The notes: generated by a model from the sequence alone, not told the origin. Shown: positions 1-64,000, counted from the first letter of the stretch. The stretch: 64,000 bases of DNA from an uncultured Verrucomicrobiota bacterium (GCA_903826865.1 CAIKGD010000040.1:1-64000); one strand, 5' to 3'. Numbers and translations: made by a program.

Positions 1-39
1 AAAAAGCCGCCCATCCGTTGACGGAATGTGCGGCTTTTG
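1..39. terminator. Rho-independent terminator-like hairpin (AAAAAGCCGC...GCGGCTTTT)
   Basis: Inverted repeat aaaaagccgc / gcggctttt with A/T runs on both sides; lies just 3' of the minus-strand aminotransferase tail. Confidence 0.55.
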
Positions 40-77
40 AGGCCTTTTTTTCAGGCCTGTGTCAGGTGAAAGTCAGC

Positions 78-222
78 TCAAACGACTTTGGCGATGGCCT
101 GGCAGACGTAATCGATGTTTTTACTATTCAGCGCAGCGACACACATGCGACCGGTGTCGGTGCCGTATACACCGAATTCACTGCGCAGGCGCACCATTTG
201 GTCTTTGGACAGGCCCCCGTCA
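78..222 (-). pseudogene. C-terminal remnant of an aromatic/aspartate aminotransferase (TyrB/AspC-like)
   Basis: Minus-strand translation GLSKDQMVRLRSEFGVYGTDTGRMCVAALNSKNIDYVCQAIAKVV* matches the C-terminal end typical of class I aromatic aminotransferases; no N-terminal part upstream. Confidence 0.7.
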
Positions 223-414
223 GCTATTCAAAAAACAGGTGCGCATGGTGGATCGACGTATTACGAACATCTGGCATTTTATGAGGCCATACGGAACGGC
301 ACACCGCCGCCAGTCTCTGCGGAGGAGGGGTTCATGGCTGTAGCTGTGGGCGTTGCGGTCGAGCTGTCTGTACGGACCGGGCAACCTGTATTTATGAAAG
401 ACATTCTGAGCTGA
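223..414 (+). pseudogene. C-terminal remnant of a Gfo/Idh/MocA family oxidoreductase
   Basis: AIQKTGAHGGSTYYEHLAFYEAIRNGTPPPVSAEEGFMAVAVGVAVELSVRTGQPVFMKDILS* resembles the C-terminal end of Gfo/Idh/MocA proteins (HGGSTYxEHxxFxxAIRxGxPPxVxxxDG); no N-terminal Rossmann part. Confidence 0.65.
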
Positions 415-526
415 AAGCACCGAAAGTTGATCGATAGTCTGTTGGAGTATCTGCAGTAGACGTTTATTGGCGGATGATGGGTTCATCAATTTTTACGTAT
501 CGTCATTTTAATGAAAATTTAAGAAT

Positions 527-1567
527 ATGACGGGCAGAAAAGTCAGGATGATTGATATTGCACGGGAAGCTGGCGTGACTCCGTCCACTGTTTCTCTGGC
601 GTTAAGCAATCATCCTAGAATTGCTGCAGCAACAAAGTCGCGAATACATAAAATTTGTGAACAACTGGGATATTATCCGGATCCGGCTGCTCGGGCATTG
701 GCGCATAGAGCGGCAGAAAATGGCGAATCTCACTATCTGGGGACACTGGCTTTGCTGGAAAGCGAGAAACGGTTTCAGTTTGCCAATCAGTTCCCTGATT
801 TTAAGCAATGGAACCAGCAGTTAACTGATATCTGTTTGCGCGCGGGTTATCGACTGGAACATTTTGTAGTCGGACCCACATCGGGGAATCAACATGCGCT
901 CAATCGAATTCTGCAAGCCAGAGGGATTCGCGGACTGTTAGTGTATGGATGTCATCAAAATGTACAATGTTGGGAGATTGATTGGAATCGGTATGCGACT
1001 GTAACGTATGGCAACGCATCGCACGAACGTTTCGCCCACAACATTATAAGTAATTCTTATCAGGATGTTTATGATGCGGTGGTCAATCTTCGGAGCCGGG
1101 GGTATAAACGCCCAGGGTTTTTCACAACAACTCCTTATTTTGACCAGGGGGAGGTAGCATTTTCCTATGCCTTTGAAGGCTGGGGGAAAAACCGTAAAAA
1201 CTCGAAATTGATTTTGGAACAGCCGCTGAAACAAAATGATCAGCGTGAAAAGTTTATGGCCTGGTTTAGGCATTATGCGCCGGATGTAATTGTGACTAAT
1301 TACGACGCAGAGATGTTTAATATATTTTCCGCTGAGGGAGTTCGTGTGCCGGAGGATGTAGGATGTCTGTATCTGGATGTCTGGCCGTCGATGAGGCATC
1401 TTTCCGGCTTGTTTCAATTTCGCGACGCAGTCTATCAAATAATGGTGGACTTGTTGCACGGGATGCTGATGCGACATGAGTTTGGCACTCCGGCGCAGCC
1501 GTATTGTGTGCAGATCCCGTCTCTTTGGAATGAAGGAAAAACTTTGCGTCCATCTCCGTCAGCATGA
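527..1567 (+). CDS. LacI family transcriptional regulator
   Basis: N-terminal HTH RKVRMIDIAREAGVTPSTVSLALSNHPRIAAATKSRI. Confidence 0.93.
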   Translation: MTGRKVRMIDIAREAGVTPSTVSLALSNHPRIAAATKSRIHKICEQLGYYPDPAARALAHRAAENGESHYLGTLALLESEKRFQFANQFPDFKQWNQQLTDICLRAGYRLEHFVVGPTSGNQHALNRILQARGIRGLLVYGCHQNVQCWEIDWNRYATVTYGNASHERFAHNIISNSYQDVYDAVVNLRSRGYKRPGFFTTTPYFDQGEVAFSYAFEGWGKNRKNSKLILEQPLKQNDQREKFMAWFRHYAPDVIVTNYDAEMFNIFSAEGVRVPEDVGCLYLDVWPSMRHLSGLFQFRDAVYQIMVDLLHGMLMRHEFGTPAQPYCVQIPSLWNEGKTLRPSPSA

Positions 1568-1909
1568 TTCCAACTGAGTTGTTACCGGCCGGAGGAGTTT
1601 TTGGATTTGATCGCTTAAACAAGGAAAATAAAGAATGCGATAGTCCTAAGTGCAGGTGAGGCTGTCCAGATGTCCAGCTCATCTGTTACACCGCCGGGCA
1701 GAATGGTGATAATTAAAACGGATGCACTTTTCCATGAGGAACGAAGCCTTTCGACGGCGGCTCTGACGAATACGGGAGTCATCCTCGCAGGGGAGCAAAT
1801 GAAGGTAGAACATGAAAAAAGCAACTCTGATACTGCAAACGTGAGAAAAAAGAGCAGCTCGTTTGAATGCTCCTGTAAAATCGTGATAGACGAAGAAAAG
1901 GAAATATAA

Positions 1910-3853
1910 ATGGCGTTAATTGACTGGATTGTATTGGGACTTCCTCTGATTCTTCTGATCGCAATCGCGGCGTATACCAGCCGGTATCTCAAAAGCGTGG
2001 CTGATTATATGGCTGGCGGGCGTTGTGCCGGAAGGTATATGCTTTGCGTCGCTCGTGGCGAGATGGGTCTTGGGGCGGCAGTTTTTGTCACCCAGTTTGA
2101 AATATTCAATAAATCAGGGTTCACCCTCACATGGTGGAACTGGATCACGATGCCGGTGTTACTGATTATTGCTATTTCCGGGTTCGTGGTGTACCGCTTC
2201 CGGGAAACCCGCGCTCTGACGCTGGCACAGTTTCTCGAAATGCGTTACAGCCGTGCGTTACGTATCTTTTCCGGCCTGCTCGGTTTTTTTGCCGGCATTA
2301 TGAACTTCGGCATTATCCCGGCTGTTGGAGCACGCTTCTTTGTATATTTTCTCGGCCTGCCGCAGAATCTGACACTGCTGGGCGTGACGTTTCCCACGTT
2401 CATTCTCCTGATGGGTATGTTCCTGATGGTTACAACCTATCTGACATTAGCCGGCGGGCAGATCACGATTATGATCACCGACTGCACATCCGGATTGATG
2501 GGACAGTGGATGTTACTGGCCATTATTGCCACCCTGATGGGCATGTTCACCTGGTCACAGATCAGTTCGGTTATGTTGACCCGGCCCCCCGGGCAGTCTC
2601 TGATGAATCCCTTTGATTCCAAGGGACTGACCGATTTTAATATGTGCTACATCCTGATGAGTATTTTTGTGGGAGTGTACAGTACAATGGCCTGGCAGAA
2701 CTCCAGCGCCTATAATTCCGCCGCCCGGACACCTCACGAGTCACGCATGGGAAACATCCTGGGCCGTTGGAAAGAATTTGTGAATCTAACGGCCGTCACG
2801 ATGCTGGCGCTGGCGGCGATTACTTTTTTGAACCACCCGAATTTTTCAGCAGGAGCCTCCACCGTCAACGGAATTCTTGATGGCATCTCCAACCCGCAGA
2901 TCCGCGAGCAGGTTCGGATTCCGACGGCGCTTTCCACTCTCCTGCCGGCAGGGATCAAAGGGTTGCTGTGCGCAGTTCTGCTGATGGGTGTTTTCGGCGG
3001 AGACACCATTCACCTCCACTCGTGGGGAAGTATGTTTGTGCAGGATATTATTCTTCCGTTACGCAAAAAGCCGCTGTCGCCGGCATTACATATTCGTTAT
3101 TTGCGTTTGGCGATGCTTGGCGTTGCCGTCTTTGCTTTTCTGTTCGGAGCTTTTTTTACGCAGACTGAGTATGTAATCATGTGGTTTCGGGTAACCATGT
3201 CCATATATATCGGTGGCGCGGGGTCGGTGATTATTGGAGGGCTTTACTGGAAGAAAGGAACTACGGCGGGCGCCTGGGCGGCTTTGCTGACCGGCGCGGT
3301 ACTTTCCGTAGGCGGCATTATTGTCCGGCAGATTTATCCCGGATTTCCTCTCAACGGCATGGAAATTTCCTTCTGGGCGACTTTAACGGCGATCATCGTT
3401 TACGTGGGAGTCTCCGTATTGACTGTCAAAGAAAATTTTAATCTTGACCGGATGCTGCACCGCGGAGTGTATGCCATGAAAGATGATGAAGTTGCAGATG
3501 TAAATCCGGTGGTAAAACAAAAATTCAAGATTTCGAAATTGATTGGCATCGACGAAAAATTTTCCCGTTCCGACCGCCGGGTTTCCGGCGGAATTTTCTG
3601 GTGGAGCATGCTGTTATTGTTCGTTTTGATTATTGGAACCATCTGGAACCTGATTGCTCCTTGGTCAAATTACGTTTGGGCAGTCTTCTGGCGGTGGACC
3701 GGATTGCTGCTTCCCTTAACCATTGCAGTTTGTACAACCATCTGGTTCACCTTCGGAGTTTTGAAGGACATGGGCAGGTTTTTCACGGCGTTGCGGAATG
3801 AACGGGTTGATGTGCATGATGACGGAACCGTAAAACATGATTCTGCCGATTAA
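1910..3853 (+). CDS. Sodium:solute symporter family (SSS) transporter
   Basis: 647 aa multi-TM protein, SSS-type N-terminus (SRYLKSVADYMAGGRCAGRYM) and glycine-rich helices. Confidence 0.88.
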   Translation: MALIDWIVLGLPLILLIAIAAYTSRYLKSVADYMAGGRCAGRYMLCVARGEMGLGAAVFVTQFEIFNKSGFTLTWWNWITMPVLLIIAISGFVVYRFRETRALTLAQFLEMRYSRALRIFSGLLGFFAGIMNFGIIPAVGARFFVYFLGLPQNLTLLGVTFPTFILLMGMFLMVTTYLTLAGGQITIMITDCTSGLMGQWMLLAIIATLMGMFTWSQISSVMLTRPPGQSLMNPFDSKGLTDFNMCYILMSIFVGVYSTMAWQNSSAYNSAARTPHESRMGNILGRWKEFVNLTAVTMLALAAITFLNHPNFSAGASTVNGILDGISNPQIREQVRIPTALSTLLPAGIKGLLCAVLLMGVFGGDTIHLHSWGSMFVQDIILPLRKKPLSPALHIRYLRLAMLGVAVFAFLFGAFFTQTEYVIMWFRVTMSIYIGGAGSVIIGGLYWKKGTTAGAWAALLTGAVLSVGGIIVRQIYPGFPLNGMEISFWATLTAIIVYVGVSVLTVKENFNLDRMLHRGVYAMKDDEVADVNPVVKQKFKISKLIGIDEKFSRSDRRVSGGIFWWSMLLLFVLIIGTIWNLIAPWSNYVWAVFWRWTGLLLPLTIAVCTTIWFTFGVLKDMGRFFTALRNERVDVHDDGTVKHDSAD

Positions 3854-4001
3854 TCAGGAATCTTCAAGCAACTGAGATTGCTGATATATGATGAAATTTT
3901 ATTAGGGAGTGCTTTGGAGAGAGTTGATTTGGCCGATCATAAGATAAGAAGATGCCCAAAATATGCGACCACGATAATGTATTGTAACAGAAAGAAGTAT
4001 A

Positions 4002-5033
4002 ATGACATCCAGACAACTTATCCTAGATATGCTTGACCGCAAACCCGCAGCTCGACCGCCGGTTATGCCGCTTACGATGATGTTCGCCGCCGATCTTATC
4101 GGCGTTCCCTACCGGAAGTATGCCACTGATTACAAAACTTTGGCGGAAGGGCAGCTCCGCACAGCTGAAATTTTCGGGTTCGATCATGTTTCTGTCATTT
4201 CTGATCCTGCGCGTGAGGCAGCTGACTGCGGTGCGACCATTCATTTCTTCGATAATCAGCCGCCTGCGCTTGATGAAGAAAACGCGCTTTTAAAAGACAA
4301 GGCGTCACTGGCTTCCATGAAAATTCCCGATCCGTTTGGCGGCGGCCGCATGATGGATCGCATTCAGGGGGTTGCTCTGCTTCGGGAAAAGGCGGGCAAG
4401 AACTTTGCCGTGGAAGGCTGGGTCGAAGGGCCCTGCGCCGAAGCGGCTGATTTGCGCGGCATCAATACCCTCATGCTTGACTTTTATGATGATGAGGACT
4501 TTGTGCGCGATCTTTTTGCCTTCGCAACGGACATGGCCATAGTCTTTGCAAAAGCACAGATATCCGCCGGGGCCGACGTGGTCGGTGTCGGCGATGCCGC
4601 CGCCTCGCTGGTCGGCCCTGATATTTATGAAGCATTTGTGCTGCCGGAAGAAAAACGGCTCTGTGAGGCCATTCATCAGGCGGGAGCGTATGTCCGGCTG
4701 CACATTTGCGGCAATATCACCAACTCCCTCAAACACATCAAATATGCCGGATTCGATATCATCGACCTTGACTACATGGTTGAGATTGCCACAGCACGCA
4801 GTCAATTAGGAGCAGACCCCATTCTGCTCGGTAATATTGATCCTGTTTCTGTTATGCTCAATCAGACTCCGGAAAAAATAAAATCAGCGCTTACGGCCTG
4901 TCACAATGCAGCGGGAGAACGCTATATCGTTGGTGCCGGATGTGAGATTCCTCGCGGTACACCGCATGAAAATGTAGCGGCTCTTCGGGGTTTTTCCGAG
5001 GCTTTGAGTCTGCTTAATACCCGGGCGAAGTAA
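4002..5033 (+). CDS. Uroporphyrinogen decarboxylase (URO-D)/MtaA-like methyltransferase family protein
   Basis: UroD-fold signature with LHICGN and a C-terminal GAGCEIPRGTP motif typical of MtaA/CmuA-like cobamide methyltransferases. Confidence 0.85.
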   Translation: MTSRQLILDMLDRKPAARPPVMPLTMMFAADLIGVPYRKYATDYKTLAEGQLRTAEIFGFDHVSVISDPAREAADCGATIHFFDNQPPALDEENALLKDKASLASMKIPDPFGGGRMMDRIQGVALLREKAGKNFAVEGWVEGPCAEAADLRGINTLMLDFYDDEDFVRDLFAFATDMAIVFAKAQISAGADVVGVGDAAASLVGPDIYEAFVLPEEKRLCEAIHQAGAYVRLHICGNITNSLKHIKYAGFDIIDLDYMVEIATARSQLGADPILLGNIDPVSVMLNQTPEKIKSALTACHNAAGERYIVGAGCEIPRGTPHENVAALRGFSEALSLLNTRAK

Positions 5034-5155
5034 GCAAAGATAATTTATCCATGTGGGTTGTTCGATGAGAATCCGCAACTTACCGGGACTTCCGATAAAA
5101 TTGATCTTAGGTTCTTACGTTTAATTATTTCGTCGTTTGATGGTAGAAAAATAAC

Positions 5156-7951
5156 ATGAAAACACGCTGGTCAGCAAAGCGGATATGGTGCTCTCAGAAC
5201 GGTATGCATGAATACAATCAAACAGTTCTGTTTAAAAAAGAGTTTGAGCTTAAGACCGTCGGTGAGGCTTCGTTGCGGATTACAGCCGACAGCTGGTATC
5301 GTGTGTCTGTGAACGGCAGGTGGGTTCACGACGGCCCGGCAAGGGCGTATCCCGAGCATTTTCTCTTTGACACCTTTGCCGTCGGTGACCTGCTCAAAAA
5401 GGGTGCAAATGTAATCGAAGTGATCGCCCGGTACTACGGCATCGGTACATTTCATCAACTTCCGCAACAGGCCGGCCTTCTTGCGCAACTGGACACAGAG
5501 GAGGTTCGTGTCGCCACCGACTCATCCTGGCTGGCTTCGCCGTCGCATGCGTGGCAACAGTGGACACCGAAAGTTTCTATCCAGATGGAACCGGTTGAAG
5601 AATATGATGCCCGCCTCGAAAAGGTGCTTGATTGGCAGCCTGTTGTGACTGTGAAACGCCCGGGAAGGATTTTCCCCCGCCAGGTTGGATTGCTGACAAA
5701 AAGGCCGCGCCGTTTTAAAAACTTGCACAGCGCGACAGTCGTTAAGCGCTCCAGACCGCAGTATACTGTGCCGGTAACGCAGATTGCACATCCGGGAGTT
5801 ATTGAAGCGAACGGCTGTACTACGCGTCCGGTTGTGCTGGGTTCTATATTGACCGTCCATAAAACTCAGCAGTTTGATTTTGGTCTTGAACGCAAGAAAG
5901 ATGACTTCACCAATCCCGGAGCAAGGAACTGGATGGTGGCAGTTTGTGGCTATACCGTGAAGTCAGGCAAAGTAATTCTTCCGCGAGGCTCCCATCAGGT
6001 TCTTTTTATCTGCACGTCATTTTTCGGTCATGAAAAGGATTTGGCATTTCCATTCCTGCAAATGTCCGGCGGGCAGTGGGGTGAGTGGAAGGTCTTTGTT
6101 CTTGATGAGTTTCTATTCCGGTCGAATGACCGGCTCTGGTTTTCTTTTCCTAATGATCAGTTGCAGAAACTTCACGCCGGATATCAGCAGAGGGTTAAAC
6201 GGTTAGCCGCTGCCTGCAAAACCAGAAAACAGGTCGACGAGTTGCCGGGCTGCCGCTTCAGATATCTTTCGGAAGAACAGATTTTTATGGGAGATTTTGC
6301 GGCGGAGTTCGCTGCCCGCGAACCGGCTGGTTCTGCCGACCATCTATTCGATGGAAAAACTGTAAAGCCGGCTGTAAACGGCGATGTTGAGCTCTGCTTC
6401 GATTTAGGCGAACAGTCCTGCGGATATTTTGATTTCAGGATCAGGGCAGATGAAGGTGTCATCGTTGATCTGAATGCAATTGAAAACATCCGGGAGGACG
6501 GGATTTTGCAACACGTGCAGGCCTACAACCGTAACGGCATGCGCTACATCACCAAAAACGGCATCAACAGCTTCGTCTCGCTCAAGCGTCGTGCCGGGCG
6601 GTATCTGTTTGTAACTTTGCGCAATCAGAAAACCCCGGTTGAAATAAAAACCCTGCGAATCATCGAATCAACCGCTCCGGTTACAGCAACAGGATTTTTT
6701 GAGTGTAGCGATATTCTGCTGAATGAAATATGGAAGATATCGGAACGAACCCTTCGGCTCTGCATGGAAGACACCTTTACAGACTGTCCACTTTACGAAC
6801 AGACTCTTTGGATTGGCGATGCCCGTAATGAAGCACTCTACGCTTTCACCGCGTACGGCAACTTCGATGTCTCCATGCGCAGTCTGGAGCTTGGCGCACA
6901 ATCACTTGAACGCTTCCCGATTGTCGGCTGCCAGGTTCCCTCCTCATGGGACTGCATTCTGCCAGCGTGGAGCTTCCTCTGGGGTATACATGTTTGGGAA
7001 CACTATTTTTACAGCGGCGACCGCCAGTTTCTTCGGAAAATATGGGCGGCTGTGCAGAAAAATATTGATGGTGCGCTCGGTATGCTGGACGGGAACGGTC
7101 TTTTTAGCGGCACCTTTTGGAACCTGTTTGAATGGGCGCCGATAGATCAGAATCATGCGACGGTACTTCACAACAGCATGCTTCTTGTCGGGGCGTTGCG
7201 TGCCGCCGAAAGTTGCGCCGCAGTTCTGAAAGACGAAAAAGCACAGAAACGGCTGGTCACCGCTCGCCGAAAACTGGTTCAGGCAATCAATAAAACCTGG
7301 GACAGCAAAAAATGCTGTTATCCAGACAGTATTTATGAAAACGGCAACCCAAGCCCGGCCGTTTGCCAGCACACCTCCATGTTCCCGATCCTGTTTGATA
7401 TGATTCCTGCAGGAAAAAAAGAGGCGCTTCGGCAGAACCTTCAAAACCCGCCAAGCGGAATGACAACGGCGGGGTCGCCGTTTGCCATGCAATTTATGTA
7501 CGAAGCCCTCGAAAAACTGGGCGAGTTTGATTCGGTTCTCGATTCCCTCCGCACCGGGTTCCGGCCAATGGTTGATGCCGGAGCAAGCACCGTGTGGGAA
7601 ACCTTTGCGGGCAGTACTTGCTCTCCGGAAGGGTTTTCAACGCGCAGCCATTGTCACGCGTGGTCGTCGAGTCCAATTTACTTTCTTAACCGGATCGTGC
7701 TGGGCATTCGCCAGACGGCGGTCGGTGGCAAAGCGTTTGAAATAAGTCCGTGGATTGGCGGATTGACATATGCGCAGGGTGCTACAGCAACTCCGGCAGG
7801 TCCGGTCTCCGTAGGTTGGAAAATTAAAGGTGGAATTTTACGGATTGTTATCACTGCACCCAAAGGCATCAAAACACAGTTCATACCCAACGCCAGTCAT
7901 AAAGAGTTCGCGGTGAAGGTGGAGCGTCTGTTTCGAAAAACGACAGTGTAG
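5156..7951 (+). CDS. Alpha-L-rhamnosidase-like (GH78-type) glycoside hydrolase
   Basis: 931 aa; central DTFTDCPLYEQTLWIGDARNEALYAF and downstream six-hairpin motifs typical of GH78; N-terminal beta-sandwich. Confidence 0.85.
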   Translation: MKTRWSAKRIWCSQNGMHEYNQTVLFKKEFELKTVGEASLRITADSWYRVSVNGRWVHDGPARAYPEHFLFDTFAVGDLLKKGANVIEVIARYYGIGTFHQLPQQAGLLAQLDTEEVRVATDSSWLASPSHAWQQWTPKVSIQMEPVEEYDARLEKVLDWQPVVTVKRPGRIFPRQVGLLTKRPRRFKNLHSATVVKRSRPQYTVPVTQIAHPGVIEANGCTTRPVVLGSILTVHKTQQFDFGLERKKDDFTNPGARNWMVAVCGYTVKSGKVILPRGSHQVLFICTSFFGHEKDLAFPFLQMSGGQWGEWKVFVLDEFLFRSNDRLWFSFPNDQLQKLHAGYQQRVKRLAAACKTRKQVDELPGCRFRYLSEEQIFMGDFAAEFAAREPAGSADHLFDGKTVKPAVNGDVELCFDLGEQSCGYFDFRIRADEGVIVDLNAIENIREDGILQHVQAYNRNGMRYITKNGINSFVSLKRRAGRYLFVTLRNQKTPVEIKTLRIIESTAPVTATGFFECSDILLNEIWKISERTLRLCMEDTFTDCPLYEQTLWIGDARNEALYAFTAYGNFDVSMRSLELGAQSLERFPIVGCQVPSSWDCILPAWSFLWGIHVWEHYFYSGDRQFLRKIWAAVQKNIDGALGMLDGNGLFSGTFWNLFEWAPIDQNHATVLHNSMLLVGALRAAESCAAVLKDEKAQKRLVTARRKLVQAINKTWDSKKCCYPDSIYENGNPSPAVCQHTSMFPILFDMIPAGKKEALRQNLQNPPSGMTTAGSPFAMQFMYEALEKLGEFDSVLDSLRTGFRPMVDAGASTVWETFAGSTCSPEGFSTRSHCHAWSSSPIYFLNRIVLGIRQTAVGGKAFEISPWIGGLTYAQGATATPAGPVSVGWKIKGGILRIVITAPKGIKTQFIPNASHKEFAVKVERLFRKTTV

Positions 7952-7972
7952 CTTTATAAAAAAGGAGTTTCT

Positions 7973-9031
7973 ATGAACGCACGGGAAAGAGTTTTAGCCG
8001 TACTGAACCGCAAAGCACCCGACCGGATTCCGGTTGATATCTGGCTGGTACCCGAATTGATTGAAAGATTTAAAGTCAACCTGAATATAGACGACGAACT
8101 CGATATCTATCGCAAGCTCGATATTGATAAAATCGCATGGATAGGGATCCCTTATAAGGGGGCGGTACCTGAAGACCCGACCGAACACACGGAGGTGAAT
8201 CATTGGGGTGTCAAATTTAAAAAGGTTGATGCCAATGGAAGCGCCCATTACGGTGAAGTGGCTTTCAATCCGCTTCTTGAACTCAATTCGGTTGAACAGC
8301 TTGAAGACTATCCGTGGCCGAAGCCCGACGATTTTGATTATGTGACTGCTGCGGCGGAAGCGAAAAAACTGGCCAAAGAATTTGTCACTCTCGGCCCGTG
8401 GATTTCACTTTTTGAAATCTATTGCCAGATGCGCTCCTTGGGAGAAGCGCTCATGGATACCGTCGCCGAGCCGGAATTCCTGCATGCCGCGCTCGACCAA
8501 ATCGCTTGGTCGCAGGGCGAAATGGTGCGGCGGTTTCTAGAGGCGGCCGGCGGGGCGATAGATATGGTGTTCATCAGCGACGATATCGGTTCGCAGACGA
8601 GTCTGCTGATGTCCCCGGAAGCTTTCGACGAGTTCATTTTTCCTCGGCTCAAAAAATGGTGTGGTATGATTCATTCGTATGGTGCCAAAGTATTTTTCCA
8701 TACGGACGGAGCCGCAGAGCCGCTGATTCCTCGCTTAATCGAGGCCGGAATTGATGTTCTCAATCCCATTCAGCACGTTTGCCCGGGAATGGATTGCAAA
8801 GAGATCAAGGCCAAATACGGAGACCGGCTCATATTTCACGGCGGAGTCGAAAATCAGAAAATTCTTCCCTTCGGCACACCCGATGAAGTCGCGGCGGAGA
8901 CGCGTAAATGTATCGATGAACTTGGCCCGGTCGGCTATTTGCCCTGTTCCTGCCACTTCGCTCAGGCCGACACCCCGATTGAAAACGTCATGGCGCTTAT
9001 CAAAACTGTCCAGCAATATAGTCGTTCATGA
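7973..9031 (+). CDS. Uroporphyrinogen decarboxylase (URO-D) family protein
   Basis: MNARERVLAVLNRKAPDRIPVDIW start and C-terminal SCHFAQADTPIENV typical of this family. Confidence 0.87.
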   Translation: MNARERVLAVLNRKAPDRIPVDIWLVPELIERFKVNLNIDDELDIYRKLDIDKIAWIGIPYKGAVPEDPTEHTEVNHWGVKFKKVDANGSAHYGEVAFNPLLELNSVEQLEDYPWPKPDDFDYVTAAAEAKKLAKEFVTLGPWISLFEIYCQMRSLGEALMDTVAEPEFLHAALDQIAWSQGEMVRRFLEAAGGAIDMVFISDDIGSQTSLLMSPEAFDEFIFPRLKKWCGMIHSYGAKVFFHTDGAAEPLIPRLIEAGIDVLNPIQHVCPGMDCKEIKAKYGDRLIFHGGVENQKILPFGTPDEVAAETRKCIDELGPVGYLPCSCHFAQADTPIENVMALIKTVQQYSRS

Positions 9032-9427
9032 AGAATTTAAATATTTCAATACTAGGGGAGATATACAAGAAGATTGGAAAGGTATGCAAAAAAACTAGTG
9101 ATGGTAATCGCCTCACCCGTTTCCTTTTTTTTCAGGGACTGCTCGATCATTCTGCTCTCAACTATATATTGAAAACCAGATACCTCCGGGGTTGCTTTCT
9201 GGGTCATCCAGATCGCAGTGTTTTTACCTCTCCAATTGCGTTAAAGGGTTCCTTTTCTATTGCTGCCAGAGCCCTTGTTCATGTATTTCTTTCCACTGAT
9301 TTTGGATATGGGGGTGTTTCTCCCGCTCAGGCCCTTTTTGAAATCTAATTCAGGGACAATTTTGGATTTAGTCGAAATAAAGTTATTTTCCCATAATAAT
9401 TTGGTTTTGTTAGGTTTTTTATAAAAA

Positions 9428-9504
9428 GCCCCGGTAGCTCAATTGGATAGAGCATCAGATTTCGAATCTGAGGGTTGCAGGTTCGACTCCTGTCCGGGGC
9501 ACCA
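9428..9504 (+). tRNA. tRNA-Arg (anticodon TCG)
   Basis: Cloverleaf GCCCCGG..GCTC..GAGC..TCAGA-TTTCGAA-TCTGA..GCAGG-TTCGACT-CCTGT-CCGGGGC-ACCA. Confidence 0.96.
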
Positions 9505-9567
9505 TTGCCGCTTTGAGGCAAATGCCCTGAACGAGAGAATCGAAAGGTCTGCTGGCCGGGTTTATCT

Positions 9568-10620
9568 ATGAATGACAAAACAAACAAAGCAGTTCAGCCC
9601 GGACGCCGGATCCGGCGGTTTCTGCTCGCAACTGTTTTTCTGTTGCTGACGGTTCTCGTTGCCGTAGCGGTTGCGGCGACCAATGCTGAAGTCATGGGAT
9701 TTGTTGTTTACAGGGTTTTGCAGAGGACGATCAAAACAGTTGAGGTGCGGGATGTACGCCTTGGTTCGCTGGCTTATTCTTTCCCGTCCAGCTGGACGGC
9801 AGGAAATGTGCGCGTCACGGTTTTGTCCAAGGGAAAGCTGGCCGGATTGTTCATCGCTCGGATGGAGATTAAGGATGCGTTTTGTCTGCTTGCTTACGGT
9901 AAAAAAATGACAGTGAGTCTTCGCGGGGTACAGGCGGCGTATGATCAACTCAAAGTAAGCGGCGCTTCGTGCGACACCGATCTAAACCGTTCACCGGGAG
10001 GGGTGCTTTATCAGGGCCGATTTTTCTTGGAGCAAGTTTCTAGCGATCCGCTTCGTGTGTCCGAAGTAAAAGTGGAGTTTGCCGGTGATAAGCGATCCGT
10101 GAAGTTAAGCAATATGGCGGCTGTGGTTTATGGTGGACGTTTATCCGGCCGGGCTCACGCGGTTTTCAATATTCCGGCAGACTATGATGTGAACGTGATG
10201 CTGCAGGAGGTTGATACCGGTGAGCTGGAGCGTGCTTTGGGCGGTTTTTTCCGTGAGTTAAGCGGTAAATTATCCGGACGGTTGCATGTGGCGGGAACCG
10301 GCGAATTCATTGATGTATTTGATACCTCATGGACTATGCCGTCCGGCGGGGCGGTCAGTGCAGAACTGCTGGCTTCGATTACACGCTATATTCCCGATTC
10401 AGCACAAAAGAAGCGGATTGATGCCCTGATCCGTTCCGGCGGAAAGCTTGCAGTAGAATCATTTTTGTTTACACTGAAAAACGATTCACCTGAGCAGTTA
10501 AGCGGGCAGATCAGTATAAAAAGCCGTGAAGCGAATCTGGAATTGAATGTAGATCACGAAACAAAAGTAGATGCGCGGATTGATTCGCTGTTGCAGGCTT
10601 TACGGGCAATATTTAAATAG
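9568..10620 (+). CDS. AsmA-like/YdbH-like membrane-anchored protein (short form)
   Basis: N-terminal TM anchor, beta-rich repeats; directly followed by YnbE-like and YdbL-like genes. Confidence 0.65.
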   Translation: MNDKTNKAVQPGRRIRRFLLATVFLLLTVLVAVAVAATNAEVMGFVVYRVLQRTIKTVEVRDVRLGSLAYSFPSSWTAGNVRVTVLSKGKLAGLFIARMEIKDAFCLLAYGKKMTVSLRGVQAAYDQLKVSGASCDTDLNRSPGGVLYQGRFFLEQVSSDPLRVSEVKVEFAGDKRSVKLSNMAAVVYGGRLSGRAHAVFNIPADYDVNVMLQEVDTGELERALGGFFRELSGKLSGRLHVAGTGEFIDVFDTSWTMPSGGAVSAELLASITRYIPDSAQKKRIDALIRSGGKLAVESFLFTLKNDSPEQLSGQISIKSREANLELNVDHETKVDARIDSLLQALRAIFK

Positions 10621-10644
10621 ATGAGGGAATTGCGGGAGGGGCTA

Positions 10645-10815
10645 ATGAAATATCTTTTTTTTGCAGCCGTATTGATTTGCTGCGCCGGATGTACAGTGAA
10701 AGCCGTGGGCGATCCCAACCGTCCGATTACGATTAATGCGCACGTTACGATTGATATTAAAGGGTTGGAGAAGACAGCGTCCAGCATCGAAGATTATGTG
10801 AGCAGCGGGAAATAG
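10645..10815 (+). CDS. YnbE-like lipoprotein
   Basis: Lipobox CAGCTV followed by GDPNRPITINAHVTIDI, resembling the YnbE core (PITINMxVxI); RBS-like GGGAGGGG upstream of ATG 10645. Confidence 0.75.
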   Translation: MKYLFFAAVLICCAGCTVKAVGDPNRPITINAHVTIDIKGLEKTASSIEDYVSSGK

Positions 10816-10827
10816 AAAGCGGAGGGT

Positions 10828-11226
10828 ATGATGAAAAAACTATTCATGTCGTGTGTATTGATTTGTGCGGCGGTGACGACGGCTTCTGCTCAAGCGACGT
10901 ATGACATCAAGGAAATGACTCCGGAAGTCAAGTCAGCCCTTGATAGCCGCAAGGCGCGTTTTGCCGAGCTGAAGGCGCTGAAAACGCAAGGCGCTGTCGG
11001 AGAGAACAATCGTGGATATGTCCAGATGCTGGGTGGCGGGAAGCCGGTTGAAGCGCTGGTTGCCGCCGAGAATAAAGACCGCAAGCTGGTATACGAAACG
11101 ATTGTTGTGCAGAACAAACTTGCCCCCGGTGCCTTAGCTACAGTTGAAAGTGTGTTTGGGCGTGTTCAACGCGATAAAGCCGAGTCTGGCGAAAAAGTTC
11201 AGGACGCATCCGGCCGCTGGAATTAA
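10828..11226 (+). CDS. YdbL family (DUF1318) protein
   Basis: Signal peptide, then MTPEVKSALDSRKARFAELKALKTQGAVGENNRGYV typical of YdbL. Confidence 0.82.
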   Translation: MMKKLFMSCVLICAAVTTASAQATYDIKEMTPEVKSALDSRKARFAELKALKTQGAVGENNRGYVQMLGGGKPVEALVAAENKDRKLVYETIVVQNKLAPGALATVESVFGRVQRDKAESGEKVQDASGRWN

Positions 11227-11233
11227 AATATTT

Positions 11234-11707
11234 CTAACCTTTGTCCAGCAGATCAGCGGCAACTTTGATCACAACTTTCTTAACCGGTTGCGAAACGTTT
11301 CCGCTCATCAGGCCGGGCATGTGGGCGTCTTCCGGAAAGAAGACGAGAAATTCGCCGGGGCTCAGCGTGATTCGCACTGGTGCGTCTGCCGGAACCTGAT
11401 AGAACTCGGCATCCTTTTCGGGATTATATGGCTGGCTGACTTTCAGTCCATTTTTCGGGAAAATTTCGAGACATTCGCTGCCGCTCAGCAGCACCTGAAT
11501 ATCCACGTATTTACGGTGCGTTTCCAGTTTGGCGGCATCACGCGCTTTGGTGTTGTAGCAGTCCACACCGGCGTATAGGCGGTCGCCCTGCATGAGCACC
11601 TTTCCGGTTTCGCTTTCCGGTGTGAGCGTTTTCAGAAATTCAAAGGCGGCGTTCCATGCGCTGCCGAACGGGTAGAGGGTATGGTTTTCAAAACGGTCAA
11701 TAATCAT
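11234..11707 (-). CDS. YhcH/YjgK/YiaL family protein
   Basis: LETHRKYVDIQVLLSGSECLEI and PGEFLVFFPEDAHMPGL motifs typical of the family. Confidence 0.9.
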   Translation of the reverse strand: MIIDRFENHTLYPFGSAWNAAFEFLKTLTPESETGKVLMQGDRLYAGVDCYNTKARDAAKLETHRKYVDIQVLLSGSECLEIFPKNGLKVSQPYNPEKDAEFYQVPADAPVRITLSPGEFLVFFPEDAHMPGLMSGNVSQPVKKVVIKVAADLLDKG

Positions 11708-11708
11708 T

Positions 11709-12860
11709 TTATTCGCTTTCTGTTCGTATAATCCGTTGAGGATAAACCGGAGTTACGAAGATGGCTTTGCCGGCGCGGACAGCCGGGCAGTTGTGTTCGC
11801 AGCCTCCGCAACCGCGGCACTTTTCGGCAATGACGACCGGACAGGCGATGTCGCCTTTCATTTCAGTTTCGATCGCCTGATAAGGACAGAACTCATCGCA
11901 AACCAGACAGTATTCATTGTCGGCCCACGCCAGACATTTATCCTTATCAACCTTCGCCGTACCGATCTTGGTGTGCCGTTTTACGTCCTCAGTCAATTTG
12001 CGGATGGCACCGGTCGGACAAACCTCTGTGCAGCGGACGCAGAATTCGTTGCAGATTCCTTTGTCAAAATAAAGTTCGGGTATAAACCGCTCGCCCAGTC
12101 CGCCGTCCGCTTTGACGCGGATGATTTTTGCGGGGCAGGCTTTGATGCAGGCGTAGCAGCGCGTACAGGTTGTGGCGAACTGTTTTGCCGCTCCAGGAGG
12201 CAGAATGGAGGGCTTTGCAGATTGGTTTCCAAGTTTCGGAAGAAGAAGCGCCGCCGGGATACCGATGCCGAGTCCGGCGAGGAACTGCCGCCGGTCGCGG
12301 TTGAGAACTGTTTTATTGCTGCGCAGGCTGGCCAGATCGAAGCAGTAACCGAGCGGGCAGAGGTGTGTGCACCAGACCTGCGGCTGGAAAAAGCTGAGCA
12401 GGAGCATCAGCGGAATCAGCAGACCGGGAATCCATGCTGCGGCTTCGCGCAAGGCTCCTGTGCGGCTGAAGGTGGCGAGCGGGTCAAGGAACAGCAGCGC
12501 AGGCAGTCCGCAAACCGAAGCGGAGACGATAATCCAGAAAACCAGCGCGTTCAGCCGCACAGGCAGGATTTTCTTTTTGAGGCTGACTTTTTGCGGAAGT
12601 GCATACAACGTGCCGAGCGGGCAGAGCCATTGGCAGAAAAAGCGGCCTTTCCAGAGAGCGAGCGCCAGTACGGCCAGCGGAGGAATCGCCCAGAAGAATC
12701 CACTGTACCATGTGCGCTGGGCAATGGATTCGGCAAGGATCGCCAGCGGACTCAGCGCCGGAAGAATGCGTGTTGTCCAGACCGGCAGCGGGCCGCCAAT
12801 GGTAAAAAACAGCGCGGTTGCCAGTATAAGAAGTCGGATGATCCAGCGGGTTGTTTTAAT
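11709..12860 (-). CDS. 4Fe-4S polyferredoxin, NapH/NosR-like membrane protein
   Basis: Two CxxxCPLG motifs (CQWLCPLG, CTHLCPLG) and several CxxCxxxCP clusters. The listed ORF (11709..12608) begins at an internal TTG; homology-like sequence (KTTRWIIRLLILATALFF...CQWLCPLG) continues in frame to about 12860, where an ATT follows an AAGGA sequence. Confidence 0.8.
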   Translation of the reverse strand: MKTTRWIIRLLILATALFFTIGGPLPVWTTRILPALSPLAILAESIAQRTWYSGFFWAIPPLAVLALALWKGRFFCQWLCPLGTLYALPQKVSLKKKILPVRLNALVFWIIVSASVCGLPALLFLDPLATFSRTGALREAAAWIPGLLIPLMLLLSFFQPQVWCTHLCPLGYCFDLASLRSNKTVLNRDRRQFLAGLGIGIPAALLLPKLGNQSAKPSILPPGAAKQFATTCTRCYACIKACPAKIIRVKADGGLGERFIPELYFDKGICNEFCVRCTEVCPTGAIRKLTEDVKRHTKIGTAKVDKDKCLAWADNEYCLVCDEFCPYQAIETEMKGDIACPVVIAEKCRGCGGCEHNCPAVRAGKAIFVTPVYPQRIIRTESE

Positions 12861-12994
12861 AGGGAATCCTTTTTGTCCGGAATTTGGCGTGCAGTGTAGC
12901 GAAGTTTTTCCGGAGGCTGAACAGGAAATAATTTTTCTTTTTCTAAAATAAACGGGTAGGCTTCTGCGTCATTAATCAATTAAGGCGGTTTTTG

Positions 12995-13025
12995 CCTGCG
13001 GGTTTTCCGCAGGTTTGGTTTGTTT
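12995..13025 (+). terminator. Hairpin CCTGCGG-GTTTT-CCGCAGG followed by a T-rich tract, upstream of gspD
   Basis: Perfect 7-bp inverted repeat followed by TTTGGTTTGTTTT; located in the gspD 5' region. Confidence 0.5.
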
Positions 13026-13058
13026 TACGGAAGTCGCTTAAAACAGGTGGGGTGAATT

Positions 13059-15305
13059 ATGCATCGTAGCCGGGTTGTTATTCTGCTGATGAGTCTTTCT
13101 TTCTTCCATTCATTCGCTCAGGAGGAGTCCGGGCGTCCGGCGATGAGTGAAGAGGAGCGTGCGGCGCGGCGGGCACAGTTTATTCAAATGATGCAAAACC
13201 GCGCCGGCAGCGGTAACGGCACCGCCGCGATTGATCAGGCGGTGTCAACTCAGCGTCCGGCGGAGGGCGCTCAGCTGGAAACCACCCGGCCGGCGACCCC
13301 GGCAGGCTCCGAAGTAACGGTGAACTGGGAAAACGTGACCCTGAAGGACTGCATTGAAGTCCTTTGCCGCGACCTCGGAATGGAGTTCGTCATTTCTCCT
13401 TCGGTGAATGTTTCACAGGAAGTCAGTGTGCGGGCCGGTGATGTCACTCGCTGGACGGTACAGGACAAGCAGGAGCTTTTTGACGCGATTCTTGAAACAG
13501 CCGGAGTGCAGCGGGTGCAACGCGGCCGGGTATGGGTCTTTTCACCGTCCGATATCCGTCCGGTGGTTGAGGCGTTTACAGACGGAAAATACGGCGACGG
13601 CAAACCGGTGATCGGCGTAATCAAGCTGAAGAGCATTGATGCATCGCAGGCGGAGCAGTTCCTGAACACGGTCGGCGGCAAGCCGCCGCGTGTTTTTGCG
13701 ATGAAAGGTTCCCGCATGATTCTGGTGCTCGGAACGCAGCAGTTTCTGTCGCAAATGGAAGCGCTGGTTAAACTGATTGATTTTCCGGCGGGCGTTCTGA
13801 AACCCTACACACTCGAAAATGCTTCTTCTGACGATATGGTCAAAGAACTGGCCGCTATTTTTTACGGGCGGAGCGGCGGAGACGGAGAGTCGATCCGTTT
13901 TACTTCAGTGCCCCGCCTGAATGTAATTGTTGCCAATAATGTTCCCGATGGAATGATTGATGAAGTGACGAAATGGGTTCAGATGCTTGACCGGTTTGAC
14001 GATGAGAATGATCGGGCTACCCGTGTTTACCGCCTGCAGGTGATTGAGGCTGACACCATTGCAAAAACGCTCAGTTCTCTGTACTCCACCCTTTACAAGC
14101 AGACGCAGGCTCAGAAGAAACAGTCGACGGCGAGTACGGCGGTTGCGAAAAGGACAGCAGGTTCCGGAGGCGGCAGTGCTGCAAAGCCGGCCGCTGCGGC
14201 CAAGCCAGCCGCTGCGGCCGCTTCGTCGTCAGCGGGCGGAGCTGCGGCTGCACCGGCCAAGGCTTCTGGAACCGGTGGACCGCAATCCTCGCCGGACATG
14301 GAAGAAGAAGCTGTGATTCTCTCCGACAAGGACACCAACACACTGATCATCAATGCGACGCCGGATCAGCACCGGGATATTGAACGAACGATCAAAGAGC
14401 TGGATCGGCCGCGCCGTCAGGTGCTGATCGAAACCGTGCTGGTCGAAGTGACGCTGGATGAAGGCACCGATCTCGGAGTTGAATGGGCGGTTGCCAAGGG
14501 GCTTTCTTCCGCCGGACTTCAATCCGGGCTAAACAACAACTTAGTCGGGTTGCTGAATAATGTGGCTACCAATGCGGTGGACGGATTGTCCTATCTGCTT
14601 AAATCCAGCGACAAGAAATTTGCTTTTATTCAGGCGGCGCAAAACGACAACCGCCTGCAGGTTCTTTCTTCGCCGACCGTACTGACCCGCGACGGAATGG
14701 AAGCAGAAGTCTCCTTTGGGGATGAGGTGCCGATTCAGGAAAAAAGCACGTCTGGGACGACCAGCACCCGGGACAACTATTCGTACAGCTATCACGATGC
14801 GAAAATTACGCTGACGGTTACGCCGGTGATTGACGACAACAAAAAGGTCACGCTGAATCTTGCACAGACCCTGCGGCAGCTGCCCCCGGATTATACGGTA
14901 ACAGTTAATGCCAACGGCGATCTTCCTCCCCCGATTTTCACAACGCGCGAGATTCATTCCAACCTGCAGGTGGAAAACGGGCAGACGCTGGTTCTCGGCG
15001 GTTTGATCCAGCGGAAAGACCAGAAAATAAGAACCGGAATTCCGTTGCTCTGCCGCACTCCGTACATCGGATGGCTTTTCGGCCATACCCAGACCAAAAA
15101 AGTCGGCTCTGAAATTCTGATGATTCTCACACCGTATGTGGTGGATACACGCGATGAAACCGATCTGCTGACTCAGGATTTCCGCTCGAAGATCATCGGG
15201 GCGATGTCAAAGAAAAACATCCGCACCCTCTACAATCTGGAAGAAAAGGGAAAGCCGGCCGAGTCAAAGGTCGATACCATCGTTCCTGAAGCGGAAGGAA
15301 ACTGA
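13059..15305 (+). CDS. gspD: Type II secretion system secretin GspD
   Basis: Signal peptide, N domains, and secretin domain (VPIQEKSTSGTT...LVLGGLIQRKDQKIRTGIPLLCRTPYIGWLFG); Ala/Pro/Lys-rich linker. Confidence 0.95.
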   Translation: MHRSRVVILLMSLSFFHSFAQEESGRPAMSEEERAARRAQFIQMMQNRAGSGNGTAAIDQAVSTQRPAEGAQLETTRPATPAGSEVTVNWENVTLKDCIEVLCRDLGMEFVISPSVNVSQEVSVRAGDVTRWTVQDKQELFDAILETAGVQRVQRGRVWVFSPSDIRPVVEAFTDGKYGDGKPVIGVIKLKSIDASQAEQFLNTVGGKPPRVFAMKGSRMILVLGTQQFLSQMEALVKLIDFPAGVLKPYTLENASSDDMVKELAAIFYGRSGGDGESIRFTSVPRLNVIVANNVPDGMIDEVTKWVQMLDRFDDENDRATRVYRLQVIEADTIAKTLSSLYSTLYKQTQAQKKQSTASTAVAKRTAGSGGGSAAKPAAAAKPAAAAASSSAGGAAAAPAKASGTGGPQSSPDMEEEAVILSDKDTNTLIINATPDQHRDIERTIKELDRPRRQVLIETVLVEVTLDEGTDLGVEWAVAKGLSSAGLQSGLNNNLVGLLNNVATNAVDGLSYLLKSSDKKFAFIQAAQNDNRLQVLSSPTVLTRDGMEAEVSFGDEVPIQEKSTSGTTSTRDNYSYSYHDAKITLTVTPVIDDNKKVTLNLAQTLRQLPPDYTVTVNANGDLPPPIFTTREIHSNLQVENGQTLVLGGLIQRKDQKIRTGIPLLCRTPYIGWLFGHTQTKKVGSEILMILTPYVVDTRDETDLLTQDFRSKIIGAMSKKNIRTLYNLEEKGKPAESKVDTIVPEAEGN

Positions 15306-15306
15306 T

Positions 15307-16995
15307 ATGGCATACCGGCAGCTGGGCGATATTCTGGTGGCGCAGGGAGCCGTCGGACGCGACGATATTCAGGCGGCTTTGCGCGCACAGCATGAGGACG
15401 GCGGAAAAACCCGGCTTGGCGGGCTGTTGATCGAGGCGGGAAAGATCACTCCGGCGGCGCTGGCCGCAGCGCTGGCCGCCCAGTTTGATCTGCCGCTTTG
15501 TTCCTGCGGAAAACCGGCCGAACATTTAATGATCGACGAAAATCTCCCTTTTGCCTTTCTGATGGAACACCGGATTCTGCTGCTGACCGGCGAAAACGGG
15601 CAGGCCGGTTCTGCCATCACCGACGACCCATCTGACTGGTCTGCCGTTGAAGCAATCAGGTTGCAGTTCGGAAAAGAACTGCCGTTGCAAGTGGTTTCGG
15701 CGGAGCAGATGAATGAAGCGCTCGATAAAGTGAGGGGTTTTGCCGACAACAACCTCAACACCCTGATGAAAGATGCCGAGATTGTTGAGGCCGGCGACTG
15801 GAGCGATGAGGAAGAACATTTACGTGATCTGGCGCTGGAGGTGCCGATTGTCCGCATGGTGAATCTGATCATCGCGCAGGCGGTGGAACGGCGCGCTTCC
15901 GATATTCACGTCGAAATCGGCGACTACCGCCTGCGCATCCGCTACCGCGTGGACGGCGTTCTGTACGAAGCAGAGCAGATTGATAAAAAACATCACGCCG
16001 CCGTCGTCTCACGGTTGAAGCTGCTGGCCCGGCTGGATATCGCAGAGCACCGTGTTCCGCAGGACGGACGTATTAAAATGGTGATTCAAGGGCATGATCT
16101 CGATATGCGCGTCGCCACCACGCCGACAATTTACGGCGAGAACGTTGTTATCCGTCTGCTGAACCAGCAACAGGTCGAACTTTCGTTCAACAGTCTGGGA
16201 ATGCCGCTTCGTGAGCAGCAGGGCTTTAAGCAGATGATCGAAAATCCGCAGGGCTTCATCCTCGTTACCGGTCCGACCGGCAGCGGGAAAACCACCACGC
16301 TGCATACCGCTTTGACTCATTTGAACAGCGAGAAAGTCAAAATCATCACGATTGAAGATCCGGTTGAAATCCGTCTGCCGTCCATTAACCAGATTCAGAT
16401 GAATTCGAAGATCGGCATGACCTTTGCCAACGGCTTGCGCTCGATTGTCCGTCAAGACCCCGACATTGTCATGGTCGGGGAAATCCGGGACAGCGAAACC
16501 GCCGATGTGGCCATTCAGGCTTCGCTGACCGGACATATGGTTTTGAGCACACTGCACACCAATGATGCGGCGGGCAGCGTTGCACGACTGTCGGAAATGG
16601 GGGTCGAAAATTATCTGATCTCTTCTGCGCTGAGCGGCGTGCTGGCCCAGCGCCTCTGTCGCCGGATCTGTACGCACTGTTCGGAGCCGTACACCGTATC
16701 GGGCACACATCTCGTTGATTTCCCTGAAGTGACGGAAGCGGAATACACGCTTCATCGCGGGAAGGGCTGTGAGCATTGTGACGGCACCGGCTTCTACGGA
16801 CGCATGGGCCTTTATGAACTGCTGGTTGTGGACGACGAAATGCGTTCGCTCATCCAGCGCACCGCCGAGGCCGGACCGATCCGCGAGCTGGCCCGCTCCA
16901 AAGGCATGCGGCTCCTGCGCGAGTCCGGCTGGGATGCAGTGATGTCCGGTGCCAGCACAGTTGAAGAGGTGCGGCGCGTAACCCGTTGGGGTTGA
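15307..16995 (+). CDS. gspE: Type II secretion ATPase GspE
   Basis: Walker A GPTGSGKTTTLH, VGEIRDSETADVAIQASLTGHMVLSTLHTNDA, CxxC motif. Confidence 0.96.
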   Translation: MAYRQLGDILVAQGAVGRDDIQAALRAQHEDGGKTRLGGLLIEAGKITPAALAAALAAQFDLPLCSCGKPAEHLMIDENLPFAFLMEHRILLLTGENGQAGSAITDDPSDWSAVEAIRLQFGKELPLQVVSAEQMNEALDKVRGFADNNLNTLMKDAEIVEAGDWSDEEEHLRDLALEVPIVRMVNLIIAQAVERRASDIHVEIGDYRLRIRYRVDGVLYEAEQIDKKHHAAVVSRLKLLARLDIAEHRVPQDGRIKMVIQGHDLDMRVATTPTIYGENVVIRLLNQQQVELSFNSLGMPLREQQGFKQMIENPQGFILVTGPTGSGKTTTLHTALTHLNSEKVKIITIEDPVEIRLPSINQIQMNSKIGMTFANGLRSIVRQDPDIVMVGEIRDSETADVAIQASLTGHMVLSTLHTNDAAGSVARLSEMGVENYLISSALSGVLAQRLCRRICTHCSEPYTVSGTHLVDFPEVTEAEYTLHRGKGCEHCDGTGFYGRMGLYELLVVDDEMRSLIQRTAEAGPIRELARSKGMRLLRESGWDAVMSGASTVEEVRRVTRWG

Positions 16996-16999
16996 ACAG

Positions 17000-17034
17000 A
17001 ATTATGAATTGTGAAAGCTGAACTATGAAATTGG
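17000..17034. repeat. Degenerate heptanucleotide array (site A1): AATTATG AATTGTG AAAGCTG AACTATG AAATTGG
   Basis: Five consecutive units in 7-nt phase, in the gspE-gspF intergenic region. Confidence 0.65.
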
Positions 17035-17062
17035 TGTTTATAAACTTGGTTAAAATATCCAT

Positions 17063-17097
17063 TTTCATCTTTTATCCCGCATCTTTCATCTTTCTGC
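17063..17097. repeat. Degenerate heptanucleotide array (site A2): TTTCATC TTTTATC CCGCATC TTTCATC TTTCTGC
   Basis: Five consecutive units in 7-nt phase, directly upstream of gspF. Confidence 0.65.
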
Positions 17098-17113
17098 CGA
17101 CGGAGTTGGCAAA

Positions 17114-18328
17114 ATGATCCGTTTTACCTACAGAGCGGTCACGGCTGACGGAACTCCGCACAACGGTTCGCTGGAGGCTTCCGGTAAAACGCAGGCGGTG
17201 CAGTCGCTCCAGAAAAACGGACTGGTGATTTTGAGTTTATCTGCCGCCGGTGAACAAAATGCTTCCGGTGCGGCTTCCCGCTCACTGACCGGCCGCATCA
17301 GCGCGCCGCAACTGGTGGACTTCGCTATCGAAACTTCTGCACTGCTCGACGCCAAAGTTCCGCTGGAACAGGTGCTTAAAACGCAGGCCGATCTCTGTAC
17401 GCACAAACGGTTCAAAGAAATTCTCACCTCGGTCTGGCAGGATGTGAACGGCGGAGCCTCGTTTGCGGATGCGCTGGCGCGGCACCCGAAAATTTTTGAA
17501 CGGTTTTTTGTCAACATGGTGCGCGGCGGCGAGGCTTCCGGTGCGCTGGAGCTGATTATGCGCCGCGTTGCATCACTGCTGGAACGTCGTATGCAACTGC
17601 GCAGTAAAGTGACCGGCGCGCTGATCTATCCGTCACTGCTCGTCATCATGGGCGTTATTGTTGTCAGCGTGATGATGATTTTCGTAGTTCCTAAAATGAC
17701 TTCACTGTTCGGCGATACCGGACGGCTTTTGCCCGCTTCCACGCGGGCCGTAATTGCAATGAGCAATTTCACCCGTTCCAGCTGGTGGTTTTTTCCGCTG
17801 GCGTGTGCCGGTCTGTTTGCCGTTTATAAAATGAAGACCCGCACTGAAAAGGGACAGGCGGCGTTCGGCCGTGCCATTCTGAAAATTCCATTACTGGGAA
17901 ATCTGATTGCGCAGGCTGAGACCAGCCGCTTCTGCCGTATGATGAGTTCTCTGCTCGACGGACAGGTTCCGATTCTTTCCGCACTTTCCATCACCGGCGG
18001 CACGCTTGGTAACGCGGCACTGCGCCAGCTGATGAAAGAAGTCTATTCCCGTGTGCAGGGCGGCCAGCCGATGGGGCCGCTTCTGAAGGAGAGCCCGGAG
18101 TTTCCGGAACTGGCTTCGCGCATGATTACTATGGGCGAAGAGTCCGGTGAGCTGCAAACCATGCTCAACAAAGTGGCGGACCGCTACGAAGAAAAAGTGG
18201 CTTCCACCACCGAGCGGCTGGTCGGCGTGATTGAGCCGGTTTTTATTATTCTAATGGGGATCGTAGTCGGGTTCATTGTGGTCAGCATGATGCAAGGCAT
18301 CATGGCCATGAGCACGTCGGCCGGATAA
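17114..18328 (+). CDS. gspF: Type II secretion inner membrane protein GspF
   Basis: Two repeated T2SF domains (MVRGGEASGALE..., MITMGEESGELQ...). Confidence 0.95.
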   Translation: MIRFTYRAVTADGTPHNGSLEASGKTQAVQSLQKNGLVILSLSAAGEQNASGAASRSLTGRISAPQLVDFAIETSALLDAKVPLEQVLKTQADLCTHKRFKEILTSVWQDVNGGASFADALARHPKIFERFFVNMVRGGEASGALELIMRRVASLLERRMQLRSKVTGALIYPSLLVIMGVIVVSVMMIFVVPKMTSLFGDTGRLLPASTRAVIAMSNFTRSSWWFFPLACAGLFAVYKMKTRTEKGQAAFGRAILKIPLLGNLIAQAETSRFCRMMSSLLDGQVPILSALSITGGTLGNAALRQLMKEVYSRVQGGQPMGPLLKESPEFPELASRMITMGEESGELQTMLNKVADRYEEKVASTTERLVGVIEPVFIILMGIVVGFIVVSMMQGIMAMSTSAG

Positions 18329-18349
18329 AACAAGCAGGAGGATAAGGCG

Positions 18350-18784
18350 ATGGAAAAAAGAAAACAGGCCAAGGCCGGGTTTACACTGGTGGAACTGCTG
18401 GTGGTATTAGTGATCTTGATGGTGATCGGAACGATTGCCGTACAGAACTTCAGCGGGGAAGAGGATAAGGCCAAAGTCAAAGCGACCAAAGCGTCCTTTA
18501 CTTCGCTCGAAAACGCGCTGGAACGCTTCAAACTGGATATCGGCCGTTATCCGACCGCAGAAGAAGGTCTGGCGGCGCTCTACGAAGCCCCTGACGGACT
18601 TGAAGACTGGGCCGGAAAATATCTGACCAAGCGCCGGTCTCTGAAGGATGCGTGGGACAACGATTATGTCTATGTGATTCCCGGTTCTAACAACGAACCT
18701 TATGAGATTATTTCGCTGGGTGCGGACAAGGCGGAAGGCGGCGAAAAATACAACGCCGATCTCTCCAGCCTCGATGAAAAATAA
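18350..18784 (+). CDS. gspG: Major pseudopilin GspG
   Basis: Prepilin motif AGFTLVELLVVLVIL and RYPTAEEGLAALYEAP. Confidence 0.95.
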   Translation: MEKRKQAKAGFTLVELLVVLVILMVIGTIAVQNFSGEEDKAKVKATKASFTSLENALERFKLDIGRYPTAEEGLAALYEAPDGLEDWAGKYLTKRRSLKDAWDNDYVYVIPGSNNEPYEIISLGADKAEGGEKYNADLSSLDEK

Positions 18785-18800
18785 CGAGAGCGGAGAAGTG

Positions 18801-19427
18801 ATGTGCCGGAACCGGAACAGAGGCTTTACGATGATCGAATTGCTGGTGGTGCTGGCCATCATTCTGATCATGACAGGCGTGGCCGTAACCACGCTTTCTG
18901 GAGCCGGTACCCCGAAACAGCAGTTGCGCCGTGAGGCCCGCGACCTGACTGGACTTTTTAAAGAAGCTCGACTCGCCGCCATGGAACGCAAACTGAAAGT
19001 GGATGTCTATGTTGAGCCGTCCGCCCGTGCGGTCTGCGCAGTGGAAACTGATTATGCCCGCAAGCTGCTGACGGACAATCCGGGTTTTTTTTCGGATGGA
19101 ACCAGCCTGAAAGATATGGTGCCGGAGACCAACCGCTTTTTCCGCGTAACAGCATTTCCGGAAGAAATCGCTGTGGAGGCGTTTGCTTTGACGGATATTG
19201 AGCCGGAGAAAACCGGAGAGGAACCTCTGTTTGAAGCGGTACCCAAGGGCATGCCTGCGACCGGGATCGAAACCGCTGAAGTCAGCCATCCAGTTTTCAG
19301 CTTTACTCATCTGGGCGGCGCTTCAGGCGGCGGGGTCAGCGTGGTACGCAACGGTTTGAGAATTGATATCGCCTGCGATCTGCTGACCGGACGACCGGAA
19401 ATTGTCCGGCGGAGGGCGGAGCAGTGA
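18801..19427 (+). CDS. gspH: Pseudopilin GspH-like
   Basis: MCRNRNRGFTMIELLVVLAIILIMTG prepilin N-terminus, between gspG and gspI. Confidence 0.8.
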   Translation: MCRNRNRGFTMIELLVVLAIILIMTGVAVTTLSGAGTPKQQLRREARDLTGLFKEARLAAMERKLKVDVYVEPSARAVCAVETDYARKLLTDNPGFFSDGTSLKDMVPETNRFFRVTAFPEEIAVEAFALTDIEPEKTGEEPLFEAVPKGMPATGIETAEVSHPVFSFTHLGGASGGGVSVVRNGLRIDIACDLLTGRPEIVRRRAEQ

Positions 19428-19843
19428 AAAAAAAACAGACATTGGGAACCGGCCGCACCGGGTTTTCTCTGCTGGAGGTGCTGGTGGCGCTGGCTATTTT
19501 CGGCATTGCCGCCGGCGGGGTACTGGTGGCGCTGGGGCATCATTTGAAAAATGTGTCGTTCCTGCAGAATCATTCGCAGGCCGTGCGCATTGCTTCACGC
19601 GAGATGAATGTGCTGAGGCGGATGACCGCTTTTGAGGAAAGTGAAATGCAAGGTTCCGAGGGCCGCTTTGTCTGGACGACGAAAGTGACCACTGAAGGAC
19701 TTGGTGAATGGCCGGGCCTGGAAGAGGCGGCCGGCACCCCGGCGCTTCTTTTGGTAACAGTGCAGTGGAGCGACAGCGAGGGCGGACCGGCGGTCGGCAA
19801 GGTGCACTTAGACGGATTTGAAGTGTGCGGAGCGGAGGAATAA
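19424..19843 (+). CDS. gspI: Pseudopilin GspI-like
   Basis: TGFSLLEVLVALAIFGIAAGGVL prepilin N-terminus; position. Confidence 0.8.
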   Translation: MKKKQTLGTGRTGFSLLEVLVALAIFGIAAGGVLVALGHHLKNVSFLQNHSQAVRIASREMNVLRRMTAFEESEMQGSEGRFVWTTKVTTEGLGEWPGLEEAAGTPALLLVTVQWSDSEGGPAVGKVHLDGFEVCGAEE

Positions 19844-20571
19844 TGCGGCACGGTTTAACAGATTCCGGCGGCTTTACGCTGATTGAGCTGCTGGTGGCGC
19901 TGGCGCTGCTGGGCATTCTCGGTGCGTCGCTGGCCGGCGTACTGCGTAATTCGATGGACTCGGTGGATCAGGCGCAGGCGTCGGTTGATCACTTGACCCG
20001 TTTACGTTCGCTGGATCTGGCGCTGGGCGGTGCGCTGCGCGATGCGGTGACGCTGACGCTTTCTTCGAATGAACAGAAAATGCTGGCCGATCAGGATTCG
20101 TTCGATAAAGAGGCAGGCACGATCCGTTTCCGCGGCGATGAGCTGTCGCTCGGATTTTGTCTGCAACGTCCGTTCTTCTCTACCGAGCGCGATGGCTATA
20201 CGCACTGGATCGCTCTGGATATCCGGGCCGACGAGAAAACGGAACATAAATCACTCTGGCTCCGCGATGTTTCATTTATTCCCGGCAGCGATAATCCGGT
20301 TGGCGCTGACTGGGGCGGACAGGACGGCGAGGTGGACGAACGCCTGCCGGTGCAGGAGGTTTGTCTGGTGCGCGATGCGGCGGAGCTGATTTTCCGCTAC
20401 TGGATTCTTCCGGAGGACGACACCAGCGAATCTGAAGAGATGGAACCGGATGATATTGCCGGCGAGTACGCGCTGGCGGTCCCGGATTATATCGAACTGG
20501 AAATTAAAATGCCGAAGGGTGCACAGGAAGTTCTGACGTTCGATTACAATCTGCGGGAGGGTCTGCTGTAA
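19843..20571 (+). CDS. gspJ: Pseudopilin GspJ-like
   Basis: GGFTLIELLVALALLGILGASLAGVL; position in operon. Confidence 0.8.
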   Translation: MRHGLTDSGGFTLIELLVALALLGILGASLAGVLRNSMDSVDQAQASVDHLTRLRSLDLALGGALRDAVTLTLSSNEQKMLADQDSFDKEAGTIRFRGDELSLGFCLQRPFFSTERDGYTHWIALDIRADEKTEHKSLWLRDVSFIPGSDNPVGADWGGQDGEVDERLPVQEVCLVRDAAELIFRYWILPEDDTSESEEMEPDDIAGEYALAVPDYIELEIKMPKGAQEVLTFDYNLREGLL

Positions 20572-21644
20572 TGCGTGCGGCAATTTCCAGTAATCCCCGT
20601 TCCGGATCGGCTCTGCTGATTGTGCTGGGCGTGATGGCGGTTCTTTCCCTGCTGGTGGCTGAATTCGGCCGGGGGCTGAGGGCGGATTTGCGCGCTTCCG
20701 GCGGGTTTTATGAAGAGGTGCAAAATGACCAGCTGGCCCGCAGCGCACTGGCCGCAGCACAGATTGAGCTGCTGAAAGCGGGCACGTTGATGTATGCTGA
20801 CGCCACCGGGAATGTATATTTTGTGACGAGCGATGAAACGTATGAAACTGAAATTGCTGATCTGGCGCAGTACCGGCAGGGAATGGCTCTGGGACGAGGC
20901 CTTTTTTCATACCGCTTTGTAATGAAGCCTTATGCGCTGGATATCAATGAGCTGGGTGCCGCCGCGCTGAGACGGCTGCTGGAGACGGCCTGCGGTCTTG
21001 AAGAAGGCGATGAACGGTCGGCGCTGGTCGATTCCATTCTCGACTGGGTTGATGCCGACAATAATCCGCGGGCCTACGGTGCTGAAGAAGAGATTTATCA
21101 GGAACTCGATCCGCCGCGCCATTGCCGCAACGCTCCTTTTGAAACCATAGAGGAACTGCTGCTGGTGAACGGCATGACCCGGGATCTGCTGTTTGGATAC
21201 GGACATCCGGTAACCATTGAAGACGGGTTGCTGCTCGGCGGAGGCCTTTACCGGTTTTTAATCGGCGATAACTGTCCGGAAGCTCAGGCCTCCGTTCAGT
21301 ATATCCAGCGCGGGGTTTTGCCTTCAGACGACCCGCGCAAACCGGAAGCCGAGCCGGTGATGGAGGGCTTTACAAAAATCACTGTGCTTCCGCCTGTTCT
21401 TTATCTGGTCGCCGAAGGATTTGTTCCCGGGGCGATCACCAAAGGCGATAAATCGGTTTCGGCGGCGGAAGATCCCTTTCCCGCCGATTCCGCATCCCGG
21501 CACATTATTCTGGTGAAACTGGTACTGCCGGATAACGCTAAGACGAAGGAATATAAAGTGGCTGATTTTCAGGAAAACGCTGCCGGCGAACTGCTCGGGC
21601 AGGTGCTGGCGTATGGACTCCCGGAGGAAACTAATGAACTTTAA
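20571..21644 (+). CDS. gspK: GspK-like minor pseudopilin
   Basis: GSALLIVLGVMAVLSLLVAEFG N-terminus, SILDWVDADNNPRAYGAEEEIYQ; T2SK organisation. Confidence 0.85.
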   Translation: MRAAISSNPRSGSALLIVLGVMAVLSLLVAEFGRGLRADLRASGGFYEEVQNDQLARSALAAAQIELLKAGTLMYADATGNVYFVTSDETYETEIADLAQYRQGMALGRGLFSYRFVMKPYALDINELGAAALRRLLETACGLEEGDERSALVDSILDWVDADNNPRAYGAEEEIYQELDPPRHCRNAPFETIEELLLVNGMTRDLLFGYGHPVTIEDGLLLGGGLYRFLIGDNCPEAQASVQYIQRGVLPSDDPRKPEAEPVMEGFTKITVLPPVLYLVAEGFVPGAITKGDKSVSAAEDPFPADSASRHIILVKLVLPDNAKTKEYKVADFQENAAGELLGQVLAYGLPEETNEL

Positions 21645-23031
21645 AAATATGCCGGAGATGAAATGGCTGGCTGGAAAATCGAGCCTGATTCTGATTTTCC
21701 GGGACAGCATGGTAGATGCGGTTTGGCTGGAGCAGTCTCTGCTCGGCCCGGCTGTTCATCTGATGGAACGCTTCCCGCGTAACGAACAGACCCCTGAGCT
21801 GGTGGCGCAACGGTTGCTCGCGGCGGCGAAGACGCCTGCACGCGTACTGGTCTGTCTGCCGCGCTCTATGGTGATGCAGCGGACGCTGTTTTATCCGACG
21901 GCAGTTCTAAGCGATCTGGCGCAGATGCTTCAGTTTGAAGCCTCCCGGCACGTTCCTCTTCCGGAAGCCGACCGGCGAACCGCGTTTATGGCGGTAACGT
22001 TTCCCGACAGCAAACAGCTCGGCGTCAATCTGCTGGCCGCCCGGAATTCGGAAATCTCTGCTTTGCTGGCACCATGGATCAGCGCCGGGATTCCGGTCGA
22101 TGAGGTCTCGTCTTTAAGCTCTCTGCTGACTCCGGCGGCCGGCGGCGTGCCGGTTTTACAGATTCTGACGGACGATATGCATATGGAGCTGGCGCTCTTT
22201 GCAAACGGACTCTTGCAGGACAGTCTGCTGCTCGACCGGCAGTCTGCCGGCTTCAGTAAAGAGACACTGGTGGACGCGGCGCGCAGAATGGCGGTCCGGC
22301 ATCGTGAACTGCTGGGAGCGGAGGGTATCGGGAAGATATCCTGTTCCGGAACGGCGGAGCTTCCGGAAGATTTTAAAAACAGTTTGGAAGTCGCATTCGG
22401 AATGCATCTCCATGCACTGGAGATTCCGGAAGTTTTGCGTCCGGCCATTTCATCCTTGCCGGCTGAACCGGTGCTGACAGAGGCGTTGTGCGCGGTGGTT
22501 GCCGTGCCGCCGGCTTCGCTGAATCTGATTGACCGGTCCGGACGGAAAGTTCCGTTGAGCCGCCGGACGCTGATTATTGCCGGACTGTGCGCTTTGCTGG
22601 CGGTGGAGCTGCTCGTTGGCTGGCTGATCCGGACGGTTTCGCCCGCCATAGCGTTGAAGTCCACCGAACATGAAACAGCCGACCTGAAACGGCGTGCGGC
22701 CCCGATCCAGCCGGTGAAAAATCAAAACCGCGATCTGCGTAAAGAACTTGAGCAGCTCAACGAGATGGGGAAATCCCGCGTGAGTATCATGAGTATGCTG
22801 AAGGTGCTTTCGGATACACTTCCGGAAGATACGTATTTGCAGGGGATTACTTATTCGCGGGGGGATGAGATTCAGATTAAGGGGCGCTCCAAAACGCCGG
22901 ATCAGCTTCCGCATCTGCTTCAGAGCCTTCCGTTCGTGAAGACCATCGAGGAGTCAAACACCGGTGAAAAAACAGATGAATATTATGGATTCAGTCTCTC
23001 AGCAGCTTTGAGGAGTGCGCGCGATGAATAA
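21634..23031 (+). CDS. gspL: GspL/PilM-like protein with PilN-like C-terminus
   Basis: PilM-like N-terminal region, single TM (TLIIAGLCALLAVELLVGWLI), C-terminal PilN/GspL-like domain; position. Confidence 0.7.
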   Translation: MNFKNMPEMKWLAGKSSLILIFRDSMVDAVWLEQSLLGPAVHLMERFPRNEQTPELVAQRLLAAAKTPARVLVCLPRSMVMQRTLFYPTAVLSDLAQMLQFEASRHVPLPEADRRTAFMAVTFPDSKQLGVNLLAARNSEISALLAPWISAGIPVDEVSSLSSLLTPAAGGVPVLQILTDDMHMELALFANGLLQDSLLLDRQSAGFSKETLVDAARRMAVRHRELLGAEGIGKISCSGTAELPEDFKNSLEVAFGMHLHALEIPEVLRPAISSLPAEPVLTEALCAVVAVPPASLNLIDRSGRKVPLSRRTLIIAGLCALLAVELLVGWLIRTVSPAIALKSTEHETADLKRRAAPIQPVKNQNRDLRKELEQLNEMGKSRVSIMSMLKVLSDTLPEDTYLQGITYSRGDEIQIKGRSKTPDQLPHLLQSLPFVKTIEESNTGEKTDEYYGFSLSAALRSARDE

Positions 23032-23692
23032 TTTTTTAAACAAACTGTCCCGCCGTGAACGGCTTTATGTGCTGGCCGCTGCGGCCGCCCTGTTCGCCGG
23101 CGGAATTCTTTATCCGGTCTTGCGGGCGTCCGAAAAATACCGGCAGGGAAAACTCGAAGAACTGGGAGCTGCCCGGTCGCTGCGTGCAAACTATCAAACC
23201 ATGATTCTTTCCGCCGATCAGATCCGGGCGGAAAACAGCGAGTTGAAAGAAGTGCTTAGCAAGGCGGATGGACTGCTGTTCGAACGGGCCGGCAACGATG
23301 TGATGATGGAGGTTTCTCTCATCAAGCTGTTGACTCAGATGGCGCCGGATTTGAGTCTGGATGTTTCCATGTCAAAGCCCTCACTTCACGGTGTGAAGGG
23401 ACAGCTTAATTTTTCAGTCCGCGGGAGCGGGCGATATCCGGAAATTCTGAACTTTTTCAATAAGATTGAGACCCATCGTCCGTTGATTGTCGTGGATCAT
23501 TTTAACATGATGGTGCAAAACAACCGGCGGCAGCCTGGCCAGAATCGCCAGTGGTCCCCGCAAATGGCGGCGGCTTTGCAACGGGGGGCTGCGGCTTCGG
23601 CAGCGGCGACGGCAGAGCCGTCAGAGCCCCGGATGAAACTGCAAATGGATATTCACATCAACTGCCGGACAGCAGTGGAGGGCGGTAAATGA
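23024..23692 (+). CDS. gspM: GspM-like protein
   Basis: N-terminal LSRRERLYVLAAAAALFAGGILYPV TM then ferredoxin-like domain; position. Confidence 0.65.
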   Translation: MNNFLNKLSRRERLYVLAAAAALFAGGILYPVLRASEKYRQGKLEELGAARSLRANYQTMILSADQIRAENSELKEVLSKADGLLFERAGNDVMMEVSLIKLLTQMAPDLSLDVSMSKPSLHGVKGQLNFSVRGSGRYPEILNFFNKIETHRPLIVVDHFNMMVQNNRRQPGQNRQWSPQMAAALQRGAAASAAATAEPSEPRMKLQMDIHINCRTAVEGGK

Positions 23693-24525
23693 AAATTTCA
23701 GTTCAGCGGTACATCATTCCGGGACTCGCCATTCTCTGCGGCATTGCCGCAGTAGCAGTGATTCCGGCGGTACATCTGCCCCGGACGGATTCCGGCGCAC
23801 GCAAAGAGAGCCTGCGTGCGGTTCCTGCTCCAGATTTGGAGGATTTGAATGAAGCTTCTCCTTCCATGGCGGAAGTCGTTGCTAAACATTTGTTTATTGC
23901 CCAGCGTAAAGCGACCGGCCAGAATTCATTTCCCGACCTGGTGGTGAAGGGGGTTTTCCTTGGAACGGAGAAGAGCGTGGTCTTTTCGCTCAAATCCAAA
24001 CCGCAGGCGAATTTGAGGGTATGGGCCGGCCGGATGGACGGCGCCTTGAGCCAGATCACCGATCCGCGTGATCCCCGCCAGCCGATCGCCGCATTTCTCC
24101 GCGAATGGAGCATCAAAGATATCGGTTTCAGCGGAGTAACGGTGGAGCATTTTATCACTGGCGAGACGGAAACGTATGCAGTGAACTATACGCCTGTAAA
24201 AAAGGTGAAAGATGATGCATCCCGCGGCTATGGACAGGGTATCATCCTGCAGGGCGGCGAGGCGGGGACGGGAGCCGGTGCACGGGCGGCAGCCGGGAAT
24301 AATCCGGCGGCAAAGGGCGCGCAGCTTCCGCCAGGTGCTCAGCCGGTGAACATTATGGCGGATCGCGTTTCGGTAATGATGCAACGGATGACCCCGGATC
24401 AACAGAAGCAGTTTCTGAAGCGGATCGGGAAGGACAGCTCCGAAGCAAACCAGAAGAGCGGTGCTTCAACGAAATCCTTTGCACAAAAAAACAAGAAACC
24501 TCAGACCAGCAAAAAGACTAAATAA
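23689..24525 (+). CDS. GspC-like / T2SS-associated protein
   Basis: N-terminal TM followed by an HR-like domain (VAKHLFIAQRK...DLVVKGVFLGTEKSVVFS); last gene of the T2SS operon. Confidence 0.5.
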   Translation: MKISVQRYIIPGLAILCGIAAVAVIPAVHLPRTDSGARKESLRAVPAPDLEDLNEASPSMAEVVAKHLFIAQRKATGQNSFPDLVVKGVFLGTEKSVVFSLKSKPQANLRVWAGRMDGALSQITDPRDPRQPIAAFLREWSIKDIGFSGVTVEHFITGETETYAVNYTPVKKVKDDASRGYGQGIILQGGEAGTGAGARAAAGNNPAAKGAQLPPGAQPVNIMADRVSVMMQRMTPDQQKQFLKRIGKDSSEANQKSGASTKSFAQKNKKPQTSKKTK

Positions 24526-24530
24526 TTTTA

Positions 24531-24743
24531 CAGCGGTCAGTAATGCGCAGCGAGCGGAAATCCTTCACGCTGGCCTTTTGCATGGCGTCATCCCGCTCGA
24601 TCACGGTGCCCTTGATTTCTGCATCCTTAGAGCTTTCTTGAAGCGCCATGTCAGTCCCATCAGGTTGGTTCACCATATTTTTACGGCTTCTTCGGAACCG
24701 AGCCCTTCACCTCAATCCCGAGATTCAAGAAGGTTTTTTTTCC
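24531..24743 (-). pseudogene. Internally deleted remnant of a tyrosine recombinase related to the one at 45587..46993
   Basis: gcagcgagcggaaatccttcacgctggccttttgcatggcgtcatcccgctcgatcacggtgccc is near-identical to 45975..46045, and ggaaccgagcccttcacctcaatcccgagattca matches the integrase N-terminal region near 46866..46900 (LNLGIEVKG). About 740 nt between the two blocks is missing. Confidence 0.85.
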
Positions 24744-24747
24744 TTTA

Positions 24748-24918
24748 GCGGCTCTGAACGTACTGAAAGAGGATGTTCTGCTCCACGAGCATAAGGTAAG
24801 CCGTACACGTTTGCGGGAAATGCTGCGAAAAGTGTTTGAGATCGTGGAGGATCGCGGTATCTGGCCAGGAAGTGATTCGGAGTTCGGGGATGTCATTCTT
24901 TTTTGTCGGAAGCGGTGA
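24748..24918 (+). pseudogene. 3' remnant of an unidentified gene (57 codons to a stop)
   Basis: Open frame AALNVLKEDVLLHEHKVSRTRLREMLRKVFEIVEDRGIWPGSDSEFGDVILFCRKR* abutting the recombinase remnant, without a start. Confidence 0.4.
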
Positions 24919-24939
24919 TAGTCAATGCACTGATGAGAG

Positions 24940-25617
24940 GTGACTATGTATTACGATTGGAAATTTGGAAGGCTCGTACCGTATACGGAAGCGTTCTGCA
25001 AGGGAACGCTCACTACGCTATCGCTTACCCTTATCGTTATCCTGGTTGGTACGCTCATCGGTGTGTTATTGGGGTTGGTTTTGCGCCGCCGCTTTGCGCG
25101 TCTCATTCTATACCCCATAGTTGACGTTTTTCGCGCACTGCCCCCTCTCGTCTTGATTCTCTTCATGTACTACCTTCTTACGCAGCAGGTTATTGGTGTG
25201 GCGGTACCAGCCTTCTGGGTGTGCGTGATCGCGATGTCGCTGAATCTTGCGGCATTTACGTCAGATCTTGTTCGAGCCGCGATAGAGAATGTCCCTGCCG
25301 ATGCCGTGGATGCCGGACGTGCCTTGGGGATGTCCGAACGGCAAATCACCAAACACATTGTGTTGCCAAGCGTGATGCGAGAGCTAATCCCCAGCATGAC
25401 GCTTCTCTACATCGCGATGCTCAAGATGAGCTCTCTCGCATCGGTCATAAACGTCCGAGAGGTCGTCTACACGGCGCAAACAGTGATCTCCAATGTCTCA
25501 CGATCTCTTGAGGCCTGGGTTATTGTCGGCTTGATATACATCGTCTTGGTTGTCCCTTCGTCCCATGGCGCTCGGGCGATCGAACGCTGGGCGAAGCGTG
25601 GAATAGTGCGAGGTTAG
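24940..25617 (+). CDS. Amino-acid-type ABC transporter permease (HisM family)
   Basis: YTEAFCKGTLTTLSLTLIVILVGTLIGVLLG..., EAA loop DAGRALGMSERQITKHIVLPSVMRELIPS. Confidence 0.9.
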   Translation: MTMYYDWKFGRLVPYTEAFCKGTLTTLSLTLIVILVGTLIGVLLGLVLRRRFARLILYPIVDVFRALPPLVLILFMYYLLTQQVIGVAVPAFWVCVIAMSLNLAAFTSDLVRAAIENVPADAVDAGRALGMSERQITKHIVLPSVMRELIPSMTLLYIAMLKMSSLASVINVREVVYTAQTVISNVSRSLEAWVIVGLIYIVLVVPSSHGARAIERWAKRGIVRG

Positions 25618-25619
25618 GA

Positions 25620-26420
25620 ATGGAAAATACACAGAATAAAAGGCCGTTCTTGAAGGTGGCAGACGTTTCTAAATCGTTTGGAGAAGTTCGTGTTCTGGAT
25701 GGCCTGAATCTTGAGCTTGCAGGGGGAGAAATTCTTGGGGTCATTGGACCTAGCGGCGGGGGGAAGACCACGCTGTTGCGGTGTCTTGATCTTCTAGAGC
25801 CGTTTGATGCAGGCACTATCGAGTACGCTACTCTTGATGCAAAGGCATTACCGAACGGACGTATTTCGAAAGGTTCCGGCGAAGATGGCGGAGAAGCGAC
25901 CACAGTTGCCCTCCGCCAGCAGATCGGGTTTGTCTTTCAGACCTTTAACCTATGGGGAGACAGGACTGTCCTTCAGAACCTCACGCTCGCGCCTTGCGTG
26001 GTGAAGCGCACGGATAGAGCTGAAGCCGAGGCAATAGCCGAAAGGCTTCTCGCGAAGTTTGGGCTGAGCGAGAAGAGAGAGAACCGTATATGGCAGCTAT
26101 CTGGCGGGCAACGGCAGCGTGTGGCCATCATTCGGGCCTTGATGATGGAACCGCAGATTCTGTTGTGTGATGAGGTCACATCCGCTCTTGACCCGGTGCT
26201 GGCGTATGATGTGCTTCAGATGATAAAGGCTTTGAGCGAAGAAGGGCTCACGATGATCGTGGTAACGCATCACGTGGATTTTGCGGCTACGCTGTGCGAC
26301 CGCATCGCCTACCTGAATGATGGAGCAATTCAGCAAATTGATACGCCAGAGCGAATCATCAAATCGCCCAGAAATGAGGAAATCGCCAATTTCCTGAACA
26401 TCCTGCGAGTAGCGGGTTAA
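25620..26420 (+). CDS. Amino-acid-type ABC transporter ATP-binding protein
   Basis: Walker A GPSGGGKTTLLR, signature LSGGQRQRVAI, Walker B ILLCDEVTSALDP. Confidence 0.95.
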   Translation: MENTQNKRPFLKVADVSKSFGEVRVLDGLNLELAGGEILGVIGPSGGGKTTLLRCLDLLEPFDAGTIEYATLDAKALPNGRISKGSGEDGGEATTVALRQQIGFVFQTFNLWGDRTVLQNLTLAPCVVKRTDRAEAEAIAERLLAKFGLSEKRENRIWQLSGGQRQRVAIIRALMMEPQILLCDEVTSALDPVLAYDVLQMIKALSEEGLTMIVVTHHVDFAATLCDRIAYLNDGAIQQIDTPERIIKSPRNEEIANFLNILRVAG

Positions 26421-26626
26421 CCGCACCATGCATAAAGGTAACTTCGCCGACAATAATAAAAATTTGTCTAAGTATAACAACCTCATAAAGAACGTCTTTT
26501 GCCTTGATCGCCTACTCTTTTCCCATACAGTTCGACCCGTTGGCGCGTTCTATAAAGACGCATGAACCGAGGTTAAAGTTCGTTCAACAATACTTGTTAG
26601 GCCACACAACCAACATCGGAGATATC

Positions 26627-27586
26627 ATGGCATCCAGCAGCCTACCAGCAACGACTGACGAAGATATACAAGGCAGAACAGGTGTCCACTTAGTTGGACT
26701 TAAGGTGCACCAATATCTGAAGTGGATTTTCCGCGAGAAGCCAACATCTGATATAGGAATTGATGGAGAAATCGAACTTAGATCCCCGTCCGGGGAAAGC
26801 CATGGGCGATTAATCGCCGTTCAGATCAAATGCGGGCCTTCGTACCTTCGTGAGCAAACGTCAAATTCAATTGTTTATCGGGGTGACTACAAGCATCTTC
26901 GTTATTGGTCTAACTACGCCGTACCCGTGATTGTGGTTCTCTGTGATCCTGTTGAAAGCATCTGCTGGTGGCAGGCTGTAGACATGCAAAGGATCCATTT
27001 CCATGAGAAGGGCTGGAGCTTAGAGGTTGAAAAGAAAAATGTGTTGGGTGAATCCGCAACTGAAGCGCTAACTACTGTCGCAGCTCGCTTGCAAAAGAAG
27101 GATATCATCGAGCTTGCACTTAGAGACTGGATCGGATGGCGATTCGAGCATCAGATGCGGCTTGCTTCGCTCTTCGCTAGTCCTCGCGACTATCACTGGT
27201 TTTCTCACTTGGGCGCGATCGGTGATGAGTTCTATATGATCGACTACGTTCTCGCGGATGTACATGGATTCCAACTCGATGCCGTCAAGCAGTTCATGCG
27301 CCACGCCCAAGGCAATCATAGCGAGTACAAGTACGAGCATGTGCTGCTTGCGTTCGTTAGCGAGTCCATTCACCACCTACTTTCAATTCCTGAGCCACCG
27401 ACTCTTGCAGGAATACGCATTGAATACGTTCCGCTGCTATTGCAACTTGATGGTGAGCCGAGACTTCGTGAAATGGGCAAGGATTCGAAGTTGGTGGCCT
27501 TCTATGAGCATGGGGAAACGATAGGAGAGTACGCTGATGATGTAACCCTGATGCGCAAGTCTTCGGACGGCCGCTCATCGGCCTGA
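26627..27586 (+). CDS. DUF4365 domain-containing protein
   Basis: IGIDGEIELRS...GRLIAVQIKCGPSYL...DYKHLRYWSNYAVPVIVVLCDP is a DUF4365-like pattern with a nuclease-like D..E..QIK arrangement; ATG 26627 preferred over 26504. Confidence 0.8.
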   Translation: MASSSLPATTDEDIQGRTGVHLVGLKVHQYLKWIFREKPTSDIGIDGEIELRSPSGESHGRLIAVQIKCGPSYLREQTSNSIVYRGDYKHLRYWSNYAVPVIVVLCDPVESICWWQAVDMQRIHFHEKGWSLEVEKKNVLGESATEALTTVAARLQKKDIIELALRDWIGWRFEHQMRLASLFASPRDYHWFSHLGAIGDEFYMIDYVLADVHGFQLDAVKQFMRHAQGNHSEYKYEHVLLAFVSESIHHLLSIPEPPTLAGIRIEYVPLLLQLDGEPRLREMGKDSKLVAFYEHGETIGEYADDVTLMRKSSDGRSSA

Positions 27587-27788
27587 CTTGCCTAATTCCA
27601 TGAATCGGTCCACGCCCCAAGTCGGTCAATTTATTGCAATATTGGTCTAGTGATTTTTATTTCCAAGCGAATATAATTCAAATAACAAAATTTGGAAGTT
27701 CTGGAGATCAAATAACCGTCCGCATCGCGGCCCTATTTATGCCCCCGGTCGGGATCAGGGTCAACTTTTCAGAATGTTTCACCCCGCG

Positions 27789-27835
27789 CTTCCAAGGTTT
27801 GAAAGAATCCGGTAGAAACTTTCCAATCTTTGGAA
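27789..27835. promoter_or_regulatory. Two inverted repeats upstream of hsdM: CTTCCAA-ggt-TTGAAAG and TTCCAA-tct-TTGGAA
   Basis: 7-3-7 imperfect and 6-3-6 perfect palindromes with centres about 31 bp apart, 40-90 bp upstream of the hsdM start. Confidence 0.45.
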
Positions 27836-27875
27836 CATTACGCTGTGTACGGGTTTATAAAACGATAGGACGGGC

Positions 27876-30182
27876 ATGGATCAGGTAACTCACAACAAAA
27901 TTGTTTCTTTTATCTGGGGCATTGCGGACGACGTTTTGCGTGACCTATTTAAGCGCGGCAAATACCCGGATGTAATTCTGCCAATGTGCGTGATCCGCCG
28001 CATGGATGCCGTGCTGGAGCCGACCAAGCAGGCGGTACTCGACACCAAAAAGATGCTGGACTCTGCGCACATCACCGAACAGCGCGCCGCGCTGTGCAGC
28101 GCATCTGGTCAGGCTTTTTACAACACCTCGAAGTTTACCCTGCGCGATTTGAAGTCGCGCGGCAGTCAGCAACAGCTTTTGGCCGACTTCGAGGACTATC
28201 TCAACGGCTTTTCCCAGAACGTTCAAGACATCATCGAAAACTTCAAATTCCGCAACCAGATTCCGACGCTCTCCAAAGCCGATGCGCTGGGCACACTGAT
28301 CAATAAACTTCTCGACCCCGGAATAGACCTTTCTCCGGCGGGCATTGACAACCATTCCATGGGAACGGTGTTTGAGGAGTTGGTTCGCAAGTTCAACGAG
28401 GAAAACAATGAAGAGGCCGGTGAGCACTGGACGCCGCGTGATGCCGTGCGCCTGATGGCGAATCTTGTGTTTCTGCCGATTGAAGATCGTTTGAAATCCG
28501 GTTCTTATCTGCTTTACGACTGTGCTTGCGGCACGGGCGGTATGCTCACCGTGGCGGAAGAAACGCTCACGGGAATCGGGAAAAAGCACGGACTCCAAAT
28601 TCGCAGTCACCTGTATGGGCAGGAAATCAATCCTGAGACCTACGCCATTTGCAAAGCCGACATGCTGTTGAAGGGCGAAGGCGAAAATGCCGATCACATC
28701 GTCGGCGGTGCGGAATGGTCAACACTTTCGCACGATGCTTTCCCGGCGCAGGAATTCGACTTCATGCTCGCCAATCCGCCTTACGGCAAGAGCTGGAAGA
28801 AAGACCTTGAAGCGATGGGCGGCAAGGACGGTATGCGCGACCCGCGCTTTAAAGTGATGCACCAAGGTGAAGAAATGTCACTTGTGACCCGTTCCAGCGA
28901 CGGGCAGATGCTTTTCCTCGCCAACATGGCGGCCAAAATGAACGACAAATCGGCGCTGGGCAGCCGCATTGCCGAGGTTCATAACGGCAGTTCGCTTTTC
29001 ACCGGCGATGCCGGGCAGGGCGAAAGCAACATTCGCCGCTGGCTCATTGAAAACGACTGGCTGGAAGCCATTGTTGCACTGCCACTCAACCTTTTTTACA
29101 ACACCGGCATCGCCACCTACATTTGGGTGCTCTCCAATAAGAAGCCCGCGCACCGCAAAGGCAAGGTGCAACTGATTGACGCGACGCAATGGTTCAAACC
29201 CTTGCGGAAAAACCTCGGCAAAAAGAACTGTGAACTGTCGCCGGAAGACATCGAACGCATCAACCGCGCCTTCCTCGACTTCAAAGAAACACCAGAGTCT
29301 AAGATTTTCCAGAATAAAGCCTTCGGCTATTGGAAAGTCACAGTCGAACGACCGCTTCGCTTGCACAGCCAACTTTCGCTTAAAGCGATTGAAACGCTAC
29401 GCTTCGCCTCCGGCGATGAGGAGATTCGTACCGCACTCTACGAAGAGTTCGGCGATGACCTCTTCTCGAAGTTTTCCAAAATTTCTTCTGCGCTGGAGAA
29501 ACGGCTTGCCGACTGGGGCGGGGATGATGATGAGGCAGAGGATGAAGAAGAAGGCACCGCCAAGAAGGGGTTGCCCGAAAAGAAGAAAAAGAAGCTGCTT
29601 GATGCCAAGACATGGGAACGCGACGGACGCCTCGTTGAAACGGCCACGATGTTGCGTGCGACGCTGGGCGATAAACTTTTTGAAGACCACAACATTTTCC
29701 GTGACCGCGTGGATGCCGAAATCAAAAAGGCTGGGCTGAAATTGCCCGCCGCTGATTTGAAACAGATTCTCAAAGCCGTCAGCTGGCGCGTCGAAACCGC
29801 TCCGCCGGTCATCGCTAAGTTTCATAAACCCGGCAAGGCAAAGGCTGATCCGCTGAATGGTCTGTTCTTAGCGAGCGTGAACGGGAAGCCAGGTATTGTT
29901 GAATACGAAACCGACTCCGACCTGCGCGACACCGAGCAGGTTCCGCTTTTGGAAGAGGGCGGTATCGAAGCTTTCATCCGGCGGGAGGTTCTACCTTACA
30001 CGCCGGACGCATGGATCAAGGAGGGTGCCACCAAAATCGGCTACGAAGTCAGCTTCACCCGCCATTTCTACAAACCCCAGCCGTTGCGCACGCTCGAAGA
30101 AATTGCTGCCGACATTCTGGCGGTTGAGCAGGAGGCGGAAGGATTGCTGGACGGGTTGCTCAAGGGAGGCAAAAAATCATGA
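27876..30182 (+). CDS. hsdM: Type I restriction-modification DNA methyltransferase subunit (HsdM)
   Basis: HsdM N-terminal helical domain; DCACGTGGMLTVAEE (motif I) and LANPPYGKSW (motif IV). Confidence 0.95.
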   Translation: MDQVTHNKIVSFIWGIADDVLRDLFKRGKYPDVILPMCVIRRMDAVLEPTKQAVLDTKKMLDSAHITEQRAALCSASGQAFYNTSKFTLRDLKSRGSQQQLLADFEDYLNGFSQNVQDIIENFKFRNQIPTLSKADALGTLINKLLDPGIDLSPAGIDNHSMGTVFEELVRKFNEENNEEAGEHWTPRDAVRLMANLVFLPIEDRLKSGSYLLYDCACGTGGMLTVAEETLTGIGKKHGLQIRSHLYGQEINPETYAICKADMLLKGEGENADHIVGGAEWSTLSHDAFPAQEFDFMLANPPYGKSWKKDLEAMGGKDGMRDPRFKVMHQGEEMSLVTRSSDGQMLFLANMAAKMNDKSALGSRIAEVHNGSSLFTGDAGQGESNIRRWLIENDWLEAIVALPLNLFYNTGIATYIWVLSNKKPAHRKGKVQLIDATQWFKPLRKNLGKKNCELSPEDIERINRAFLDFKETPESKIFQNKAFGYWKVTVERPLRLHSQLSLKAIETLRFASGDEEIRTALYEEFGDDLFSKFSKISSALEKRLADWGGDDDEAEDEEEGTAKKGLPEKKKKKLLDAKTWERDGRLVETATMLRATLGDKLFEDHNIFRDRVDAEIKKAGLKLPAADLKQILKAVSWRVETAPPVIAKFHKPGKAKADPLNGLFLASVNGKPGIVEYETDSDLRDTEQVPLLEEGGIEAFIRREVLPYTPDAWIKEGATKIGYEVSFTRHFYKPQPLRTLEEIAADILAVEQEAEGLLDGLLKGGKKS

Positions 30183-31204
30183 GCACCCGCGATGATCTGC
30201 TGGCATCCATAGCTAATACAAGCAAAGACTATCAGGTAGGGGTGCGTCCTGCACCAACTCCTGCCCATGTTGATCGGTGGGTAAATCAATTTGATTCCGC
30301 TGTTCAGCTTCCAATCTTGACGGAGCTGGATCACGTATTAAAAAAAACCTACTTCAACCGGGAGTTAGTAGCATGGTTTCTTAAAGGCCTGATTATAAAT
30401 AAAGACCTAGCGGGTAATGATCCATGTAGCTTTTGGCGAGGAATTAATTTTTTAGATATTCAGCAAGGCGGAAATAGCCAGAGGGACATGCTCTCACTTT
30501 TCGATTCCTTTCTTTATGAACACTGCGGCGTTCATGTCGCCGGATGCGGGGGAACTGAGCCCGTATATGTGTACCTTGATGATGTCATTTTTACTGGCGG
30601 GCGGGTTTTGCAGGATATGTCATCATGGATTAAGACATCTGCACCCGCAAAAGCGAAAGTTCACATCATCACCATTGCGTACCATCGAGGCGGGCAGTAT
30701 TACGCGAAAAATAAGATTGCCGAAGTCGCCGATGCGGCCAAAAAAAAGATTGAATTAGTGTGGTGGCGATGCATAGAGATCGAAGACACTAAAGCGCGTA
30801 TAAACACATCAGATGTTTTGCGCCCCACGATGCTTCCACCCGCCGACACATTAGTTGCGGCCTATGCTGCGGGAATGCAGCACAAACCAATTTTTCGCAC
30901 TCCTAGCAGTGTGGGGATGAATGAATTTTTTTCCAGTGAGACTGGGCGTCATGTTCTCGAACAGGAGTTTTTAAAAGCCGGCGTGAGAATTCGGCAAATG
31001 TGCCCTCATTTTATAGCGTATCAGCGACCTCTTGGCACAATGGGATTGGAAACCCTCGGTTTCGGTTCGCTTATTGTTACCTATCGCAACTGTCCGAACA
31101 ATGCGCCCTTGGCGCTTTGGGCGGGTGACCCTTGGTACCCCTTGTTTGAGCGAACAACCAACAGTGCTACGGCCATAAAGCGTCTTTTTGGGGGAACATC
31201 TTGA
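30179..31204 (+). CDS. Phosphoribosyltransferase-like (PRTase-CE-like) protein
   Basis: PRPP-loop-like VYVYLDDVIFTGGRVLQDM (hhhhDDhhxTGxxh); ATGA overlap with hsdM. Confidence 0.75.
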   Translation: MSTRDDLLASIANTSKDYQVGVRPAPTPAHVDRWVNQFDSAVQLPILTELDHVLKKTYFNRELVAWFLKGLIINKDLAGNDPCSFWRGINFLDIQQGGNSQRDMLSLFDSFLYEHCGVHVAGCGGTEPVYVYLDDVIFTGGRVLQDMSSWIKTSAPAKAKVHIITIAYHRGGQYYAKNKIAEVADAAKKKIELVWWRCIEIEDTKARINTSDVLRPTMLPPADTLVAAYAAGMQHKPIFRTPSSVGMNEFFSSETGRHVLEQEFLKAGVRIRQMCPHFIAYQRPLGTMGLETLGFGSLIVTYRNCPNNAPLALWAGDPWYPLFERTTNSATAIKRLFGGTS

Positions 31205-33303
31205 TGAGTTCCGATCAGTTACGCACTTATTTGCGGACAGAATGTGCTGTTTTCCGCAAGACGGCTGAGGCGTTTGGCGGGCTTTCCAACATGGCCCCGG
31301 GATTTCCTGTCCGGGTCAATGGGGAGCGTATCCTCACCGTTGAGGCGCTTTATCAGGCTTGTCGTTTTCCTCACCGGCCGGAAGTCCAGCGGCTGATTCT
31401 TGAGCAGTCCAGCCCGATGACGGCCAAGATGGTAAGCAAACCTTATCGCAATGATTCACGCGCGGATTGGAAGAAAGTCCGTGTTAGCGTGATGCGATGG
31501 TGCTTGCGCCTTAAACTTGCTCAGCACGGGGCGAAATTCAGTCAGCTTCTGCTATCAACAGGTGACTTTCCGATTGTTGAAGACTCGCGCAAAGACGACT
31601 TCTGGGGGGCGATTCCCAGCGATAGCAAAACCCTTGTTGGCATGAATGTGCTTGGTCGCTTGCTGATGGAGCTTCGCGAGAGCATCAAAAACGGCGATGA
31701 ATTGCGGTGCGTTGTTCCACCTGAGATTCCGAATTTTCTACTTTTCGGCGAACCGCTCCAGATTGTTGATTTCCGCGCAGACAAAAGCGCTCCCCCGCCT
31801 GCGCCAGCCATTTCACAGCAACTGCCTCTTTTTGATGATGCCTTTAAGTCTGTACCAAAAGTCCGTAAACCTGAAGTCCGTTCGATCCCAGCTTCTAAAA
31901 AAGAAGCCGCTGTTATCGCCGACTTAAACCCCTATCCCGAATACAAAGACTCCGGTCTGCCGTGGCTCGGTAAGGTGCCGCAACATTGGGAAGCACGGCC
32001 CGCATTTGGTGCCTTTGAGCCCAACCGCGAGCGTAATTTTGGCATGAAAGAGAAGACTGTGCTGTCCCTCAGTTATGGGCGAATCATTATCAAGCCGGCA
32101 GAAAAACTGCATGGTCTTGTCCCCGAGTCTTTCGAAACCTATCAGATCGTGAATCCTGGCGACATTGTGATCCGTACGACCGATCTGCAAAACGACCACA
32201 CAAGCCTGCGAGTCGGAATGGTGCGGAACCGTGGAATCATTACTTCCGCTTATTTGGCGCTGAAGTTAAAGGCGGGCGTCATTCCGGAGTTTGGCTTCCA
32301 ATTCCTGAATGTTTGGGATACGAGTAAGGCGATCTACGAGTACGGCTCTGGCCTTCGCCAAAATCTCGACTTCTCACATTTTAAGCGAATGCCCGTTGCG
32401 CTTCCCCCACCGGAAGAGCAGGCGGCGATTGTGCGGTTTCTGGACTGGGCGAACGGGCTGTTGGAGCGGACGATCCGCGCCAAACGCAAAATCATCACAC
32501 TGCTCAACGAACAGAAACAGGCCATCATCCACCGCGCCGTCACGCGCGGCCTCAATCCCAATGTCCCGCTCAAAGACTCCGGCATCCCTTGGCTCGGAAA
32601 AATTCCGGAACATTGGGAAATGCCACTTAACCAGCGTATTTTTAAAGAGAAAATTCGATCACATGGTGATTTGCCGGAAACTCAACTCTCACTATCACAG
32701 CGAGCCGGGCTGATTGCATCAAAGGACATGCAGGAACGATCTTTACAAACTTCTTCTTATAACAACTGGAAGGTGACCGTTCCCGGCGACTTAGTCCTGA
32801 ATCGTTTTAAAGCGCATTTAGGTGTGTTTTTTGCATCCACACTTCGCGGGATTGTTTCTTTTCATTACGGCGTGTTTGCTCCACAGCGTGTTTTACATGC
32901 GAAATACTTTGAGTTGTTGTTCCACACCTACCCTTATAGAGCTATCTATGCCGGTTGCTCAAATGGCATGACCGTTGGCCTTCAAAACCTCTCCAATCAG
33001 AATTTCTATAATGTTCGATGTGTAGTTCCGCCGGTTGTTGAACAAATTGCAATTGTTGCTTATGCAGAACGCGAGACGCGGATGTTGAACACCGCCATTA
33101 ACCGGCTCGAACGGGAGATTGAACTTTTGCGCGAATACCGGACGCGGCTGGTTGCCGATGTGGTGACGGGCAAGCTGGATGTGCGCGAAGCCGCCGCCAA
33201 GCTCCCGGCCCCGCCCGCCGATGCCTTCGCCGAATCTGCCCCCGACGATCCGCTGGAAGAAATCGACGACGAACTGGAGGAAACGAACAATGCCAACAAC
33301 TGA
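31204..33303 (+). CDS. hsdS: NADAR (YbiA-like) domain fused to type I restriction specificity subunit (HsdS)
   Basis: N-terminal GGLSNMAPGFPVRVNGERILTVEALYQACRF...LLLSTGDFPIVEDSRKDDFWG (NADAR pattern); C-terminal HsdS with two TRDs, each starting at a YKDSGLPWLGKVPQHWE / LKDSGIPWLGKIPEHWE motif. TGATG junction with the PRTase gene. Confidence 0.88.
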   Translation: MSSDQLRTYLRTECAVFRKTAEAFGGLSNMAPGFPVRVNGERILTVEALYQACRFPHRPEVQRLILEQSSPMTAKMVSKPYRNDSRADWKKVRVSVMRWCLRLKLAQHGAKFSQLLLSTGDFPIVEDSRKDDFWGAIPSDSKTLVGMNVLGRLLMELRESIKNGDELRCVVPPEIPNFLLFGEPLQIVDFRADKSAPPPAPAISQQLPLFDDAFKSVPKVRKPEVRSIPASKKEAAVIADLNPYPEYKDSGLPWLGKVPQHWEARPAFGAFEPNRERNFGMKEKTVLSLSYGRIIIKPAEKLHGLVPESFETYQIVNPGDIVIRTTDLQNDHTSLRVGMVRNRGIITSAYLALKLKAGVIPEFGFQFLNVWDTSKAIYEYGSGLRQNLDFSHFKRMPVALPPPEEQAAIVRFLDWANGLLERTIRAKRKIITLLNEQKQAIIHRAVTRGLNPNVPLKDSGIPWLGKIPEHWEMPLNQRIFKEKIRSHGDLPETQLSLSQRAGLIASKDMQERSLQTSSYNNWKVTVPGDLVLNRFKAHLGVFFASTLRGIVSFHYGVFAPQRVLHAKYFELLFHTYPYRAIYAGCSNGMTVGLQNLSNQNFYNVRCVVPPVVEQIAIVAYAERETRMLNTAINRLEREIELLREYRTRLVADVVTGKLDVREAAAKLPAPPADAFAESAPDDPLEEIDDELEETNNANN

Positions 33304-35632
33304 CTCCCTATTAGATCCACGCGTCCAGCAGTCCCTGCGTTCTTCCCATGAATCGCTCATGAAACGTGGCGAGCTGATGACGAAAGAACGTCTGTCCGAA
33401 TGTTACGCCCTGTTTCGTGAACGATTCGGCCCGGAGCGCCTCAAGAGTCTGGACGGCGAGGTTTTGTTAAATACGATACACGCCCACGGAAATCAGGACA
33501 GCTTGGTGTATTGGCTGGAATTTAAGAGCGACGCCGAGTTTCCAACCCGCCAGTTCGGCAGCATTGCAGGCGGCAGTGCGCTAAAGTTCGGGCTCTACAA
33601 AAGCAAGGATTCTGGCGAATGGATGGCCGGCCATCCCACCAACCAAGTCACTTTGCCGTTAGCCGAGGCCATCGCTATTGCGCGAAAGCACCGTGACCAG
33701 TTGATCGCCGCCGTGGCCGTAATTCAGGATTTGCCCAGCGGGGCGGACGATCAGGAATATCTCGCTTTGCAGAACAAATTGGATGAAATCGCGCCGGATG
33801 TTTGCCGCCTTGCTTGGGGGCACAAATATGTGAGCCTACTTTTTCCGGACAAGCTGGACGATTTTCACGCTGAATATTTCCAGCGGCACAATCTCATCAA
33901 ACTGCTACAACTGCCGCCCTCGCAGCCCGGCCTGTATGTTTCGGCGGGCCGGTTTGTCAGCTTCGCAAATCAAATGGGCTGGCCCATGAATCACCTCACC
34001 GCTGTGCTCAATGCGCGGAACGGCACGCCCACAAAATACTGGCGCATCGGCACCAGGCTGGGCGAAGGGGGCGATGCTCAAGATGTATGGCCAGCCATGG
34101 AAGCCGGTGGCTATGCGGCCGTTGGCTGGCCGGAACTGGGAGATTTATCCAACGCACTCGCGGGTGATAACGTGAAAGAATCTCTCGTGGAAATGCTGGC
34201 CAAAGCGTACCCAAGCTATTTGGCAAATGTTGCTTCGCGCAAAGCCGGTGAGATTCGGAACTTTGCCAAAGACATGGCTGAAAATGATGTGGTGCTTGCC
34301 GCGGACGGCGAGTGGATTCTTGGCGTCGGGTTAGTCAAAGGCCCATACCGATATGAGCCGACACCGCCGGAAGATGCGCCGCACCGTCGTCAGGTCGAGT
34401 GGCATGTGACCCCGAAATGGAAATTGCCCGTCACGGAAGGATTGAGAACCACTGTCTGGAGATTGAAAAAGGATAGCCGGAACTTTGTAGCCGTGGAGCG
34501 CCAGTTGTTGGAGCCGTCGTTGCCGGTGTCACCCGCGCCCATTGTCCCAACGCCGCAGCAACCGAAACCCGTTCGCAAAACCCTGCGCTTGGAAAGCGTC
34601 ATTCCGGGTAAGTTGCAGGCGATCTTGGAACGTAAAGGACAGGCTATTCTCTACGGTCCGCCGGGCACCGGAAAAACCTATTGGGGCAAGCAGACGGCAC
34701 TCGACTTGTCAGCCATCGGGGCATTCGGGTCTCTGTATGCGGATCTTACTGCCGAGCAGAAAGTCGCCGTCAACGGGGCCGGCTCAAACTCGGGCCTGCT
34801 GCGCTGCTGCACGTTCCATCCGGCATTCGGTTACGAAGATTTCATTGAGGGCTTCCGTCCTCAGAAAAGCACAGGCGGGCAGTTGATCTTTGAAAAGCGT
34901 GATGGCATTTTCAAAACACTTTGCCGCGATGCCGCCGCTTCCGATCAGAAGTTTGTTCTGCTCATTGACGAAATAAATCGCGGGGACATCCCGCGCATCT
35001 TTGGTGAGTTACTTACGCTGCTTGAAAAGAATAAACGCGGGCAGGAAGTGATTTTGCCTTTGTCTGGCGATAAGTTCTCCGTGCCAGCCAACGTCCTGGT
35101 CATCGGCACCATGAATACGGCGGACCGTTCCATCGCCTTGCTCGATACCGCCTTGCGGCGGCGGTTCGGGTTTGTGGAGTTGATGCCGGATTCGTCCACG
35201 TTGTCAGGTGCGATTGCAGGCGAGGCAATTCCTTTGGGCCAGTGGCTCGATGCAATAAATTCCCGCATCCGTGAACACATCGGCAAAGACGCCCGCAATT
35301 TGCAAATCGGCCATGCCTACCTGATGGATGATAATGGAAAGCCGGTCACGGATTTTTCAAAATTTTCCCGCATCATCGCCGAGGACATCATTCCGCTACT
35401 GGAGGAATATTGTTACGAAGACTACGGCGCACTCACGGAGATTTTGGGAGGGGCTATGGTGGATGGTGAACGGCAGCGTGTGCGAGAGGAATTGTTTTTG
35501 CCCGCGCGACGGCAGGATTTGATTCAGGCGTTGCTGGCACCGACTCCAGAATTGTCCACGACAATTGAATCGGTCGCTCAACTAGTACCAATTCCCGAAC
35601 CGGAGGACGAAGCCGAAGAACCTGCCAAATGA
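33290..35632 (+). CDS. mcrB: McrB-like AAA+ GTPase/ATPase with N-terminal EVE/PUA-like region
   Basis: GPPGTGKTYWGKQ, LLIDEINRGDIPRIFGELLTLLE, GTMNTADRSIALLDTALRRRFGF; N-terminal KYWRIGTRLGEGG...GYAAVGWPELGDLSN. ATG 33290 overlaps hsdS by 14 nt. Confidence 0.9.
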   Translation: MPTTDSLLDPRVQQSLRSSHESLMKRGELMTKERLSECYALFRERFGPERLKSLDGEVLLNTIHAHGNQDSLVYWLEFKSDAEFPTRQFGSIAGGSALKFGLYKSKDSGEWMAGHPTNQVTLPLAEAIAIARKHRDQLIAAVAVIQDLPSGADDQEYLALQNKLDEIAPDVCRLAWGHKYVSLLFPDKLDDFHAEYFQRHNLIKLLQLPPSQPGLYVSAGRFVSFANQMGWPMNHLTAVLNARNGTPTKYWRIGTRLGEGGDAQDVWPAMEAGGYAAVGWPELGDLSNALAGDNVKESLVEMLAKAYPSYLANVASRKAGEIRNFAKDMAENDVVLAADGEWILGVGLVKGPYRYEPTPPEDAPHRRQVEWHVTPKWKLPVTEGLRTTVWRLKKDSRNFVAVERQLLEPSLPVSPAPIVPTPQQPKPVRKTLRLESVIPGKLQAILERKGQAILYGPPGTGKTYWGKQTALDLSAIGAFGSLYADLTAEQKVAVNGAGSNSGLLRCCTFHPAFGYEDFIEGFRPQKSTGGQLIFEKRDGIFKTLCRDAAASDQKFVLLIDEINRGDIPRIFGELLTLLEKNKRGQEVILPLSGDKFSVPANVLVIGTMNTADRSIALLDTALRRRFGFVELMPDSSTLSGAIAGEAIPLGQWLDAINSRIREHIGKDARNLQIGHAYLMDDNGKPVTDFSKFSRIIAEDIIPLLEEYCYEDYGALTEILGGAMVDGERQRVREELFLPARRQDLIQALLAPTPELSTTIESVAQLVPIPEPEDEAEEPAK

Positions 35633-36957
35633 CAACGCAGAACGTTAATTTGACCGAGTGGGAGACGCGGGAGCCGTCCAAAGGCAGCCCCTTGGAGGGG
35701 CCGGTATTGGCCGGCCATCCAGCGGCCCGGCATTTGGCCGAAACGCTCACCCGCCGCGGACGGATTGAAATCCTTGAGCTGGCGCGGGGCTTGGAGTTGC
35801 GGGCATCATCGTATGTCGGGCGTTTCGCTTTGGGTGAATTACTCGTCACTATTAAGCCCAAGATTTCCGGCGTGCCGTTAATGAATCTGCTTCGCTATGC
35901 CTACCGGCTCCGTCATTTGGATTTGTTCGACGAGGTTGGCTATGCAACCTCACAGGCCAGCTTCGAGGATTTATTGATTCATCAGTTGGCCGCCGAATCG
36001 TCCGAATTGCTTTCCCGTGGTCTCCACCGTGATTATTTGCGTACTAACTCCATGCTGGCCAGCCCGCGAGGGCGGATTGATTTCGGCGGTTACATGCAAG
36101 TCGCCGCTAATGCTGGGGTAGCTTTGCCCTGTGTCCATTATCCCCGCAGCGAGGATAACTGTTTAAATCAGGTATTGCATGGTGGACTGGAATTAGCTGC
36201 CCGGATGACGTTGGATCGTGAATTAAGTGGTCGCGTCCGGCGTTTGGCAAAAAGTTTTACCGGAAGGATCACACCAAAGAATTTGGACGCTACTGGCTTT
36301 GCCGGGGCATGGCATTCACTCGACCGACGCACCAGTGCCTACCGACCTGCGCTTACCTTGATTCAGATGCTTCTGAATACTCAGGGTGCGTCCTTGACGG
36401 ACACCAAATCACCCATGCCCGCTGCTGGCTTTCTGTTCGACATGAATCGCTTTTTTCAGACGCTCCTTTCCCGCTTTCTTGGCGAGAACCTCATTGATTA
36501 CGAGGTTCAGGATGAACGAGTGTTGCGCGGAGTGTTCAGTTACGACCCGGCCAACAATCCTCGTAATCATCGCTCGCCATCGCTTCGTCCTGATTTTCTC
36601 GTGCTACGTAATCACAAGATTGAAGCCGTTCTGGATGCCAAGTATCGTGATCTGTGGGAAAGAAATCTGCCGCGTGAAATGTTATATCAGCTTGCCCTCT
36701 ATGCCTTGGGGCAGGAGAGCGGTAATCGCCGCGCAACAATTATTTACCCCACCTTGGAAGATGCCGCTCGTCAACAGATTGTTTTCGTTAAGGATCCGCT
36801 AAGCGGTACCTTGAAAGCAGAGATAATTCTGCGACCGGTTCACCTGCTCAAACTCGACCTGCTTTTGCGCGACAAAGGTGTTCATGCCCAGCGTAACCGA
36901 ATCGAGTTTGCCAAGCAGCTAGCTTTCGGAGAGTCATCTGATATTTCAACCAACTAA
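35629..36957 (+). CDS. mcrC: McrC-like 5-methylcytosine restriction system subunit
   Basis: YVGRFALGELLVTIKPKISGVPLMNLLRYAYRL and nuclease region LRPDFLVLRNHKIEAVLDAKYRDL; ATGA overlap with mcrB. Confidence 0.92.
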   Translation: MTTQNVNLTEWETREPSKGSPLEGPVLAGHPAARHLAETLTRRGRIEILELARGLELRASSYVGRFALGELLVTIKPKISGVPLMNLLRYAYRLRHLDLFDEVGYATSQASFEDLLIHQLAAESSELLSRGLHRDYLRTNSMLASPRGRIDFGGYMQVAANAGVALPCVHYPRSEDNCLNQVLHGGLELAARMTLDRELSGRVRRLAKSFTGRITPKNLDATGFAGAWHSLDRRTSAYRPALTLIQMLLNTQGASLTDTKSPMPAAGFLFDMNRFFQTLLSRFLGENLIDYEVQDERVLRGVFSYDPANNPRNHRSPSLRPDFLVLRNHKIEAVLDAKYRDLWERNLPREMLYQLALYALGQESGNRRATIIYPTLEDAARQQIVFVKDPLSGTLKAEIILRPVHLLKLDLLLRDKGVHAQRNRIEFAKQLAFGESSDISTN

Positions 36958-36969
36958 ACTGGATTAACC

Positions 36970-39900
36970 ATGAGCACAACCGACATCACCGAAAAAGGCC
37001 TCGAAACCCTCATCATGCGCCATCTGACCGGCGGGAACGGGTTTGATGTTCCGGCGGGACGTGTGGACGAGACTCCCGAAAACATCGCCGCGCAAAAAGC
37101 AGGCGGTGCCGGGTATTTTGCAGGTAGCCCGAAGGACTACGACCGCGCCTATGCACTGGATACAGCCCAGCTTTTCGCCTTCCTGTTCGCCACGCAGCCG
37201 GAGGCAGTTAAAAAATTACAGCTTGCGGGTCAGGACAACATCAACCGCCGCCAGTTCCTCGCCCGTATTTCGTCGGAGGTCGGTAAGCGCGGCGTGATCG
37301 ATGTTTTACGCAAGGGCATTGATCACCATCCGGCAGGCCACTTTGACTTTTTCTACGGGACGCCATCGGAAGGCAACACCAAAGCCGCCGCGCTCAACGC
37401 TAAAAACCGTTTTTCGATCACACGTCAGCTCGCCTACAGCAATGATGAGACGCGCCGAGCCCTCGACCTCGGCCTTTTCATTAACGGCCTGCCCGTCGCC
37501 ACCTTCGAACTGAAAAACAGCCTCACCAAGCAGACGGTGGAAGATGCCGTCGAGCAGTACCGCCGTGACCGCGATCCGCGCGAACTGCTCTTCGGGTTCG
37601 GTCGGTGTGTGGTGCATTTTGCAGTGGACGACAGCGAGGTGCGTATGTGTACCGAGTTGAAAGGTAAAGCCTCGTGGTTCCTGCCGTTCAACAAGGGCTG
37701 CAACGACGGTGCGGGCAATCCGCCGAACCCGAACGGGCTTAAAACCGACTACCTCTGGAAAGAGGTTCTCACTCCGGCAGGGCTGACCAACATTCTTGAA
37801 AACTACACCCAGATCGTTGAAGAAAAGAATTCCAAGACCGGCAAGAAAAAGTACAAACAGGTGTTTCCACGCTACCACCAGCTCGGCGTGGTTCGTCAGG
37901 CGCTGGCTGATGTGCGGGTCAATGGCTCCGGCAAGCGTTACTTGATTCAGCATTCGGCGGGCAGCGGCAAGTCGAACTCCATAGCATGGCTGGCACACCA
38001 GCTGATCGGGCTCAAACGAAGCGGCAAAGAAATCTTCGATTCCGTTATTGTGGTCACGGATCGGCGTTTGCTTGACGACCAGATTCAAAAGACCATTAAG
38101 CAGTTCATGCAGGTGGGCTCGACAGTGGGCCATGCCGAAAACTCCGGCGACCTGCGTACGTTCATCGAAGAAGGCAAAAAGATCATCATCTCTACCGTGC
38201 AGAAGTTCCCTTTCATTCTCGATGAAATCTCCACCGAAAGTGGCAGGGCGTTCGCGATTATCATCGACGAAGCGCACTCCAGTCAGGGCGGCAAGACATC
38301 GGCGGCGATGAGCAAAGCGCTAGGCGATGAGTCGGAGGATGCCGATCCGGAAGACGCTATCAATACCGCCCTTGAACAGCGCATGGCGGCGCGCAAGATG
38401 CTCACCAACGCCAGCTACTTTGCTTTCACCGCTACGCCGAAGAGCAAGACGTTGGAACTGTTCGGCGAGCCGTTACCGCCGGATGCCGAGGGCAAAGTTA
38501 AACACAAGCCGTTCCATAGCTATACGATGAAACAGGCTGTGGAAGAGCGTTTCATTCTGGATGTGCTCAAGTGCTACACGCCGGTCGAGAGTTACTACAA
38601 ACTGGTGAAAAAGACGGAGGACGATCCGGAGTTCGATACCAAGAAGGCGCAGAAGAAACTGCGCAAGTATGTCGAAAGCCATGACCACGCGATTCAGCTC
38701 AAGGCGGAAATCATGGTGGATCACTTCCACGAGCAGGTGCTGGCTGCCGGTAAGATCGGCGGACAGGCGCGGGCGATGGTGGTGTGCAATGGCATCGAGC
38801 GGGCCATCCAGTATTTCCACGCTTTCAAAACCTATCTGGCAGAGCGCAAGAGCCCGTATCAGGCCATCGTCGCTTTCTCAGGCGAACCCGACTATTGCGG
38901 GGTCAAGGTCAGCGAATCATCGCTTAATGGGTTTCCCGGCAGTGGCATCGCGGAAAAATTTCAGAACGATCCGTACCGTTTCCTGATCTGTGCAGATAAA
39001 TTCCAAACCGGCTATGATGAACCGCTGTTGCACACGATGTATGTGGATAAGCCACTTTCAGGTATCAAAGCGGTGCAGACGCTTTCCCGGCTCAACCGCG
39101 CCCATCCGCAGAAGCACGATTGCTTCGTTCTCGATTTCCAAAATAATGCGGAGACGATCACCTTTGCTTTTCAGGATTACTATCGCACCACGCTGCTCGC
39201 CGAGGAAACCGATCCCAATAAGCTCCATGATTTGAAAGGTGCTCTCGATAATGCGCAGGTCTATTCACCGGAGCAGGTGCAGAAGATCGTGGAGCTGTTT
39301 CTCAGCGGCGCCGACCGTGATCAACTCGACCCGATTTTGGATACTTGTGTGGCGGTTTATAAAGAGCGGCTCGATGAAGACGGACAGGTAGAATTTAAAG
39401 GGAAAGCCAAGATATTCTGCCGCACCTATGATTTTCTCGCTTCAATCATGCCCTATACGAATCGCGACTGGGAAAAGCTCTCCATTTTTCTAAATCTGCT
39501 GACGCCCAAATTGCCCGCGCCGAAAGAAGAGGATCTTTCCAAAGGCATTCTTGAGGCCATTGACATGGACAGCTATCGCGTCGAGAAGAAGGCCGTAATG
39601 AAAATCGCGCTGGCGGATGAAGATGCACAAATCGAACCCATTCCGACGGATGCCGGTCGGCGGAAGTCCGAGCCCGAGCTCGACCGGCTCAGCAATATTC
39701 TCAAAACCTTCAACGAACATTTCGGAACGCTGTTCACCGATGCCGACCGCGTTGCGAAGCGCATCCGCGATGACATCGCCCCGCAGGTTGCCGCCGACGT
39801 GACGTACCAGAACGCCAAAGAAAATACACCGCACACGGCGCGTATGGCCCACGATCAGGCTCTTAGCAAAGTCATGCAACTCCTGCTCAAAGAAGACACT

Positions 39901-39990
39901 CAGGTATATAAACAGTTTGTCGAAAACGAATCGTTCCGCCGTTTTGTCAGCGACATGGTCTACGAACTGACTACCGGTGCGGCGGCATAA
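36970..39990 (+). CDS. hsdR: Type I restriction endonuclease subunit R (HsdR)
   Basis: Nuclease motif LPVATFELKNSLTKQT; SF2 helicase motifs (QHSAGSGKSNSIAWLA, IIDEAHSSQGG, FTATPK). Confidence 0.95.
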   Translation: MSTTDITEKGLETLIMRHLTGGNGFDVPAGRVDETPENIAAQKAGGAGYFAGSPKDYDRAYALDTAQLFAFLFATQPEAVKKLQLAGQDNINRRQFLARISSEVGKRGVIDVLRKGIDHHPAGHFDFFYGTPSEGNTKAAALNAKNRFSITRQLAYSNDETRRALDLGLFINGLPVATFELKNSLTKQTVEDAVEQYRRDRDPRELLFGFGRCVVHFAVDDSEVRMCTELKGKASWFLPFNKGCNDGAGNPPNPNGLKTDYLWKEVLTPAGLTNILENYTQIVEEKNSKTGKKKYKQVFPRYHQLGVVRQALADVRVNGSGKRYLIQHSAGSGKSNSIAWLAHQLIGLKRSGKEIFDSVIVVTDRRLLDDQIQKTIKQFMQVGSTVGHAENSGDLRTFIEEGKKIIISTVQKFPFILDEISTESGRAFAIIIDEAHSSQGGKTSAAMSKALGDESEDADPEDAINTALEQRMAARKMLTNASYFAFTATPKSKTLELFGEPLPPDAEGKVKHKPFHSYTMKQAVEERFILDVLKCYTPVESYYKLVKKTEDDPEFDTKKAQKKLRKYVESHDHAIQLKAEIMVDHFHEQVLAAGKIGGQARAMVVCNGIERAIQYFHAFKTYLAERKSPYQAIVAFSGEPDYCGVKVSESSLNGFPGSGIAEKFQNDPYRFLICADKFQTGYDEPLLHTMYVDKPLSGIKAVQTLSRLNRAHPQKHDCFVLDFQNNAETITFAFQDYYRTTLLAEETDPNKLHDLKGALDNAQVYSPEQVQKIVELFLSGADRDQLDPILDTCVAVYKERLDEDGQVEFKGKAKIFCRTYDFLASIMPYTNRDWEKLSIFLNLLTPKLPAPKEEDLSKGILEAIDMDSYRVEKKAVMKIALADEDAQIEPIPTDAGRRKSEPELDRLSNILKTFNEHFGTLFTDADRVAKRIRDDIAPQVAADVTYQNAKENTPHTARMAHDQALSKVMQLLLKEDTQVYKQFVENESFRRFVSDMVYELTTGAAA

Positions 39991-40019
39991 TCAGGAGGTG
40001 TCATCGTGGAAGGAAAGCG

Positions 40020-41165
40020 ATGAATAAAAAATTCCACAAGGAAGTATTCGACCAGCCGACTCAGTTGAAACTCGATATTTTCCGAAAATATATCCGGGAA
40101 TGGCTGCCGGTTTTCCTGTCGAAAAAATACGCGAACGGTTCCGCCGTGTTTAAGCAGATCAATCTGTACGATTACTTCGCCGGCCCAGGAACCGACGCAA
40201 AAGGCACCTTCGGATCGCCTTTGATTATTCAGGAAGAGGTTAAGGCATTCTGTGCCGCAAAGAGTGCTCTTAAGGCGGATGTGCCGGTCAAAATGTTATT
40301 TAACGACATCGAAGAAGAATTTATTGAAGAACTGAAACAGAATGTTGCGAGCCATCGCTGCCAGAAAAACTGCTGTTCATTTGAGTTCAGTGCAAAACCG
40401 TTTCAAGAACTGCTTTCTGACCATTTGCCGGAGATGCGGCAGAAAGGTCATGCCAACCTCATCCTTCTTGATCAGTTTGGTGTCAAGGAAGTCAGCCCGG
40501 AGATCATTCGCAGTCTGTTGGATTGCGGTACGACGGACATCATGTTTTTCATATCTTCTTCGTACATCAATCGGTTTGTCGCTACGGTGGAGTTCCAAAA
40601 CCGATTTTCAATCGATCCGGCGCAGCTCAAAGATATCGAGTACAATGCGATCCATCGGTTCATTTGCGAATATTTTCGCAGCAGTCTGGGCGGAACCGAT
40701 GCGCTGGTTGCCCCGTTTTCAATAAAAAAGGGGCGCAACATCTACGGAGTGATTTTTGCCAGCAGGGATATGCTTGGCATGGAGAAATTTTTGAAGGTGT
40801 GCTGGACTCTGGATGCCATCGCAGGGTCGGCCAACTACAACATAGATAATGAAATATGCTACAAGGGGGATTCCCTTTTTGCCGAGTTTAATAAACCGAC
40901 CCGAGTATCGGTTTTTGAGCAGGACATTCTGAATTTTATTCAGACCGCCCGCCCGGACAACACTGCACTTTATCGCTTCTGCCTTGGAAATGGATTCCAT
41001 TCCTCAAAGGCAAATGACATTCTTGGGGAGTTACAGGATAAGGGACGCATCGAAGTCAGAGACGCCGGTTCTGGCGGACTTGCTCGGAAGAAGAGTTTTT
41101 ATCTAAAGGAACCCCAAAGACTGGTGGTTTACGAGGCAAAGCAATGGCAGCAGGATCTTCTATAG
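40020..41165 (+). CDS. tcmP: Three-Cys-motif partner protein TcmP
   Basis: [24 protein letters not shown]...[21 protein letters not shown] pattern; adjacent three-Cys protein. Confidence 0.85.
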
Positions 41166-41860
41166 AGTGGACAGAGTCCACTTGGAATCCGGTGACGGGA
41201 TGCACGAAAATCAGTGCAGGCTGCAAGCACTGCTATGCTGAACGCATGGCAAAGCGTCTTCACGCAATGGGTCAGCCGAATTATCGCAATGGGTTTAAAG
41301 TGACGTGTCATCCGGATGTTCTTGGAATGCCGTTGCGGTGGAAAAAGTCCCAGATGATTTTTGTGAACTCCATGAGCGACCTGTTCCATAACGATGTCCC
41401 GGCGGAGTTCGTTGACGAAATTTTCTTCACCATGAATGCGGCTCGCCTGCATACGTTCCAGATTTTGACCAAGCGGGCCGGGCGTATGGCGCAGTTGGCC
41501 AGCCGCTTTAACTGGACTTCCAATATCTGGATGGGTGTGACGGTGGAAAATGCCGATCACGTTGACCGGATTGATCTTCTGCGCGAAGTCCCCGCCGCAG
41601 TCCGGTTCCTGTCACTGGAACCTTTGCTCGGGCCTCTGCCGAATCTTAACCTCAAAAAAATCGATTGGGTGATTGTCGGCGGCGAATCCGGTCCCGGTGC
41701 ACGCCCGATGGAAAAGGCTTGGGTTACAGACCTTCGCGACCAATGCCTTAAAGCGAATGTGCCGTTTTTTTTCAAGCAATGGGGCGGGGTTCAGAAAAAG
41801 AAGCACGGACGCCTGCTCGGAAAACGCACATGGGATCAAATGCCTGCGGCGACTACATAG
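41144..41860 (+). CDS. Phage Gp37/Gp68 family (DUF5131-like) three-Cys protein
   Basis: [52 protein letters not shown]; 22-nt overlap with tcmP. Confidence 0.92.
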
Positions 41861-41926
41861 TATTTTTTCACTTGCGGCCTTGCTTTTAAAATACCCAATA
41901 AAGCCTATGAATTGGCACTCTGGACA

Positions 41927-42148
41927 ATGAAAGGCACTTCGTACAGCCGGGCCGGTAAGGCGATCAATACGGCGGCACGGTTTGCGTTGCGTAACAAGGA
42001 CACCGGACTGCCGGAACTGCATAAAGGCAAATGGACGTTGCAGGTTCGCCGGGAAAAACTGGGCACGAATCTCGTATTCGTTCCCCGTCTGCGCCAGCAC
42101 GGTAAACATGCTGATGAATTTGTCGCATTCATCACAACGCTGCTTTAA
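41927..42148 (+). CDS. Small hypothetical protein
   Basis: 73 aa ORF in element, ATG 41927; no recognised domain. Confidence 0.4.
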   Translation: MKGTSYSRAGKAINTAARFALRNKDTGLPELHKGKWTLQVRREKLGTNLVFVPRLRQHGKHADEFVAFITTLL

Positions 42149-42232
42149 CCGGCGCACAGGAGAGCGGACTCACCACCCGCTTCTCCTGCTTTCTCTCTTT
42201 TCGTCCCCCTGAATCCTGCTCACTGGAGAGTC

Positions 42233-43009
42233 ATGAACACCTTTGCAATTGATTTTGAAACCTACTACGACCGCGACTATTCCCTGAAAAAGATGGACGC
42301 CTATTCCTATGTCCATCATCCAAAATTCGACTGCTACCTCATGTCTGTTTATGGCAATGATTTCAAATGGATTGGCCACCCGAAGGATTTTAATCAGTGG
42401 CATCATTTTGAAAACGCCATCCTCGTTGCTCACAACGCCGCCTTTGACTCTCTCGTTTTTAAACGCCTGCAAGAGAAGAGCATCATTCCTCAAATTGAAA
42501 ATCAAATCTGGCGTTGCACCGCATCACTTGCTGTTTACCTTTCCGCACCCCGTTCCCTCAAAGGTGCCTGTAAACAACTGCTCAACATCGACGTGGATAA
42601 AACCCAGCGCAGCAAAGCGAGCGGTCAATCCGGCGCTGATCTGTTTGGGAACGAAGCGATGTTCACTTACGCGCTTGAAGATGCGCGACTCTGTTTTCTG
42701 CTTTGGGAAAAATTTAATCACCTCTGGCCGGTGGATGAGAAGGAATTGGCGACATTGACCTTTGAGTGGGCACAACAGGGGATCAGTGTCGATTTACAGA
42801 CCTTGGGAAAATCTATCCAGACCTTGGAAACACAGCGCTTTAACGCAGTCCAGAATCTGCCTTGGGTGGATGATCCTGACTCCGATACGCCGTTGTCTCG
42901 TAGCAAACTGGCCGTTGCTTGCCGTGAAGCTGGTATTCCCTGTCCAGTGTCGCTGGCAATGGATGATCCGGACTGCGAAGAGTGGGAAGAAAAGTACGGC
43001 CCTGAATAA
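42233..43009 (+). CDS. Phage DNA polymerase A-type 3'-5' exonuclease domain without polymerase domain
   Basis: FAIDFETYYDRDYSLKKM...LVAHNAAFDSLVF...YALEDARLCFLLWEKF exonuclease motifs; ends at ACREAGIPCPVSLAMDDPDCEEWEEKYGPE* where phage polymerases continue. Confidence 0.7.
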   Translation: MNTFAIDFETYYDRDYSLKKMDAYSYVHHPKFDCYLMSVYGNDFKWIGHPKDFNQWHHFENAILVAHNAAFDSLVFKRLQEKSIIPQIENQIWRCTASLAVYLSAPRSLKGACKQLLNIDVDKTQRSKASGQSGADLFGNEAMFTYALEDARLCFLLWEKFNHLWPVDEKELATLTFEWAQQGISVDLQTLGKSIQTLETQRFNAVQNLPWVDDPDSDTPLSRSKLAVACREAGIPCPVSLAMDDPDCEEWEEKYGPE

Positions 43010-43071
43010 CCCTCGCCCGCCGTCCGTGCCTTCCCTGTGGGTGCGGACGGTTTTCTTTCTCCGTCTCGATT

Positions 43072-43099
43072 CAATCATCAATCGGAAATCGGAAATTCC
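43072..43099. repeat. Degenerate heptanucleotide array (site B): CAATCAT CAATCGG AAATCGG AAATTCC
   Basis: Four units in 7-nt phase directly upstream of the ORF starting at 43102. Confidence 0.6.
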
Positions 43100-43101
43100 C
43101 C

Positions 43102-43512
43102 ATGTGGCCCATCCTCACAGTTGCTTACCTCGAATCGGTCATGAGCCCTGCGCTCTACGCCTCCTACCTGCAATGGCGCACAGACAACCCCGGCAAATCC
43201 GGGCGGCTGTATGCGCTCATCCTGCAAATCGCGACCGAATTCCGGAGCGCCCTGCGGGCCAATGGAACACCGGTGCCTGTCGGCGACGAAACTGCGGTTC
43301 CGTCCGCCTGCCTGCGCCATGCGCAGACCATCATTCTCTACGAGCTCAAACGGGAAATCGGTCTTCCTTTTACAGAAGGGGAAAACAATATGGTGCTGCG
43401 CTCCGACATGTTCTTGCGCAACGTCTGGACTGGAAACATCCCGCTCAGCCGTGACACCGGCGGACTTTCCCCCAGCTACGTTGCACAGGCAGCCGCCATC
43501 GAAAACCCCTGA
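43102..43512 (+). CDS. Hypothetical protein of the mobile element
   Basis: 136 aa ORF in a co-directional run. Confidence 0.55.
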   Translation: MWPILTVAYLESVMSPALYASYLQWRTDNPGKSGRLYALILQIATEFRSALRANGTPVPVGDETAVPSACLRHAQTIILYELKREIGLPFTEGENNMVLRSDMFLRNVWTGNIPLSRDTGGLSPSYVAQAAAIENP

Positions 43513-43527
43513 CCGAAAGGACTCACC

Positions 43528-43914
43528 ATGAAAACTTATCGCCATTCATCGTTCATAGTTCATCTTTCATCATTCGTGCTGGTGCTCGCACTTTGCGCAA
43601 GCAGCAGCGCGGCAGGTATCGCCACCACCCATTCCCTTGCCACCGGCACCGTGACCATCACCAACACTGAGAAACGCTCTTCATGGGTGCCCGTTGCTTT
43701 ACTCTTCCGTTTTTCGGCCCCGGCATCCGGCGCGATCACCGTCGAACGCCGCACCGGCTCAACATCCTTTCTTCTGACGAGTTGCGCACTTTCCAACAAT
43801 CAGCACGCAGTTTGGATTCCGGAAGCCGACATTCCCTTTAACGAAAACGACGCTTTGAACATCACCAGCACCATCACCAACGGCACCGTTGAAATCATCC
43901 GAAAGGGCGAATAA
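43528..43914 (+). CDS. Hypothetical secreted protein
   Basis: N-terminal hydrophobic signal-peptide-like segment FVLVLALCASSSAAG. Confidence 0.55.
   Translation: MKTYRHSSFIVHLSSFVLVLALCASSSAAGIATTHSLATGTVTITNTEKRSSWVPVALLFRFSAPASGAITVERRTGSTSFLLTSCALSNNQHAVWIPEADIPFNENDALNITSTITNGTVEIIRKGE
43545..43572. repeat. Heptanucleotide array (site C): TTCATCG TTCATAG TTCATCT TTCATCA
   Basis: Four consecutive TTCATNN units inside the 5' end of ORF 43528..43914. Confidence 0.75.
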
Positions 43915-44847
43915 ATGAAAAATCTCTTCTCAGTTGTCATCTGTCTTTTGGTCTCTGTCCTCTGGCAGAGCGCCAGCGCCCAGCAGTGGATCATCGACGG
44001 CCAGCGTATCCAAGCATTGGAAATCCACGTCTCCGACCCGCAGGCCGTTTACACCGACGGCTCCCGTCAGATGACCGTCCCTTTGCCGTTCGCTTCATCC
44101 GTGACCGCGACATCCGGAATGCTACGCGCATCCATTCCTTGGGCTTATGATCATGAGGTGCATGACTTCTTCAGGATTAGCGAACCGGATCAAGCGGTCG
44201 TTCTATCCAGCAGCGGTGAAATCGATTTAAAAATCGGCAAACTGCTTGTCCGCGAATCCGGGTTCTATCAGACCGACGAAGGCACCACGATCAATATGGA
44301 AGAGCACATGCTTTACGGCGGTTGGCTTATAGATCAGGTTCTGCCGTATCCCGAGGCAATCATCAGCCGCGGGTTCGCCGACGGCAAATACATGATTGCA
44401 GGCGCACCTTCAACGCAATCGCTCACGTTCGCCCAAAGCCTCACTGCAACCAATGGAGCACTTCAAATCTATGCCAAGGATAGTGAAGAGCATCATGGCT
44501 ATTTTAAATCGCTGAGTTTTCAGGACGGGCTGCAATTTTCAACAACGCACAGCGATGCTTTGTTTTTCGGTCAGAACATGAGTGATGGTCTTTTAATCTC
44601 CCCCGACACCATCATGCAAAGTGGATACAATACGACCATTGATTTTGAAACCGGCAATCTGACCGGGGCGGCAGGGGTAAAGTGGCATGTTACTGAAAAT
44701 CCCACAGAGGCCTTGGGCATCGTAAATAAAGGGTATGCCGACGGGCGCTATTTATTGCGCACAACCGGCATCACCACGAACCGGGTCATTCAGGCCGGCA
44801 ACACCCTTGTCATTTCCAACGGCCTCATCACCGCCATTCTCCCTTGA
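43915..44847 (+). CDS. Hypothetical secreted/structural protein of the mobile element
   Basis: 310 aa with N-terminal signal peptide (LFSVVICLLVSVLWQSASAQ). Confidence 0.55.
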   Translation: MKNLFSVVICLLVSVLWQSASAQQWIIDGQRIQALEIHVSDPQAVYTDGSRQMTVPLPFASSVTATSGMLRASIPWAYDHEVHDFFRISEPDQAVVLSSSGEIDLKIGKLLVRESGFYQTDEGTTINMEEHMLYGGWLIDQVLPYPEAIISRGFADGKYMIAGAPSTQSLTFAQSLTATNGALQIYAKDSEEHHGYFKSLSFQDGLQFSTTHSDALFFGQNMSDGLLISPDTIMQSGYNTTIDFETGNLTGAAGVKWHVTENPTEALGIVNKGYADGRYLLRTTGITTNRVIQAGNTLVISNGLITAILP

Positions 44848-44857
44848 GGGCAGGGCT

Positions 44858-45115
44858 ATGAAATCTCCCCCTGACAACCGACACCTGACACCCGACACCT
44901 GCGGCAGCTCGCTGCCGGACGGTTGCCAGCAGCGCTTCGACCGCATTGATGAAAAGCTCGAAGCCATCCACGCTCAGGCCAGTAAAACCAATGGCCGTGT
45001 CACCAAGCTCGAAAAATGGAGCCTTGTTCTTTTGACGGCACTTGTCGTTTTTCTATCCACCAACCCGCAAGGCTTGCTCACGGTGCTGAAAACCATTGCC
45101 TCATTTGTGCGCTGA
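44858..45115 (+). CDS. Small single-TM protein (holin/XhlA-like arrangement)
   Basis: QQRFDRIDEKLEAIHAQASKTNGRVTKLEKWSLVLLTALVVFL: amphipathic helix then TM. Confidence 0.5.
   Translation: MKSPPDNRHLTPDTCGSSLPDGCQQRFDRIDEKLEAIHAQASKTNGRVTKLEKWSLVLLTALVVFLSTNPQGLLTVLKTIASFVR
44871..44898. repeat. Heptanucleotide array (site D): CTGACAA CCGACAC CTGACAC CCGACAC
   Basis: Four units in 7-nt phase inside the start of ORF 44858..45115 (encodes DNRHLTPDT). Confidence 0.75.
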
Positions 45116-45196
45116 CCTTGAGTTTCCCCGGCGCACTGGAGCGTCAGTGCAACAAGCCGCGGTTGATTCAGCCTCTTAGTATAAGGAGGAATCATC

Positions 45197-45523
45197 ATGC
45201 TACATACAATGCTCATCAAACTGGGGCTGTCTCTGTTTAAGTTACTGCCCTTGGAACAAATCGTTGCCAAAGTGCTCACCGCCGCTATCCAGCGCATCAT
45301 GCTGTCCAAAAAGACGGCCGCGCAGATCGCGCAAGTCCGCAAAACCGTTATTCACTTAACGGAGCTTGTGGAACTCATCGATCCGATGCTGGCCGACAAA
45401 GCCGTCACCGGTGACGAAGCCAAACAAATGTTTGACGCGGTCAACCAGACCCGGCTAGAGATTTTGAATCTCTGGGCCGACGGCGAATCCGCCAAGCAGC
45501 TCGAAGCCCAGCTGCCGAAGTAG
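45197..45523 (+). CDS. Hypothetical protein of the mobile element
   Basis: 108 aa ORF with upstream AAGGAGG-like RBS (ataaggaggaatc). Confidence 0.6.
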   Translation: MLHTMLIKLGLSLFKLLPLEQIVAKVLTAAIQRIMLSKKTAAQIAQVRKTVIHLTELVELIDPMLADKAVTGDEAKQMFDAVNQTRLEILNLWADGESAKQLEAQLPK

Positions 45524-45586
45524 AGCGCGCCTCTCCGGAGTCGCCGCAGGATGGTCGGGGATTTCCCGCCCATCCTTTTTCTTAAA

Positions 45587-46993
45587 CTATGCCGCCAGCG
45601 ATGCTTTCTGCCGGTCCTGATCCTGTCGAAGCTGGGTGGCTATTTCCTGCTCAATCTCGGCCAACCGTCTGAGGATTGCGGCCTTTTCCATATCCTTGCC
45701 GTACTCGAGAAGCCCTTGTATCTTTTGGAGCATTTCCTGAGTGTTCTCGTTCGGCTTCTGAGCTCCGTCCTCTGTCTTCTGATCTCTGTCCTCCGGCATC
45801 TCTCCCGCCGTCAGCATCTTCGGCATCGCCGTTTCCAGAGCCATTTTAAATGCCTCTCTTCCGGGCCGGAAATAGTGCTTCAATACGACATCCACCGTCG
45901 AGTGGCCGGTGACGCGGCGAACCAGTTCCATCGGTACACCCGCTGTCAGCGCCATCGTAATCCATGTTGTCCGCAGCGAGTGGAAATCCTTCACGCTGGC
46001 CTTTTGCATGGCATCATCCCGCTCAATCACGGCACCTTCGATCTTGGCGTCATTGATCGCCTTTTTGAAACGCCACGTCAGACCCATCAAGTTGGCCTTG
46101 TACATTTTCGCCACATCGGGAAAGACATAGATGCTTTTGCGCGGTAGTTTTTCCAGTTCGGCCCGCAACAGCGGGAAGAGCGGAATTTCCGCCAGCTCTC
46201 CGGTCTTGGAGGTCTTCACCGAAATAAACCCGTTTTCCAGATCGACCGATTCCCATTTCAGCATGGCGCAGTCACCGCGCCGCATCGCCGTGCACATGGC
46301 CGTCAAAACAACAGGCCGGATCAGATCATCGCAATGAGCCAGAATAGCGTTGAGCTCTTTCTGTGTGAACGGCTGACGGTGCATAGTATTGGTTTCATGG
46401 AAGGGAATGCCGTTGAAGGGGTTTGTCAGCACGCCCGCTTCCGTCCCGAGCTTTTCGAAAATGCCTTTCAGCAGCGAAAGCTTCGTGTTGTAGGTGGCGC
46501 CAGCCATTCCCATATCATCCAGACTCTTCATCCATGCCAGCGCCATCTTGCGGGTAATCTGCGACATCGTCGGGGCTTGGGGAAACGTTGCTTCCATGAA
46601 CTTCCGGAACTGCCGGATGGTTGTCAGCTGATTTTCTGTCCGGAGCGGACAGCGTTTCTTTTTAGTCGGCAGCAAATTCCACCGCTCAGCCATTTCGGCC
46701 AGTGGGATTTGTGTCAGTTCTTCACCGGCTTTGATCTCATAGAGTTCCTGCAGATGATGCGCAGCGGTTTTCCGACTGCGTGCGTGCGCGATCAGTTCTT
46801 TGATTTTTGCGTCGGCCAGTGTGCGCGAGCATTCAAACGCCGTGTCTCCTGTTTTGCGCAGGGTCGCCGGAACTCGGCCTTTAACTTCAATGCCGAGGTT
46901 CACGCAGTGGTTTTTCCCATCGACTTCGAACCGTCCGTACCACCAGTTTGACTTCAGCGAACCATCTTTATTTTTTTGGATTTCCAGTCCCAT
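45587..46993 (-). CDS. Tyrosine recombinase/integrase
   Basis: Catalytic motifs: Arg in TAMCTAMRRGDCAML, HSLRTTW, GHSTVDVVLKHYFRP. Confidence 0.95.
   Translation of the reverse strand: MGLEIQKNKDGSLKSNWWYGRFEVDGKNHCVNLGIEVKGRVPATLRKTGDTAFECSRTLADAKIKELIAHARSRKTAAHHLQELYEIKAGEELTQIPLAEMAERWNLLPTKKKRCPLRTENQLTTIRQFRKFMEATFPQAPTMSQITRKMALAWMKSLDDMGMAGATYNTKLSLLKGIFEKLGTEAGVLTNPFNGIPFHETNTMHRQPFTQKELNAILAHCDDLIRPVVLTAMCTAMRRGDCAMLKWESVDLENGFISVKTSKTGELAEIPLFPLLRAELEKLPRKSIYVFPDVAKMYKANLMGLTWRFKKAINDAKIEGAVIERDDAMQKASVKDFHSLRTTWITMALTAGVPMELVRRVTGHSTVDVVLKHYFRPGREAFKMALETAMPKMLTAGEMPEDRDQKTEDGAQKPNENTQEMLQKIQGLLEYGKDMEKAAILRRLAEIEQEIATQLRQDQDRQKASLAA
45756..45797. repeat. Heptanucleotide array (site E): TTCTGAG CTCCGTC CTCTGTC TTCTGAT CTCTGTC CTCCGGC
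   Basis: Six units in 7-nt phase inside the 3' part of the integrase gene (encodes PEDRDQKTEDGAQK on minus strand). Confidence 0.8.
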
Positions 46994-47105
46994 CTTTTCT
47001 GCCTCCCGTTGATTTTGCGTTCATTTGCAACGCCCCCATACAAAGAGGGCGAATCAACCGGCCAAACCCGTAGTTTCCCCCGTAGTCGGGCCGGGCAAGG
47101 CAGAA

Positions 47106-47133
47106 ATAAAAAAAGCACCTTCTGCAAGGTGCT
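47106..47133 (-). terminator. Rho-independent terminator downstream of tRNA-Val
   Basis: AGCACCTT-GCAG-AAGGTGCT followed by TTTTTTT on the minus strand. Confidence 0.8.
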
Positions 47134-47151
47134 GAATATCAATGATTTAAA

Positions 47152-47228
47152 TGGTGGGCGTTACAAGATTCGAACTTGTGACTTCTACCGTGTGAAGGTA
47201 GCGCTCTAACCAACTGAGCTAAACGCCC
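47152..47228 (-). tRNA. tRNA-Val (anticodon CAC)
   Basis: GGGCGTTTAGCTCAGTTGGTTAGAGCGCTACCTTCACACGGTAGAAGTCACAAGTTCGAATCTTGTAACGCCCACCA: complete cloverleaf with encoded CCA. Confidence 0.97.
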
Positions 47229-47246
47229 TCAAAAGTGTCGTATCTT

Positions 47247-48248
47247 TTACTTACCGAAGAACTGTTCGTAAAGGATTTCTTTTATCTGTTCGAGACCTTC
47301 GCCGAGGCCAGCGGAGATGGCGAGCGGCTTTAAACGGGTTTTCCTTTTGAAAAATTTCAGGTTTTCGGCGGCGGACGGCATGTCCATTTTATTGGCCAGC
47401 ACGAGAGACGGACGGTTGACCAGATCCGGATTGTAGGCTTTCAGTTCCCGGCGCAGGCTGCGGTAGTCTTCGACGGGGTCTCGTCCATCTTCGGCAGCCA
47501 TGTCGATGATGAATATTAAAAAGCGTGAGCGTTCAATGTGACGCAGGAAGTAATGCCCGAGACCGATTCCTTCGCTGGCACCATCAATCAGGCCGGGGAT
47601 GTCTGCGATCCGGATTTGGTTGAAATTTTCGTAAACGAGAGTGCCGAGAATGGGGTTGAGGGTGGTGAATGGGTATGAAGCGACTTTGGGATGGGCGTCA
47701 GTGAGTTCGGTGAGGAGAGTCGATTTGCCGGCGTTGGGATAGCCAACCAGCCCGACGTCGGCCACGAGCTTTAGTTCAAGGCGGTAGGCGCGTTCTTCGC
47801 CGGGCGTGCCGGGCGTACATTTAGTGGGGGCCTGATTGATTGATGATTTGAAGTGCGGATTGCCCAGACCGCCTTTTCCGCCCCGGGCAATGACCAGTTC
47901 CTGTCCATCTTCGAGAATCTCGCCGACGAATTCTTCCGTGTCCGGGTCGAGGACGACGGTTCCGCAGGGTACGATGAGGATATTGTTTTCTCCGCACCGT
48001 CCGGTGCAATCGCTGCCTTTGCCGTGGCCGCCGTTTTCAGCATTCTGGTGGGGGTGGTAATAGAGCGGATGCAGCGAATTGGCGTTGGTATCGCCACGCA
48101 GAATGACACTGCCGCCATGGCCGCCGTCGCCGCCGCTGGGGCCGCCGAATTGCGCAGATTTTTCCCGGCGGAAAGCGACAATTCCGTTGCCGCCGTTACC
48201 GGCCTGCACGAAAATTTTGACGCGATCTCTGAATACGATGGTTTTCAC
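47247..48248 (-). CDS. obg: GTPase Obg/CgtA
   Basis: Obg glycine-rich N-terminus (VQAGNGGNGIVAFRREK) and GYPNAGKSTLL, DIPGLIDGA. Confidence 0.97.
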   Translation of the reverse strand: MKTIVFRDRVKIFVQAGNGGNGIVAFRREKSAQFGGPSGGDGGHGGSVILRGDTNANSLHPLYYHPHQNAENGGHGKGSDCTGRCGENNILIVPCGTVVLDPDTEEFVGEILEDGQELVIARGGKGGLGNPHFKSSINQAPTKCTPGTPGEERAYRLELKLVADVGLVGYPNAGKSTLLTELTDAHPKVASYPFTTLNPILGTLVYENFNQIRIADIPGLIDGASEGIGLGHYFLRHIERSRFLIFIIDMAAEDGRDPVEDYRSLRRELKAYNPDLVNRPSLVLANKMDMPSAAENLKFFKRKTRLKPLAISAGLGEGLEQIKEILYEQFFGK

Positions 48249-48321
48249 GGCGGATACCTTAAATAAAGCAGGCGAGCTTCAAAAGCTCGCCTTTTCTTTT
48301 TCCTGTCATTGGAAAAAATAA

Positions 48322-48576
48322 TTATGCAGTTTGCATTTCGCGGATGTTGACGCGGCGGCCGGCTTTGTCGAACTCGACAATACCGTGTTTGAGCGCAAAA
48401 AGCGTGAAGTCACGCCCCTGACCGACGTTAGAACCCGGAACGAATTTACTGCCGACCTGGCGAACCAGAATGCTGCCGGCGGTCACTTCCTGACCGGCGT
48501 AACGTTTGACGCCGCGGCGCTTTGGCTGGCTGTCGCGACCGTTAGTAGAAGACCCTTGTCCTTTTTTATGTGCCAT
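48322..48576 (-). CDS. rpmA: 50S ribosomal protein L27
   Basis: [40 protein letters not shown]. Confidence 0.98.
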
Positions 48577-48594
48577 TGCTCTGCTCCTTCAAAA

Positions 48595-48915
48595 TTAAGC
48601 GAGAATCGATTCAATCTTTATCTTGGTAAGTCCCTGCCGGTGGCCGATTTTTCTGCGGTAGCCTTGGCGGCGTTTCTTTTTGAACGACACCACTTTGTCG
48701 CCGCGATAGTTTTCCACCACGGTAGCGGTCACTTTGGCTCCGGCCACGACGGGAGCGCCAATGGTAAGTTCACTGCCGTTAGAGACAGCCAGTATCTGAT
48801 CAAATTCGACCGTTTTACCGGATTCAGCGGTGTCCAGCAGTTCGACACTCAGAACGGTATCTTTTTCAACGCGGTACTGTTTACCGCCGGTTTCAATTAC
48901 TGCATACGCTTCCAT
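48595..48915 (-). CDS. rplU: 50S ribosomal protein L21
   Basis: [23 protein letters not shown]...[16 protein letters not shown]. Confidence 0.97.
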
Positions 48916-49106
48916 AACAAATTCCTTTTTTGGTCAAAGACGGGAGAAGGTAGGCCAGAAGGAGTGGGCTGTCAACACCTTATAGCTTATCTTTTGCGCG
49001 GGCGAAAATTAAACTTTTTACTGCCGCCGCAGGCCGGTTCCCGCTATGGTTCACATCATGAGGCTCAAGAACCGCGGCATTTGCCGGGAAACTCAGGCAG
49101 GACGGC

Positions 49107-50381
49107 ATGGCAGAATGGAAGTTAAAAAAGCGCACCGCCGGTTGGCTTGCGGATGATCTGCTGAGACATACGGCGATTCTATTTGCCGGCATGATGGTGG
49201 TACATGTCTGCAATCTGGCCTATCAGATGGCAGTCAGCCGGGTTCTGCCGCAAAAGGAGTACGCGCTATTGGCGGCTTTCCTCGGTGTACTGGCCATCAT
49301 CAGTTATCCGCTTTCCACTCTTTCCACAGGACTCAGCCATTACAGCAGCTTGCTTCAGCAGGAAGGGCGCACCAGTGATGTGAAACGATTGCTGCGTAAA
49401 TGGTTGCTGTTAACCAGTGTCCCGGCCTTTTTGCTGAGCGCGGCGGTTGTTTATTTTAACGGGCCGGTGGCGGGATTTTTGCATCTGACCCGTTTTGCTC
49501 CGGTTATCATTGCCGGGGCCGTGCTGCCGGCGCTTTTCTGGCTGCCGGCTCTGACGGGTGCAGCTCAGGGGTTGCAGCTTTTCGGCTGGAGTTCGGTTTC
49601 TAATATTCTGGGTGCTGTTCTTAAGCTTCTGATGGGTGCCGGACTGGTCTGGTTCTGGTATCCTGCCTGCGGATGGGCCATGCTGGGGCACAGTACAGGT
49701 ATTTATTTGTCGGCAGCTGTACTGGCCTTCGGATTGTTTCTAGTCCTGCGTGCCGGCACGGTAACCGGTACGCTCCTGCCGAGCATGCGTTTTTATTTGT
49801 TACAGAGCTTCTTTGTTCTAATGGCCTTTGCGGTGCTGATGAATGTCGACGTGGTGCTGGTGAAACACTATCTGCCGGAAAATACCGAATTCGCCTATGC
49901 CGCCACACTGGGCCGGATTACGGCGTTTCTTCCGGCGGCCATAGTGGTGGCGATGTTTCCTAAAGTGGCATCGTCCGGAGGAACAACGGCGGAGCATAGA
50001 CGAATATTTTTTCATTCGTTCGGCTATACCGTCCTGTGTGTGACGGCGGCGGCGCTTGGGTGCTTTCTTCTGCCGCGACTGTTACTGCATATTCTGTTCG
50101 GAATTCACACCGCTTCGGATTCAACGGTACTTCTGACCCGGTTGATGGCTGCTGCGATGTCGGTCTCCGCACTGCTGAACGTAGTGGTGCAGTTTCTACT
50201 GGCGCAACGCCGGTTTAAAGCAGCAATCTCTGTGGTGCTCTGTGCATTGCTTTATCTGCTGGCGGTACATTTTTTCCATAACGCTTCATGGCAAATCGCC
50301 GTTGCGTCCGGCGTTTTCAACGCCGCCGCACTGCTGACCGGGATCTGCGCGGTACTCCGGCTGAAGGTCACTCAGTCGTAA
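49107..50381 (+). CDS. Polysaccharide biosynthesis/flippase-type membrane protein (MATE/Wzx superfamily)
   Basis: About 12 TM segments; ALLAAFLGVLAIISYPLSTLSTGLSHYSS; VDVVLVKHYLPENTEFAYAATLGRI. Confidence 0.8.
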   Translation: MAEWKLKKRTAGWLADDLLRHTAILFAGMMVVHVCNLAYQMAVSRVLPQKEYALLAAFLGVLAIISYPLSTLSTGLSHYSSLLQQEGRTSDVKRLLRKWLLLTSVPAFLLSAAVVYFNGPVAGFLHLTRFAPVIIAGAVLPALFWLPALTGAAQGLQLFGWSSVSNILGAVLKLLMGAGLVWFWYPACGWAMLGHSTGIYLSAAVLAFGLFLVLRAGTVTGTLLPSMRFYLLQSFFVLMAFAVLMNVDVVLVKHYLPENTEFAYAATLGRITAFLPAAIVVAMFPKVASSGGTTAEHRRIFFHSFGYTVLCVTAAALGCFLLPRLLLHILFGIHTASDSTVLLTRLMAAAMSVSALLNVVVQFLLAQRRFKAAISVVLCALLYLLAVHFFHNASWQIAVASGVFNAAALLTGICAVLRLKVTQS

Positions 50382-52521
50382 ACACTTTCCGGTAAAAAAC
50401 CTGCCGGGCATTCGACGGCCATTCTTTTGGCAGGCGGATGCCCCACGGAACCGATTGCATGCCGACATGCTCGTTGGGCTTGCAGAACACATACGGCTCT
50501 TCCGGCGGACCTTTCACCCAGACACGGGCGCCAGGCTCCCATGTTGAATCATTAAAGTCCACCGCCTGCCAGCCGTCTGCCGGGGTGAACGAAAATTTTA
50601 CGGTGCCGTCGGTGCCGATGATCTTGTCTCTGTATTTAAGGGCCACCTGCAACCAGTCTGGGTAGTTCTGGCGGGCGGTCTGAACAGCCAGAACATGCCG
50701 GCCCGGCGCAAGGTTGACCATCTTAAACTGCATCGCCTGCGGGTCGCCGAAGCGACCAATGACCGTGCCGTCCAGAAAAACCGTGGCAGACATATTGGCA
50801 TAGACACCGAGCAGCGCCTGACCGTCCGGTATGGTTTTGCCGTTACGATAGTTTTCAAGCCTTTTGAGAAGTTGCGGCGCGAAAGGAACGTCTTTGAACT
50901 CGTCCAGATAGGCTTTGATGGCGTCTTGTGCTCCGATATAATCGCCCAGCCGCTCCCGGTCGTTGATCTCGGTCATCAAGGTCATTTTACTGAGCGGGTC
51001 AGGTTCCGGGTGGAGAGACTGTTTTCCGACATCGGAATCTGCCGCCTGCGGGCGTTCCAGATAATAAAAGGAGACGCTTTCAAAAGCGGCGCGGCTGGCG
51101 TTATCCGGCCCGCGTTCAAAAATCATATTGAATGAACCGGTGAAGCTGACCGGATCGGCCTGATGGATCCGGTACTGCACGCTACGAACCAGCGCTTTGA
51201 AAACGATACCGTTCAGCGGTGAGGCCAGCGCATTGCCGTAATACCAGCCGCCGTTAAAATAATCTTCCAGCCCGGTTCCCTTCCAGCCGGGCGTTTTTTC
51301 GCCATCCACCGTGATCAGTTCATCGCCCTCCAGCACCCACCAGCTTTGATCCAGACTGCGCACACCCAGAATGCATCCAACGTATTTTCCGGAGCCGTCT
51401 GTTTGCAGAATTGTGTGCGGTCGACCGACGGCCTGCGCCGTGCTTTTTTTCCAACCGCTGTGCAGATAACCCTGAGATTTTGCGGACAGCTCTGTCACTG
51501 CCGTGATTGTGACCGGTACGGCAGTATCGCCGCTGTTTTCAATTTCGACCGTAGCGGATGACTGGAACGGCATGGGAAAACGCAGACTCAGCGTTTCGTT
51601 GGTCATCCCAAAGTACAGGCTTTGATAGCGCATGCGGCTCCACATGCTGCCGCAAATTGCGCCCAGAGGTGCTTCTACGCTGGGTGCGGTATTTCCATCC
51701 CAGTAAATCCGGACGATCAGTCCGCGCAACGCCTTTTCAATGGCGGCGGGTGACGAAAAACCCGACCAGTCAGGCGTAAATTGAAGTTCGCGGATAACGG
51801 ACGGACCGGACAGTTCCAGAATCTGCTGCTTTTTCTTCGGGCTTAGCGTGGCATTCCCGGTCGTCTTACGTTGCATCGAATCCGGCCAGATTGATGCGTG
51901 CGCATTCCAACTCGTTTTTACTTCGCCGATGGCGGCGACGGCCTCGGGGCTCAGTGGCAGTTTAAAGCTTTCTACCGTCTGCCCGGCGGGCAAGGTGTTA
52001 TAGGCGATCTGGTAGTAGAGTTTTTCGTTCCCGATGGGGGCCTGCTCCATAATGATCAGCCGTTTTTGAAAAGGAATCGGCAGCCATGAGTACCAGCAGT
52101 ACGGCTCATAACCTGCCAGCGGCGGGGTGAGCGGCTCCTGAGTCCCGCACCATTCATCCAGCGTGGTTTCAACAGAGGGTGATTTTTCACCGTCGAAATA
52201 GCACCGGATTTTTTTAAAGCCGTCCTTGGAGCCGGTAGACCAAAAACGCGAGATATAGCCGGGGCCCTTCAGATCGGCCAGTACCATCCAGCCGTCGGGC
52301 CCGGCTCGGAGAAAATGGCTGTAATCATCGTTGCCGCCGCTGCGGTCATATGAGGTGACGATGCGCGCTCCCGGCATTGTAAGATCAGACATTTGCGCGG
52401 AGTCGGCAAGCCGCTTCACGAGTGCTTCATAAGGCACAGTGCTCTTTTTAGTTCCGCCGGAACAGCCTGTCAGCAGGAGAAAAAAGATTGCGATATAGAG
52501 CGGAGCCGAGCGGAAGTGCAT
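50368..52521 (-). CDS. DUF2961 domain lipoprotein (GH172-like)
   Basis: Lipobox LLLTGCSGG; GPGYISRFWSTG, WWVLEGDELITVDGEKTPGWKGTGLEDYFNGGWYY typical of DUF2961. Confidence 0.85.
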   Translation of the reverse strand: MHFRSAPLYIAIFFLLLTGCSGGTKKSTVPYEALVKRLADSAQMSDLTMPGARIVTSYDRSGGNDDYSHFLRAGPDGWMVLADLKGPGYISRFWSTGSKDGFKKIRCYFDGEKSPSVETTLDEWCGTQEPLTPPLAGYEPYCWYSWLPIPFQKRLIIMEQAPIGNEKLYYQIAYNTLPAGQTVESFKLPLSPEAVAAIGEVKTSWNAHASIWPDSMQRKTTGNATLSPKKKQQILELSGPSVIRELQFTPDWSGFSSPAAIEKALRGLIVRIYWDGNTAPSVEAPLGAICGSMWSRMRYQSLYFGMTNETLSLRFPMPFQSSATVEIENSGDTAVPVTITAVTELSAKSQGYLHSGWKKSTAQAVGRPHTILQTDGSGKYVGCILGVRSLDQSWWVLEGDELITVDGEKTPGWKGTGLEDYFNGGWYYGNALASPLNGIVFKALVRSVQYRIHQADPVSFTGSFNMIFERGPDNASRAAFESVSFYYLERPQAADSDVGKQSLHPEPDPLSKMTLMTEINDRERLGDYIGAQDAIKAYLDEFKDVPFAPQLLKRLENYRNGKTIPDGQALLGVYANMSATVFLDGTVIGRFGDPQAMQFKMVNLAPGRHVLAVQTARQNYPDWLQVALKYRDKIIGTDGTVKFSFTPADGWQAVDFNDSTWEPGARVWVKGPPEEPYVFCKPNEHVGMQSVPWGIRLPKEWPSNARQVFYRKVFTTE

Positions 52522-52579
52522 GAATTTATTCCTTATGGTGGCAGTTATGATACCGGGGATGCGGAGTACGTGCGGCGGC

Positions 52580-53275
52580 TTAGCCGCAACTTGATGTTTC
52601 CGAGGGTTCTTTTTCTTCATGCGAAAGTTCAATAATAACGCATACATCGTAAATGTCGCCGGGCTGGTCGAAGTTCGGGTTAACCTGCCTTTCATTGAAG
52701 CAGTTCCACCCCGCCATGCGGGCGAGTTCTATGAGCATTGAGGAATTCAGAAGGGATTTGTGGTTGCCGTTACACAACATGTATTCATTGTATTTAAACA
52801 CATCCAATTTGCAGGAGGAGTCTGGAACAATGATTCGCATGATGCCGTGCGGAGCGAGTGCTTTACGGCAGTGCTGAAGTATCTTAATGATTTCAACCGG
52901 GGTGAAATGTTCGAGGACGTTATTGCAGTAGATGAAGTTCATCGATCCGTCTGGGAATGGCAGGCCTTGGCGTATGTCAACGCAGGCATCGGATTTCCAT
53001 ATCAGGAAGCCTTCAACATTCCACCAGTCCGAACGGTAGTCCGGTCCGCTTCCTAGGTTGACTCGGGAGCAAGCGGACCAGTCGCGGAATCTGAGCCGCC
53101 AGAGGTTGATGCGCAGAACAGGGGTGGCGAGCATGTAGTAGAGCGTCCAGAACCAGCCCGGGAGGTGCCGGTTGCCGCGCAGAACCTGCATCCAATGAAG
53201 TCTCTTGGGCATTACAGCAAAACAAGCCGGCTCCGGACTGTCCGGTTTCTTGAGTTCAACTTTCTCTGTGTTCAT
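52580..53275 (-). CDS. Class I SAM-dependent methyltransferase
   Basis: VNLGSGPDYRSDWWNVEG...GSMNFIYCNNVLEHFTPVEIIKILQHCRKALAPHGIMRIIVPD. Confidence 0.85.
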   Translation of the reverse strand: MNTEKVELKKPDSPEPACFAVMPKRLHWMQVLRGNRHLPGWFWTLYYMLATPVLRINLWRLRFRDWSACSRVNLGSGPDYRSDWWNVEGFLIWKSDACVDIRQGLPFPDGSMNFIYCNNVLEHFTPVEIIKILQHCRKALAPHGIMRIIVPDSSCKLDVFKYNEYMLCNGNHKSLLNSSMLIELARMAGWNCFNERQVNPNFDQPGDIYDVCVIIELSHEEKEPSETSSCG

Positions 53276-53519
53276 TCATGAGTTCCTTTGCGGCATTTCG
53301 TCAGTAAAACGGAAGATGAATAATACCTTGGAATCTGTAAAGCGCAAAGTCTGGTCTTGCCCAACCCGATTTGCCTGAGTATCGTCCTTCCCCGACTCTT
53401 CATTTATGTAATCAGGACACAGTGAAGCACTTATCGCTATTAGAACCGTTCAGCGCGACATCTAAATTTTATGCCGCCAGAGAAATGTGCAATTCGTGGA
53501 GCCGCAAGGGAGTGTAGGT

Positions 53520-56003
53520 ATGGATCAAGCGCAGGGGAGATTTACCAGACTGTCGGAGGGACTTATCTTTTGTTTTTTTTTCGTGATATTTGCCCTGATT
53601 ATTTGCCGGGTTGGATTTACCGGGGCAGTATTATTCACCACCGATGCGAATATCGGTCATTTGTCCATCTGGGCATCGCATTTACCGGCCGGATTTTTTG
53701 GCGGGTGGTCTGACAACCCCCTGTTTGGATTTCCTGATACGTCCGCTGTTAATTGGTTCGATCTGAATCTATGGCTGCTGCCGACCCGTTTTTTTACAAA
53801 CTGGATGTATACTATTGATCTTATTCTCAGCTCGCTTTTTTTAGCCGGATTTCTGCGGTTACGCCGTTGCGGACTACCCGCCTGTTTACTCGCCGCATTG
53901 GCTGCCTTCTGGCTCGGCAGCAATTTTTCACTCATTTACGCCGGGCACATCGGGAAAGCCGGAGTTATTCTTTTTGCCTCCGTTGCACTTTTCTGTATTG
54001 AAAAAACCGCACAGACACGCCGGATATCCTGGGCAGTGCTGACGGGCGGAGCATTAGGGGGCATGTTTACGGAGCAGCCGGATGTCGCTTTGTTTATGGC
54101 GTTGATGCCTGGTTCATATCTGCTCTTCAGGTTGCGGTGTCCGTGTAAAAAACAATACGGGCAGGCTTTACTGAAATTGTTTTTACCGGCATTAATCGCG
54201 GCTTTGTTAATCGCTTCACATGCCTTATTCAGCGGTTATCAGCAGTCTGTTCGGGGAATTGCCGCCGTTCAGGAAAGTGCACAGGAGAAGTGGGAGTTTT
54301 GCACCCAGTGGAGCTGGCCGCCGGAGGAGTCGATTGATTTCATTGCACCGGGTTATACCGGATGGCGCAGCGGGGAGCCCGAAGGCCCTTATTGGGGCCG
54401 CATGGGTCGCAGTGCCGGTTGGGAATCGACCCGGCAAGGATTCATGAATTTTAAACTGGAAAACACCTATATAGGATTTATTCCCATTGCTTTCGCCCTG
54501 TTTGCTTTGGTGTCGTGCCGCCGGTCGCCGCAGCGCGCGGAAATTCTCTTCTGGGGCGGGGCAACCCTTGTTGCGCTGCTGCTGGCGTTTGGTAAATACT
54601 TTCCGCTCTATAATATTTTTTGGCATTTACCGGTGGTGAATAACATCCGCAACCCCAATAAATTTTTGCAGGTGTTTCAGCTCGGGCTCGGCATTTTGAC
54701 AGCCTATGGAGTTGATGCGCTTTTCAGTCAAAAGTCTGAAGGTCTTAAAGTCGAAAGTCGAAAGTCGACAAAGACCGACCTCCGACCCCTGACCCCAGAC
54801 CCCGGGCTTCCGGCTTCCGCCCTCCGAATCTTTTTTTGGTTTACCGCCGCAGTTATGGGCCTGTTGATGCTGTGGGCGCTGGGAACTTCTTTAAATCAGA
54901 CGGATATTGCCGCCGGATTTTCTTCCCAAGGCTGGCCGACAGAAGCCGCACAAAGCATTGTTGCCAATCAGTCTCAGGCTCTTTGGTATGCGGTATTCAT
55001 GGCGGGCGTAACAACAGCGGTTTTTGCCATTTATAGTTTTAAACGATTTGAGAACGTTCGCACAAAAAGTGCTGTAATTGCCGCCGGACTGGTGCTGATT
55101 GTTGCTGTCGATGCGGTGATACTGTCAAAAAATTACATAAAGACTCTTCCTCAAGGATATATTGAGGAGAATGCTGTAACCCGGTTGCTTAAAGAACAGC
55201 CCGGTTTGCAGAGAACGGCCACGGTTACACAGGACGGGTTTTACAACATCTGGCTTACTTATCTTTTCCCGTATCAGAAAATTGCGGCGTTTAATATCAC
55301 TCAGATGCCGCGCATGCCGCAGGATTACAAGCAGTTTCTCGGCACCGTCGGGCGCAATCCTCTGCGGATGTGGCAGCTTTCCGGAGTCGGTTTTTTGCTC
55401 GGGCCTTCCGGTGTGGAAAAACAGCTGCCCGCTGACCGGTATCAGCCGGTATTGCGCTACGATGTGCTGGCCGGCAGTGACGGAAATCTTGTTGTACGCC
55501 CCAATGAAAAAGGGAGTCAGACTGTCGTCCGGAGTCTGGCTCCGGCCCCGCGTTATGCGTTAATTGGCGGTTGTGAAAAGATGAACGACGCAAGCGCACT
55601 GGCAAAACTCGGTTCCAATGATTGGAAACTTTTCGATAAAATCATCCTGCCTTTGGAAAGTTCCGCAGCCGATCCCGGCGGACACGGTTTCTGCGGGCAG
55701 GTTGAAGTGCTCAAATACCGGCCGGGGCGGATACTTCTCAAGGTGCAGGCTGATTTCCCGGGATTTCTGCGGGCAGCGGATAAATATGATCCGGACTGGA
55801 AAGCGCAAGTTGACGGAGTTTCTGCTGAAGTGCTGCGTGCCGACTTTATTTTCCAGGCGGTATATGTTCCGGCTGGTGTTCATGAAGTGGAGCTGAAATA
55901 CAGTCCGGATAATAAACTGCTCTGGCTCCAATTGGCAGGGATGACAATTTGTGCCGGTTCTGCAGTCAGTCTGGTTTTCCCGCGAAAAAAGAAGAACGCA
56001 TGA
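53520..56003 (+). CDS. YfhO-like multi-pass membrane protein
   Basis: About 12 TM helices plus C-terminal extracytoplasmic domain ending GVHEVELKYSPDNKLLWLQLAGMTICAGSAVSLVFPRKK. Confidence 0.7.
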   Translation: MDQAQGRFTRLSEGLIFCFFFVIFALIICRVGFTGAVLFTTDANIGHLSIWASHLPAGFFGGWSDNPLFGFPDTSAVNWFDLNLWLLPTRFFTNWMYTIDLILSSLFLAGFLRLRRCGLPACLLAALAAFWLGSNFSLIYAGHIGKAGVILFASVALFCIEKTAQTRRISWAVLTGGALGGMFTEQPDVALFMALMPGSYLLFRLRCPCKKQYGQALLKLFLPALIAALLIASHALFSGYQQSVRGIAAVQESAQEKWEFCTQWSWPPEESIDFIAPGYTGWRSGEPEGPYWGRMGRSAGWESTRQGFMNFKLENTYIGFIPIAFALFALVSCRRSPQRAEILFWGGATLVALLLAFGKYFPLYNIFWHLPVVNNIRNPNKFLQVFQLGLGILTAYGVDALFSQKSEGLKVESRKSTKTDLRPLTPDPGLPASALRIFFWFTAAVMGLLMLWALGTSLNQTDIAAGFSSQGWPTEAAQSIVANQSQALWYAVFMAGVTTAVFAIYSFKRFENVRTKSAVIAAGLVLIVAVDAVILSKNYIKTLPQGYIEENAVTRLLKEQPGLQRTATVTQDGFYNIWLTYLFPYQKIAAFNITQMPRMPQDYKQFLGTVGRNPLRMWQLSGVGFLLGPSGVEKQLPADRYQPVLRYDVLAGSDGNLVVRPNEKGSQTVVRSLAPAPRYALIGGCEKMNDASALAKLGSNDWKLFDKIILPLESSAADPGGHGFCGQVEVLKYRPGRILLKVQADFPGFLRAADKYDPDWKAQVDGVSAEVLRADFIFQAVYVPAGVHEVELKYSPDNKLLWLQLAGMTICAGSAVSLVFPRKKKNA
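54747..54825. repeat. Degenerate heptanucleotide array (site F): AAAGTCG x3, then GACCTCC GACCCCT GACCCCA GACCCCG GGCTTCC GGCTTCC GCCCTCC
   Basis: Ten units, two 7-nt-phased blocks separated by 9 nt, inside the YfhO-like CDS. Confidence 0.85.
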
Positions 56004-56143
56004 ACCCGGAACTTTCGATTGTAATTCCGACGATGGGTCGCCCGATTCTGGTGCGTACGCTGGAGTCTGTTCTGGCAACGAAAGGCGCGGGTCGATTGGA
56101 AGTTATCGTAGTCGGTGAAATCCGCGGTGATATTGGTCTTTAG
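56000..56143 (+). pseudogene. N-terminal remnant of a family 2 glycosyltransferase
   Basis: MNPELSIVIPTMGRPILVRTLESVLATKGAGRLEVIVVGEIRGDIGL* stops after the first Rossmann element. Confidence 0.65.
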
Positions 56144-56152
56144 TTGGGGAAT

Positions 56153-57136
56153 ATGGTGAACAATCAAAAAGTCGCAATTGTTATTCCGTTCCAACAGTGG
56201 GACGAGTGGTTGAAACAATGTCTCGAACATTGCGCGCGGCAACAATACCGGAATTTCGAGTGCTGGCTGATCGCAGATGTCCAAGCACCGGATAACTGGC
56301 AGGATTTTCTACAGAAATTGTCATTTCCAAATGGAGTGACCATTCGGGTTTCGGGTGCTGTGAATCCTGCCAGAAAGCGGAATATAGCCATGCGCGAGAG
56401 CACGGCGGAAATCTTTGCCTTTGTGGATGCCGATGCCTATCCCGAGGAGAACTGGCTCGCGACGGCGGTTAATTTTTTACAAGGCGATGTTTGTGCGGTA
56501 GGCGGGCCTAATCTCACGCCGTTAGACGATCCGTTGTTGCGCCGCGTTCCAGGGTGTATCATGCAGAGTGTTTTTGGGTATGGGCCGGCATATATCAGGC
56601 ATCGCCCGGTAACACGTCGTTTTGTAAATGAGTTGCCTACCTGTAATCTGGTTGCTCAGAAAAAATCAGGACTATTTTTTCGCGAGACTCTAGACACCAG
56701 TGAAGATATGACCTTTTGCGCGGACATTCTTCGGTTTGGCGGGAAAATTTTGTACGATCCTCAAGTGATTGTTTATCATCATCGGAGGTGTCTGTTTAGA
56801 CCGTTTTTTTGGCAGTTCTACAGTTATGGCCGGGATAAAGCCCGTATTACGGTGCGGGGTAGCGGCGCAGGCTATTTCTGGCATGCCGCACCTGCCCTTT
56901 TTACACTCTATCTTGTGCTGATCGGCCCGCTTCTGACGATTTTACGAGGGACACCATGGTTGGTTTTAACAGTCAGCCTTCCCTTGCTACTCTATGTGCT
57001 TGTTGTTACCGTTGAGAGTATCCGGGTAACACGGTGCCTGCCTGAATTTTTCCTCAGCCTTGTTATTTTCCCGGCGGCACACCTCAGTTACGGATCAGGA
57101 TACTGGATGGGATTGATCCGTTCCGGCACGGCCTAA
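56153..57136 (+). CDS. Glycosyltransferase family 2
   Basis: VAIVIPFQQWDEWLKQCLEHC...AFVDADAYPEENWLATAV...GGPNLTP; C-terminal TM segments. Confidence 0.85.
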   Translation: MVNNQKVAIVIPFQQWDEWLKQCLEHCARQQYRNFECWLIADVQAPDNWQDFLQKLSFPNGVTIRVSGAVNPARKRNIAMRESTAEIFAFVDADAYPEENWLATAVNFLQGDVCAVGGPNLTPLDDPLLRRVPGCIMQSVFGYGPAYIRHRPVTRRFVNELPTCNLVAQKKSGLFFRETLDTSEDMTFCADILRFGGKILYDPQVIVYHHRRCLFRPFFWQFYSYGRDKARITVRGSGAGYFWHAAPALFTLYLVLIGPLLTILRGTPWLVLTVSLPLLLYVLVVTVESIRVTRCLPEFFLSLVIFPAAHLSYGSGYWMGLIRSGTA

Positions 57137-57139
57137 CCA

Positions 57140-58294
57140 TTAGGATTTGCATCCGGAACAAAACGAGCCTCTGACAGCAGCCTGACCCACTAGAAACGGC
57201 AGTTTCCAGGATGTGAGCAGACTGGGAATCAGTTCACATGCATTCCAGCATACAGGGCAATTTTCCTGGCGGATCATCTTTTTCGCTTTGGATGCTTCGG
57301 CTCCGTCCAAAATGTTTCGCAGGCCATCGCTTACATGGCCGAGGCGGAGACCCCAGATAATACATGGGAATACATTGCCATACGGATCCACATACATTGA
57401 ATTAGAACAGGCTCGGCAGTTGAAAAGCATTTTTTCCGGACGCTGAAAATACCGGGGAATCCGGCTGACAAAATGCGGGCGGTAGAACGACTTCATCCGG
57501 CTGGCGACCGGTTGCTTTTCATAGATCGAGCTTTTTAGAATAAAATTAACATCCTTTTTAATGGCTTCTTGTGATGCGTCCAGATCATTCACTTCACTGC
57601 CGGATTCATTCTGCTGATAGAGCAATCCTTTATGTTCCGCATTAAATGTTACATCGGAAATCCGGAAGCCGAGAGGCAGAACGACTTCGCGGAAGAACGA
57701 CTCAAACTGTCCTGCACTATGAGCGCTCAGCGTGTAGCTGATTTTAACATCAAAGTTTTTTTGTTTGGATTTCAGCTCTTTCAATGTATTCAGTGTTGCA
57801 ACAGCTCGGTTAAAGGCTTCTTTTTGTCCTCTCATTCGGTCATGGAAGGCCGGATTCCCGTCGAGGCTGACACCTGCGGAAAACATTATTGCCGGAAATC
57901 GACCGGCTGTAGAATCCAGAACAGCAGCTATCCGGTCAGGAGCCATGCCGTTGGTTGTGACTGTGACGGCATTAAGTTTTCGGCAAAGCGAAGCCGCCGA
58001 AGAGAAGATTTCCTCCATATCCTGACGTAGAAAAGGTTCTCCTCCGGTAAAGTCCAGATAAAGAAGCTGATTCTGTAGTTCAGAGAATATAGAACGGTAT
58101 ACATCAACGCTCAGTTCCTCGTGGCGTTTTTCCGGATGTTCGCGGTAAATTTTCCAGATGCCGCAAAGCATACAGGCATGATTACACTGGTAGGTAACAG
58201 CCATCGTCAGTTTCACAGGAAGGACACGTCGTTGCATCTGACTTCCAAGTCGCGAACCGATAAACACCCGTGCAATGTCTGTATAAAAACTCAT
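57140..58294 (-). CDS. Radical SAM protein with SPASM-like C-terminus
   Basis: TYQCNHACMLCGIWK (CxxxCxxC), LDFTGGEPFLRQDMEEI; C-terminal cysteines CRACSNSMYVDPYGNVFPC, CPVCWNAC. Confidence 0.9.
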   Translation of the reverse strand: MSFYTDIARVFIGSRLGSQMQRRVLPVKLTMAVTYQCNHACMLCGIWKIYREHPEKRHEELSVDVYRSIFSELQNQLLYLDFTGGEPFLRQDMEEIFSSAASLCRKLNAVTVTTNGMAPDRIAAVLDSTAGRFPAIMFSAGVSLDGNPAFHDRMRGQKEAFNRAVATLNTLKELKSKQKNFDVKISYTLSAHSAGQFESFFREVVLPLGFRISDVTFNAEHKGLLYQQNESGSEVNDLDASQEAIKKDVNFILKSSIYEKQPVASRMKSFYRPHFVSRIPRYFQRPEKMLFNCRACSNSMYVDPYGNVFPCIIWGLRLGHVSDGLRNILDGAEASKAKKMIRQENCPVCWNACELIPSLLTSWKLPFLVGQAAVRGSFCSGCKS

Positions 58295-58310
58295 TTTAAT
58301 TTATGTCCTT

Positions 58311-59135
58311 TCACTGAGGCCAGAAAGCGGACGGCTCCGCCAGAAAATGTTCCATTGCAGTAAGCCCATCCGGTGTGCCCATGTCAAGCAGGGGCGGCGC
58401 AGCGCGGAAGACGCGCAACAGGCCTGAGGAAGCCAGTGACGGGAAGATGTCCGTTTCAATCGAAATATTTTTATTCGGCTCGATCATTTCCAGCGTGCGG
58501 CGGCTGATGCAGTAAACGCCGGTATTGATCCAGCCGTGCTCGCGTTCAGCCTTTTCGAGGAAGGCGGTGACGCGACCGGTTTTATCAAAATCGACGGTTC
58601 CGTAGCGGCCGGTCTTTTCAATCTGGGTCACACCGAGCGTTACGCCGGAAGAATTGCCGATTGGGGATTGGGGATTTCCGGATTCCGATTCTTTCCCTCT
58701 GATCTCTGCCCGCTGCCCTCCGTCTTCCGTCCTCCGTCCTCCGTTCAGGTGTTCCTTTTCCAAGGCTTGGAAGTCGAGGCCGGGCGTAAGGCTGTCGCCG
58801 TTTAAAACAAAGAAAGGGTCGCTATGAATCCACGGCTCGACAAACTTGATGGCGCCGCCGGTTCCGCGCGGTTCCGGTTCGATGGAAAAAGTAATCTCCA
58901 TGTCCTTTGGTGCGCCGGTGTTTAACCAGTCACGCAGTACATCGGCCATGTAGCCGGCAGCGAGGTGGACGCGTTTGATTCCGCCGCGACGCAACCATTC
59001 GAGCTGCCAGAGCAGAATCGGTTTGCCGGCAACCGGCACCAGACATTTCGGGCGGTCGCCGTAAAGCGACTGAATGCGCGTTCCTTTCCCTCCGAGCAGA
59101 ATGACGGCTATAGATTTTTTTTCGGAGTGTCCCAT
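58311..59135 (-). CDS. Nucleotidyltransferase family protein (HddC/ManC-type sugar-1-P nucleotidyltransferase)
   Basis: AVILLGGKGTRIQSLYGDRPKCLVPVAGKPILLWQLEWL, FFVLNGDSL. Confidence 0.88.
   Translation of the reverse strand: MGHSEKKSIAVILLGGKGTRIQSLYGDRPKCLVPVAGKPILLWQLEWLRRGGIKRVHLAAGYMADVLRDWLNTGAPKDMEITFSIEPEPRGTGGAIKFVEPWIHSDPFFVLNGDSLTPGLDFQALEKEHLNGGRRTEDGGQRAEIRGKESESGNPQSPIGNSSGVTLGVTQIEKTGRYGTVDFDKTGRVTAFLEKAEREHGWINTGVYCISRRTLEMIEPNKNISIETDIFPSLASSGLLRVFRAAPPLLDMGTPDGLTAMEHFLAEPSAFWPQ
58658..58748. repeat. Degenerate heptanucleotide array (site G), 13 units: CGATTGG GGATTGG GGATTTC CGGATTC CGATTCT TTCCCTC TGATCTC TGCCCGC TGCCCTC CGTCTTC CGTCCTC CGTCCTC CGTTCAG
   Basis: Thirteen consecutive units in perfect 7-nt phase inside the nucleotidyltransferase CDS (encodes GGRRTEDGGQRAEIRGKESESGNPQSPIG on minus strand). 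Confidence 0.9.
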
Positions 59136-59152
59136 CTTCGATCTCGTAGAGC

Positions 59153-59911
59153 CTAGGATTTTTTGCTTTTCCAAAAGAGTATGTCGCTGTAGGCAGGGGC
59201 TTCCGGGCCGTCGTAACAGGAATAAACTATTTTTGAATGGTCGAATCCTTTTTCAGCCAATCTTGTACACAATGAAATTAGATTATAGTTTTGTCCGCGG
59301 GATTCCTGATTTTCCACTTCAACCAGCAGATATGCGACATCACAAAGATATTTTCCGAATCCATCTATTACTTTTTGTTCACTGCCTTCCGTATCGATTT
59401 TTACAAAAACCGGATGTCCCTTTCCCCATTCTATTTCGCCATTCTCAATCAGCGATTCCATGCGCCGGGTCGGGACAGAATATCGAGCTGTATTCGAAGT
59501 GATATTAACTTTGTCTGATTCGATAGTTCCCCAATCAGCATCATTCTGCGGGAGGAAAAAATCCGTTGTTCCGTCCGTATCAGAAAGAGCAATCCGGAAT
59601 ACCTTTCCGGCAGGGGAGAGTTTCTGATTCGGCTCAAAAGAAAATACTTCGGCATCTGGTGCCGTACCGAGAAGCAGGCAGGTCATCTGACTGACGTTTG
59701 CGCCCACGTCGATGATGGTTTTCGGCAGCGGCAGTCCGGATTTTTGAAAGGTCTGATACACGTTCCATGCGGCAGTCATGCTGTTAACGGAGTCGGGGAT
59801 CAACGGACACAGGCGGAGTCCTGTTGCACGGCAGAGCTTTTTCCCTGCTATGAGATGGCTGTACGCTCTGGCGAGTCCATGGGGAGTGAAATGGAATAAG
59901 TGTAGTTGCAT
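59153..59911 (-). CDS. FkbM family methyltransferase
   Basis: TIIDVGANVSQMTCLLLGTAPDAEVFSFEPN; VFVKIDTEGSEQKVIDGFG. Confidence 0.92.
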   Translation of the reverse strand: MQLHLFHFTPHGLARAYSHLIAGKKLCRATGLRLCPLIPDSVNSMTAAWNVYQTFQKSGLPLPKTIIDVGANVSQMTCLLLGTAPDAEVFSFEPNQKLSPAGKVFRIALSDTDGTTDFFLPQNDADWGTIESDKVNITSNTARYSVPTRRMESLIENGEIEWGKGHPVFVKIDTEGSEQKVIDGFGKYLCDVAYLLVEVENQESRGQNYNLISLCTRLAEKGFDHSKIVYSCYDGPEAPAYSDILFWKSKKS

Positions 59912-60066
59912 TCTTTATCCTTTAGGTTTTTCTGCGTCCCTTAACGGGCGACAATTCTAGATATTTGGAATGAATTTTTGAAGATGAATTGAGCGATTAT
60001 TTTTTGTGATGCTTCATTTTATCAACGAGATTTTTAATTTTTAGAATGAGATAATCGCTCTGCCGG

Positions 60067-61125
60067 TTAAAGGTTAGCCATCTGAGCTACAAGATTAGCG
60101 TAGTCATAGCCCAATTGTTTAGGCGTTAGTTTGCTCACGCGGCAAGCGGCCGCCGATCCCATCGTCAGTTTTAAATCTGGCGCGGTTGCCGCGTGTAAAA
60201 GGCAATTGGATATCGATGTTATGGAGGATGAAAATAAAAACCCATTGACTCCGTGTATGACCAGTTCACGACTGCCAGAGCAGTCGGCTGCGATAACTAT
60301 TGATCCGCAAGCCATGCCGCGCAACAGGGATCCAGGCATAACTCCGTTCCCATCTAGATCCGGAGCGCGCATGGCCACTACCACATCGGCTGCGGCATGG
60401 TAAGGTAATACTTCCGGTACCCATCCCCGAAATACGACGCGGTCTGAATCAACGACAAGCTTTCGAAGCTCAGGTTCTGCTGGACCAACTCCAACAATGT
60501 ATAAATGCGCCAAAGGATGCATTTTTTTAGCTCTGACTAGATATGTCCAAGATTGTAGCAACATATCCAGTTTCCGTTCGTGCGCTAATCTTCCAGCATA
60601 CAAAAAAACCATGTATTCTTCAGGGATTTCAAGCTTTCTTTTTGCTTCCGACGACGATAGTGAAACTTTTTCTGCACAATCTCTAATAATGGCAACCCGA
60701 GATGCTTGAGCGCCCCGAGATAATGCATCAGACGCTACTGTTTCACCCCGGCACAGTAACGCGGACATGTGTGGAAGCTCAATACGATCCAATGATAATG
60801 ATAGCCAAGGTGGCAGCCCAAATCTATCACCATACGCTTTACCTGCTGGTACCGATAAGACCAATTTAAAAAAGAGGGCGACAAGTGGAAGTGCTTCGGC
60901 AAAAAATACAGCCTCAGCGCCCCAAGTACGCATTTTAAATGCGGTCCATGGCAACGTGGCGTAAAATAATAACGTACCCAAGAGCGGGTTCTGGCGGGAA
61001 ACAAAACCACCAAACATATGAACAGAATGCCCTTGATCTGCCAGTTTAGACCAGCAAACTGGCAATTCTGGAGCCATCGCGATTTGCGAATCCGTATCGT
61101 AACGGCATACCCAAGCTAAACGCAC
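60067..61125 (-). CDS. Glycosyltransferase family 4/1
   Basis: YMVFLYAGRLAHERKLDMLLQSW, VVFRGWVPEVLPYHAAADVVV, GMACGSIVIAADCSGSRELVIHGVNGFLF. Confidence 0.88.
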   Translation of the reverse strand: MRLAWVCRYDTDSQIAMAPELPVCWSKLADQGHSVHMFGGFVSRQNPLLGTLLFYATLPWTAFKMRTWGAEAVFFAEALPLVALFFKLVLSVPAGKAYGDRFGLPPWLSLSLDRIELPHMSALLCRGETVASDALSRGAQASRVAIIRDCAEKVSLSSSEAKRKLEIPEEYMVFLYAGRLAHERKLDMLLQSWTYLVRAKKMHPLAHLYIVGVGPAEPELRKLVVDSDRVVFRGWVPEVLPYHAAADVVVAMRAPDLDGNGVMPGSLLRGMACGSIVIAADCSGSRELVIHGVNGFLFSSSITSISNCLLHAATAPDLKLTMGSAAACRVSKLTPKQLGYDYANLVAQMANL

Positions 61126-61388
61126 GGCAAATCCTCTAGGCGGCTAATGGCTCTATCATCGATGTACAAATTTGCGCATAGCTTTCCCATGTGTAGTTCG
61201 TGGAACCTGAATCCAGATTGTTCTAGCCACGCCTTGGTTGCAAGATAATCAGACCAAGGACGCGCAGTCCAAACTACGACGACATGCCCGGCATCAACGA
61301 GCGCATTAACACGTGATACAGCATTTGGAAACACGTCTCCTCCGCCTTCAGGCAACAATGTTCCGTCGATGTCTATTGCAATAATCAT
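61116..61388 (-). CDS. Small HAD-like phosphatase
   Basis: MIIAIDIDGTLLPEGG (DxDGT), VVVWTARPWSDYLATKAWL, LYIDDRAI. Confidence 0.85.
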   Translation of the reverse strand: MIIAIDIDGTLLPEGGGDVFPNAVSRVNALVDAGHVVVVWTARPWSDYLATKAWLEQSGFRFHELHMGKLCANLYIDDRAISRLEDLPCV

Positions 61389-61390
61389 TA

Positions 61391-62344
61391 CTACGCCTCC
61401 GAAACATCCATGAGCGCCCTATATGTGCAGATACCAGAACGGTGGTTGCGAAAATGTTGTTTGGTGCCGCTAAGCTCACACTTGAGTACATCTAAAAACG
61501 GTATTCCTGCAGCATAAGAGGCTACGATACCACTGCCAATCCTGCAGTTTACCTCGGAGACAAGAAATTTACCCGATTCTGCATCAATGAATCCCTGAAC
61601 GGTAAGTGGGCCGCGCAAATCGGATCCGATGGCATGCATAATCTGCTCAACCACTTGTCGCTCGCCGATTCCTTCAACGGTAACCGATGAGACTGAGCTC
61701 CCCCCAAATGTAATTTTCCGAAGCCGTGGTACGCAATATACCAACGTACCATCACAGCCCACAAACGCGTCAATTGAGTACTCCGAACCGCGCATGACTC
61801 TCTGCATAACACAATCTTCACCAAAAAGTTGCCTGTAAGCACGCAACTGCTCTTCATTGCCAATCTCCATTGCGCCGCGAGATGAGCAGCCATGTCTTGG
61901 CTTGACAAACATCGGCCAACCGCTCGCGGGAGGGACTCCAATGCCAATATTAGATAAAAAACCAGATGCTTTATCGTTGAGGAGGTTTGTTACGTGGTGC
62001 GATGAACATAAACACAAGTTTCCCTGAGCATCTAAAGTATCTCTGGCTTTTGATAGCGCCAGCATTCCCCGGTCTGAACAAGGTAATAGGATAGTTCGTT
62101 GCTTAGTGGCGGAGATGAGAGTGTTTACCCAGTTGACACTTTCGAATTTCGGGCCAACGATTAGCCGGGCCAACCCGCTGGCAACACAGTAAACATCCGC
62201 GGATCCCTCTAATTCTATAGTAGCAAGATCCAGATCAAAACCGGACGATTTAGCCTCATTGTGCATATGGGTCATCAAGCCGGCGAGCCATCCGCCACCA
62301 AGGATGATAATCGATATTTGTGGACTATTTTTTGTAGTGCTCAC
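61391..62344 (-). CDS. ATP-grasp domain protein
   Basis: GTG start at 62344 (VSTTKNSPQISIIILGGG...); WPMFVKPRHGCSSRGAMEIG, VSEVNCRIGSGIVASYAAGI; ATP-grasp pattern. Confidence 0.85.
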   Translation of the reverse strand: MSTTKNSPQISIIILGGGWLAGLMTHMHNEAKSSGFDLDLATIELEGSADVYCVASGLARLIVGPKFESVNWVNTLISATKQRTILLPCSDRGMLALSKARDTLDAQGNLCLCSSHHVTNLLNDKASGFLSNIGIGVPPASGWPMFVKPRHGCSSRGAMEIGNEEQLRAYRQLFGEDCVMQRVMRGSEYSIDAFVGCDGTLVYCVPRLRKITFGGSSVSSVTVEGIGERQVVEQIMHAIGSDLRGPLTVQGFIDAESGKFLVSEVNCRIGSGIVASYAAGIPFLDVLKCELSGTKQHFRNHRSGICTYRALMDVSEA

Positions 62345-63458
62345 GCGACATATCTCCAGATTGTTTATAATTTTCTCCGAAAAAGCGCCGGATGGTGTCA
62401 ATAACCCGGCCGATTTCTTCGTCCGTGATGTTCGGCGAGCAAGGCAGCCAGCAACCCTCGCGGCTGGCCTCGTCTGCACCGGGATAGGCTTCCTTTGAAG
62501 CATAAGCGGGCTGGTTGTGCAGCGCCGGCCAGAAGGGGCGGAGGGTGATGCCCTGAGCTCTGAGATCGGCCGCCAGTGCGTCACGCTGTTTGCTCTTAAA
62601 ATCGGGCCACATCAGATATCCGCCATTTTCCGGGCGGGGTGTGAAGATGATTTCCGGAATATCGCGCAGGCCTTCCATATACAGCCGGTCGACTTCGCGG
62701 GAACGTTGAATGCGGGCAGGCAGTTTTTTAAACTGTGACCGGGCCAGAGCTGCCTGCATATCGGTGACTTTAAAATTAAATCCGGTTACAGGATGAACAT
62801 CACTGCTGCGTGACAGCCGTCCATGATCGCGGAGCCGGATTAGATTGTCGCGTACGGCTTCGCTGCGTGTCAGAACGAAGCCGCCCTGACCGCTGGTAAT
62901 AATTTTGGTTGGTGCGAGCGAGAAACAACCGGCGTCGGAAAGAGTGCCCAGCCAGCCTTCGCCGCTTTTTGAAGCCAATCCTTCGGCGGTATCTTCTACG
63001 ATAACCAGATTGTGTTGCAGGGCGATTTTGCGCAAAGCAGGTAATGCCGCAGGACGCCCGTTCAAGTGAACCGGTACAATGGCTTTGGTGTTTTTCTGCA
63101 CCCGGCGGGCTGCGTCAGACGGATCTATGTTGAAAGATACCGGATCAACATCAACAAGAATCGGCTCGGCACCGGCCAGGCGGACGGCACTGGCGGTGCC
63201 GATAAAGGTGACCGCCGGTACCAGCACGGTATCTCCATGCCCGATTCCCAGCGCTTTCAGAGTTAGCGCAATGGCTGTGGTACAGCTGGGCATGGTTACG
63301 GCGTACGGAACGCCAAAGTAAGCGGTTAGCTCTTTCTCGAAAGCCCGGTTTTCGGGACCCTCATTAACAAATCCGCGCACGACGGTTTGCCGTACCGCTT
63401 CGCTGTCAGCGCCGTCGAGAACAGGAATGAACCATGGGATTTCGTGATTTGAGATCAT
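62325..63458 (-). CDS. DegT/DnrJ/EryC1 family aminotransferase
   Basis: VTMPSCTTAIALTLKALGIGHGDTVLVPAVTFIGTASAV, IVEDTAEGL, FSLAPTKIITSGQGGFVLT. Confidence 0.93.
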   Translation of the reverse strand: MISNHEIPWFIPVLDGADSEAVRQTVVRGFVNEGPENRAFEKELTAYFGVPYAVTMPSCTTAIALTLKALGIGHGDTVLVPAVTFIGTASAVRLAGAEPILVDVDPVSFNIDPSDAARRVQKNTKAIVPVHLNGRPAALPALRKIALQHNLVIVEDTAEGLASKSGEGWLGTLSDAGCFSLAPTKIITSGQGGFVLTRSEAVRDNLIRLRDHGRLSRSSDVHPVTGFNFKVTDMQAALARSQFKKLPARIQRSREVDRLYMEGLRDIPEIIFTPRPENGGYLMWPDFKSKQRDALAADLRAQGITLRPFWPALHNQPAYASKEAYPGADEASREGCWLPCSPNITDEEIGRVIDTIRRFFGENYKQSGDMSREHYKK

Positions 63459-63465
63459 GGTAGAG

Positions 63466-64000
63466 TTATTCCGATGCTTGGAAAATAATGCGGCTGCCTT
63501 CGGTGCTGAAGCCGAAAGAGACCTCGTTGAGTTCTTTAAGTACATCGCGCACGGCGGCCCTTTTCCCCGGTTCAGCGTAAAGCAGCAGAAAGCCGCGCCC
63601 GCCCGCACCGAGTAATTTTCCGCCGCGTGCGCCGGCGGCGCGGGCGGCTTCATAGGCCTGATCAATCTGAGAATTGCTGACGCCGGCGGCAAGCGAACGC
63701 TTCAGCCGCCATGACTCGTTGAGCAGGTCGCCGAATTCCGTAAGCGGCACGCCGTCGGAAAGAATGCTTTCGGCGTGATCTACCATTTGCATCATGGTCA
63801 GCAGTGCCTTTTCGTTTTCGCCGGCGCGCTTTTTCTGATCCTGCAGGATTTTTTCGGAGGAACTTTCAGTGCCCATGTAAAAAAGAAGCAGGTTGTTTTC
63901 GAGTTCCTGCAAGCGTCCGGCAGGGATGCCGAGATTGAGCACCTGCACCGGGCGATCTTTGTAAAAATTAATGCGTCGGAATCCGCCGTAGGCCGCTTCA
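63466..64000 (-). CDS. GHMP kinase (HddA-like), C-terminal part, truncated by window edge
   Basis: KKRAGENEKALLTMMQMVDHAESILSDG, GGKLLGAGGRGFLLLYAEPGKR; frame open to the window end. Confidence 0.85.
   Translation of the reverse strand, partial: EAAYGGFRRINFYKDRPVQVLNLGIPAGRLQELENNLLLFYMGTESSSEKILQDQKKRAGENEKALLTMMQMVDHAESILSDGVPLTEFGDLLNESWRLKRSLAAGVSNSQIDQAYEAARAAGARGGKLLGAGGRGFLLLYAEPGKRAAVRDVLKELNEVSFGFSTEGSRIIFQASE

Follow-up and report, generated by a model that had tools for sequence, protein, structure and literature searches.

A type I restriction-modification operon from an uncultured Verrucomicrobiota bacterium carries the DS-32 two-gene anti-phage system inserted between hsdM and hsdS, and the NADAR half of that system is fused to the HsdS specificity subunit. 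On sequence grounds this identification is secure. The families of both halves are already known, as is DS-32 as a named anti-phage system; what appears to be new is the repeated fusion of NADAR to HsdS or to a DUF1156 methylase. No paper pairing NADAR with HsdS, describing the DUF1156-methylase fusion or using the term PRTase-CE was found in the searchable open-access literature. The stretch of DNA analysed, hereafter the window, is 64,000 nucleotides long.

The fusion protein (699 aa) is encoded at 31204..33303 on the + strand by a frame without an internal stop. A NADAR domain, residues 1-191 (31204..31776, +), is followed by a disordered linker, residues 193-234 (31780..31905, +; AlphaFold pLDDT <50), and by a complete HsdS with two TRDs and two helical conserved regions (31924..33303, +). 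In the profile search that an earlier note on this DNA had suggested, Pfam NADAR matched residues 17-161 (E 2.5e-25, 90 bits, cut-off 35.1), and Methylase_S was above its Pfam cut-off in the same protein. PADLOC type I specificity subunits match from residue 241 over nearly the full model length (best E 1.4e-88; Specificity_I 296 bits), and alignment and Foldseek likewise identify this part as HsdS. With 35 aligned fusions as input, AlphaFold predicted NADAR to be ordered, the two-TRD HsdS to be largely so and the linker between them to be disordered, with a mean pLDDT of 80. Foldseek matched the HsdS part of this model to 1yf2 and 2y7c and the NADAR part to 2b3w and 8bau. The NADAR of the fusion is the only one in the source genome, which is 98% complete. 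A frameshift, chimera or assembly error is ruled out by the open frame and because the same architecture is found in 39 other genomes, many of them from cultured isolates. The NADAR-HsdS fusion in one frame that the earlier note had read from this DNA is thus confirmed as real.

The gene directly upstream (30179..31204, +), which was absent from the earlier note, encodes a PRTase-CE protein of 341 aa and is the constant partner of NADAR. It is DS-32 component 1, scoring 188 bits against Pfam PRTase-CE (cut-off 27) and 398.3 bits against NCBIfam DS32_1_antiphage (NF053875, model positions 1-322), which passes the equivalog cut-off of 250 bits. The NADAR domain is DS-32 component 2, scoring 274.9 bits against DS32_2_antiphage (NF053876, positions 1-180 of 181), where the equivalog cut-off is 240 bits. 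The PRTase and NADAR genes adjoin in that order, as DS-32 requires. The earlier note was right about the fusion and its completeness, and right to connect it with anti-phage defence. An ordinary YbiA identity is rejected, as the domain scores 71.3 against TIGR02464, under the cut-off of 73.7, while passing that of DS-32.

Typical DS-32 proteins are free-standing, as in an E. coli pair (L122:4941-6574) that passes both DS-32 cut-offs, whereas in the window NADAR is joined to HsdS inside an hsd operon with McrBC. Because its NADAR is not free-standing, the pair in the window is filed as a DS-32 variant rather than as a standard member. The E. coli pair is located in the early region of a lambdoid prophage, and its NADAR part was found in 62/5426 E. 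coli genomes by a distant DNA search. The DS-n names come from DefensePredictor (PMC13092281); NADAR and PRTase domains are named among the validated systems in its main text and legends. The string "DS-32" does not occur in that main text or those legends, so the link between DS-32 and DefensePredictor rests on the NCBI model names. No published mechanism, toxicity or antidote effect of DS-32 was found in the open-access literature.

The operon runs in the order hsdM, PRTase-CE, NADAR-HsdS, mcrB-like, mcrC, hsdR, and all junctions are tight. The hsdM gene (27876..30182, +) encodes a type I N6-adenine methyltransferase subunit of 768 aa with an NPPY motif (Pfam N6_Mtase 4e-52, HsdM_N 2e-22; PADLOC MTase_I 860 bits, full length). 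Its stop is overlapped by the start of PRTase-CE, and the PRTase-CE stop shares one base, at 31204, with the start of the fusion. Behind the fusion lie a McrB-like AAA+ gene, a restriction accessory (33290..35632, +; Pfam AAA_5 4e-12; NCBIfam McrB 132 bits, below the cut-off of 637), and mcrC (35629..36957, +; Pfam McrBC 9e-31), followed by hsdR (36970..39990, +). The type I restriction subunit encoded by hsdR (1006 aa) matches Pfam HSDR_N, SWI2_SNF2 and T1R_D3-like domains and scores 201 bits against TIGR00348 (cut-off 284.55). The type I set is complete, with N6-methylase motifs in HsdM, two TRDs in HsdS, and nuclease and helicase domains in HsdR. Compared with a standard type I system, the window adds PRTase-CE and NADAR between hsdM and hsdS, and McrBC between hsdS and hsdR. 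A type I system on an Enterobacter plasmid has an HsdM 58.5% identical to that of the window, with hsdS and hsdR directly behind it and neither PRTase nor NADAR; its NADAR-free HsdS aligns end to end with the HsdS part of the fusion at 31%. The PRTase/NADAR module therefore sits precisely at the junction of hsdM with hsdS, and hsdS is intact.

Several other genes surround the operon. A DUF4365 gene lies just upstream of hsdM (26504-27586), and hsdR is directly followed by paired TcmP and DUF5131 genes, a candidate defence in PADLOC (PDC-M30/M41; 40020-41860). A tyrosine integrase gene adjoins a tRNA-Val gene at 45587-47228, both on the - strand, suggesting that the defence cluster is part of an integrated island. 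No att repeats marking the island boundary were found in 15000-46000.

NADAR residues were mapped via E. coli YbiA and the published mutagenesis (PMC11543638). The YbiA-type active site of the window comprises E47, R54, W89, E126 and W134, and the catalytic Glu, Trp and Gly positions that the earlier note had singled out are all present (E47, E126, W134, G135). E47, W89, E126 and W134 align with YbiA E48, W89, E125 and W133, and correspond to E43, W89, E125 and W133 of the P. nicotianae NADAR. E47, E126 and W134 are invariant in 86/86 DS-32-type NADARs, all 40 HsdS fusions among them, and W89 is present in 85/86. R54, also found in 86/86, replaces the phosphate-coordinating Lys (K50 in the P. 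nicotianae NADAR), a residue that is largely conserved among NADARs and not strictly defining. The equivalent change in the E. coli C7 NADAR, K95R, kept hydrolysis in vitro and lost DarT1 rescue (PMC11543638). Together with K75 and W99, R54 forms the signature of DS-32 NADARs.

The PRTase-CE protein contains a PRPP-site-like motif, YLDDVIFTG, whose D134, D135 and G140 are present in 84/84 sequences. In the AlphaFold model (pLDDT 94) a strand at 129-137 is followed by a helix at 141-153, giving the strand-loop-helix that holds the motif. From the motif and the predicted fold alone we infer catalysis by PRTase-CE. Uracil and orotate PRTases dominate the top matches in structure comparison; the matches are weak (best E 0.018) and the likeness of the model to these enzymes is suggestive only. 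A sequence search of the PDB with PRTase-CE gave no meaningful match.

The fusion recurs widely. A PRTase alignment scan of ~85,000 species genomes confirmed 165 relatives, and the best 80 were kept. In 80/80 of these loci a NADAR gene follows PRTase, immediately so in 79; in L075 an extra PRTase lies between, the tandem PRTase-CE genes preceding a NADAR-DUF4365 fusion (9968-13733). Among the best 80 of 165, NADAR is fused to HsdS in 39, stands alone in 31, is joined to a DUF1156 methylase in 4 and to DUF4365 in 1, and is truncated or carries other tails in the remaining loci. The best 80 are the loci closest to the window, and thus 39/80 is not an unbiased frequency. Within this set the HsdS fusions span Pseudomonadota, Acidobacteriota, Thermodesulfobacteriota, Planctomycetota and Chloroflexota. 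With at least 39 other genomes carrying the same fusion, a one-off curiosity is rejected. In the phylum of the window, a DS-32-type NADAR over the cut-off is found in 3/388 genomes (the window's included), and it is paired with PRTase in 3/3.

That phylum holds a further NADAR-DUF1156 methylase fusion, besides the four already counted, in a DUF1156/DUF499/SNF2 anti-phage-like operon (L012:4229-16501). As in the window, PRTase-CE is followed there by a NADAR fused to a DNA-modifying component, but the fusion partner is the DUF1156 methylase instead of HsdS. The two genes lie between an SNF2/DrmD-like helicase and a DUF499 ATPase. The same type of arrangement occurs in L034, L046, L060, L079 and probably L090.

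HsdS-fused NADARs do not form one clade on the NADAR tree, where a single origin of the HsdS fusion is rejected (AU p 0.0007). On the PRTase tree, supported branches force at least 5 changes of the HsdS label, which is incompatible with a single origin; such change counts cover gains and losses together. Judged from these trees, the association of NADAR with HsdS has been formed anew or lost on several occasions. There is no support for separate HsdM families as hosts, since all HsdMs form one family at 45% identity except one truncated fragment. The recurrence of the fusion points to a physical coupling of the two defences.

PRTases form N-glycosidic bonds to ribose-5-phosphate. NADARs cleave N-glycosidic bonds to ribose in ADP-ribosyl-guanine (PMC11543638), and YbiA acts on riboflavin intermediates, as cited in the same paper. 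Because these chemistries are complementary, an effector with its antidote would be the simplest reading of the pair, parallel to DarT1-NADAR and YarT-YbiA. NADARs have been shown experimentally to be antitoxins of DarT1 (PMC11543638) and YarT (PMC11125620), and for PRTases a role as suicide effector has been put forward, both in retrons and in a DprA-PRTase system (PMC9122126). PrrC, which is embedded in a type I operon, fires upon inhibition of the restriction enzyme (PMC12707154). We tentatively prefer a model, one that falls somewhat short of an even chance, in which PRTase is the effector, NADAR is the antidote, and the tether to HsdS ties release of the effector to the state of the restriction complex. 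With PRPP as substrate, or by the reverse reaction on a nucleotide, PRTase would make or break an N-glycosidic bond to ribose-5-phosphate, and its target would be a base or nucleotide needed for growth. NADAR, as a ribosyl N-glycosidase, would reverse the PRTase product, and its attachment to HsdS would make it part of the assembled restriction complex. A phage that inactivated or occupied the complex, by means of an Ocr-type DNA mimic for instance, would block or misplace the antidote, and arrest of the cell by PRTase would follow. The pair would then form a guard layer, second behind restriction and functionally similar to PrrC (EcoprrI).

In favour of the model are the invariance in all fusions of E47, R54, E126 and W134 of NADAR and of D134, D135 and G140 of PRTase, the recurrence of the HsdS fusion in four phyla besides Pseudomonadota, and the joining of the same NADAR to a second DNA-methylation system (DUF1156). 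Against the model, DefensePredictor DS-5 is described in PMC13092281 as needing both genes for defence and as likely not a toxin-antitoxin pair; by that precedent NADAR may be a co-effector. The Arg at position 54, given the loss of DarT1 rescue by K95R, and the weak structural matches of PRTase also weigh against it.

The likeness to PrrC/EcoprrI is that an hsd operon contains the gene of an anti-phage effector, and that this effector is proposed to respond to the state of the restriction enzyme (PMC12707154, PMC2610378). PrrC is a tRNA anticodon nuclease without a fused antidote, unlike the window, and no match to the PrrC-type family was found among the genes of the window operon; the relation is one of analogy, not membership. 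With DarT1-NADAR and YarT-YbiA the window shares a NADAR paired with a transferase gene whose product it is proposed to undo (PMC11543638, PMC11125620). Their partner is an ADP-ribosyltransferase, whereas that of the window is PRTase-CE, and the window NADAR differs from theirs in having the YbiA-type Glu together with Arg for the phosphate-binding Lys.

It is conceivable, if rather unlikely, that the restriction enzyme guards itself by means of a new toxin chemistry. PRTase would add or remove ribose-5-phosphate on a nucleic acid or nucleotide, the HsdS-borne NADAR would erase the change only with an intact complex, and an arrangement of this kind would have arisen a separate time on the DUF1156 system. 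If so, one polypeptide would combine sequence-specific self-recognition with an antidote enzyme. The repeated fusion to HsdS or a DNA methylase shows which cellular machine DS-32 is wired to, and makes the question of what the PRTase-NADAR pair senses and does directly testable. If the guard model holds, it would represent a second, unrelated route to PrrC-type punishment of phages that disable restriction, and would supply one reason for stand-alone NADARs in phages.

DS-32 could instead be an effector arm of the restriction enzyme, a possibility we regard as doubtful. HsdS would recognise unmodified phage DNA, and NADAR with PRTase would provide a site-triggered second output beside HsdR cleavage. 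Fusion to the recognition subunit, and elsewhere to a DNA methylase, fits recruitment by DNA recognition, and the DS-32 genes overlap the rest of the operon. However, DS-32 also occurs, and carries its anti-phage name, where there is no DNA-recognition partner, and no fusion was found that involves PRTase itself, which is the more probable effector.

In the model drawn from the earlier note, the HsdS-borne NADAR would remove or read (ADP-)ribosyl marks on DNA at HsdS sites, guarding the host or attacking modified phage DNA. NADARs do hydrolyse ADP-ribosyl-guanine in DNA (PMC11543638), the NADAR active site is intact, and a variant in which PRTase writes a phosphoribosyl DNA mark that NADAR erases is chemically coherent. 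However, a DarT partner is rejected, as no DarT match was found in the whole source genome; the partner of NADAR is PRTase, not an ADP-ribosyltransferase; and free-standing DS-32 NADARs (31 of the best 80 of 165 loci) have no DNA targeting. NADAR chemistry on DNA at HsdS sites thus gained no support, and the idea is possible at low probability rather than best supported. Rather than having been devised for the use of HsdS, NADAR is component 2 of a two-gene system that already has a name as anti-phage.

We consider it similarly improbable that the fusion has no mechanistic role, in which case the two defence modules would share an operon so as to be co-regulated and transferred together, and gene overlap would have produced the fusion as a by-product. 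Unrelated defence genes do occur in the same operons, namely McrBC in the window and GmrSD, DarT with a macrodomain, YhcG and Schlafen-AlbA in relatives, and the linker is disordered. Yet NADAR is fused to three unrelated partner types, the HsdS fusion is found in 39 diverged genomes and was gained or lost more than once, and no other identified accessory gene of these operons was seen fused to HsdS. An incidentally fused housekeeping YbiA that clears riboflavin intermediates would agree with the YbiA-type Glu (E126) and a TIGR02464 score near 70, but is very improbable given that this score is under its cut-off while that of DS-32 is exceeded, that PRTase-CE always adjoins, and that the domain has its own signature (R54, K75, W99).

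Viral contigs show the same pairing, with NADAR adjoining PRTase in 32/32 PRTase loci found. PRTase without NADAR was never observed in the best 80 of 165 genome loci or the 32 viral loci. Eight viral contigs (L138, L139, L140, L141, L162, L163, L164, L165; 50-485 kb), among which there are near-duplicates, carry a DS-32-like NADAR with no PRTase within 6 kb on either side; a ninth (L134) is truncated by its contig end. No PRTase-CE was found in phage GenBank records. A PRTase always accompanied by NADAR, with NADAR sometimes alone, is the pattern expected if PRTase is harmful alone and NADAR alone can help a phage. The orphan NADARs of the large contigs are candidate counter-defence antidotes. 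Orphan phage NADARs may be unrelated in role, which we count against the guard model. Their branches are long, and it is uncertain whether they belong inside DS-32. In those tested, the catalytic Glu and Trp residues are retained, and R54 is missing from a single one.

Other defence genes accompany the fusion in related operons. In an Acidobacteria MAG holding the closest NADAR relative of the window, DarT and macrodomain (DarG-like) genes lie between NADAR-HsdS and hsdR (L035:13223-14936). This type I operon holds two transferase-antidote pairs, and such operons therefore do collect pairs of this kind. A GmrSD_N (DUF262) gene lies between hsdM and PRTase in one subgroup of NADAR-HsdS operons (L027:8163-9956 and about 15 relatives). 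In other NADAR-HsdS operons, YhcG, Schlafen-AlbA or HTH-M78 genes are found between hsdS and hsdR.
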